64,000 nt of DNA from Sanderia malayensis. Its lineage: Eukaryota; Cnidaria; Scyphozoa; Semaeostomeae; Pelagiidae. This document shows positions 1 to 64,000 of the stretch, piece by piece. The translations under genes were made by a program, and so were the position numbers. The notes under the pieces were generated by a model that had not been told where the DNA came from, did no database searches, and saw only the letters and a list, made by a program, of their open reading frames with translations. The stretch is from positions 3,067,087-3,131,086 of the forward strand of contig RQOL01000772.1 of the NCBI GenBank assembly GCA_013076295.1, in the 5' to 3' direction. The number at the start of each line of letters is the position of its first letter. Position 1 is the first letter of the stretch.

Positions 1-536
1 ATTGTTGGTGGTTTTATCGAAATGGTTGACACCTTAGCAAAAGATGTTGAGAAAGAAAAAATGAAGGTGAGGGCAACACTTGTTTTATTTACTGCTTTTC
101 AATCCAATATGTCAAGCTTAAAACAGAAATAGTTTGGTTTGGGGGGTGCGAATTCTTGTTACATTGTCAAAAAGACATTTTGGTAGCAGTAGTCATGTTG
201 TTTGTTGCTTTTCCTACAGGCAATTGGACAGAGAAATCAATTGAAATCGATGACAAAGCAAAGAGAAGCCCAACAGCAACAACTTAGGGCATTGATTGCT
301 GAAAAACACATACAAATGGAAAGGTATATGGTGCATTACATTATTTTGCTCCACCTTTTATACTTTGTTGCATTAAGAGTTAATTAGAGTTAATTAAACA
401 AGGTGTGATATTATCAAATGCAGCATGATTGATTATCAAACTGCCTGTTTGTAGGTTTAGACTTCAGCTTGAATCACTGAAAAAACAAGAAGCAGAACAG
501 AATGATTTTATCGAGCAATTCATGATGCAAAAGTAA
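1..536 (+). CDS. IFT20: Intraflagellar transport protein IFT20, 3' part
   Basis: Partial gene entering from the left edge. Exons 1-66, 220-323 and 455-536 join in phase and encode 83 residues ending at TAA 534-536. The protein is a coiled coil rich in Gln, Glu and Lys, with the stretches [32 protein letters not shown] and [11 protein letters not shown], which follow human IFT20 (132 aa) closely to its C-terminus. About 50 N-terminal residues lie outside the window. IFT20 is a subunit of intraflagellar transport complex B and also works at the Golgi, sorting membrane proteins to the cilium; that role is family knowledge. The identification rests on near-continuous similarity and is secure. An AATAAA follows 10 bp after the stop. 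Confidence 0.93.
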
Positions 537-545
537 ACATTGAAG

Positions 546-551
546 AATAAA
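546..551 (+). terminator. Poly(A) signal of IFT20
   Basis: AATAAA lies 10 bp downstream of the IFT20 stop codon. It would give a very short 3' UTR. Another AATAAA-like stretch occurs near 825, so the true cleavage site is not certain. Confidence 0.5.
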
Positions 552-1400
552 ACTATAACTGTACAACTACCACATAAAAACTACCACTTTTCTCTTTTGC
601 TTGTACTATATTGTAAGCTATATGTGTCAAACATGTTTTTGTAGATAATATCATTTTAGTACTCCTTTTGGATCATTGATTGTTTTGCTCTTTAAGATTA
701 TCAAGAATTAACACTGTAACACTGTATAAAAAATTGAGAATTGCAGGTGATATTTATCATATGGTGCCATTATGCATGAATTATTTGATGACAGCTCTAC
801 AAGTGGTGTAGTAAGTGACACTCGAAATAAAGAAATTGTCTTGGACATCCTTGCTCACCTTGAGAGGGCAACTTCACCAATTTGAAGAGGGTCAAGTTAG
901 TCTGTAATAAAACAGAAATCAACCCTATCTGTTATTAATTTCAATTCTGCTGAATGACATAAAAATAAAAAATTCAGATATCCTACTTCAGAATGTTCAT
1001 TATTGACATATTAAACTTAAATGTTCATATAATTGCATAAATTACATGATTTAATTATGGAATGTTCCTGTTCATCATGGAAAATGCAAACTCGATTGAC
1101 CCATTCTCTGTTAATGCTTTACCATTCTGACTAATTACAAAATATTTAACTTACACTCACAAAATGTACCCTATTGTTTCTCTTGCACAATACTAGAAAT
1201 TAAGTTGTAACTCGATAATTTTACACAAAGATACAATGTAAAGGATAGAGGACTATACAAACAAAATACAGAATAACATGAAATTATAAACAACACTTTT
1301 AAATTATACCCTTGACCAAATCAAAAAAGTTTGAAATTTGCACTAGCCTGAAAATTTATCCATATTTATATTAATAATGCTACAGGAAATTACAAAATGG
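552..1400. other. Intergenic / 3' UTR region between convergent IFT20 and RNF34-like genes
   Basis: AT-rich sequence between two genes that converge. I see no open frame, RNA gene or repeat I can support. It probably holds both 3' UTRs. Confidence 0.6.
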
Positions 1401-3644
1401 TTATGCCTTGAAAACATGAACCACACGGGAAACCAATCGTCTGCAAACTGGACAATCTGCTAATTGACGTCCACATTTGGTACATGTAACAAGATGCCCG
1501 CACTCCAGTAAAACACAGTCAATGCTATGATCCATGCAAATTTTACACAACTCCTCGTCATAATCCTCATCATCTTTCTTTTTGGCAGCTGCTACAAAGC
1601 AACAAAAAATTGTCACAAAATAGATGAGACCATCTCAACAACTGTAAGATGCAATATTTTACTCCCAAAGTGCATAAATAGATTGCAATTGCAATTAACA
1701 GCTTAGAAATTAATAACATACAATGATATATGATAATACATGATAATATATGATAATATATGATAGTATATGATTATATATGATAATATATGATAATATA
1801 TGATGATATATTATAATATATGATGATGTATTATAATATATGATGATATATTATAATATATGATGATATATAATAATATATGATAATATATGATAATATA
1901 TGAAAACAACCATCATGTTCACAATGTAAATAAAACTCATTAAAATGCATACCTGTGGATGTTCTGTGTTTAGAATTCCAAAGTGTTTTAACTCTATCAA
2001 TCAACTCCTGTTTTTCAAAACAGCCTCTGTAGTCGATGAAATTCACTGTGAGGATCTTCTTCAGTTGCACCACGCTGAGCGAGTCAACGTCGTCAAGCGA
2101 TGAGATGTCCTCTATCGACTTCCAATTGTGTTTCACAGTGGGAACATGCAGTGGAGTGCCCGGCTAAGGGTCAAACAAAATAAATGACTAAAATTCATAC
2201 AAAAATAAGAAACCAGGTCAATGGTAGTCAACTTGCCACAACTCAACTGACAAGTCTATGTGGTACAGTGACACATATGAAAACCAATGGATAAAGAACC
2301 TGGCTCAAATTTCTACTCAAAACAATAAAGGAAATAATAGTCCATTGTTTTTAACAATAGGCTGGATGCAAAACAAGCAGGTTCCAATATGGGGGCCTTT
2401 ACTTTATGGGGGTATCTTGTTCAAACAATTTCCTTACCAAATTTTGCTCGATTTCTTCTTGAATATGATCACTGCTGCTTTGAGAATTTTGATGGCTTCC
2501 GGGGACTTCTTCTTGGTGGCTTCTGATGACTTCTTCTTGATGGCTTCTGATGACTTCTTCTTGATGACTTCTGATGACTTCTTCTTGGTGGCTTCTGATG
2601 ACTTCTTCTTCCTCCCTCTTTTGTGCAGCTTTTCTTAAATTTTCCACCCGCTCTCTCTGCTTCTCTTCCATTCTTATATCAGTGAGAGACTTTCGCCCAT
2701 TCTCCTCTGCAAAGTTCATTATCAAGTCAACAAGATCATACCTTTCTTTGCAGTGTTGTGTTGATATGTTCTTTGACAACAGAAACACCCTCAAGTCTTT
2801 GATGCTCAGTAACAGTAGGTCCTCCCGCTTGAATACCGGAACATTGAATATATTGCATTTCAAACAAAAATTTGCGTATTTTCTCGCAGTTGACGTCATT
2901 CGGTTCGATTTTGCAAAACATCTCACACAAAAGAAGAGCAGACATCTTTCACATTTGATCTTAAAGTTAAGAAAATAAAATATGTTAAATCATATTGCTG
3001 ATATTGGAATATTATAATATGGGAAGGTAAAAAATTAATGCTGTATTATTTTAGTTCACTTTTACTCTACAAGTAAAAGCCTCCTAGGGAAAAGTCTAGC
3101 ATCATTAAAAATTAACTAAATATATCCTTAAAATTACTTTGAATTACTTTGGATAGCTATATTCCTTGTTTCAGTATATTGAAGTAACGTTTTGCAAAAC
3201 ATCAGAAAGCAAGCAGGTGCATTGCACTCCCAAATACTGAAGAGAAAAAGGCCGACAAAGTGTAGGTATATCTGAACGTTATATCTCAACTTTGCGCATA
3301 ATATTGACCGAAAACTTGCAATTTCATACAGTTTCCCACTCAATTTGAACACCCCCGTTGTCTCGAAGGAAGAATTTTTGGAGACAATCCAATTGAGGAC
3401 AATTTATTTCAGCTCAAAAGCGGACCAAAACGGAACATGACATCATATCGACCAAACAAAATAATTTTGGAGGAATTAATTTTTGAAGAAATTCGTCCTA
3501 TAAGCTTAAGCAATACATCAATAATTCATGGCGACATTATTCAGGTTAAACAAAAGAAACATTAAATTGATTGTAGCAATATTATACCTTTCTTTTCCAC
3601 CATAAGCCAACATTGACAGAACAGTCACTACACGGGGTTGGCAT
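1401..3644 (-). CDS. RNF34: RING-type E3 ubiquitin ligase of the RNF34/RFFL (CARP) family
   Basis: Four exons on the minus strand: 3644-3588, 2959-2438, 2163-1953 and 1591-1401 (326 aa; human RNF34 is 372). Exon 1 has 19 codons, and its ATG is the only one that gives the first CxxC pair. Residues 5-54 carry eight cysteines (5, 8, 22, 25, 30, 33, 51, 54) spaced as in the FYVE-like finger of this family, without the basic phosphoinositide-binding motif. Two SAP-like helical segments follow (about 65-115 and 205-250, the second with [17 protein letters not shown]). A C3HC4 RING spans 279-313, and the chain ends in VVHVFKA as in the family. Vertebrate members ubiquitinate caspases, p53 and endosomal cargo. 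Odd feature: an 8-residue [12 protein letters not shown] repeat in the linker. The RNF34-versus-RFFL split is vertebrate, so this may be the single ancestor. Confidence 0.9.
1725..1905. repeat. AT-rich microsatellite (TGATAATATA-type)
   Basis: Degenerate tandem 10-20 bp units of TGATAATATA and TGATGATATA in the last intron of the RNF34-like gene. It runs close to the donor site of exon 3 (1953). It is low complexity, and its length is likely polymorphic. Confidence 0.85.
2258..2420. repeat. Dispersed repeat, copy 1
   Basis: About 150 bp sharing an ordered series of blocks with 6590-6740: ACCAATGGATaAAGAA, CAAAACAATA, a run ending near GGATGCAAAA, then TTATGcGGGT-like sequence. The same order in the same orientation, with scattered substitutions, points to two old copies of one mobile element. 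This copy fills intron 2 of the RNF34-like gene. Open frames over both copies look alike for that reason and are not exons. Confidence 0.6.
2498..2608 (-). repeat. 24-bp coding minisatellite in the RNF34-like exon 2
   Basis: Tandem 24-bp units, CTTCTTGATGGCTTCTGATG on the plus strand plus four bases, encode about five copies of an 8-residue [12 protein letters not shown] repeat. They lie in the linker between the first SAP-like segment and the second. Copies differ by one or two bases, including silent changes. The units stay in frame, so gain or loss of copies would keep the ligase intact. Confidence 0.85.
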
Positions 3645-4929
3645 CGCGAACTTCGCCTCCTCTTGCTTCTTGAGCACGCTTGGACTTGTATTCAATAATT
3701 TATCAACTAAATCCTCAAGAAAACTCCAGTATTCCTTCTATATTCAACCTTCTTTGTATATCTTTAATACAAACTTGTAAATTAATAGCTTGTTTGGTGT
3801 GTTATATGATTAAACCAGGTTTTAAAACATGTCCGGCTGCTGCAATCGGCTAGGCCTAATTTGCTTTTTCTTGTCTTCGCGTGAACAGCATCTCATTTTA
3901 CATCACAGCCGATACTGTAAATAAAAGCTTGCAAAACAATGTGGTTTCGATGCACCACAAATAACATAGACTTTAAATCTGCATTTGTACGCAATATTAT
4001 CTTATAAAAGCAGCTTTAAACCAGCTTTAGTAACATTGTCTTGGAGAGAGATGAGTATAATTCAGTGGTTTCTGCGGCCTGCTGAGGAGGTTGTTGTTCT
4101 TTGGTTTGGTTTGATTGGTCGATGCAATACTCGAACCAGAGCCCTCCACCTCTTCACCTTGAAGTCAGCTAACTTGAAGTTTCTGAACTGAAGTGAAAGC
4201 TGGAGTCCTTATAATATAGATTTCAATGTCATTGACTATCGAATTTGTAAGATTTCCAGGCAATGAACGGCTGATGACTTAAGCCACAAGCGTGTTAACT
4301 GACCGCTAAGCCAAAGCAATACAATAAAACTTTTCACAAAGATTTTTACTCCAGACTCAATGAAACACCTGATACAGACAAAAAATGTTGGCTGTAATAG
4401 ACCGTATTTGGTTCTAAGCATATTACAATTTGCATAAACTAGATTTTTGGCCGAAACTGCGGGATTTTCAGAGCAAAAATATTCAGGGCCTCATGATTTA
4501 ATGATTGTTGCAAAATCTTGTTTTTACCATTTTCTTTATGAAGGGTAAAGCAGAGGTTTAGAGTAGCCAGAGAAAATGAAGTTCTTTATTTCAGTGGCTC
4601 CACCATGGATGCTCGAGAGTTAGACTTCATCTAATGAGCTCATGGTTGTGCAACACCCAAGAGTCTAGGGTGATGCTAAAGGTGGGAATCCAGCGCTCCG
4701 CGGTGTGTGAGCGCAATTTTTCTTTTTTGCTTATATTTTACCTCAGAAAAGAAACCTTTTGTACGATAAATAGGGTGAAAGCTAAGAAACTTTAGTACGA
4801 CAATTTTCCATGGCTTTTTATGAAAAGATGGGTGTATTTACGAAGAGAAAAATTCTTTACAACATGACCCACGAAGTAAAGACAATTAGATTAAAAACGA
4901 CATTCGGATAATAGCAAAGATCCGCTCTA
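3645..4929. other. Intergenic region upstream of the RNF34-like gene
   Basis: Shared 5' flank of two divergent genes (RNF34-like and GLTP-like). It holds one dispersed repeat copy at 4590-4682 and runs up to the foldback element at 4930. The open frames here are short and have no splice-consistent extension or recognisable similarity. I see no further gene. Confidence 0.6.
4590..4682. repeat. Dispersed repeat family B, copy 1
   Basis: About 90 bp nearly identical to 38309-38416. Shared blocks include GATGCTCGAGAGTTAGACTT, GAGCTCATGGTtGTGCAA and AGAGTCTAGGGTG. The second copy has a roughly 12-bp insertion after CATCTAAT. Two copies 34 kb apart with sharp similarity indicate a mobile or multicopy element. 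I cannot assign its class. Confidence 0.75.
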
Positions 4930-6005
4930 CACTTAGTGAGCAAGAGTATTGCACAACCTGATGAAAAATGGCGTCTAGAAGTGGCCCAAGGCCTGAGCAA
5001 GAAAATTTACATGACAATATAAATATACCAAACGGGTTTAAATAGCAAATTTCTTCAGGAGAAATATACTCAAAATTTCATAAATTTTCAAATGAAAACA
5101 TAATTTAAACTATATCATATTGTTTTACAATAATATTAAAAGAAAACTGCGAAGAGGTCCCATGAAAATTTTTGACCAAAGTTTATCGAAGTGGAGTAAT
5201 TAAAACGCCAATAATTATAATTTCTTTCACTCAAAGCCACGCAAATTCTCTCTCATTTAATAGAGAATGTTTTGAAACTTTCAAAAATATAAGAATTATT
5301 CAGGTAACTGTCTTGACCTTTTACAATTCACGGTTTAAGTTTTTGTTTATCATTTTAGGAATTCGATTTGACAAAATCTATTTTTCCGTAATTTTTTTCC
5401 AGAGTAAAAAAAGAAGGTTAAGCACCATAACGAAAAATCCGACATGGATATTCCTATAATTTGTTTCAAATACTATAATTTGATGTAATTTTTACGGGCT
5501 TAATACTTTCTGAAGTGAGCGAAAAATTTTATTTTTTAAAACCGGCTCTGAAATTTGAAAAACAACACATGTGCTTCCCAAGTGGTAAACAAAGACCTAA
5601 ACCTTGAATTCTAAAAGGTCAAGACAATTACATGAAAATTTTTTATATTTTTCAAAATTTTAAAACATTGTCTTTTAAATGAGAGAGAATTTGCGTGGCT
5701 TTGAGTGAAAGAAATTATAATTATTGGCGTTTTAATTACTCCACTTCGGTAAACTTTGGTCAAAAATTTTCATGGGACCTCTTCGCAGTTTTCTTTTAAT
5801 ATTATTGTAAAGCAATATTATATAGTTTAAATTATGTTTTCATTTGAAAATTTATGAAATTTTGAGTATATTTCTCCTAAAGAAATTCGCTATTGAAGCC
5901 CGTTTGGTATATTTATATTGTTATGTAAATTTTCTTGCTCAGGCCTTGGGCCACTTCTAGACGCCATTTTTCATCCGGTTGTGCAATACTTTTGCTCACT
6001 AAGTG
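4930..6005. mobile_element. Tc1/mariner-type foldback MITE
   Basis: A 1,076-bp element starting CACTTAGTGAGCAA and ending with its reverse complement, flanked on both sides by TA (4928-4929 and 6006-6007). That is the target duplication of Tc1/mariner transposons. The inverted arms are very long: about 430 bp each (4930-5358 and 5570-6005) around a 210-bp loop, with some 85-90% identity by eye. There is no transposase frame, so it is non-autonomous. It ends 55 bp upstream of the GLTP-like start codon and so forms part of that gene's 5' flank. A transcript through it would fold into a long hairpin. Confidence 0.9.
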
Positions 6006-6059
6006 TATTAGCCTCCCTTGCCTTTTTGCATAATATCGAATCTAAAGCAATTTTTCAAG

Positions 6060-7591
6060 ATGACGTTTTTCTCCATGGTAAAACAGCCATTTCTCAAGAT
6101 TCCATCAGATAACAGGATCATAACAAGCACGTTTATTGATGCCTGCTCGTCCATTCGCGAGTTTTTCGGTAAGCAGTAGGTGCTTAGGACGACAGAAGTC
6201 TAGAAGTTATGGTTGTTTTGGGAGGCTTTTGTCACCATATAATCAAGTTAACTAAATTTCTTCTTGTTGTTCAAGCTTTGGAGATAAATAAATGCAACTT
6301 TTGTCCAGATTTTGGTGTCTAGGAAAGGGGGTGTGGCATGTTTTATTACATGCAATATCTACATACACAATGTTAATTAATTGAAATTAGTTGGTTAATT
6401 GAAGTCACATTTCAATTGTAGATTTTCTTGGTTCTGGTTTCAGCAAAGGTAAAGCACGAGTTGGTGGCAAGATCACGGTACAATCTTATGGCTATGATTA
6501 TTAAATTGTGATTACGAAATGTTCATGTGGATTTATTGCCATTTTTCAATACCATATTCATAGTTATTTCCTGCTACAGTAAGAATCCACATATAATTAC
6601 TTACCAATGGATTAAGAATCTACAGGTTGACATTTTTGCTCAGAACAATAGACAAAACAATAGCCTATTATTATTGAACAATGATTTGGATGCAAAATTT
6701 GTAGTTTCTTTTATGCGGGTTTACGTATAAACCCTTTTGAGACAGATAAATACCATTTTTATACTGCTTGGATGGAATTATGGTTGTCTCCTTTCTTTTG
6801 CATGTTCAAAGATTTTAAAAGGAGCCTATGACAAGGATCCAGAAAAGTTTTCAACCTTGCAATCAATGATTGAATACGAGAAGGAGCAAGGCACAACAAA
6901 GAAAACTGATTCAGCCACTTTAGCAATTTTGATGCTGAAAAGGTAATAGTTTCGTCATTATGTACTCAAAACACAAGTGCTGAGTGTGATGTTATATCTG
7001 AAAATTATCCATTTCTATCTTAAAGGTCTTTGGAGTTTTTTGAAGCAATCTTTCAAGAGCTGTTGACAGATGAGAAAGACTTTGGTAATTGTACAAGGAA
7101 TGCTTATGAGAGGACACTGAAAAAGCATCATGGTTGGATGGTTCAAAAAGTTTTTTCGGTAAGCATTTGAATCTGGAACAAGCAACATTCTATGCAGATA
7201 CAATGGAATTTCATAATTACTATGACAAGTCTTATATCACAAATAATGAACAATAATAAGCTCAAGATCACATATGAGACTCTTATAAATATGAAATCTG
7301 AAACTAAATATGAAAACCAGAGCTTTGAAAATTCTCAAATATATTCCATTTTTGTTTTTTTTTATAATTTAGTGGCTAATAATTGTGATTTATTTTAATT
7401 TATTCTGATTTCAGCTAGCTATAAGAGGCGTTCCATATCGTGAAAACCTGATCAAGTCACTTGGTAAAGAAACAACAGAGGAGGAAGTTCTAAAAGATAT
7501 GAAGGCATATCTTGAAATGTTGAGCCCTAACATCAAAGTTGTCCATGAATTTTTGGAAAGTATCGGTGAGGAAGAAACTGCAAAGATTTGA
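6060..7591 (+). CDS. GLTP: Glycolipid transfer protein (GLTP-fold)
   Basis: Five exons, 6060-6168, 6422-6477, 6812-6942, 7026-7158 and 7415-7591, give 201 residues (human GLTP 209). The family pattern is clear: N-terminal VKQPFLKIPSDNRI, then FIDACSSIREFFDFLGS, AYDKDPEKFSTLQSMI, TLAILMLKRSLEF and the signature TLKKHHGWMVQKVFSLA, which contains the conserved ligand His. GLTP-fold proteins carry single glycolipids or ceramide-phosphates between membranes in the cytosol. Oddities: the Trp that stacks on the sugar in GLTP (MWLKR) is Met here (LMLKR). The Asp/Asn/Lys head-group residues expected around the exon 2-3 junction are also not seen. Exon 2 is therefore the least certain exon, although its phase and FFDFLGS match are good. 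ATG 6075 is an alternative start. Confidence 0.85.
6590..6740. repeat. Dispersed repeat, copy 2
   Basis: Second copy of the element at 2258-2420, lying in intron 2 of the GLTP-like gene. The blocks ACCAATGGATtAAGAA, AGAACAATAGAC and GGATGCAAAA occur in the same order. It explains the coding-looking frame there, which I do not treat as an exon. Confidence 0.6.
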
Positions 7592-8188
7592 TTTACTATC
7601 AAAAGCTTTGTAATGGACATTGAAAAACATTCTCAAATGGAAAATATTATTCACAATATTCAATTTTTTTAGATATTTCCCAGTCTATAGGTTTTAGCTG
7701 ACAGAAATGTAGATAATATGCTATTATCAATTGAATACACACCAACATGCACGCAATACACACACAACAGTAGATTAATCTTTCAACAAATTACTTTTTT
7801 TATCCATTCATGATTATAGTTCATACAAGGTAGGTAATAATATTTGTTGGTGACAATAAAATTTTGTATTCATACATATTTCTTTTGTTAGATACTGATT
7901 GTAGTACATGGAGGATAATAATAATAATAGTAACAATAATAATTAAATGTTTTAACAGGATGAATATTACTTGCTGTGCATTTACTATAATTAAATTGCA
8001 ATAATTCTTCTACAGTGATAAATTTTAATTGTATCTTCTTTAACATAACTACATACTTGATTTCTTTCAAAATTTATAATGAACGTGTTTAACATCAAGC
8101 AAAATAATATTTTGCCTTCTGAGTATTAATCAAATTTGTGCAAATAACGTCTATTTCTTAAATTGATACAATGTAACAAATGTTTTAT
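7592..8188. other. 3' UTR / intergenic region between convergent genes
   Basis: About 600 bp of AT-rich DNA with a short TAA-type microsatellite near 7914-7945. It should contain the 3' UTRs of the GLTP-like gene and of the dystroglycan-like gene. The latter's stop codon overlaps an AATAAA on the minus strand (8189-8184). No gene seen. Confidence 0.6.
7855..7860 (+). terminator. Candidate poly(A) signal of the GLTP-like gene
   Basis: AATAAA 264 bp after the GLTP-like stop, in AT-rich sequence before the convergent dystroglycan-like gene. It is the best match to a poly(A) signal I see in this stretch. Confidence 0.5.
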
Positions 8189-11100
8189 TTACACAAACGA
8201 ATCACTGTCGTAAGCACCGTTAATGTACGACGAGTTTAAACCGCGCGGTTCCATTTCATACTGATACACCTTTGCAGAACTGATTCTTCTCCCGTTCGAA
8301 GCCCTCCGCCTTCTCCCAGATTTCACCGCGCGGTTCTTTTGTCCAATGGCCGAACTGTTAGACAGACGCCGCTCGGGCGCATAATTTTGTTGTGACGCCA
8401 TACTAGACTGACGCGATAGGTCATCAGAAGCGCCTGAGTAGTTACCGAGAGATAGCATTCGTCCAACGCTGCTTCGCAATTCCCCTGCTTCTCCGTCATC
8501 CAGTTGAATGCTACCGCGTTTCAAAAGTCGTTTAGCATCCTCTTCTCCAAGCTTCATCTTGATTGGTTGCTCTGCATTGTCCAGGCTTGAAGAAGCATTC
8601 GAAAGCAACTCTTCTGTTGTACTTTTTCGACGAGTTGTAGTGCTGCCAAATGGCGAGTCCCTGAAAATGCATGAAGAAGCAAATGTTATCAACAAAACGA
8701 ATTGTATAGAGGATGGGCTCTACAACTAAAAACAACTATACAGAATTGTTATTTTGAAAGCGATGCTATCTTGTTTTTATGAGCGTCTAAATCAATTCAG
8801 GCGGAAACAATAGGACGCTTTTTAAATATATGAAGTAGTCTTGTATTATCCCCACAGAATTACTTTTTTCCCAAGTATAGTTGCTTGTTAAACGCAAAGT
8901 AAGTTTTTAAAAAATACACATTATCTCTTTATCTCTCTCTCTCCTGAGAATTAAACTTTTTAACAAGCACTTTTCATCTGTCAATCACATCAAAAAACAA
9001 TAAAAATTGATTGGTTGGTCGAGCTAAATGTTAATGAAAGCTATTTTCAAGAGAATTGAAATTTAAAATTGTTTTTTGTAGTGACCTGATGTGGTGTATC
9101 ATAATGTAAATCTTTCGTATTTTTATAAAACGTGGCCTACTTTTAGCAGAAGATTTTGAAATTTCACCAATTGTTGGAAAGATAAAATTGGTTTCAAGTA
9201 AGAACAGAGAGCTACCAATACAAGAACAGATAATTGGTAAGTAAGTTTTTATTGCTTCAGAGAAAATTGTTTACCTGATAGTTTCTACAACGCTAATTCT
9301 TCGACCATTGTTGTCTGTAAATTCTTCGCTCACAAAACTTCTTGAGCTTCGTCGCTCTGTTCTCTCTATCGGATATCCAAGTTCTTCTTGGGCCAAATAA
9401 TTTGTTGCCTGTAAACAAAAAGTATACAAACAAATTTTAAAAAAAATACAATTTGCTTCGGGTGGTTTGAAGTTTGACTTATCGCGATTTCAGGTTATGG
9501 GGGCTGGGCTTATTGCATTTCCCAATTTTTATCGAAACTAAAGCATGAAAACAACAAGAACCAATTGAAGTTTGACATTAGGAAATTACGCAAGCAAAGG
9601 TAAAATTTTGCTATGAATTGAAAACGAGCTGGCAGCTCTATTTAATATAAGTCGCACTTCTCGTTGGCAATGGAGAACATATATCCACATTGGTTTTATT
9701 GATGGAGACTAGTTGATGCTAGTAGTGGTCTATCTCAAAATAATACACGATACATAGCATAGCACTGTTTTAGTGTAGCATTAGTATTAAGATTCCCATG
9801 TGTGTATTGGGTTTGCATTTAATGCAATCAAAGCAAAACAAATTAAGCGACCAAAATATTATTTCTGACCAAAGTTCTGCTTGTTAAACCGATAGATAGC
9901 ATCTGGTCCTACAAACAAGCTCAAGAAATTACGTGCTCATCTCGCTATGCAGGCCTACGCTATTTTTGCAACTTGAGGGTAGATTGTTCCGCAAAGCAGT
10001 TTAAACGCTCAGATGAAAGAAAGTCCCAGCGTTCATTTATAGTGGATCCGTCGACTCCAGGTTTATAATCTTGGCATTTGACTCTACTTACCATAGGCAT
10101 TCTACTTTCGCTTATTAAGTTGCCTTGACTCGAACCTCGTCTCAGTCCATTATCGAACCCTGCAGATTCGCCAAAATCTTCATCCAACAATGGCGCGCTA
10201 CGGCGTCGAATTGCCATTCGCGAACTCGCTGCAGTTCGACTTAACGCATCATCGTCGTAATTCTGGCCAATCGCAACAGAGCGCCTTCTGTCAGGTGATC
10301 TTCCACCTGCTGCTCTTCCACGTCTATCAACATTGTTATTGTATGTAGAAATCTGTGATACTCTCGATCTTCTTCGCTCTGTTACTGGATAAATATCACT
10401 GTTGATGCTACTGCTGTCGATTCGGAGGCCTTCAAGTCCATTGTTGTCATCTTGCATGGCTCTTAATGCTGATACAGGAATCTCTATTGCAACCGGCCTA
10501 GTCACGCTACTTCGGCGACGCGCTGGCGATTGCGTGCCTGGGAGCAATAGCGACTGGCGACGGTTGGAATCATTATTCGTAGAGATTTCTTCACTGTATG
10601 ATTGTGAAGATCTGCGCTGCACGCGAGACACACCTTGCTCTGACCCCGCTTCAAAACTTGAGTCACTGTAGTTGCCTGGAATTGGAAGTTGGTCTCCGTA
10701 TAATACCTTAGACGATCTACGGATCTCCGATGAGGTGATAACTGACTCATCAAACCCACTTCCAGAGTTATTATAACCTCTTTCATTGCCCATCACTGGC
10801 ATTGGGCTATCGGAGAAGTCGATAGAAGGCCTGGGTAATCGTCTTTGCTGCACAAAGTCTGCATCAATATCATCCGGTGGCATAGGAATCGGTGCGGCTG
10901 ATTCTTGGAAGTTGGTGGATTGAAATGACAACTCCTCGTCGTATTGATCAAATCTTGAACGCATGTCCCTTGCATCGTTCTCCGATGCATTATTGTAGAT
11001 CACATCATTTTCTAATCGCTGCTGTTCTTGCATTCTGAGTTGATCAAAGCCGTCAAATGCCTGTTGCTGCTCTGCTTCATTGCTGGCAAAATCGCGTGAC

Positions 11101-11650
11101 ATTTGTTCTTGATTTTCCATCGAGTTTGCCGCCATGGACATTCTTCCGTCGTCATCACTCCGTGGCTTTGACAGCACATCGCCAAAAATATCTTCGCTTC
11201 TTCTATCGTCCGCAGCATCGGTAAATTGCGATCGACGACGCTCATTCATCAATGACGAATACAATGGAGGATATGTGATGTTTGATGGCAAAACATCACC
11301 ATCATCATCATCAAAAGTAATGGGCGCTGTTTCAACTAATTGTATTGTGTCTGTGTTCATTTGTTCTTCGTTCACGCCAGAAAACTGGGACACCGCGTCT
11401 CCATCCTTGGTGAATCTGCTCAGAACGCCCCCACCTCCACTGTCGTTGTCCCCACCTCCACTCTCATTGTCTCCATCGCCAGGGATGACGTTATCACCAT
11501 CATCGTTACCATCATTGAAAGTGGGGTCAATGTCTCCGTCTGAGTCGATGTCTGGCTTGATCAAATTCTCATCTGCAGTGTAGTCCCAAGGATCAGTGTC
11601 AGTGTTGTTGGGGGCTGCAAGACCATCTTTGTCGTCTTTTGTATCTTTTC
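8189..11650 (-). other. Cytoplasmic tail exons of the dystroglycan-like gene
   Basis: Exons 11650-10092, 9408-9275 and 8660-8189 encode about 720 residues without known folds. The start is strongly acidic (Asp/Gly/Asn rich). A PPLY motif (codons 11270-11259) fits the PPxY consensus bound by the WW region of dystrophin and by other WW proteins. Arg-Arg-x-Ser/Arg-Arg-Ser motifs follow at high density (for example ERRRSQF, NRRQSLL, ARRRSSV, DRRRSVA, IRRRSAP, LRRGSSQ, ERRLSNS), all suited to PKA/AKT-type kinases. The protein ends in DSDSFV, a class I PDZ ligand pattern. Confidence 0.8.
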
Positions 11651-14600
11651 CTGTGAAGAACAAGCAGGAAAACATCAGTTGGGATGAGGGCTACTGCTAT
11701 GAGGGCTATTATCTAATTATGATTGCAAGATGACGTGGTCATGCTGCCTCACAATGCAATTGTAAGGTCGATCCTCATAGTTACTGCCTTGAGTGATTGA
11801 GTAAAGTTGAGTAAACTACCTGCCACTCCGTCTGCTTCCTCGAGAGATGCATACTTCCCGCCAGGTTGACAGCACATCCCGCAGCAGCCGCAGCACCTCC
11901 CGCAACATCCCGGGCAACAACGCGGGATGCAGATCCAGAGAAGACAGCATAAGAGAATCAACAATGCAATGATGAGTAAAATTATAAAAATCCACCACGG
12001 GAAATCGCCCGATGGAATAATTGGCGGTAGAATGATGGGAATTGTTGCATTTTTACAGCTTTCCGAGGTCTTGTCCTTTACATCAACAACCTGAAAATTA
12101 CAAATATCTAACATTTAGAATTGAAACGTATATATTGGAATTTAAAGCGACATAAATATATTAATAAGTGGTCTATTGGCAATGACAAGTTTTAATGATT
12201 TGCAATGTAGATTCATGGAATGGGTTTTTACCATCAAAATTTGCTAGTACGCAAAAGAAAGTAAAACGTTACGCCCTTTACGCCATACGCAATGCGATTG
12301 AAAATAAAGTAGATCTGGGACTGCTCACCTCGAATTCTGGATTCATGTATCTGACAAATTTTGGATCTACTTCATCGTTGTTTTGAATGAACTTCTCACG
12401 GATAACTTGAACAGTTTCATTCCGACAATTCATCTCGGTGAGATTCCTCAAGCCCCAGATTATAAAAGACATCGTGTTGGTGCCATTAGTTGCGTTGTAC
12501 GTCGTGTAATTATACACCAAAATTGAACTTTTCTCAACATTTGTATAATTTGATATCTTCTCAATAAACCGTTCCACGCGGGAGCAATTCTTACCAAATG
12601 TTGGATCCCGCATGTAAACATAGACTTTGTATTCGAGTCTTGGTACAGACGTTTTTAGCCTCACAAGGAATGAATCTCTCGTCTCCATTCCACATCGATC
12701 ACGTGCAACCGTCATGTACTCACGTCTTGTTGTTGTTGTTGTAAGCCATCCCAATTGCTCCAATCCGTACAAGGTCATAAGTCCGCATATTTTGTAGTTC
12801 TGAATCTTCAGCCAAGAACTGCTGTCAAGCATGACACTATTCATATCGGCAGCGTAAAGCGTAAGATTTCTCGTAAATCCGTCTTCAAAATCGTAAAATT
12901 TGTCGCTACGAATAACATACGTAAATGCTTGGCCGGGGGGGACGATAAGTTCGCTTCGATCGTATCTCAACTCTGGACTTCTGGTTCTGGCGCAGACACC
13001 ATGAAGCGTTTCGGTCACAGCTGTCGTAACGGCGAATTGCGGTTTGAGGCTTTGCTGAAAACTCGCAATGTTCTGCAGCTTGCGACGAACATCTTCGATT
13101 TTGTAGCAGTCGCATTTCGCCGTTCGCATCGAGCAGAAACTCCACGAGAATTGAATTGAGTTACCGCTTCGACTATATGCAACATCATTGATTGCAAAGT
13201 CGTTAAAGAATGCGCCTATTTTTAGGATCAAAGTGATTTCCTGTGCGACACTGGGAGTGCTACTATCAATCGTTGTTTCACCAGACAGCGACAACTGATA
13301 CAAAACAGGAGGTAAATCACCGATTATCCTCACTGTCACTGGCGTCGATCCTTGATTTCCTTCTTTATTAGTAGCAACTAAGATATATCTGTAAAGCCTT
13401 TGAAATTGAACATTGCTTCCTCCCACCCTTGGATAGCCGTAAATGATCTGTTTTTCTTTGTCAAATTGCACCCAGTTGTCTTTACTCAAAGGTTGCCTGG
13501 ACACAGTTAGCAATGACAATGATAGAGATGATGTCCCCCCGTCCTCAGGGTCCGTGAATGTATCAATTGGAACAGTGAAATTCAATCTGCGACAGAGTGG
13601 GACTTCGATTAACAAACTGCGATTTGCTACCGGGGGTAATGTTTGTGGAATAGAACAGTTCTTTGAATTTCCCTCTTTCACACTGGTAACATTTAAAAAG
13701 GGCCTAAGCAATGAGACTAACGTCGGACTAACTGTGTTGTACGCTATAAACATCTTGCTTTTTATTCTACTGATTTCATTTTTGTCGCACGGAAGGCTAC
13801 AGTTGCTGAATTTCATTTGAATGTTGTTGTTGTCTTGCAAAAATGACGTCACTCTAGTATTATAATTCGCATCTCCTAACAACTGTTTTAAAGCTACTTT
13901 CAGTTGCGCAACGTAGTAAACTGGGTACGGCATTGATGAGGTTGTTGTTGTTGTAGCGGTCATGTTGAGAAGGTATGAAGGTTGAACCTTTCCACTACCA
14001 CTGACGATCACAGTAACTTTGGTGCTATTCGCTTGTCCGCAATGGTCTTTAGCTGTTAGCTTCATGTAGTACGTACCGGTTTTTACATCATCACCATATG
14101 GCGCAACGTATATCTTATTGCCAATTAGCTGCATCCAATAGTTGGGCGGTGGGGCTGTGTTGTTAAGAAACGTGAGTTTCATGGCCAGTTTTCCACTTGT
14201 CTGTCCCTCTTGTTCCACTTCGTCGTAGAACGTCGCTGCCGGGATCTCGACGACCAACATTCCGCAACGTGTAACGCGGATTACGCTAATCGTGTTGAGA
14301 ACAACTGGTGGCTTATCGATGGTGTAGGAAACATGGTTTTTCGCTGAAACGATTTTGAAATATCGCGACAAGTAGCGAGACAACTGACTTCTGGGATTAT
14401 TCACTGATGACGTTATCGTTCGGAATGTCGTTTTCAAAGTTGATTCGCTGCTCGAGCACACGTGTTTTGTAACGGAACAGTTTCCAAATCGGATAAAAAA
14501 GGACTCTGAGTTAGGGCCTAGTGTAATGGATTTTGCAAAGCTCAGCAGTCTATAGCTGGAGAGGGACTCCGAGAAGAAGGTAGACAACATAGTTAAAAAG

Positions 14601-17600
14601 CGAACTTGAATGTCGAGATAGGTCGTTGTAAGCGCCGTATTTACTGTTTCAAATGAAGTACTTAATGAGTAGAAAGATTCTTTGTCTTCCGATGTGAAAA
14701 CTGTGAGGGTCGCCTGCGCTTGTTTGCCACCTTTGTCTTTCACGACGATAAGAAAACGCCAGCCATTTGGGTTCGGCGTTCTGACAATATTCTCACTCGG
14801 CAGTGCTATTATTTCTCGCGAAGTCTCGTCAAATCGAATCCAGGAATCGCGTGGTAATCGTAAATTGTCGGTGGTTCTCAGCGAAATCGCCAAGTTATCG
14901 GCATTTCCGTCTTCAAAGTCTGAAGCAAAGTTCGAAGAAATCTTATATCGATGCACACCACAGATTGAAATTGTCAGGTTGAGACTTTTTGGAATAACTG
15001 GCGGTTGGTTTTTACAATTGTCTGTAACGGAAGAAACGCTGAATCCGACCGGAAATATCATTATAAATTCTGGCCTGAGTTGTCCTGGGGATTTGAAAAT
15101 TTTATTATCAAGTTCTTTGACGCTTGCTACAGTGCAGTCAGAAGGTAGTCCACAAACAAGGAACTTTATTGATAACTTTAGAACAGATCCCTGCTGCCGT
15201 GTTAATGAGACAAACTGCAGATCGCTGCGACTGAGATACGCTCTAAGGATATTGAATGCTATGCTAATAAAATATGCATCCACTTTAGTTGATTGAGTAT
15301 TAGTGGTTTCAATTGTGAGAGTGTATTGAAGACCAGAGGATGTTGGAGTGTCTGTGATCTTCAACCTGTCTTCCTGAACTGCCGATACCACACGATTGGT
15401 ACCAGCATCTTTTATGGCCCACGTGAAAGCTGTGCCATTCTTTGGCTGTTTATTCCATGAATTCTCATTTGCAAATGCTTCCAGAACATTCGATGTATCG
15501 TTGAACCAAAACCACGAGTTCAGAGGGAGGGGTTGGAAATTCTTGGCCCGGATTGCAAGTTTTGTACCAGGTTCTAATTGATTGATCGATAGTAGCTGAA
15601 GAAAGTCCAATTTTGTCACGGTACTACAGAATGTTACGTTGTGAATAACGCCTTGAGTTTTGTACGGCTTTTCATCTGCATCGCAAATTCCCACAGCCGT
15701 TAAACTGAATGCGGTTGGAAATTCAGGTTTCATGTATTCATTGAATTGAATTCTTCGGTTTTGAGCCAAATCGTAATATTTAACAAAGCTGTAAGGACTG
15801 CATACCGTGCAATTGACAACTGTTATGAGCATGCGCGAAGAGGTAGAAAATATCACTGAAATCACTCTTAGTCGATTTTCCGGATCACCAATCGACGGAA
15901 ACTTTGATATTTTACGTGTTATTGCTAATATTTTGACCATTTGATACGAGCTCCGTATTGTTGTTTGATAGGACAGCGTCAACTCTTTATCTTTGTATTT
16001 TTTATATGGTTTTCCGTCAATCTTGATCACAAGTTTAGCATACCCTACCATGCCAGAGCTGTCTGTTGCTTTGATGACGTATGTGTATCCACCTTGAGGC
16101 TGGTTTTGCAATGTTTCATTAAGAGGCAGACCGGATATGGTTTGTGAACTGTTGTCATAGACGACCCAACTGTTAAATCCAATCGCCGACCTGTTGCTGG
16201 ATAGAAACTCAATGTTCAAATCTCGCGTCATACCAACTTCATCTGTAAAGAAATCTCCAGGAATTTGATACTTGAATTCACCACACGCACCTGCTGTGAT
16301 GCGGGTCAGCGGATTCTTCGGCTGTGGTGGCCTATTTGGGGGCTGGGTGCAAGTTGTCGTGTTAGCTTTGATGCTTTTGAGCGTGAACTCTGGTGTTAGT
16401 GAGTTGGCAAATGCCTGGGATACTATCACTGTTCCGCTATTGCTATATCTAAACATCTTCCTTTGCATGCTGCTGACTCTCTGATAATAAACGTTGTTTT
16501 TACTTTGCAGTAACAAAGCCATCCATGTGCAATTCGAGAAAGAAATTGTGAATGTTGTTGGATATTTGCTAGCCACTCTTGTGTAGGAGAGTATCTGAAC
16601 CTGTTGCGTGTTGCTGTTAAAATATTTCGCTATTTTTTCGATGAATTTTTTCAGAATGTAAACATCTGTGAAATCCGGGTTCATAGACGTGGTCACTGTG
16701 GCTGTGAAGGAGCATAGCTTCTTCGTCTTCATATTTGCCGCATAACTGTCATAATCTTGGTAGTTTATTTTCAAAGTTGTTGTTCCGCTTGCAGTTGTTG
16801 ATCGGGAACTTGTCGCTGTTACTCTATACGACATCTCTGAGGATAGCCTCGTATACACAGGCACTGCATCGATGCTTTGCGAGGCTGTATGGAAATTAAC
16901 AATAGAGCTCGATGATAAACCACTGCCTGTTGATGACGTCATTGTGAGAAGCATCTGTCGCGTCGTCTGTCCCAAACTACTACGAAAAACATCGGACGGA
17001 ATCGTATAGCTGAAAAATCCACAAATCGGTTTTCGTATTATTATTCGGTAAGTTATTGTGATAACTTCGGTAGTCGTTGGAAGACACTTGGACCCGTTAA
17101 CGTAAATGTAGGTGGGGGTTAGCTCAGGTGCCATTGCCGCTTTGAAAGCATCGCTCGGTACTGTGTTGTAAAGGTTTTTCTGCAGCTTTTGCATAACGGA
17201 AGTGACGTCAGCAGCATTGCATCGCATCGTGCAGTTTTGCCAACTCAATAAATTCATTGCATTGTAAGATTGAATGGTTATTTTATCACCTTGTGCGTTA
17301 CCATCAATATACAGACCGAGTTTGCGTGTCACGCTCATGAGCAAGTCAGCCGTCTTCGTGTATTCGTTGAACGTTGCTGTCGTGAAACCGAGTACAAATG
17401 TGACATCAGTTATAGGAGCGGCGCTTGCGATTTTAATCTGATACGACACGTTCGCCGTACGACCCGACGAGTCGGTTGCGACAATCAGATACGAGTATCC
17501 CACAAACGACGGAATGTTAAGTTTGACGTTTTTTCCCACTCTGCCGTAAACTAGCTTCCTGCGCTCATCCAACTGCACCCATTCGTTCGGTCTGACTTTT

Positions 17601-20600
17601 TGTCCGTTTGTGTAACACAGTGACAAGCTTAGATTTGTCCCGTCGCGAGCGTCTTTGAATAAATCAGTGGACAAGTAATCTTTGAACTCTGTACAAAGAT
17701 ATGCGTAAGCGCGCAGTTTTTCGACTCGTGCAATTGGCGGTGACTCTATACAACTGTAACTTGCTTGGATGCTGGTCAGTGTAAAGCCTTTCGAGGCCAA
17801 GTGGGATGTGAAGGAGCTTCTTGCTGAGCCATTCGCATTGAGCATGCGTGAGAATATCGCCGCAATTGCGGAACGATGCGATTCACTTAGGCCCCATTTC
17901 GCAGCTTTCATTGTCGAGAATGCGAAAGAGCAGTTGCTGAATACCAATGAATAAGAGAAGGCTGAAGTCTTCTGGAACTTCGACACTTTAATGTTGATGC
18001 TCACGTCTTGGTAGAAACGGTTTATGGCGCTTACAAGTTTGTACAAGACATCGAGGTCAGCTAACTTAGATGATCCGAAGTTTCGCTTCACATTTAACGT
18101 TGTAAAGCAATCACTTGTGTAAGGATAATCGAGGACATTGACTTTCAGTTGCTTGTACGCTTTTAGACCTCGACTGTTTGTAGCCTCGAGTTGGAAGTAC
18201 GATGTCTGCATTGGAGGCTGGCTGGATGACGTCAATGATGATGTCATTGACGTTTTCTGAAGCAATGAGCTTTGATAAATGGCGTAGATTTGCAGAGTAG
18301 CTGTGTTGAGTTGGATCCAGGAATTCGATGGCAACTTGTTGTTTTTGCTGTCGAGCAGACGAATTCTCATATTGTTCATTTCGCCGTCAGTCCTATCATA
18401 AAACGTGGAACTCGGAACCTGGAACGTGAGCGGGGAACACATTGTGATGTTCAGTTCTATTTTGATTGAGTTTGGACTTGGTGGGTAGACGGGGGTGTCG
18501 CACGATGAGATGTAATACACACGCTGTAACGTGAACACAGTGCGATCTTGAAACATTTGTTTAAACCGCGTAAGTTCACTTAGATGTGATCGATGAAGTT
18601 GCTTTGTCTTTTGCAACACTGTTGATGTACTGCATTGTTGATAGTTGCATGTGAGCCACGTAAAGCTACGCGAATCCACCAGACCAGCTTGTGATGTGTA
18701 GTCTCTCGTTATCACACTCTGACCGTCATTGCTCAGCGCGTAAAGCTGTGACGTAACATTGCTTATCGCGATGCCACCGCTGACGTATGGGCTAGTGGAA
18801 CTCGCAGAGCTCGCTAGTGTAAACTCGAATGTTATGTTAAAAGGAGACATTGTTGTCGTGCTTTGCAGCTTCGTGATCTCGACAGGCAAGGTGGCGTTTT
18901 TGCCCTTAGAGTCTGTTGCTTGTAAGTAGAATTTGAAGACTGTCATAGAATCAACCCTTTCTTTGTCTCGCATTGACATCATCAATTGTTTTCTCACAGT
19001 GTCGATGTTAGCCCAACTTTCAATTCCAACAGATTTGTAATCCTTAGTCAATAGTTCCAACTTCAAGTTGAACGTAGTACCGTCTTCGTAGTCATAAAAA
19101 AGATCTGATTGAATCGCGGACTGCCGATAACCACAGTTCGGAATTGTGTAGCTTAGTTTGGTGATGTTTTCTATTGCAACAATTGGCGGTATGTTTGAAC
19201 AAGCGCCGGTGAATACAGTCTTAACCGATTTAACCGTCAGCTGGTTAAATGCCGAGTAAAAAGCGGTTTGCACGGTTTTCCTGTCATTCATGAACAGTCG
19301 CATCAATACCTTGGTAACCAAGCCTTTGTAATCAACTGGGATTGTTTGTTGTGAGGAAGATGTTGACGTCATTGATACGTACTTTGCATAGGAGGGAGAG
19401 CAGTAGCTCCAAGAGAATGTAAACTGAGTGGTTGATTGACGCATGAAATTCACTAATCCAATTTCAGAAGCACTGAGTTTGAAGTAAGATGAGATTCCGC
19501 TCAATGCAATCTGCGACAAAGCGTTATTGCTACTGCTGGCCCCTAGCGAAGCATCGGTATTGAATACGATTTGAATCTGGCAATCTCTCAGTGGTTGAAT
19601 GGGCCCGTAGAGCTGTGCTTTGAAGGAGTTTGAAGCGGACAGTTTTGACGCATCCGTTGCCGTAACGATGAAAGAATAACCACCAATGGGTTGCGATGCA
19701 GCAGATGTGGCAGTCGCAAACGCTGTTAAAGTCTGAGACGCAATGTCGAATTGCATCCATGAATTAGAAGAAAGTGGCCTATTGTTTTTGTCGACAAGAC
19801 TGAGCGTCAATTTGCGAGTGTCTCCTTCTTCGGGGTCGTAGAATGTACTTGCCGGAATGCGGAATGTGTACATCCCACACAATGATATGTATATCGTTGT
19901 GAGTCTGGTTTTTACATACGGTGGATTGTTAGTTGTCCCGCCGCATGGACTTTGCATGCGTGTATTTCCAAATTTGACGGTGAAGGCAGGGGACATCGCA
20001 GCTTCAAACGACGGCGTGACTCTGTTGCCTGTAAACAGCATGTTTTTCACTTTGGTTAGCGCTGCTATGTCACACGGGTTATAGGACACTGAACAGTTGG
20101 CGTAATTGAAGGTGTGCATCCCCTGACTTAACTGAACGTGTTGTATAAGACCTACGCTTGAAGTCGACGTATCACGGAGGTACGACCGCAGGGAATTTGC
20201 GAACGATATTGTGTTATCAATAACCTTTGCGTATCTATTCGCTTTAGTGTGCACAATTGTGTAGAAATACTTTGGTTCCTGATACTGCGTGAATTGAAAC
20301 TCTACCTTGATGGAGCCTTCTTGGCCTGTCTTATCAACAGCTACTAGTGTAATGACAGTGGATGTTGTTGTGTACGCAGTTGCGATATCCCGCGTTGGCC
20401 AGCCGTAGATTACCTGAGATGTTGCATTGAACTGTACCCAGTAATTCGATGGGATCACAGTTCGGGTGCTGCCAAGATATAAACTCAAGGACAACGTTCG
20501 AGTATTGCCATCTTCTGGGTCCGTGAACAAATCCGCCGGCACCACTTGGTTGAATCCGCCGCAGTATGATCCAGTTATTGTCCATGTTTTCTGTTTTGGC

Positions 20601-23600
20601 ACAGGCGGATTCAACGGTCCTTGGCACAAAGGATCACGGTACACTGCCGTTGACGAAACCGTGTACTTCAACGCGAATTGGCTTGCGAATTCCGTCGGAA
20701 CTGCCCCTTGCGAGGTGATAATTTTGCGAAAGTAACTTGAAGCTGTAGATTCATCACATTTTCGTGGCAGCGTGCAAATACTGCTCCTAACGTTGATCGT
20801 ATTACTCAACGTTGTAGAATACGAGAGAATATTGGTAAAATTAGACTTGAAATATCCATTGAGGATAATCATGATGTCCCTTTCTTCTATAAACTGTTGC
20901 CTAATCCTTCCACGGGTGACGAGCTGCATGGAAAACTGGTAATACTTTTGAGGCGTGTTGGCCGTGTTGAGTATCGTCACTATCACAAACGTCTCCGTGT
21001 ACAATCCTCCACTGTCTGATGCTCGTATTGTTAAATTATAACCTTGGATTGGCTGCTTCTGAAGAACTTCGTTAGTGATAATGCCGTACAGCGTGTATCC
21101 ATGTGATAGAAATTGCACCCAGCGATAATTACCACTGACCGGTAGTCCGTTGATTGTTGTTACGCTCAGACTGAGTGTTTTGTCTTCTTCGTCGTAAAAA
21201 GTATTACGGGAAATAGTACGGCTAAAATGCGAGCACATTTGAACAGAAATTGGTTTTGGAAGAGAAACTACTCTTGGTGGGAGATTCTTCTTTTCACATG
21301 CTCCAAGTCTTAAGACCTGTGTGTGCTGTATCGATACGTCATTGCCCATTGCAGTTTTAAAGGCTGGTAGTGGCTGTTGCGATGACTGTAGCATTGATGA
21401 AGTTTTTCGGAAGTTTGCTTCATCGCACTGATTGCTCGGCAAACTGCAATTGCCAAGATCCACGATGAAATAAGGCTGGTGATTGGGTGCCTGGTGAATT
21501 TTATGGTAATGAAAATCGTTCGGATTGCCGTTGAAGTACGTCGCAAACCGAGTCATGAAACTCAGGAGAATTTCGTTTCTCGATGGTGGAGTTGCAGCCG
21601 TGTAGGCAAAAGTGACGCGGGTGACAATGCTAACATTCGGTGGACTTTTGTTCAACTGCAATCGAAGGTCTGTAGTGACGGAGATTCCCCTTTTCGTTTC
21701 GGCCTTGACTTTGAAGTTCAATGTTGTTGCCATGATGCCAGCAAGGGAATTATCACTGAGAACGACGTACAGCATCTGCGACTTGGCATTGAAGCTGATC
21801 CATTTGGTGGCACTGTTGATAGCTTGGTTTGAGGATGCGTTAATCAAAGATAGCTTCAGGTTCCGCGTGTTGCCATCAATATTATCGTAGAATGTGTTTT
21901 CAGGAATACGGTAAGCCAAGTAGCCACAATGACTGATTGTGATCGTTGGAATAGGGTTTTGGACAACAGGTGGTGTAATATGATCTTTGCATAAGCCGTT
22001 TCTCGAAAATGTCGTCTTTGTAACATCAATACCCGCTTGCAACATCATTGTCTTGAATGCTGGGTTCACACTTGTGCCACTAATAACCATGGCCGCCATT
22101 CTATCAAGATTAGCGCTGTTGCAACTGTCTCTTGGCAAGGAGCAGCTACTCCATTCCGCATTAAATGTCACGCCAGTTCGGAGATTTGATGGCAGTTTGG
22201 CATATTCAACAGAGTTTAGGATATTCGATGAGCTGAAATACTGAATAATTCGACTTCTTATTATTTCGTATTGCGATACGAAGTTGCTATTAGATGGCAG
22301 GGACTGGAATCGGTATTGCATTGTGACATTCTGAGTCGCTGGCCTCGAATTTTGAGATATTTTAATAACCAATGATTGGACTGCTTCTTGTTTGTTATAG
22401 TCAGCAGCTACCAGGGCCACAGTTACTGAACTCGACGTTAGACTAGCTGCAATTTGATTTGTTGCTAGTATCGAGAGCTCCTGCTTCGCCTGGTCAAAAG
22501 AAATCCAATGATTTTGATTGTTGTTCTTAAGAGACAAGGCCAAATTTCTGGTGTTTCCCTGTTCCCTGTCGTAGAATGTCCCTGTAGGGATCTTGGCTTT
22601 GTACGTTTGACAAGAAGTCACAGTAATTGGTCCAAAAGGTGCAGTCACAGAAGGCGGGCTGTCTGTGAGACAAGGGCCTACGTTTGTCTCTGATAGAAAC
22701 ATTTCAGTGAACTCTGGCGCAAGAGCTTGTTGGAAAGCCGTTTGCAATGTCCCGAAACTGTTCTGGAGTTTATTCTTGATCTGTTTAAGGGCGAGAACAT
22801 CACAAGGATCATAACGTAGCGAGCAGTTTGACCACGTTAGAATCTGCTTATTATTTGCAGCTGTGGTGTGCGTGATTACTTGGAAATTCTTTTTTGCATC
22901 GCCAAGATAAGCGGAGAGTTTCGTTGCAAACACATACATAGAACGCTGTTGTGTGGATGCCAACATGCTGCTGACTCTTGCTTGAATTGTAAACCTGTGA
23001 CTGTATGGGGTCATTGCTGCGGCAAAGACAACATTGATTGTCATATTCGTTGATAGGTTTGTTGAATCAGTTGCCATCAGTGTGAACGAGTGTTGTTTGG
23101 GATATGATGACAGACCTTGACTCTGTGTCAACACTGCTGTAATCAAGCGTTGGGATGGATCAAACTGCAACCAGAACTCACTCCCAATTGTTTCCCCATT
23201 ACTCTTCACTAGATTCAGTGTCAACATATTCGTATTACCATCTTGCTTATCAGTGAATGTGTTAGAGGGGATCTGGTATGAAAATGGGCCACAGAATCCG
23301 ATGTTTAGAGTAGGTATCTGTGCGTTTATCGTTGGTGGCTCTTCAACACAGGGACCGCTGAGCGATTCGCTAACACTTGTCACCCGAAATCGTTTGTCAA
23401 TGGCAGAGTTTAGCAAATTGGCATTCACGATCTTCGCTGTGCCAGCAGTCGCTTGGAAAATCACACCTCTAATCGCACTGATTGCCGTTGAATTGCAAAC
23501 ACCGCTTGACATATTGCAAGGACTCCATACAAATACAGCAGTAGTAGTACTAACTGTGCGATAGGAGCGTACATGTATGCTCGGTCCGGCAGGGAAAAGA

Positions 23601-26600
23601 CTCTTCAAACTGCTCAGCAACAGAGCGATTTGTAGTACGTATGGTTCTTTAGACAGTCCACTGTTGACATTAAGGTTCATTGTTACATTGTAATAAGCCA
23701 TTGGCGATGGAATCTTAGGGGTAAATTTCAATGGAATGATAGAGACTTTGTTATCGCTGTCAGTGGCTCTTAAGTTGAATACCTCTGGAGTTCCGCCCGA
23801 TTTATATGCAGAGTCATCGGCAATGGCGTAGATTGTCTGCAATGTAATGTTTATATTGACCCAGCTATTCGTAGGCAAGACACCAGACGTCGAGCTCAGT
23901 AGACTGAGCTTCAGATTTCTCGTGTTGCCTTCTTCCTCGTCCATAAACAAGTTCTGTGGAACAAGATAGCTCGCAACATCGCAATAAGGGACGTACTTTA
24001 CTTCCCGAAAAAATCGCAAACCTTCCGGATCTAGTAGATTAAAGTACGGCGGGTTGCGGCTGGCTATGCGACATTTTCCATAATACTGCACATCGGCGTC
24101 TTCCACAGTAAACAGAGGCTGCATTGCCGCTATGAATTCAGCACTTGGCCTCCTGCCTGTGCGCATCTTAGCGAAGATTGAATTATGACCTATGACGTCA
24201 CATATGTCTGTGCGCAGACTCGTGTTCTGGTAATACAACCTGATCCTACTACTTGACAAGATGAACACAGGGGTTTGATCGATTATGATGTTGTTGATTA
24301 TTGATTGTTGAAAGTACGACTTGAGGCGTGCGATGAACATTGTGATAACATTTGAGACAGGAAGCAGACTCTGGCCGTAGGAGAAGCTAATGAGGTATGA
24401 TAAATAACGTTGGGGTGCTACCCAATTCAAAGAGATGACAACGTTTTGCTGCGCGGATACTCCATCACTATCGACAGCGCGTAGTATGTAATTGAAAGTC
24501 TGCATGCGTGTCGCAGTGAAAGGGTATCCCGAAATTAGCCTTGACGTCGAGTTGAACCATATCCACGACGTTGAAGGAAGCGCGTCTCCGTTCTGCTGGA
24601 GAAATGACAACGTCAAACTGCTAGCACCGTCGTTGCCGTCTCTGAATGCATTGTTTGGCACAACGTAGCTTAGAGAACCGTACTGTGGTATGTAAAGTGT
24701 TGGGATTCGATAATTTACGGAAGGCGGGTCACAAACACCGGAAAGTTTAATTGAAATTACTTCGGCTGAAAAACTTGCTGCTGACAATAGGCCGGTTTGA
24801 AAGGCCGTGTTTGGTGTTCCATCGCTCTTCAACAGCTTCTGTCGAACTTCATTTATTTTTACCGTGTCACAGGGTGCTTTAGACAGGGTTGATATGGTCC
24901 AAGACACCACCGTTGATACTGACGCAGTCGCACTGTAGCTGATGATAATCACAGAAGACTGGGAATAGCCAAGATAGCTGCTGATGTAGGACAGAAAAGC
25001 GCGCGAAAACGCAATGTACGATGACGAGGAGCTGACTGACCTTTGCGTCATTGTTACACTGAATAGTACTTTTGAGATTGTTGATCCAGCTGACGGCAAA
25101 GTGATGCTAAATGTTTGATCGCTCTCAACAAGAATTGGAGTGAGCGCAACAAGCTTGAAGGAATGAGTCGTTTGCTGGTTTGTTGCCACATCCAGCCTCG
25201 CTAATCCGTGGATTTTTGCATTCTGGTCCAGATATTTAGCACTCAGGCCAATCCAATAGTTGCTTGGAACTTTGGTATTGTTTTGGAATCGCAACTCGAG
25301 GCTCAAGCGCATGCTGCTTAGAAACGACGTCCGAGATATGGAGTAAGAGAAGTATTGTCCCACTTTCAGGGTGAAACTTTGCGACACAACCATAACAGTG
25401 GCAGCTGCGCTTGACAAATGACGACACGATAGTTGAAAGTTTTCAGTTGTTGCAGACGTCAAGCTAAATTGCGGGCTCAATGCGTTTCTAAGGTTTGCCT
25501 GCGCTGTTGCTCCGTCTAGCTTTCCGCGCAGGCTTATGATGGAAGCGAGATCGCACGAATTAGCAACGAGGCTTCTTGTGCTGAATTTGTATTGAATAAA
25601 CAGGGCGGTATTGCCGCTTCTTGTCAATGTAAACACGCTGTTCACCATGTCGTTCGAATTGACGCTCAAATAAGGAGCCAGTTTGCTTTGCAGTAAGAAG
25701 AGAATATCAACCTCTTTGTAGCTCGTGACAATTACGTTGGTTGTTGAAGACAGTTGCTATGGAACAAGAAAAAATTTAGCACAATGCAGAACATAAGTCA
25801 TGCTCAAATCATGGAACATAGAAAGATTTTTGCTCCAAGAAACTTGAAGTGAAACAGTACAGTGTGAAACAGTACAGTAAACGATACAGTAAACACTCGC
25901 ATAGGAAACCAGTATATTGAGAATCTTTAGGCCTGACTCAAAGTAATAGAAAAACAACAGACTATTGTATTTGAACAACAGAACGGATGAAAAATTTAGG
26001 TTTTTATATATGGGTGCTTATTGTATATCAAGGTTCAACTGTGTACTTACCAAGGTTCGAAGATAGTTAGGAGGTGTGACTGGTCCATTTAGGGTTATTC
26101 TCAGCTCTGTGTTGCTTGTTTGCCCAGCTGAATTCATAACACTCAATCTGAACTTGTAGTAACCAGCAGTTGGTTGTTGATTGTAAATTGACAGAGATGT
26201 GTACATGTTAAGAGTTTGTTGGGCTTGGTTCAAGCTGATCCATGAATCTCGCCCGAGCACCTGGCCTGATGATTGATACAAATACAGTGTGAATGCGCGT
26301 GTCCCGCCCCCCTGGCTATCGCGAAAGGCATCTGCTGGTATTTGAAAATTCTGTCGGAACGTAGTATTCGTCAGAATCACATTCAAACTTGATATTGGCG
26401 GGTTTGTTGTTGTTGCTGCCTTTGTTGTGCTGAAATGTGGAAATAATGAATTATTAATACAGGCGCGTGGGAAAAGTTGGAAAATCTGACGACATATATA
26501 ATCTTTAACAGTGTTCTATTCCTCCCAACATAAAATGCCTGTGACGTATTTTTGCCAACACAAGCAAAGTATGCATGTGGCGAAATTCAGCTTAGCTAAA

Positions 26601-28056
26601 CCTCCGACAAGTGCCCTAATATAATCAATCATCTAATAATTGTATCATGTTTGATTTATGATTGCCTTATTAGTGGTATGCAACTGTAGAGATGTCGATT
26701 TAAAGCGTATCAATTGTTAATGTTGTTTTATTATTCAAACATACGTAAACAGGCGCCATGATTGAACATTGTTCAGTTTCGAGCTATTGGTTGTTTTCAA
26801 ATTTAAGCATTTGGATTCGAGCATAAAAGAAATGTCATCATCATCATCATAACTAGAACTATCGCCGATGAAATTTATGAATTATTTGCTGATTTGCAGG
26901 TTACCAAACTTTGCATCAGGTTTGCCATTGGTTTGCATGGTGGACAAGAAAAATTAAGCTTTGCTGTGGAGAAAGGTGTGCGAACTATGTGATGGAGTAT
27001 AAGCTCGAATCACAATGAAATTATTCTTGTCCTGTGCCACAAGAAGCTGAGAATTGAAGATGGCTATATTCCCAAATTGCTAAGATTTATTTGTCTTGCA
27101 CCGAAGCACAATTTTACATGCAAACCCGTGTGCGTTAGGCTTGTTATATTCATTGTATCAAGATTCTATTGACCATATGTATTGCTATGCTATGACGTCA
27201 GAACGCTTGCTTACCTTGGGCTAAGAGTAGTTGGCAGAATTTGGTAGCCAGAAACGACGCTCCATGCTATCACAGGGTATCCAACCAACTGCGACAAACT
27301 CGAATCATCAACAGCATTCTTCAATTTGGTCACCCTGTTGTCATTGGCCGATACCTCGTTGCAAGCAATGAAGTATTCTACTGAGGTAACACTGGACAAC
27401 GTCCCAATATGACTGCTTCTTCCTGATGCAATGAAGTTTGGCTCACGGATGTGTGCCAAATAGATGTTCCTGCTTCGCGCGCCCATGTAGACTTGCGCGG
27501 TCGTAACGCCGAAAAACGTGGCTACTTTGTTTTGGATTGAGGTTTTTTGTGATGCGCTGAGCGAGTTGAATGTGACTTCGAGTGCAAATTCGGCCTTTGT
27601 GACGCGGGAGGATGCTGGACACCCGAAGGCAAGGTAGAGATCTGCTACAGAACGTCGTTTTCTTCTGCTTCTTGTTCGCATTCCCTGATCTCCATCGATA
27701 GCAACGTCAAAGCAATCGCAAAGTTTTTCATTGCTTTTCACGCACGCGGTGAAGCGGTTGCCGCGGATTTTTTCTGGCACAAAACCGTAGACCGATTTGC
27801 CATCCGGCGAAACGCAAATCCAGTCTAGTTCCATCATCGTTTCTTCATCCACAACACTGATTCTGCCGCCCGTGTCGCTGCAGTCGACGCGACGATGAAA
27901 GAGCTCGCCGGGCTTGTATCTCATGTGTACGGCAGTTGCATTGCCTTTATCATAAGCATCGTTCTCACCTGCTGCCGCTTTGCCGTGAGATATCTGAAAT
28001 AGCAGTAGGTGCAGAATCGCGCTGTGAAGCGTCAAGAAAACCTTCTCTCGATGCAT
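8189..28056 (-). CDS. DAG1: Giant dystroglycan-like transmembrane receptor
   Basis: Seven exons on the minus strand: 28056-27215, 26429-26051, 25756-12329, 12090-11820, 11650-10092, 9408-9275 and 8660-8189. Phase is consistent and they encode 5,694 residues, against 895 in human dystroglycan. Order of parts: a signal peptide; an alpha-DG N-terminal region with a furin-like RSRRKRR site near residue 130 and a module ending SQLVGYPVIAW, close to SAQLGYPVVGW in alpha-DG; a short Thr-rich linker; about 20 CADG plus S72/SEA-like pairs; a transmembrane helix at about 4915-4938; and a roughly 755-residue tail. CADG units read like IP..TFYD.EDGNTR..L..L....WIQFN, as in the CADG just before the alpha/beta cleavage site of DG. 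Dystroglycan links laminin-type matrix to dystrophin. A matrix-receptor role here is inference. Confidence 0.87.
11820..12090 (-). other. Transmembrane and Cys-cluster exon of the dystroglycan-like gene
   Basis: This exon encodes the end of the last S72-like module, a proline-rich stem, one hydrophobic helix (WWIFIILLIIALLILL and onward) and a juxtamembrane segment with 13 cysteines in about 26 residues (CCPGCCGRCCGCC core). Such clusters at the inner membrane face are typical palmitoylation sites. An acidic tail follows in the next exon. Confidence 0.85.
12329..26429 (-). repeat. Tandem array of about 20 CADG + S72-like module pairs (protein-level repeats)
   Basis: Each unit is about 660-700 bp (220-235 aa). 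The CADG half has a CG..SY.IP start, a FYD.EDGNTR-like core and an ATDS.G end. The S72-like half has an NCSLP...CD core, then P.F..AM.P.F and G.C...PP. FYD-equivalent codons fall near 12888, 13547, 14222, 18398, 19092, 19845, 20520, 21190, 21893, 22570, 23250, 23938 and 24640, showing the regular spacing. I count one CADG in exon 2 and 19 in exon 3, and the last S72-like half runs into exon 4. Copies are diverged at about 20-35% protein identity by eye, so the expansion is old. The first unit in exon 3 and the unit near 15.6 kb are the most degenerate. Confidence 0.88.
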
Positions 28057-30003
28057 ACTTTCTTATCTTCTTGGCCCGTTTCTTATATCATCACTAAGGA
28101 TTTATCCTGTACTTAGAAGAGAATTGCTACGAATATGACACTGAGCTCTGTATTGTTATACAGCTAGCAATGCACGCTGAAACTGATGCGAAATTGGCTG
28201 AAGCATAGATTGATATAGCTTCACCATGAATTATGTATCAATTTACTCAATTCAATCGTCAATGAATCATAGTCTGATATGCTGTTAATCGCAAAAACAA
28301 TGCGAAAAAACGGAGGTTGCTTTTGATAATTCATCTTGTCGACATAACTCGCTTTACTTGAGAAGAATTTTATTAAAGAAGTTAGTTTATGTTGATTAAA
28401 GGATGCTTTTTATTCTAGTTTTTTTTAATTGGTCGAAACTGCTTTTTCGGGCATACTTTGATAGATAGATGTGATAGAGGAGGGTAGTTTCTGCTTTCTG
28501 AAAAAGATTTGAAGTAGCCTTAAAGAGATTCAAATTATAATTGCGAAGATGATTTCCACTATAAAGAAATTATATAACTCATATAATGCAGATAGTTATA
28601 CTCAGCGTAAACTTGCATTCATGACACCAAATATATAGTGTAGAGATGAAATCCAAATAAATGATAATATTGTACCTTTCAAGCGTAACTTTCCTTGATA
28701 TGCTAAATTAAGGCATTTTTAGACTAATATTGTACATTGGACCAAGATAATTTTCAGAAACATAGATGATAAATGCCCCCTAACTTTGAAAAATAGACAA
28801 TAAATCTCTTATTGTGTTTGTTTTTAAATATCGGGAACGCCACAAGAAAATGGTTGAATGCGCAATTCATCTAAATAGCTTGGTATCATTGGTCGGATAG
28901 AACTATGAAGATATTCGGCACAACTTGAAACTTTCACAAAGTTTTCAATTAAAAAACGTTCAATGAAATATTAATCGTTGTAAGATTGTGATGGGTTTAA
29001 TGCACAATCAGAATTGGTGGTTATTGAAGTGAAGAACATGAATCATATGCAATAAATAGAAGAAAACGAATAGAAGAAATATACTTTAAGATTAAGAGGA
29101 TGATAAAAAAAATTAAAAAATTGACTATTTGAGAGGCACATTGATCCATGGAAATATCAGATTAAACCATGACACAAACAGATAGAGTCGTGCATTACGT
29201 TCCGCTAAATAACTCTTAGCATTATCCTATGTCGAAAATTTTATTTATTTCTGTTAGAATCCGTTTGGAGTGAGAGTATTAAATGCTTAATAAGCGAAGC
29301 ATGATAGAAATCTGCACAGAAGCAACAAGTTTGATACCGTAGCTTAACGTTTCTTGCTATAATGCAATCATTCATTTCTAAATTAAGAAATATATATACG
29401 TTTTAGATTTAAATAGTTGCGGTATAGAATTATAAGAGTAGAGAAGATGAATCACCATCATTCACAGGATGACATCAACTGGTAGTTGATGAGCAGGAAT
29501 AAAAGATATTTTTCAAGTCATTTATCATTCACAGAAGACGTCAGTATTATAATAAATATCGCGCCACATGAATAATTTCGCTGAGGTAGCAAAATATGAA
29601 GGCATTCAGACATAGAAATGAATCATCTTGGTTCTTGAATCGTTTCATGGTGCAATATAACATTAGCTTACGTCATTAACATAAAAAATACTTTATGGTT
29701 CCTTCTGAGTTATAATATGTATGCATTATTATACGACTGCTATTCTGGTATTGAAAATATTTCTAAAAAAGTATACAGTCAAATCTGCATAGTTTGAAAT
29801 CATATAATTCGACCTCTAGCTAATTCAAATGAAATGATCTGCCAATTCAACGGTCATTAAGAAACACATTCTTATAAGGGAAACGTCTATAATTCAAACT
29901 CTTTGTTATTTGAATATTTTCATGTGTTCTGAGGTGGAAAGCTGAGAATTTTATTGTTTAAAAACACAAATGCAATTCCTGTAACTCCACCATCATTTAT
30001 TAT
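28057..30003. other. Intergenic region between the dystroglycan-like gene and Orai
   Basis: About 1.9 kb of AT-rich DNA: the 5' flank of the dystroglycan-like gene and the 3' side of Orai. On the minus strand an AATAAA (30001-29996) follows the Orai stop immediately, and another lies at 29955-29950. A CAGTCAAATCTGCATAG sequence near 29775 resembles a pogo/Tigger-type terminal repeat, but I could not find a convincing partner end. No gene seen. Confidence 0.55.
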
Positions 30004-30828
30004 CTATACTGTTTTAACACTGTTTAACAACGATTGATGGTTTAAATTTTCCTCATCAGCTTCGCCATCAGTTCCGAGTTGCTTTGCAATATATTGCAAC
30101 TCTTGCATTCCTATCGTTCGCTGGCCAACTTGGTGCTCGCTCAATTTCCGGTAAAAATGAACAGCAAACAGAATGAAAATTACGCAAGTTGGGACCATGA
30201 TTGCTGAAGCTGCAATTGCTGCCGGCACGTTCACGAAATACAATTTCACCCAAAGAATGACGGGTATTTCCAGCAGAAAAAGAAGAGTGCCCAGCCCGGT
30301 GCTGAAAATCCACGCCATTTCAATGTATCTGTGAAGTTTCTCGTGAGGCAGCTCTCCGAGTCGTGGCTTCATCTGGGTTGATGACGATGGCTCAAGTTGG
30401 ATGGGAGCTGCACGAGACAGTTCTATTGATCTGATGTTTTCAGCTGTCTCAATGTTCGGTAAGATGCAGACTGATATCATCAATGCAAACACGTGAACAG
30501 ATATTAAGCAGGTTGTTAAGAGGCTGAATGTAATGAGAAGAACATGTGGTAAATTCTGTTCTAGATTCAGTTCCACCATGGCTACCTACAAAAGGTAAAA
30601 ACAAATGAATAAAATACCCAGAAAAGAGCAAAAGGCCTTGCCTTTTATTTACGGGTTTTAAGTGCCAAAGAACGGGATTCCTTGGGGTGTTAATGTGATT
30701 CAGCTATTCATACAGAAACATTTTACCATCGCAAATCCAGACATTAGCCCAGAAGTTCTGCTTGATGCTTTCAATTTTGCTCTGGTCAAAAACAGACCTC
30801 TCAGGTAATAATCTTGCCTTTGATTCAT
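30004..30828 (-). CDS. ORAI: Orai calcium release-activated calcium channel
   Basis: Two exons on the minus strand, 30828-30727 and 30585-30004, encode 227 residues. Exon 1 (34 codons) holds the TM1 extension AKLKASSRTSGLMSGFAM, and the splice rebuilds AMVAMVE, where the Glu is the selectivity filter (human E106). TM2 (HVFALMISVCILPNIE), TM3 (FSTGLGTLLFLLEI, with the conserved Glu) and TM4 (IMVPTCVIFILFAVHFYRKL, with the conserved Pro) all match. The C-terminus is a short helix suited to STIM binding. Orai forms the hexameric plasma-membrane channel of store-operated calcium entry, opened by ER STIM. Differences from vertebrate Orai1: the cytosolic TM2-TM3 loop has an insertion of about 20 residues, and the TM3-TM4 extracellular loop is only a few residues. 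Confidence 0.95.
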
Positions 30829-31376
30829 GTTTCAAGTAATTTTATGCAGGCGTTTAAGTATTTTCATGCGAAGCTTTAGATCTCTTTGGCCACTGGTCAT
30901 GGGCTGGTCATAAGAAGAGAAGCTTTGGCAGTCAAAGTCATGAATAAGAGCGAGGCCTAATTCTACTGCTGTCAAAGTTTCACAAGCAATAACAATATAT
31001 ATTTGCTCTAAACTCGCGCCTTTCTTTCTTAGACTTGAATAAATGACTTCAAGATAATTGATCAGGTGTAAAACAGTAGCATATCCTTCAAAACTAAAAA
31101 ATTAAGCAAACATTTCTGCAATATTATCGCTTTTTCTCAGGTCATCGGTGATTTAGCATATTGGATTGACCTCGTGTCAAGCGAAGTAAACAAAAAACCG
31201 GAATCGAGTTAAATTATGCAAGATTATGCAACATGGCTTAATAATAATGGACAATAACTGCTCGCCAGTGTTTGGCATTATTTGGCCAAAATGCAGAATT
31301 TTCTTTAGTTTCCAGCGAGTACTCTGCCGAGTAAAGTCGAAAAAAAAATCAACGTAAACCAGAAATAACCACCAAA
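30829..31376. promoter_or_regulatory. Divergent (bidirectional) promoter region of ORAI and KDM2
   Basis: Only 548 bp separate the ATG codons of Orai (minus) and KDM2 (plus). Both 5' UTRs and both core promoters must fit here unless unseen non-coding exons lie further out. I see no clear TATA box. Confidence 0.6.
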
Positions 31377-44467
<13,091 letters not shown>

Positions 44468-45679
44468 TTATTTAGGCCACGGACGCAAGACATTCCAAAA
44501 GCCACTAAAACTCTTTAAAATGCATAGTATTATTGAGCAACTGAAAAGTGTGTATGTAGGCTAGTCATCTGACATTCTGACTCTTGCCTACTCGTAAATG
44601 GCTGTATGAATATTGCAAACCATCACGACACGACAGTTTCAGTTTTTTGAGCAAATATAACTGTCGTAGCAAGAAGATGGGCCATTACCCTTTAATATTA
44701 TTGATATCTTTTCGATTTAGATTAGATTATATGTTAGATAAGTATTCTAAACACATTTTGTGTTCAATAGATCAATCATTTTTGTTAAGTGGGTTATATT
44801 TTGTTTAGATCTTGATCTCGAAAGATCTTATACTCTATTTTAAGGATTAAATGATAGTGTTAAATTTCCACAAAATATGCCTTGCGGAATATGTGGTGGT
44901 AAAAAGACAGAACTTGCTTTAATTTACTTTTAAGCACAGACTTGTAGAATGAAGTTGTTTCAGTTTTTGTTCTAATTAACTTTAAATATAAACAATAAGA
45001 ATTTTCATCACAGTAATTATCCTTTTGCAAAGTTTTGTGCCTCAAAGTACTGGAATGGTTTTATTATTCACGGAAATATAGCAAACATTGGTAGCAAAGC
45101 ACTGATTCACATTTACCCAAGGGTAAGAAAATATTTTTCGCGCATGGACTTTTCACCCCACCTTTTGTTTACTATCTTCTAATACATTGTAGCCTGATCT
45201 GATGTTCTTTTATTGGCGTTTGACCATAGCATATAGACGCTTTTCTGGTTTGCGAATTTTCTACGCATGGGATGCAGATCATATTAAAAAAAGAAATATT
45301 CCAGGTATGTTTCACATGCTTCTGTTACTGTTCATTGCATTTACATTACAAGAAAACACCACGTTACAATAATGTCTGTAAACACTCTAAACAAGGTTTT
45401 TTATTTTATAAGAAACCTAGCTCAAGCCCTACTAGTAAAAATTTCTTAAATTATCTATTGTTTTCTATTGTTAAAGAAAACAATAGAACAAAGGAGTCTA
45501 TTGTAATTTACCACAAATTCTACTAGTAAGTTTCTTATAAAGTGGTTTCTTATAAAAAACATGTATAGCTGATTTTTGCAAAGAAATGTTGACAATGAAG
45601 ACAAATAATTTTAAAAACATTAAAAAAGCAAATATTTTTCTTTTTTCCACACATAATGCATTTTAATCTTAATAAATTC
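44468..45679. other. 3' UTR / intergenic region between convergent KDM2 and SIRT4
   Basis: AT-rich region that should contain both 3' UTRs. It holds one small inverted-repeat element at 45396-45560. I see no other gene; the short frames here are unsupported. Confidence 0.6.
45396..45560. mobile_element. Small MITE with TTTATAAGAAACC-type ends
   Basis: About 165 bp with imperfect inverted ends: GTTTTTTATTTTATAAGAAA on the left, and the reverse complement of TTTCTTATAAAAAAC on the right. Inner matches include ACTAGTA and CTATTGTTTTC against GAAAACAATAG. The end motif also occurs in KDM2 introns near 33070 and 38175. Target duplications are unclear, so class and exact ends are open. Confidence 0.55.
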
Positions 45680-46744
45680 TTAATTTTGCAACAATAAAGG
45701 CATTATATCTCCTGAAACTGCAGATATTTTAAAATCAGCTAAAGGATCACTTCTTGTCTTGCCAATATTAACAATTCCAAAGGGTTTTTTCTGCTCTTTT
45801 GCAGCAAGTGCAATTCTATAACTTGAAAATGTTTCTGTTGACGATCCAACCAGCAACATGGCATCTGATTCTGCTAAGCGTTTATTAATGAAACCTTTAA
45901 CACTAGCTGGGACATTGTCTCCAAAGAACACGATTTTTGGTTTTAATATACCATCACATCTTTCACAGTTTAGCATCTGAAATGACTCGATCAATTGGTC
46001 GTCTAACATGATGTCACCATCTGGGGCATCCTGACCTCTCACAATTCCACCCCAACTTGAATTCAGCTTCTCCAACTTGGATTGCAGCTCATGTCGACAG
46101 ATGTCGTGTTTGCAACTCAAGCATTGCACCCTGAAATGACAAATATATGAAAACTGGGAAGTTTAATAAGAGAAATAGACAGAGAAACGACAAGCAACTT
46201 GAAAAGTTAACCACTTCAGAACATTAATAGGTAAGTAAAATATATAGCTTATTTTCATTTGAACAAAACGACAGCGAAATTTAAATACAGACCTAGACGA
46301 AGTGCCATGCAATTCCGTGACTCTTGTACTCCCAGCCTTCTGGTGTAAACCGTCGACATTTTGCGTGACCAGCCAATGAATCTTGCCATTTTGTTCCAAT
46401 TCTGCAAAAGCCGCGTGTGTTTTGTTGGGTTGTTTGCTGGAGAAAATAGGCCACCCGGCGAAATTTCTCGCCCAATATCTCAGCCGTCTGTCAGGCTTGT
46501 TGATGAAATCATTATAAAGAATAGGCCTGTGTTTGCTGACAGAATATAAACCTATACCTTCTGATCTATAATCACGGATTCCAGATTCAGTTGAGACACC
46601 GGCTCCTGTAACAACAAAAAGTCGACGAGATTTGTCAACGAATTCCTTCAAAATTTCAACGTCTTGATGTGAGACTGCGTTTGCACTCGCTCGGGGAACA
46701 AAATTTGAAATCGCTAGCGACGACAGATACTTTTTAAATATCAT
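45680..46744 (-). CDS. SIRT4: Mitochondrial sirtuin SIRT4
   Basis: Two exons, 46744-46293 and 46130-45680, encode 300 residues (human 314). The sirtuin Rossmann motifs are complete: VVTGAGVSTESGIRDYRS, the SIRT4-type RYWARNFAGWP, the NAD/catalytic QNVDGLH with the catalytic His in VTELHG, zinc cysteines CLSC and CERC, KPKIVFFGD, LLVGSS and VNIGKTRSD. RYWARNF and the short zinc module place it with SIRT4 (class II). SIRT4 acts in the mitochondrial matrix as a lipoamidase/ADP-ribosyltransferase that restrains pyruvate and glutamate dehydrogenases; this is family knowledge. The N-terminus is short, basic and hydroxylated, as expected for a matrix presequence. A MITE lies 170 bp upstream of the ATG. 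Confidence 0.93.
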
Positions 46745-47668
46745 CGTTTCGTTTATAATTCACTATATTACAATTCACAACTTTTAAATTTTGTTGTTAT
46801 TTCGCCTTCCACAAAAAATTTGTTGCTTACCGCAAAATTCGTGCAACTTTTGTATGCCAACCTCGGTCCCACGGACCTCGCGCAACATCGAGGCACGGAC
46901 AAATTTTGGGATACCGTATTTCCTCGATTAAACGCCTAATCGAGGGGGGCCATTATTCGAGGGGGCGTTTATTAGAAAGTACAAGATCACAGGCTCTGTT
47001 ATTGGGTCCAGAAAAAAAGAAAATGGTTTAGTTGAGCCTTGCTTTATCAAGCAACAACGTAGAAAATGAAAGTCGCCATGGTTTTGCACAAAGAGGGGGC
47101 GTTTAATCGAAGGGGGGCGTTTATTACAAAAGCTGGCAGCATAAGGGGGCGTTTATTCGAGGGGGGCGTTTAATCGAGGGGGGCATTTAATCGAGGAAAT
47201 ACGGTACTTCAGTGTAGCACCTTTATGGGTGGGCGGAGACCTTATGGGGTACCAGTATTTCTGATTAACAATGTGAAGTGCCCGCTATATAGTAGTTGTG
47301 ATTTTACAACATATCTGATACTTTTGATGAAATAATAGAATGAAATATGCTATGTTAGCATGTCTGCTCTTTGGTCAAATTCTGCAACAAAGTGCACCCA
47401 AAATACAAACCATTTCATTTGTGGCATATATATATATAAAGAAGCATTATGGGGGAAACAGTGAACAATCAAGGAAAATACTTCTTAACCCTACAAGATT
47501 AAATATATTACAAAAAAACAGAAATGTCAAATATGCTTAAGAACTGACAAATGTCCATGAAAAATGTCTGTGGATGTTACTGAGATGAAATTAAGATTTT
47601 ACTAAAGAGCACATTTGTGACGATTGAAACATTTATGATGGACAGCACAAGAGCATGTCTGTATAAAC
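46745..47668. other. Intergenic region between SIRT4 and Elongin B
   Basis: 5' flank of SIRT4 and 3' side of Elongin B. It contains a MITE at 46914-47204; the rest is AT-rich with no gene I can support. Confidence 0.6.
46914..47204. mobile_element. MITE with CCGTATTTCCTCGATTAAA ends and TA target site
   Basis: A 291-bp element with near-perfect inverted ends (CCGTATTTCCTCGATTAAA and its complement), flanked by TA on both sides (46912-46913, 47205-47206). Inside are several direct and inverted copies of GGGGGCGTTTATTCGA-like blocks, giving strong G-run strand bias. No open frame; non-autonomous, Tc1/mariner-like by its TA site. Confidence 0.85.
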
Positions 47669-49019
47669 TTATGAAGTTGCTGAGACATCTTGCTTCTGCA
47701 TGACTTCGGGAAGTTCAGGAGGTTCTGAGACGGGAGTAACATCAAGCGTTTCAAATGAACCATCTGAAAATAAAATAAATACATGTTATTAAGTTGGATG
47801 AAATAAAGTATGCATGAAAATAAGAATATGGTGTGTGAAATGGTGTGGTTATCAGAATTAAAACAAAAAATTAAAAATAGCAACGGTCAATAAACCCTGT
47901 TATCAAATTAAAATGGACTGACTTCTTCATTGTGTGTTCTCCTCCATCACATCTATCTAAACATCTGGTCACAAGACTAGATGTTTAAATAGATAAAAAC
48001 TTAATACATAAAAGAGTTGTTGTTCCTTTTCTATTTTCTATTATATTTTTTCTAAACATGTAGAATTTGCCTGTCCATTGTTGAGCAAGCACCCAAATAG
48101 GCAGCAGAAACAGTGAGTAAACAACCAATTATTATTATTATTATTATTATTACTATTATTATTATGAGTCTTTTGAAATGTTTCATGTTGTAGTAGACCG
48201 TTTGCATGACAAATTCTGGAACAAAGTTGATTAAAAACTGGGCTAAATTGTATTGGTCGACTGTACCTTCTTGTTTATAAGCCACAGCTAAAAGTGCAGG
48301 CAGTTGTGCTTTTGCAGATTGATTTGTCAATCCATAATCGCCTAATGTCTTGTTATCCTCCATCACTTTATCTTCCTTATACAAATATAACTGCTGTTCC
48401 TCAGGCAATTTCCTTGTGATACCCTGTATCATTTTCTTTACCTCTAAAACCGTTGTTGAAACCTTGCCATCCAAGAACATGCTAAGATTCTTTCTTTTCA
48501 CCATCAAAAATACCTCCTACGGTTAGAAAAGTCGATTGATTATTGCTAGTACCCTAGTATGTCAACGAAATACAAAACTGTGCCATCCAAAATAAAATAC
48601 GCATAGTCAAAATTACTGGTAGGTAATAATATGAAATTGAAATTGAAATTGAAAAACATGAAATTGAAATATCCACCAGTAAACAGCTAAAAATACTAAT
48701 TAAGTACAAAGTAGAGGTTAAATTAGTTCTTTTATATATGCCAACCATTTCCCATGTCAAAGTCGGTTGCCGGAAAGCAGGAAAGTGTGGTTAAGTTTGG
48801 GGAGACAAACCGAAACCCCAAGTACTTAATAGTTAACAATAGGGGGGAGGACATTGGCCTAACATACGTAAAGGGGACAAAGAACCAATTACGGCTGAGT
48901 TGAAGCGTTTAAACTGGTAGAATCTGATGAATGATTACATTAGCAAAGATTTTCCAAAATACGATCTGCAAGAATCGAGGTTATACTATACTTTATTTCG
49001 TCCAAAACAAACTCACCAT
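47669..49019 (-). CDS. ELOB: Elongin B (transcription elongation factor B subunit 2)
   Basis: Minus-strand exons: start codon at 49019-49017, then 48516-48267 and 47763-47669, giving 115 residues (human 118). The ubiquitin-like fold is recognisable from EVFLMVKRKNLSMFLD, TVLEVKKMIQGIT, KLPEEQQLYLYKEDKVMEDN and KTLGDYGLTNQSAK. The typical tail follows (SFETLDVTPVSEPPELPEVM, then KQD). Elongin B pairs with Elongin C as adaptor in VHL- and SOCS-box Cullin 2/5 ubiquitin ligases and in the Elongin elongation complex. Exon 1 contributes only the ATG if the family start is used. However, that ATG lies in an open frame that starts at another ATG at 49112, which would add 31 residues. Confidence 0.92.
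48128..48166. repeat. ATT trinucleotide microsatellite
   Basis: (ATT)n, about 12 units with one interruption, in intron 2 of the Elongin B gene. Confidence 0.9.
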
Positions 49020-49302
49020 TTTGATGTATTCTGTGTTGGGGAAACGAGATCTTAAAAATTTCATTTCAGGCCATATTGAGTTGAATTGAACTACGATATA
49101 TTGACGGGCCATCGCAACGCAACAACAGTAAATTCAGATTGTCCGCAGCGAGGGTTTAACTTAAAACGTTTGGGTTTCTTTAATTCTTTATTAATCCAAT
49201 GTGCAGTTATGACCAATTTATGCAGTGATAAGACAAAAAAGTCCAGGGATCATTATGTTTAGTATTTAAGTGTATTATCATGTCGTGCTTGCTATTTTAC
49301 GT

Positions 49303-52035
49303 CAATACATTGCCCATCATACATAAAGCTACGGTTAACAAAATCAAATTTTGAAATAGATCGAAACGTCACTCACAAGGAGTCGACTCCCACTAATTAG
49401 GAGCGTCTGATCATTTTGAGACCACTCCCAGCCTTCTAGCACAACTATTTCCAAAGTTATACCTAGGCGAGCTCTTACCCCAACTGAAATACATTGCCCA
49501 TCATGCATAAAGCTAGGGTTAACAAAATCAAATTTTGAAATAGATCGAAATGTCACTCACAAGGAGTCGAATTTCACTAATTAGGAGCGTCTGATCATTT
49601 TGAGACCACTCCCAGCCTTCTAGCACAAATATCTCCAAAGTTGGACCCAGGCGAGCTCTTACCCCAACTGAAATACATTGCCCATCATACATAACGCTAG
49701 GGTTAACAAAATCAAATTTTGAAATAGATCGAAACGTCACTCACAAGAAGTCGAATCCCACTAATTAGGACCGTCTGATCATTTTGAGACCACTCCCAGC
49801 CTTCTAGCACAAATATTTCCAAAGTTATACCTAGGCGAGCTCTTACCCCAACTGAAATACATTGCCCATCATGCATAAAGCTAGGGTTAACAAAATCAAA
49901 TTGTGAAATAGATCGAAATGTCACTCACAAGGAGTCGAATTTCACTAATTAGGAGCGTCTGATCATTTTGAGACCACTCCCAGCCCTCTAGCACAAATAT
50001 TTCAAAAGTTATACCTAGGCGAGCTCTTACCCCAACTGAAATACATTGCCCATCATACATAAAGCTAGGGTTAACAAAGTCAAATTTTGAAATAGATCGA
50101 AATGTCACTCACAAGGAGTCGAATTGCACTAATTAGGAGCGTCTGATCATTTTGAGACCACTCCCAGCCCTCTAGCACAAATATTTCGAAAGTTGGACCC
50201 AGGCGAGCTCTTACCCCAACTGAAATACATTGCCCATCATACATAAAGCTAGGGTTAACAAAATCAAATTTGGAAATAGATCGAAATGTCACTCACAAGG
50301 AGTCGAATCCCACTAATTAGGACCGTCTTATCTTTTTGAGACCACTTCCAGCCTTTTAGCACAAATATTTGAAAAGTTGGACCCAAGCGAGCTCTTACCC
50401 CAACTGAAATACATTGCCCATCATACATAAAGCTACGGTTAACAAAATCAAATTTTGAAATAGATCAAAATGTCACTCACAAGGAGTCGAATTGCACTAA
50501 TTAGGAGCGTCTGATCATTTTGAGACTACTCCCAGCCCTCTAGCACAAATATTTCAAAAGTTATGCCTAGGCGAGCTCTTACCCCAACTGAAATACATTG
50601 CCCATCATACATAAAGCTAGGGTTAACAAAGTCAAATTTTGAAATAGATCGAAATGTCACTCACAAGGAGTCGAATCCCATTAATTAGGACCGTCTGATC
50701 ATTTTGAGACCACTCCCAGCCCTCTAGCACAAATATTTCCAAAGTTATACCTAGGCGAGCTCTTACCCCAACTGAAATACATTGCCCATCATGCATAAAG
50801 CTAGGGTTAACAAAATCAAATTGTGAAATAGATCGAAATGCCACTCACAAGGAGTCGAATTTCACTAATTAGGAGCGTCTGATCATTTTGAGACCACTCC
50901 CAGTCTTCTAGCACAAATATTTCAAAAGTTATACCTAGGCGAGCTCTTACCCCAACTGAAATACATTGCCCATCATACATAAAGCTAGGGTTAACAAAAT
51001 CAAATGTGGAAATAGATCGAAATGTCACTCACAAGGAGTCGAATCCCACTAATTAGGACCGTCTTATCTTTTTGAGACCACTTCCAGCCTTTTAGGACAA
51101 ATATTTGAAAAGTTGGACCCAAGCGAGCTCTTACCCCAACTGAAATACATTGCCCATCATACATAAAGCTAGGGTTAACAAAATCAAATTTTGAAATAGA
51201 TCGAAATGTCACTCACAAGGAGTCGACTCCCACTAATTAGGAGCGTCTGATGATTTTGAGACCACTCCCAGCCTTCTAGCACAAATATTTCAAAAGTTAT
51301 ACCTAGGCGAGCTCTTACCCCAACTGAAATACATTGCCCATCATACATAAAGCTAGGGTTAACAAAGTCAAATTTTGAAATAGATCGAAATGTCACTCAC
51401 AAGGAGTCGAATCCCACTAATTAGGACCGTCTGATCATTTTGAGACCACTCCCAGCCTTCTAGCACAAATATTTCGAAAGTTGGACCCAGGCGAGCTCTT
51501 ACCCCAACTGAAATACATTGCCCATCATACATAAAGCTAGGGTTAACAAAATCAAATTTTGAAATAGATCGAAATGTCACTCACAAGGAGTCGACTCCCA
51601 CTAATTAGGAGCGTCTGATGATTTTGAGACCACTCCCAGCCTTCTAGCACAAATATTTCCAAAGTTGGACCCAAGCGAGTTCTTACCCCAACCGAAATAC
51701 ATTTCCCATCATACATAAAGCTAGGGTTAACAAAATCAAATTTTGAAATAGATCGAAATGTCACTCACAAGGAGTCGATTCCCACTAATTAGGAGCGTCC
51801 GATCATTTTGAGACCACTCCCAGCCTTCTAGCACAAATATTTCGAAAGTTGGACCCAGGCGAGCTCTTACCCCAACTGAAATACATTGCCCATCATACAT
51901 AAAGCTAGGGTTAACAAAATCAAATTTGGAAATAGATCGAAATGTCACTCACACGGGGTCGAATGCTGCTAATTAGAACCTTGTGATCATTCAGACAAGT
52001 TTCAGCTCTCTAGGACAGTTGGTTCAAAAGTTCAC
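49303..52035. repeat. 184-bp tandem repeat array, about 15 units
   Basis: Nearly 2.7 kb of head-to-tail 184-bp units between the divergent Elongin B and USP32 genes. Every unit holds the landmarks CATTGCCCATCAT, CTAGGGTTAACAAA, AGATCGAAATGTCACTCACA, CACTAATTAGGA, TTTTGAGACCACTCCCAGCC and GCGAGCTCTTACCCC. Adjacent units are roughly 90-97% alike. Variants recur at multiples of 184 (368, 736 and 920 bp), so blocks of several units were duplicated together. Edge units are the most diverged, as expected for unequal crossing-over. Each unit carries a 70-codon frame on the minus strand. Because 184 is not a multiple of three, these frames overlap in different phases and do not form one gene. Confidence 0.95.
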
Positions 52036-52663
52036 CTCCAGTACAGTAAGATTATTACCTGATTGACCACCACAGTTATAAATAATATTCACATTATATG
52101 CAACCATAGAACAGCTTACTCTCATGAACGTTGCTTGAAAAACTCTTTTTGATTTCCTCGCTTTCACTGAGCAGCGTTTGATCGAGAAAATGTTAGTTAT
52201 TTAATATATAATTATGTTTTTTATAATATATCCATATAAATACTTGCAACATGGTAACTCCCTTATTTTACATATTTTTTGTAATGCCATGTATTGATGT
52301 AGAATTAAGTAACCGAGGCGTGTTGTTTATCACATTGATTGAATGTAAATCATACTTCGGGGGATTCAAATGTCACCTATAAACTTGATTATTGAAGTTT
52401 ACATTTGCTGTTCATTACAAAAATTGATTAAATTTTGAAACTTTTTGATAGCATGATAAAACAACTTTTGCATAGCAAGGTTCGTCGTCATCGGGCTTCT
52501 ATGCATGTTAACGATTGTTTTCGTCAATGCCAAGTGAAGTTACCTTTTACTTGTATGTGGAGACAGGAATGAAGATACGACATTTTTGATGTTTAATGAT
52601 TTATAGTTGGCCGTAATATTATCGACATAAATTGCAGCGCTCATATAATGCCATGTAGTGGTG
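52036..52663. promoter_or_regulatory. Upstream region of USP32
   Basis: About 630 bp of AT-rich sequence between the 184-bp array and the USP32 ATG. It should contain the promoter and 5' UTR. I see no strong core element and no gene. Confidence 0.4.
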
Positions 52664-55600
52664 ATGGGCTTGAAGGAGTCTAAGTTCGCTTTCTTGCCCT
52701 ACGAGGAAGCCGTGAAACGAGGTGAGATATAGCATTCGTCATTGAAATGACGTGACATTGATTTTGATAGACCATGTATATTGAAAGTTTAGGTTAGGCC
52801 CGTTAGTAACATAAGGTACCTATATATGTTTTATAATGCTTGCTTCAAACAAATAGGCCCACTTGCGCTATTCATGTAACTTGCCCCGGGTGGCTTTGTT
52901 AAGAAACAAGTATATTAAGCTGCAACTTGGCATGCCTAATCATATAATTTCTCAGAAAATGACGTTGTTAACCAAAGCAAAATAGGCCCGGGATTTTCTA
53001 TTTTGGTGTATTTTTCCGTGTTTTTATTTCTATGTATTGTATTTGGAAAGGGGAGGAGCTAACATGTTAATGCATCATTGTGCAACGTCGGCAGGTTTTG
53101 TGATATCCACATGTGTCCTTGCTTACAGTGTAAAATTACTCTTCAAAAGGGCCGTTTTTATTTGTACCTACATTATTTTGCTTCCTTATTCATGCGTACA
53201 ATGATTTTGTAACATTCCACCTTGCATGCAATGCTACAAAATCGCCAATGACCTCAACGCACTGACACAGCAGTGTTTTGAAGAAAGTTTTTCTCCTTGT
53301 TTGTCAATAAAGATATTTGTGTTGATTAGATAATGATAATTATTAACAGAATTGAGGTTGGTAATCATGTAAATTACAGGAGAAGCAATTTCAGTACGAT
53401 TTGATGAAATATAATCGATATGATAACATAAATATATATAGACGTAATAGGATGTGGAATTCAAGTAAATAAAATAACTAAAATATTGCTTTACACTTTT
53501 AAGTTTCAAAACTGGGCCAAAGATAGTAAAAATATGTATTTTGCAATCTACGAAAACTAGGATTACCATTTGAATTTACCCCAACTATGGTAGAAGAGTA
53601 TATTCTCTTTCTTTTTTCAGTTAAAAATGATGAGCTGGATAGAATCAAGCTTGCCTTCAAACGATCTTCAGCGAATTCAAATTTCATGCCAAAGAATGTC
53701 TTCCTCAAGGATTTGCTCGGGGACATCATGCCAAAACGACTTGCAGAGGTAAGGCAACGTCTAATTTGTATATATCCGCATATGTTACAAGTTTGTTTAA
53801 TTTGGTACTCCGCATCAGTATTGACAATAATGTGACAATCTATGCTACAATCACTGTCAATATTACCCAGGGTTCATATCTATCCTGGGGTCTGGGTTTT
53901 CCCCAATGCTATTGTCTTGATATAGCGTTGTTTTGGCATTGTGATGCTCACATAAACTGTACAAAGGGATGTCACACTGATCTATGGTTACATGAAGTAA
54001 ATCAATCAATTCCATTGGGCGCAATATGTTGCTGTATGTTTTTTGTACTTTTCGTTAATTACCCCCTGTAATTAGAAACTTTTTTAGCTATTTTTAGTTG
54101 TAGCTGGAACATTCTATCAATACCTCCATTCTTAAGCACAATATCTATTGTTTGTTTCTACATTGAACTTTAATCAAGAGGCAGCAATCCTTTTCATCAA
54201 ACTTTTTATGGACAATTGTGAATGACACACAGTAGGGGCAGAACAAAGTCAGTTCCCACTTTTCATGTTTACAGGCCATTTAGACAACTGTATATACATG
54301 TGTATATACCAAGATTATCTTCGTTGGTGTTAAATACTGCATGTATTACAGATTAAATCAGAGGTTTAAACTGCTATGGACATGTCCCAGAACCTGTTTT
54401 GATAATTTTTGGCCAACTTTGTGCCTAACGATGCCGTATTTGTTTCAGCATTTGTTCATGGCATGTGGAGGAGGTAACAAGGGTATCAATTTCAAAGATG
54501 TTGTTTGCTGTCTGGTGCTAGTGGCTTGTGGAAGCATTGAAGAAAAGGTCAAATGTGAGTATCATCAATTTATGTCATCATTATTAACTTGTAGCTTGCC
54601 TGGTTTAGTTAGTTTTAGCACAAGCTGTTTACTGTTGAGAATGATAACCATACCACATAATCACGTTGCTTTGATTGCAACAAAATTTTCAAGTTAATAT
54701 TTTTGTTACACCTGTGCAGTGATGAAGGAAAATAGCAAACATAATAGAAAATAGAAAACAAATCCACTGTTTTGAAAAACAAGTTGTTATGTACTTATAA
54801 TAAGGGAAAAACGGTGTTGGCTGTTGGCTGAAATATTGTTTTGTGCAAGTAGAAGTTACATTTATTTCTTGTCATTTATTGGTTTTCAATCGCATATTTA
54901 TTGGCCACAAACGTTTCGTAGCTGTGTAAGTACAAAATTTTTACGCTTAGTGAATTGTTTGGCTGCATTTTCCGCGTTCTGGAAAACAGACAAAGACAAC
55001 TTGCTTTATAGTAGTAGTGGTGCCGAGATTACTAAAGAGAATTTAGCCCACCCAATTTGCATTTATTTGTGCGTTATTACCCGGGACGTTTGTTATCAAG
55101 CCTAGAATACCGTCATGAACGAAGCAGAAACTTTAAAAATGATCGAAAATTAATGTATTTTGATGTAATTTGAGTAATGCAAGACAAATGTCTTGTCTGG
55201 CGTTTTCACACGCAAGCTGGTTTTTATAACTTCCATAGTTTGAAATTTCAATCTCTTGATTTAAACGAAGTTTTTTTATCATGAAGTTGAATCACACGGA
55301 TATCCTTCCAACTGCGAATGCTTTCTCATCTCATCTCTTCCTCATCAGTAAATTTTGCCACGAAGCAGTTCAGAACAAGTCATATGTGAAATAAACTGGG
55401 GAAGTTAGCAGTGTGACTCACAGTCTCGTCTTATCATGATTGCATGCGGCTGTATGCTAACATGCACCATGATGAGAAGTTGTGTTCGTTTCCCATCAAA
55501 CATGAATTATAAATCGTGTGAGCTGGGCGTTTGTTTGTTTATTGAAAAATCATTGTCTTATCTGCAGGTTTGCAGGTTCCGCGAACATGCATTTTGTATT

Positions 55601-58600
55601 AATTCGATTAATTATTCAAGTTTCCATTTGGAATCGTCGATTTCAAAGACCTAATGCCTAGTTTAAACAGCGAATTTGAGCGCAGCGAATTAAATTAAAT
55701 TTGAATGAAGCGCTCAAGAATTTGCTCGGCAGAGCGCATTATAAGTGAATTTAATTATTCAATTATTTAAATGCTGGTTAAATTCCAATTTAATTGACGT
55801 TTAGTTTTTCTGGAGCAATAATTTAATTTTCTTCGTTCGACATGCACTTTCTAGGCCTAGCTTATTTTTTGTCAGGAACATCTATCTTTCCCATCCTGCA
55901 CTTCTGCTAAGCCCCGTTAGTTTACTTTGTAAACTATTGAGATATTTTAAAGCATGAATCTAAATTACTCAGAGATAAGGAATAGTCAGATAAACAATGT
56001 AGTATGGCTGCCCATGTGTAGCAATATTTAAACAATCGTAATATTTATTCAATTCAAATTAGTAAACACATTTCTATCCAATCTTCAATAAAATCTGTTC
56101 AATTCAATAACAATTATCATGTTCAATTCAAATATTTATAAATTATATTTAATGCAATCCCTTGAAAATATATACTAATCCTATCCCTTGAAAATATATA
56201 TTGAATCCAAACAAAAATATGTTCAATCTTCCTGGGACCGAGCGCGTTATCTATTGAATACGAGGCTATTTATTTTGGCGGGAAAGTTGAGCACGTGACG
56301 TAGCGTACCCAAAGCACTGACCCAAAGAGAGGGAAAGGAAAAATCAGAATATCTCAGGTTTGGAATTTGCGCTGTTTGTGGTCGATTTTTATCGCTTTTT
56401 TGATATGGCTAACGATAATAGCAGTCAAGAGAACATTAGCCGTGTTGCTGAGTTGTTGAGGAGGGAGGTATCACTTGAATCGTTCGATTGGGCTGGCAAT
56501 GTTGATTGCATTGTATTAAATATAATTTATAAATATTTGAATTGAACATGATAATTGTTATTGAATTGAACAGATTTTATTGAAGATTGGATAGAAATGT
56601 GTTTACTAATTTGAATTGAATAAATATTACGATTGTTTAAATATTGCTACACATGGGCAGCCATAATGTAGCCAACATGGTTTCATCTTTCTTTTTGCCA
56701 TACTTGTATTGAGTTTCCATAGTCCTTTTAAGAGATTAGTCGAGATCACCTTTAACTATTTAACAACATTAAAACCTCTTTACAACGGACGGAGCCAGTA
56801 CTACTGTTGGTTGTGTGGAGCTGGTCGCTACATGGAGGCTGGTTGGTATGATCACAACCATTCCCAGAGTTCACTGTCGTAGAAAAGTATTTCTTAAGCA
56901 AGTGTACACGATTGTTTAATTCTCGTTGTTGGTGATTTTTCAGTATGATGTCTTATCAATGACGCTTTTGCTTTTCAGTTGTATTCAGCATGATATCTGT
57001 GGATGGAAGTTCTGTCACGCGGGAAGATATGGAGAATTTCCTCAACGTTTGCGAAAATGGAACACTACCCTTATCAGTTGTGGATTTATTTGCAAAAGTA
57101 AGATTTGTCACTTTTATTATATTGCACGTTTTCTTACTGCAGCTGTCAACTATGGATTGGTAACAATCGTAATTGACCAGGATTGCAACCCGTTCGATTT
57201 TAATTCATTAGGATTGGTAATCCTTTTGATCGTAATGATTAGGATTGGTAATCCTTTTGATCGTAATGATTAGGATTGGTAATCTTTTTGATCGTAATTG
57301 ATCAGGATGGGTAATCCTTTTCATCATAATGATTAGGATTGGGAATCCTTTCGATCGTAATTGATCAGGATTGGTAACCGTTTCGATCGTAATTGACATC
57401 AACAATCTGCCATAAATAGATATGTCTTTCTGTGTATATGTTGTGTTTCTCTGAAGTTTCTATACCATCAAAAGAGTAGCCAGTTACTGAAGTGCTTGAA
57501 AACTGAACTCCATAAGAGCCAGCAATGTTATTAATTTCTTTAGCCGAATGTATTGTATAATATATTATAATATATTAATGCATATCTTCCGTCTTTTGTT
57601 CCCACAGACTGATAAGCTAACATACGATGCATTTCACAGCTGGTTGCTTAACAACCAGTGTTTTTCTGAGGTGACCAAATGGTTGTTTATCGAACAGAGA
57701 GGTAAAAAAAGACTAAGACTGTCCAGCGTTGAAGACACGCCGTCTTTCTACCAGTCGCTTGGAAAAATCACCAAATGTAAGTGATACACGCATTAGAATG
57801 GTTACGAGGCTGTGCACGCTTTAGAATGATTCCGAGGTTGCTTTCTCTGAGTGCATCCCACCTTCCTAACGCATCCCACCTTCCTAATGCTCGATGTACA
57901 GGAGTACAGAGCGCCAATAGAGCAGAAGCAAGAAAGTAGATTACCGTATTTCTTCTAATTAGCGTCCACCCTCTTTTAACCCCCCCTCCAATAAGCGCCC
58001 ACCCTAAAATCAACTAGTTTGAATTAATTCTTAAATTTTCACTGTTTGTTTCAAATAATTTTGCAAAATATTTTTCTAATTTTGCAAAATATTAGAAGAA
58101 AATACAGTAGTTCTCTGTTACTCGGAGTTTCATGCTTACGCAATCATCAGACCTGCTCTATGTGTGTGCTGATAAATAATTGACGTTATTGCCCTTCTAG
58201 TGTGTCAGCATGATCTGATAGAGTTAGAGAAGCGATACTGGTATTTGAAAAGTGCATCTGTGAGTGGAAAGTTTGACCATGAAGTCCTCAGCAGCCACCT
58301 TTCATCCACGCTTCCCTTGGAGATCTGTCAAGGTAATCGATCTCGCATTTTCCATGACAACTGCGGGATTGCATGCGCAATGGATGCCTCCCGTATAACG
58401 GACATTTACATGGTTTGCATTCTGCGGAGGCGCAAGTGTTGTTGTCCGTTATATCCGCGTAATGCTGTATAGATGTGTCCACTGATAGAGGCTCCACTGT
58501 ACACTGTATTTAAACACACATAATTGGACGATTACTTTATTTAATTACAGTAGAATCTCGAGAACTCGAACCTTGGATAAATGGAACCAACTTATGTCCC

Positions 58601-61600
58601 TTTCAAAGCTTTGCTAGCCACTTTTGAACATTCCTTAGTTCTAACCATTTTTATCCATTCCTTAGAGGTTCGAGCCATCAGGATTTTACTGTAATAAGAA
58701 TATTAGTCGATTATTCATTTTCGTCAACTTTTCAGGTTTGTTTCGTGCGTTTGATGAAAATGGCGATGGACATATTGATTTCAAAGAAATGGTCATTGGA
58801 ATCCATGCCTGCAGCCGAGGTCCGACCAGTGAAAGATTGTCACGTAGGTCCAATTTTGTCAGTAGCCCCATGCCTTAGCAGAATATTATAGTCATTGTAA
58901 GCTTATGTAATAGTTTAATTGGAATTAGTGTTGACTTGAGCTTTGCATGATGAAAAATCCATTTTTGGTGGATGAGGAAATTTTATTCTCGAACTTCTTG
59001 ACTTGAGAAACAGTTATGAAACACAAAAGAAACAGTTATGAAACAAAAAAATGGTTGTCTCCCTGAATGCTAACCCCTTTTTTGGATGCTTAAGGCTTGG
59101 TCAGACACTCCCAGGAGTATTAAGGTAGTGAAGTTTATTCGTGTGATGAGTACGTCTTAAAGTGTGATGAGTACATCTTAACGTGTGATGAGTAGCTACA
59201 TCTTAACGTGTGATGTGTACATCTTAACGTGTGATGTGTACATCTTAACGTGTGATGTATACATCTTAACGTGTGATGTGTACATCTTAACGTGTGATGG
59301 GTACATCTTAACGTGTTTTGAGTAGCTACATCTTAACGTGTGATGGGTACATCTTAACGTGTGATGTGTACATCTTATTTTAAGATGCAAACTTCTATTT
59401 CTTAGTTTGCTTCAACATTTTCGACCAAGATTGCGATGGTTCTCTTTCGGAGGAAGAAGTTCGAAAGATGCTAGACGGACTAGTGCATATTAACGAATCA
59501 GCTCACGGTCAGGTAATAATACGAACCTTGTATGATATCATATAAAGATTGGAATAGTATTATATACCAGGCTGATGTATCATGTTGGAAAATATTTTTA
59601 TCTGCAGGACATGAAGCAAAGTCAGGACGACATGTTAAACAAGATGTTTGAGCACACAAAGGTATATTATTGTTTTTATTATCATTATTATCTATAAAGG
59701 CCTTCTTCACAGATAAATATGCGAAGAGATGTTTAGCAGCAGACGTGTATAAGCTGTAGGCCTCCATGGTTTAGGTTGTTCACTTGGCATATAAGTGACA
59801 CGATATGTTCAGCTACTGTTATTTATAATTTTTAAAGTTTCATGTCGACTTTAATTGCAGGAATCTCCTCATGTTATGGCTAAAACCGAGTTTTTGATCT
59901 GGGCTGCTAGTAACAGTTTTGTCCACGAGTTTCTTCTCTTACTGTCACAAGTAAGCTATTCGAATTTATGTTCCAATATTCACTGGATATTTCAGCTGTC
60001 AAATTTTCACATTTTTCTTACATGTTTTCTTTCCCAACAGGTTTGTCACATAATATTTGGGCTGAAACCGAAAAGTCAGGAGGAAGAGGGCTTCGTAATT
60101 CGGTAACTTATCTTGTTATTTTCCCATGTGTCTACTCTTCAGGTTTATTAATTAACTGTAAGCATTTAGTTAATTAATTAGTGCTTCAAAAGAACGCCTT
60201 AGCAGTTGACGTTGTTGGCCTCTGTGGCGTAGTGGTAGCACCCTACCACCACGCCATGAAAGTGATAGGGTGCCAACAAGTGGTAGTTCTTGACTCACGG
60301 TCCAAAGGTGGTTGGTTCAGGATCTTTTGGCAAGATGTTTGCACAAATTGTGTCTATCTCCACCCAGGGGTATAAATGGATGCCTGGGTCGTAGTTATGA
60401 GCGCCATATGTGACTGCATCCTGCTGTATGCTGTTTAGTACCTTAACCAGTGGGTTGTGTAAATTTGATTGATGGCTGAGTTGCCTGTGGTCAGGTATAA
60501 GACTATAAATGTGTGCGTTTTCAATTCTAGTCGATGGATAGAGCGCGAGGAGCGAAATGGAATCTCATTTGGCAACCTTTACTACCTGATTTCTGCATCG
60601 TGGTGGAATACCTGGAAGGAATATGTAAACTATCAGGTAATTTTCCATCTCATTTGGTCAACATTAGTAAATTACGCGTTTTCAGTGGAAATGACACCTC
60701 TTTGGCATCATAGCATAAGGATTCTGCGCCTTAGTGGATGGTCGTTCAGGATCATTTAGCACATAATACATTTATTATTAATACTGTAAAACCGTTATAT
60801 TAGAGTTTTAAATGGAACTTTTTTATTTTTGAAATTGGTTCTATCAGGCTCGAAGCAATATCTGTGATCAAATTAGGTCCTTGTGTGCTATTTTTGCTTT
60901 ATTCTCCATATTTCGTTATTATTTGTTAAGTAACTTAGGCCATATAACTGTGTCTGGGTATACAACAACCTTGCCAAACACCATCATAGTAAAGGTATTA
61001 TTGACATCGTAGAACTGCGTGTTAACTGTATCAGTTACATTGCAGTGTTTATGTTTGCAGCCACCAATGAAAACCTTTCGAAGCGTTTCAAATGCTTCCA
61101 CATCGTCATCGTGCTGGATTCCCGTCGAGACAAACGACACAGACAACGGCTACGACAACGGTAGATCCATTGGCAAGCAGCGACTAAGCTTGCCATCCTC
61201 CACGTCGTCGTGCCCAACCTCCGCCTCTGCCTCGCCGTCCGCAAATAGATCCTTCAGTTTTTCCCCAACGCCTACGCAGATAAGAGTCGAATCGGTCAAC
61301 GATTCTGTTTATTCTTCGGATTCGAACGGGAAAATTGCTCGAACCACAAGCCAACCCGCATTGCCCGGTGCTATTGACAACAGCGTCTTGGTCATACAGA
61401 ATGACACGAAAAAGGTTTGTCAAGTTTCTTGTTGAATCATGTCACACGGGTTGAAGTTGTAAAGGAAGGAAGCAATACAATCATGGGACGGGAATGTTGA
61501 CGGGATGGAGTGTTTGACTATATTTTTGGGGGTATCTCGAATTGAGAGGGACCCACAAACCTCTACAGTGACATAATTTCTGTGCAGTGATTTCGAACTC

Positions 61601-64000
61601 TGTTGGATAGTTAAAAAAAGTCACCAAGGTCACATGAGGTCATCTTATATATGTCATTTACCCTGTGGCCCTAAAAGCAATTATCATATTTAATTGTGCT
61701 GTTATTATTTCTTTTAGTATATTCAAAATTTAACCGGAGAAGGTGGAAAACTGAAACACGGCATAGTTCGCGGACGTGATTTCGAAATCCTACCAGAGCC
61801 AGTTTGGAAAGCATTGTTCTCGTGGTACGGAGGGAACATGGCACTTCCCAGAACGGTATTGCTTTTATTCACTCCTACTCTGTTAATGTCGCATTGACTC
61901 TATACAGGGCTCTGCGATTTGAAAGCATGTATAGCGAGAGTAATTGGAATCCCGAATGTAACGACCCTTGAAGGCAACTAGAAGGCACTGGGATTCCACT
62001 GTATTATACAGTTAAACCGAAATTCAACTATGCTACACAGTTGAATGCAGTTTACTGGTATTTACCGGAAAATACCGGTAAAGATCGGTTGTATATAAGT
62101 CACAATTGATTCCCGAGTCGATTTCTTTTGAGTTTCTCTTGTTTTTATTTAGGTATGTTCTTTAGATTGATCTTTGATATAGTTCGAGCTCTCGCTAACT
62201 CGAACGCACATTCTTATTCTCTTGGGCCTAACATGGCCTCTACACACGTGCAGAGGAATTTTTGGAAGATGCCCGCTATAAAGAAGTGAAGTGTTTGTTA
62301 ACATAGTTGCTGTTAACATACTTGCCACTGTAGCAAGGCTTCTTGTGTCCCCCTTCTTGGAGTTAGCCGGTTACAAGTCTTGTATTGTCGTTAATTGATT
62401 CTCGCATGCTTGTATTGAAGTGATGTTGTTTTGTTAATAGGTGATTATCCAAAGACCGACTGACACGAGCCCATCAACAGAGCTGTATCCCGTTCAGCTT
62501 CACTTCTACCGACACTCATTTTCTCCACGTCATCCCACCTTTTCGTTCAGCGCTTTCGGACTGAACAACTTCCCCTTCAACTTGCAATCCAATTCATCAA
62601 ACAATCCTCAACAGCCCCCCTTACCGGTTCCGCCCAAGCGAGTTCTCATGTACTTCGGATCATTTAGCAGACGAAACACCATCAAACAGGTATGCGCAAT
62701 AGATCCTTATGCTGCAGTTAACACTCGCTATCTCGAACTTCCAAGGAAATCGAAATTTGCTCGAAATAGCGAATGCTCGAAGCAACGGATGCTTCAGCCG
62801 CTTTCTTAATGACGTGTTTTTGATAGTTTTTGATTCTTTATATTCATTGGTGTTAATAGTGTTTTATGACAATTATAATCTTTTTGTTATTTCCATATGC
62901 ACAGGTTATTGATTTTGTGTGCTGTCGTTTGAAAATCAGATCTGAAGACATGAGACTGTGGGACTTCACAGACGTGAGCTTTCAAACATTTTCTTGTTAA
63001 TATGGAGAGAAATGGGGTGGGTTGGGGGGGGGGGGGTAGTCAGTAGTTTCAATGAGCACGCGTGTATCTTAGACTCATTACTACTCTTCACACTCATTTC
63101 TAAAGCTTGTATCCTACGTGTATCCTATGAAACCATGGTCTCCTGTTTGTCTTATCATTTTTGTGTTTTCATTTCTACAGAAAAATCATCCAGTGTTGAT
63201 GGAGGATGAACTTTGCACTCTCGAAGACTCTCACATAAAAGATGGGCATCATGTTTTAATCGAAGGTAAATTGTCGTTGTTTATTATTGTTTATTATTGT
63301 TTATTATTGTTTATTATTGTTTATTATTATTTGTTATTGTTTATTATTGTTTATTATTGTTTATTATTGTTTATTATTGTTTATTATTGTTTATTATTGT
63401 TTATTATTATTTGTTATTGTTTATTATTGTTTATTATTGTTTATTATTGTTTATTATTGTTTATTATTGTTTATTATTGTTTATTATTGTTTATTATTGT
63501 TTATTATTGTTTATTATTGTTTATTATTGTTTATTATTGTTTATTATTGTTTATTATTGTTTATTATTGTTTATTATTGTTTATTATTGTTTATTATTGT
63601 TTATTATTGTTTATTATTGTTTATTATTGTTTATTATTGTTTATTATTGTTTATTATTGTTTATTATTGGTTGTGATTGACTGCTGGAAATATTTTATTT
63701 TTGATGATCATTTTTCAATGAAAGTATGACAGAGCTTAGGATGAATAATATCACGAAGAAAGCTTTTCTTCTTTTTAGTACGAAATCGAGACATGAGCTG
63801 GCCGGAAGAAATGAACTCATTAGTCGCAACGAAAAATTTCAGAGAAAGATCAAACACTGGTAACGAATGCTATGACGTACTTTGCGTTCCCCAACCTAAC
63901 CAGTAGCATATCTTTCATCAATCTTTACATCTTCTAAAATCTTTCATTTTTCACAACATCATGTCATGTTCTTCTGCAGCCGTCGCTCTACTTCCACACA
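52664..64000 (+). CDS. USP32: Ubiquitin-specific protease USP32, N-terminal half
   Basis: Exons 52664-52721, 53621-53748, 54449-54554, 56979-57097, 57608-57776, 58201-58332, 58736-58843, 59406-59512, 59608-59661, 59861-59950, 60041-60102, 60531-60636, 61061-61414, 61718-61855, 62441-62689, 62905-62973, 63181-63265, 63779-63859, and one from 63980 leaving the window: about 745 residues in phase. Start MGLKESKFAFLPYEEA matches the human MGxKES start and its likely N-myristoylation glycine. Two canonical EF-hand loops: 244-255 (DENGDGHIDFKE) and 280-291 (DQDCDGSLSEEE). The DUSP domain opens with WWNTWKEY near 398, is split by a Ser-rich exon (61061-61414) and resumes with VRGRDFEILPEPVWKAL. A ubiquitin-like segment and NRDMSWPEEM follow. 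USP32 is a membrane-associated deubiquitinase of endosomes and Golgi. The catalytic Cys box would begin just past the edge. Confidence 0.94.
56004..56664. mobile_element. TIR transposon fragment carrying a promoter-like segment
   Basis: A 661-bp element in USP32 intron 3 with inverted arms of about 157 bp (56004-56160 and 56508-56664; ends ATGGCTGCCCATGTGTAGCA), almost identical by eye. Flanks repeat AATGTAG on both sides (55996-56002 and 56665-56671), a 7-8 bp target duplication. The inner 350 bp is not AT-rich like the arms. It includes an E2F-type site, a CACGTGACGT box and a short frame starting MANDNSSQENISRVAELL at 56405. The near-identity of the arms implies recent mobility. The superfamily is undetermined; an 8-bp duplication would suit hAT or P. 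Confidence 0.85.
56274..56301 (+). promoter_or_regulatory. E2F-type site and CACGTGACGT box inside the TIR element
   Basis: TTTGGCGGGAAA (56274-56285) is a perfect match to the E2F consensus. Seven bases on, CACGTGACGT (56292-56301) overlaps an E-box and a CRE-like half. Together they resemble a compact proximal promoter. Confidence 0.6.
57170..57395. repeat. 32-bp tandem repeat in USP32 intron
   Basis: About six to seven units of GGATTGGTAATCCTTTTGAT plus CGTAATTGATTA-like sequence, directly after exon 4. Each unit has a small internal palindrome around GGATTNNNAATCC. Confidence 0.85.
57944..58107. mobile_element. Small MITE, CCGTATTTCTTCTAAT ends, TA target site
   Basis: A 164-bp element with ends CCGTATTTCTTCTAAT and the reverse complement of ATTAGAAGAAAATACAG, flanked by TA. 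The CCGTATTT terminus relates it to the element upstream of SIRT4, but the interior differs. Confidence 0.7.
58380..58499. mobile_element. Degenerate pogo/Tigger-like MITE
   Basis: About 120 bp. The right end is the complement of CAGTGGAGCCTCTATCAGTG followed by TA. The left end, ATGGATGCCTCCCGTATAACG, is a decayed match. The interior has an inverted pair, ATAACGGAC and GTCCGTTAT. Confidence 0.5.
58548..58691. mobile_element. pogo/Tigger-like MITE with CAGTAGAATCTCGAG ends
   Basis: A 144-bp element with ends CAGTAGAATCTCGAGAACTC and the complement of GAGCCATCAGGATTTTACTG, both followed inward by a GGTTCGA/TCGAACC pair and flanked by TA (58546-58547, 58692-58693). The terminus type and TA site are those of pogo-like Tc1/mariner elements. 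It ends 44 bp before a USP32 exon. Confidence 0.75.
59150..59385. repeat. 20-bp tandem repeat in USP32 intron
   Basis: About eleven to twelve units of TACATCTTAACGTGTGATGT, some with a GAGTAGC insertion. It ends 20 bp before the acceptor of the second EF-hand exon, so the polypyrimidine tract lies right at the repeat edge. Confidence 0.9.
60217..60490 (+). mobile_element. Candidate tRNA-derived SINE
   Basis: The 5' end has an A-box-like TGGCGTAGTGG in a tRNA-like context (CTCTGTGGCGTAGTGGTAGCAC), and a B-box-like GGTTCAGGATC lies about 90 bp on. A CCCAGGGGTATAAATGGATG core of the kind found in tRNA-SINE bodies follows. The box spacing is longer than in a true tRNA and the cloverleaf is not intact, so it is not a tRNA gene. 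It lies in the USP32 intron before exon 60531. Confidence 0.5.
63278..63668 (+). repeat. (TGTTTATTAT)n decanucleotide microsatellite
   Basis: About 39 near-perfect 10-bp units in the USP32 intron after exon 63181-63265, with two units reading TGTTTATTATTTGTTAT. The array translates in all three frames without stops, which makes coding-looking frames that are not real. It begins 13 bp after the exon donor. Confidence 0.95.

Follow-up and report, generated by a model that had tools for sequence, protein, structure and literature searches.

A giant dystroglycan-like gene with 20 CADG+SEA-like units in the jellyfish Sanderia malayensis

A seven-exon gene encoding a 20-unit array

The window analysed here, a 64,000-nucleotide stretch of the Sanderia malayensis contig RQOL01000772.1, carries on its minus strand (28056-8189) a giant dystroglycan-like gene of seven exons, 17,085 nt when spliced and 5,694 codons in length (Table 1). 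Joining the exons confirmed the phase-consistent model proposed in an earlier sequence-only reading of this DNA, with GT/AG splice sites, consistent phases and a single stop codon at the end. To delimit the repeated units we seeded an HMM with one 231-residue stretch, which gave 20 domain hits in the first pass (cut-off E 10) and 21 hits after six rounds; one of these (residues 155-186, score -4.5) was dropped. The remaining 20 units, each a CADG domain followed by a SEA-like domain (the dystroglycan IG2_MAT_NU module), span residues 290-4882, in agreement with the about 20 CADG+S72 pairs noted in the earlier reading. Their final E-values (5.4e-43 or better) are circular, the HMM having been trained on these same units.

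Table 1 Features of the giant gene (window positions; stapled, both cysteines of the predicted CADG-SEA disulfide present)
Feature	Position	Strand	Remarks
Exon 1	27215..28056	-	842 nt; start codon, signal-peptide-like N-terminus, uncertain IG1-like stretch, S6-like domain; splice donor GTAAGC
IG1-position stretch	27667..27948	-	residues 37-130; hhalign vs dystroglycan N-termini
Furin-like basic site RTRSRRKRR	27652..27678	-	residues 127-135; sequence; putative
S6-like region (alpha-dystroglycan N-terminal subdomain 2)	27217..27645	-	residues 138-280; weak support
Exon 2	26051..26429	-	379 nt; CADG half of unit 1
Exon 3	12329..25756	-	13,428 nt; SEA half of unit 1, units 2-20
U01	25466..26404	-	residues 290-504; intron 25757-26050 inside; without staple cysteines
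U02	24776..25408	-	without staple
U03	24110..24730	-	without staple
U04	23399..24031	-	stapled
U05	22709..23341	-	stapled; contains best Pfam DAG1 stretch
U06	22031..22660	-	stapled
U07	21335..21976	-	stapled
U08	20663..21283	-	stapled
U09	19982..20611	-	stapled
U10	19235..19927	-	stapled; one SEA cysteine moved to domain start
U11	18539..19192	-	stapled in giant
U12	17786..18487	-	stapled; relocated SEA cysteine
U13	17120..17743	-	stapled
U14	16385..17071	-	stapled; relocated SEA cysteine; 40 residues absent from EukProt model
U15	15719..16333	-	stapled
U16	15041..15682	-	stapled by eye; CADG column outside scored set
U17	14357..15007	-	stapled; usual last SEA cysteine missing
U18	13694..14314	-	stapled
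U19	13034..13639	-	stapled
U20	12332..12982	-	juxtamembrane; without staple; groups with canonical dystroglycan units in tree, weakly supported
Exon 4	11820..12090	-	271 nt; SEA end, transmembrane helix, Cys-rich juxtamembrane stretch
Transmembrane helix	11926..12000	-	residues ~4914-4938; sequence; aligns with like stretch of P0021, P0022
Cys-rich juxtamembrane stretch CIPRCCPGCCGRCCGCCGMCCQPGGKYASLEE	11836..11931	-	residues 4937-4968; similar in P0021, paralogs gC, gD
Exon 5	10092..11650	-	1,559 nt; cytoplasmic tail
PPLY (PPxY, WW-domain ligand motif)	11259..11270	-	residues 5101-5104; sequence
Exon 6	9275..9408	-	134 nt; tail
Exon 7	8189..8660	-	472 nt; tail end, stop codon, C-terminus DSFV

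It is extremely improbable that the gene is an artefact of modelling or assembly, in which separate genes or collapsed repeats were mistaken for one. Exon 1 is joined to exon 2 on the basis of phase, domain order and a EukProt gene model that may come from the same assembly and would then not be independent support; that model is identical (0 mismatches) except for one 40-residue gap within unit 14. Against such an artefact, exon 3 is enclosed by a single 4,492-codon open frame, and the units are so diverged (median identity 20 % among the giant's units) that they are not assembly duplicates. The same unit order also recurs in related ORFs, among which P0021 holds array, membrane span and tail in a single ORF and P0022 holds array and membrane span.

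Kinship of the units to dystroglycan

A profile built from 19 of the 20 units matched PDB dystroglycan chains along almost the full profile length (8yt8, E 3e-30), a comparison that is not circular, against E 4e-4 for the best cadherin. Pfam applied to the 4,492-residue frame at a cut-off of E 1 found DAG1 in five stretches (best match within the array E 9.5e-30) and He_PIG, which is of CADG type, in three. The HMM check suggested in the sequence-only reading thus had a divided outcome, as single Pfam models miss most units but the 19-unit profile finds dystroglycan. We rejected classical cadherin or protocadherin identity, since CADG alternates with SEA and Pfam Cadherin reached only E 0.13, below its cut-off. 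The feature used as a test of dystroglycan, a CADG (IG2) and SEA-like (MAT_NU) module before the membrane span, is present as 20 units. Together these data support a receptor of the dystroglycan family in which the CADG+SEA module was duplicated into an array, giving a very long ectodomain.

None of the 20 units has Gly-Ser at the aligned cleavage site, whereas the canonical-type dystroglycan of the same genome does. This absence is not decisive, since the available text of PMC4582122 reports that the alpha/beta cleavage site is also missing in Nematostella, nematodes and several insect orders. A mucin-like central region is likewise absent, unit 1 beginning no more than about 10 residues after the S6-like domain with a short STTKAATTT linker between them.

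Published work contradicts the earlier assumption that described dystroglycans carry one pair: the IG2_MAT_NU pair is reported twice in arthropods, Saccoglossus and Trichoplax, and the Nematostella protein has six copies (Adams and Brancaccio 2015, PMC4582122). The two-unit proteins, about 1,000-1,200 residues long in arthropods, share the duplicated module and differ in having only two units. Closer to the giant is the Nematostella vectensis dystroglycan, in which tandem CADG+SEA units precede one membrane span, the cleavage site is not conserved and an insertion enlarges the cytoplasmic region, although it has six units rather than 20; in the same source enlargement is speculated to stiffen the ectodomain and present the N-terminus farther from the cell (PMC4582122). 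Our literature search returned such shorter multi-unit dystroglycans and no description of a 20-unit form.

Conserved unit order in relatives and paralogs

The proposed search for the same architecture in relatives was successful, with unit order kept in sixteen related ORFs (P0007-P0022). In 14 of them (P0007-P0020) the best giant-unit matches of all 272 detected units run in unbroken order, and the 17 units of P0021 follow the giant's order with U04-U06 missing. In the tree every one of the giant's 20 units joins its positional counterpart in P0021, in P0022 or in both; support is lowest for U04 (98/64). U20 falls with canonical dystroglycan units, weakly (91/66 in the careful tree).

Besides further giants, whose unit counts are 18, at least 13 and 10, the same genome encodes a canonical-type dystroglycan with a furin-like site, a Ser/Thr-rich region, one unit, the Gly-Ser site and PPPTY near the C-terminus. 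Three shorter array ORFs (P0027, P0030 and P0031, with 7, 5 and 5 units) end in LPPAYVPP and group together as a separate clade (93/83); their unit counts and tails make them look anthozoan. Because these 5-7-unit ORFs with canonical tails are set apart in the tree, the giant array seems to have expanded separately, and long ago.

Head, membrane span and tail

Exon 1 opens with a signal-peptide-like N-terminus, judged by eye. An alpha-dystroglycan N-terminal domain had been proposed here, of which the S6-like half is weakly supported; the scores for the IG1 half lie within the shuffle range. For residues 37-130, hhalign gave 13.5 against insect dystroglycan N-termini, reached by 19 of 60 shuffles, and 12.1 against a mixed profile, reached by 37 of 60. 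The intron inside IG1 called universally conserved in dystroglycan (PMC5216574, in the portion available) has no counterpart in the giant, whose exon 1 runs without a break from start codon to the end of the S6-like domain. The putative furin-like site sits before the S6-like domain, not after it.

The S6-like region scored 33.7 with hhalign against a shuffle maximum of 17.6 (n=60), with 0/60 shuffles as high for each of two profiles. A PDB search returned only three hits at E<=10 (E 0.33-0.43), and all three are dystroglycan N-terminal domains. A paralog whose locus was itself found using the giant's N-terminus supplied an S6 profile, with which the region ranked first at E 4.4e-4 (0.14 for its best single domain), compared with 0.22 for the best of 200 shuffles. 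It had no match to a profile of three canonical-type N-termini or in Pfam, and database searching found no relative. These scores weakly suggest an S6-like domain in the giant's head.

With a putative signal peptide and a single predicted membrane span the protein reads as type I. The Cys-rich collar is probably palmitoylated, and the cytoplasmic tail in exon 5, whose frame has no Pfam match, is probably disordered. A PPxY tail had also been noted earlier; the motif exists, at residue 5101, but is internal, about 590 residues before the C-terminus. This PPLY is the tail's one PPxY, and PPLYS occurs in the tail of P0021 also. The C-terminal dystrophin-binding motif with its PPxY is absent from the giant; that motif is reported, in the text available, to be missing also from Placozoa and urochordates and is counted as conserved elsewhere (PMC4582122). 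The tail contains 17 RR/RK-x-S/T sites against a mean of 1.5 and a maximum of 6 in 2,000 shuffles.

That the giant is simply the dystroglycan of this species, a lengthened laminin receptor coupled to dystrophin, appears very unlikely to us. It shares with canonical DAG1, including the genome's own, the CADG+SEA unit, a putative single-span type I topology and, weakly, an S6-like head, and the genome has dystrophin-type EF-hand_2 matches at four places together with matches to Sarcoglycan_2 and Glyco_transf_49, the Pfam family of LARGE. It differs in having 20 units instead of one, an extra cysteine pair, a juxtamembrane collar that is Cys-rich rather than basic and no intron at the would-be IG1 position. 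The idea of a compact receptor turned into a long rod thus holds for the duplication and the very long ectodomain but not as a simple lengthening, given the separate canonical-type gene and the lack of mucin-like region, Gly-Ser site and dystrophin motif.

A cysteine pair linking CADG and SEA

Two extra cysteines, one in each domain, co-occur in the units: 251 of 338 scored giant units have both, 85 neither and 2 are mixed. We regard this co-occurrence as new. The both-or-neither rule holds in 19/19 scored units of the giant, 13/13 units of four of its own paralogs, 280/282 scored units of P0007-P0022 and, in two paralogs retrieved once the rule had been noticed, 27/27 scored units; in the exceptions, P0007 U10 and P0022.10, only the SEA cysteine is present. 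Matching the cysteines between neighbouring units gives a poorer fit, with 82/299 mixed for the next unit and 77/299 for the preceding one. Joint losses of both cysteines recur in different sequences, as at U11, where both are missing in 9/14 relatives and in paralogs gC and gD. Among 30 canonical-type units (10 insect), 28 are without either cysteine and 2 were unscored.

Since the two cysteines occur together, we predict a disulfide stapling CADG to SEA in 16 units of the giant and absent from U01-U03 and U20. Twelve of these 16 contain four cysteines, U17 three and U13, U18 and U19 five. The juxtamembrane U20 is without the staple in the giant, in 13/13 relatives scored, in P0021 and P0022 and in both same-order paralogs.

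A putative stapled rod

Dystroglycan, a key connection between cells and their matrix, has usually been studied as a compact receptor. We consider it reasonably probable that the giant is a type I member of this family with an S6-like head, a stapled 20-unit rod, one span, a Cys-rich collar and a long tail, acting as an adhesion molecule or spacer. The predicted disulfides would make 16 units hard to open or cut, and the array may form a rigid rod that withstands force, perhaps 160 nm long (an estimate only, from ~40 domains of ~4 nm). Such a rod would place the head well away from the cell surface, where it would adhere to matrix or to another cell; the unstapled U20 would keep the canonical form. 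The tail could be phosphorylated, its PPLY engaging WW-domain proteins and its RRxS sites basophilic kinases or 14-3-3 proteins. As the giant has no mucin region of the matriglycan-carrying kind, we do not expect it to bind laminin in the established way.

A related reading, in which an unstapled U20 is cut under load to shed the ectodomain or signal and the stapled rod transmits force, seems unlikely. It would fit the consistently staple-free U20 and its weak grouping with canonical units, and a SEA-like domain with its neighbouring domain is reported to act as a proteolytic switch in chimeras (PMC6586460, as far as available); against it, U01-U03 are likewise unstapled and the Gly-Ser autoproteolysis site is absent. 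More broadly, though we think this less likely than not, the giants might be a distinct, old receptor family within the dystroglycan superfamily, paralogous rulers of 10, at least 13, 18 and 20 units whose internal units would be disulfide-locked and mainly the juxtamembrane one (with the outermost three) free, focusing load on one membrane-proximal proteolytic switch. Conserved, very long relatives with staples predicted in most units suggest that rods evolved repeatedly from the CADG-SEA module, and in the giants nature provides a way to ask if shedding depends on CADG-SEA opening. They also prompt one to ask what role so large an extracellular rod plays in a jellyfish that swims by deforming a thick matrix.

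We think it rather unlikely that the giant instead serves cell-cell adhesion or recognition in the manner of long cadherins, its many diverged units binding to other cells. In favour of this, CADG is cadherin-like, the units are diverged yet each conserved in place as if they had separate jobs, and there are several paralogs of differing length. Long cadherins and protocadherins also combine a very long extracellular cadherin-like array with one membrane span; the giant differs from them in having a SEA-like domain after every CADG and a profile match far better to dystroglycan.

Structure of the giant dystroglycan-like gene

The sequence-only reading had proposed a phase-consistent gene of seven exons and 5,694 codons, and this model was borne out, with GT/AG ends and matching phases; its exon 3 extends for 13,428 nt without a stop. 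With an HMM seeded from a single 231-residue stretch we identified 20 units, each combining a CADG and a SEA-like domain, across residues 290-4882 of the predicted protein (a 21st hit with a negative score was discarded), in agreement with the earlier estimate of about 20 CADG and S72 pairs. The final unit E-values derive from an iterated HMM, are circular and were not taken as proof of homology. Pfam profiles used alone, the check originally suggested, detected DAG1 in only five stretches and He_PIG in three of the frame at a cut-off of E 1. A profile built from 19 of the units did recover dystroglycan chains from the PDB (best 8yt8, E 3e-30, positions 3-211 of 211), with cadherins reaching at best 4e-4. 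Cadherin membership was rejected from these two results. Pairwise identity among the 20 units is 12-29 % (median 20 %), which marks them as ancient duplications, not repeats introduced by assembly; the same divergence, together with the conserved unit order in related ORFs, was the ground for rejecting an assembly artefact.

Beyond the array come one membrane helix, a Cys-rich juxtamembrane collar and then the tail, 752 residues long when counted from 4943. Exons 2 and 3 each hold a part of unit 1 and are linked by it, and exons 3 to 5 are tied by P0021, an ORF from another source carrying 17 units, membrane span and tail uninterrupted, and by P0022, with 26 units plus a membrane span. For exon 1 the predicted linkage is supported by its phase, by the order of the domains and by a EukProt model, which may derive from the same assembly and which in a database comparison equals the window protein with 0 mismatches and one 40-residue gap. 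The residues missing there belong to the unit 14 SEA domain and include a cysteine kept in 14/14 relatives; we therefore take the gap to be a false intron in the EukProt model.

Features of the window and related loci elsewhere in the Sanderia malayensis genome
Feature	Location	Strand	Remarks
RNF34/RFFL SAP domain	window 2399-2989	minus	
Giant dystroglycan-like gene (A)	window 28056-8189	minus	seven exons
Orai channel gene	window 30004-30585	minus	
KDM2-like gene	window 39565-44467	plus	Jumonji helical, CXXC, F-box, LRR
Sir2 family gene	window 45680-46759	minus	
Ubiquitin-like gene resembling elongin B	window 48052-48516	minus	named by eye
Satellite-like array	window 49304-51991		184-base unit, 14.6 copies, 93% matches
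Tandem repeat	window 63277-63669		10-base unit, 39 copies, 97% matches
gC, further giant	C726:2266685-2278795		18 units, lacking U05 and U06
gD, further giant	C815:3505646-3514742		at least 13 units in window order, one of unclear fit
gB, further giant (L007-L008)	C726:4690515-4701119		10 units, Ser/Thr-rich linkers, PPPPYSP in tail
Canonical-type dystroglycan	C569:3348623-3352882 (L010:4624-8883)		Gly-Ser site, furin-like site, Ser/Thr-rich region, PPPTY near end
Second single-unit gene	C569:2547716-2549551		
S6-like module gene (L040/L041)	C829:2533848-2541868		six S6-like modules, one CADG+SEA unit, membrane span, Cys-rich collar

Unit order in related sequences

The sequence-only reading had proposed looking for the same architecture in related genomes; the unit array was found in 14 related ORFs (P0007-P0020), ten of which have 20 units, three 19 and the short P0011 15, and all of the units detected in them (272/272) match window units in unbroken order. 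P0021 has its 17 units in window order with U04-U06 missing; P0022 follows the window order less clearly by BLAST. These sequences were tallied as ORFs, the number of which need not equal the number of species, and P0023-P0026, proteins with other Pfam domains, were excluded from family counts. A tree was built from 99 of 378 units (without P0007-P0020, P0034-P0037, gC and gD; bootstrap not converged). In it every one of the 20 window units (U01-U20) groups with its positional counterpart from P0021, from P0022 or from both; U03 is represented seven times in P0022, and two P0022 units (P0022.13 and P0022.24) were not placed. From this shared order, the 20-unit arrangement is probably older than the divergence of these sequences (27-35 % identity).

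The last, juxtamembrane units form one group (support 100/99) that falls with canonical units, a wider grouping of weak support (91/66; 96 by SH-aLRT in a quick tree). Three ORFs with 5-7 units and a canonical tail (P0027, P0030 and P0031) form their own clade (93/83), and expansion of the giant array thus looks independent of these shorter arrays.

The sequence-only reading took described dystroglycans to have a single pair; published work already reports two-unit and six-unit forms and the suggestion that the ectodomain thereby becomes stiffer and longer (PMC4582122, PMC5216574). A giant dystroglycan is the subject of no title or abstract start among the literature matches listed, a scope mostly outside subscription papers and preprints, and passages of two jellyfish papers mention dystroglycan in passing (PMC6441219, PMC12259307). 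The tandem-unit dystroglycan is thus an already described kind, of which the 20-unit giant is a variant for which we found no description.

Paired cysteines within units

Cysteines co-occur at HMM columns 17 (CADG) and 179 (SEA) of the unit. Fifteen of the 20 window units have both, four neither and none is mixed, with one unscored (gaps at the cysteine columns, here and below). Corresponding counts were 6 both, 7 neither and 0 mixed in gB plus three single-unit genes, and 209 both, 71 neither, 2 mixed and 33 unscored in P0007-P0022 (n = 315). The gC and gD units, fetched and scored once the rule was seen, gave 21 both, 6 neither, 0 mixed and 6 unscored (n = 33). Among 30 canonical-type units from other sources, none had both, 28 had neither and 2 were unscored. 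Pooled giant units total 251 both, 85 neither and 2 mixed (n = 338, excluding the three single-unit genes of the same genome, all with neither cysteine); the exceptions to the rule are P0007 U10 and P0022.10. These tallies carry no significance value, Fisher values, which disregard kinship, having been set aside. As a control, column 17 was matched instead to column 179 of a neighbouring unit, with gapped rows scored as lacking cysteine: 82/299 were mixed with the following unit and 77/299 with the preceding one, and 3/19 in either direction inside the window.

Both cysteines are lost together at U05 in P0018, at U10 and U13 in P0016-P0020, and at U11 both in two groups of relatives and in gC and gD. 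They are absent from window U01-U03 and U20, and likewise from scored relatives at U02 (12/12), U03 (14/14) and U20 (13/13). In U10, U12 and U14 one SEA cysteine is missing and the start of the domain carries a new one instead. The likeliest cause of the co-occurrence is a predicted CADG-SEA disulfide within one unit, a staple.

Stapled units would resist opening and cutting, and the array would then be a stiff rod. With each domain contributing about 4 nm, the rod would measure about 160 nm and would hold the head out toward a ligand. U20, which would retain a canonical form, may be the single membrane-near place able to open. Passages of one study describe SEA-like domains with their neighbouring domain, dystroglycan's included, as contact-induced switches in Notch chimeras (PMC6586460).

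Head and tail of the protein

The alpha-DG N-terminal domain assigned to the protein stands in part, weakly for its S6-like portion and without support for IG1 in the hhalign comparison of the window N-terminus. Searched against the PDB, the putative S6-like head retrieved dystroglycan as its only hits (E 0.33-0.43), and its hhalign scores with two profiles exceed those of all 60 shuffles. The S6 profile of a paralog ranks the window head first (E 4.4e-4 whole, 0.14 best single domain), the paralog locus having itself been found using the window N-terminus. Comparison with three canonical-type N-termini gave no match, and querying for homologues of the N-terminal exon returned nothing at E<=0.001. 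Together these point weakly to an S6-like domain. A furin-like site precedes it and does not lie behind it.

The tail contains 17 RR/RK-x-S/T sites, against a maximum of 6 in 2,000 shuffles, and shares PPLYS with the tail of P0021. RRxS is a kinase or 14-3-3 site and PPxY a WW-domain ligand motif. The collar is presumably a palmitoylation site.

Paralogs in the same genome

Family members were taken from the best-scoring candidates of whole-genome searches, and there may be more. Each gC unit is best matched by its window counterpart (41-65 % identity), and the first half of U01 lies in a separate reading frame immediately before the gC coordinates. The N-terminal exon of the window gene gave no tblastn match upstream of gC or gD, whose head may therefore be different or farther off. 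Three gB units are almost identical, consistent with a recent duplication. Most of the six S6-like modules of the gene on C829 are preceded by mucin-like Pro/Thr-rich stretches and four are nearly identical; judged from its predicted domains, dystroglycan's other half is amplified here instead of CADG+SEA. A Cys-rich collar is common to this gene, A, gC and gD, and is shorter in gB.

The canonical-type dystroglycan ends in DSQV and the window protein in DSFV, both of which we take to resemble a PDZ ligand. An acceptor-like CTACAG occurs inside the IG1 stretch of the former, where known dystroglycans have an intron. Glyco_transf_49 gave two matches (L031 and L032, on contigs C809 and C810) of equal score with one in-frame TAG each; the pair is perhaps a duplicated or haplotypic stretch.
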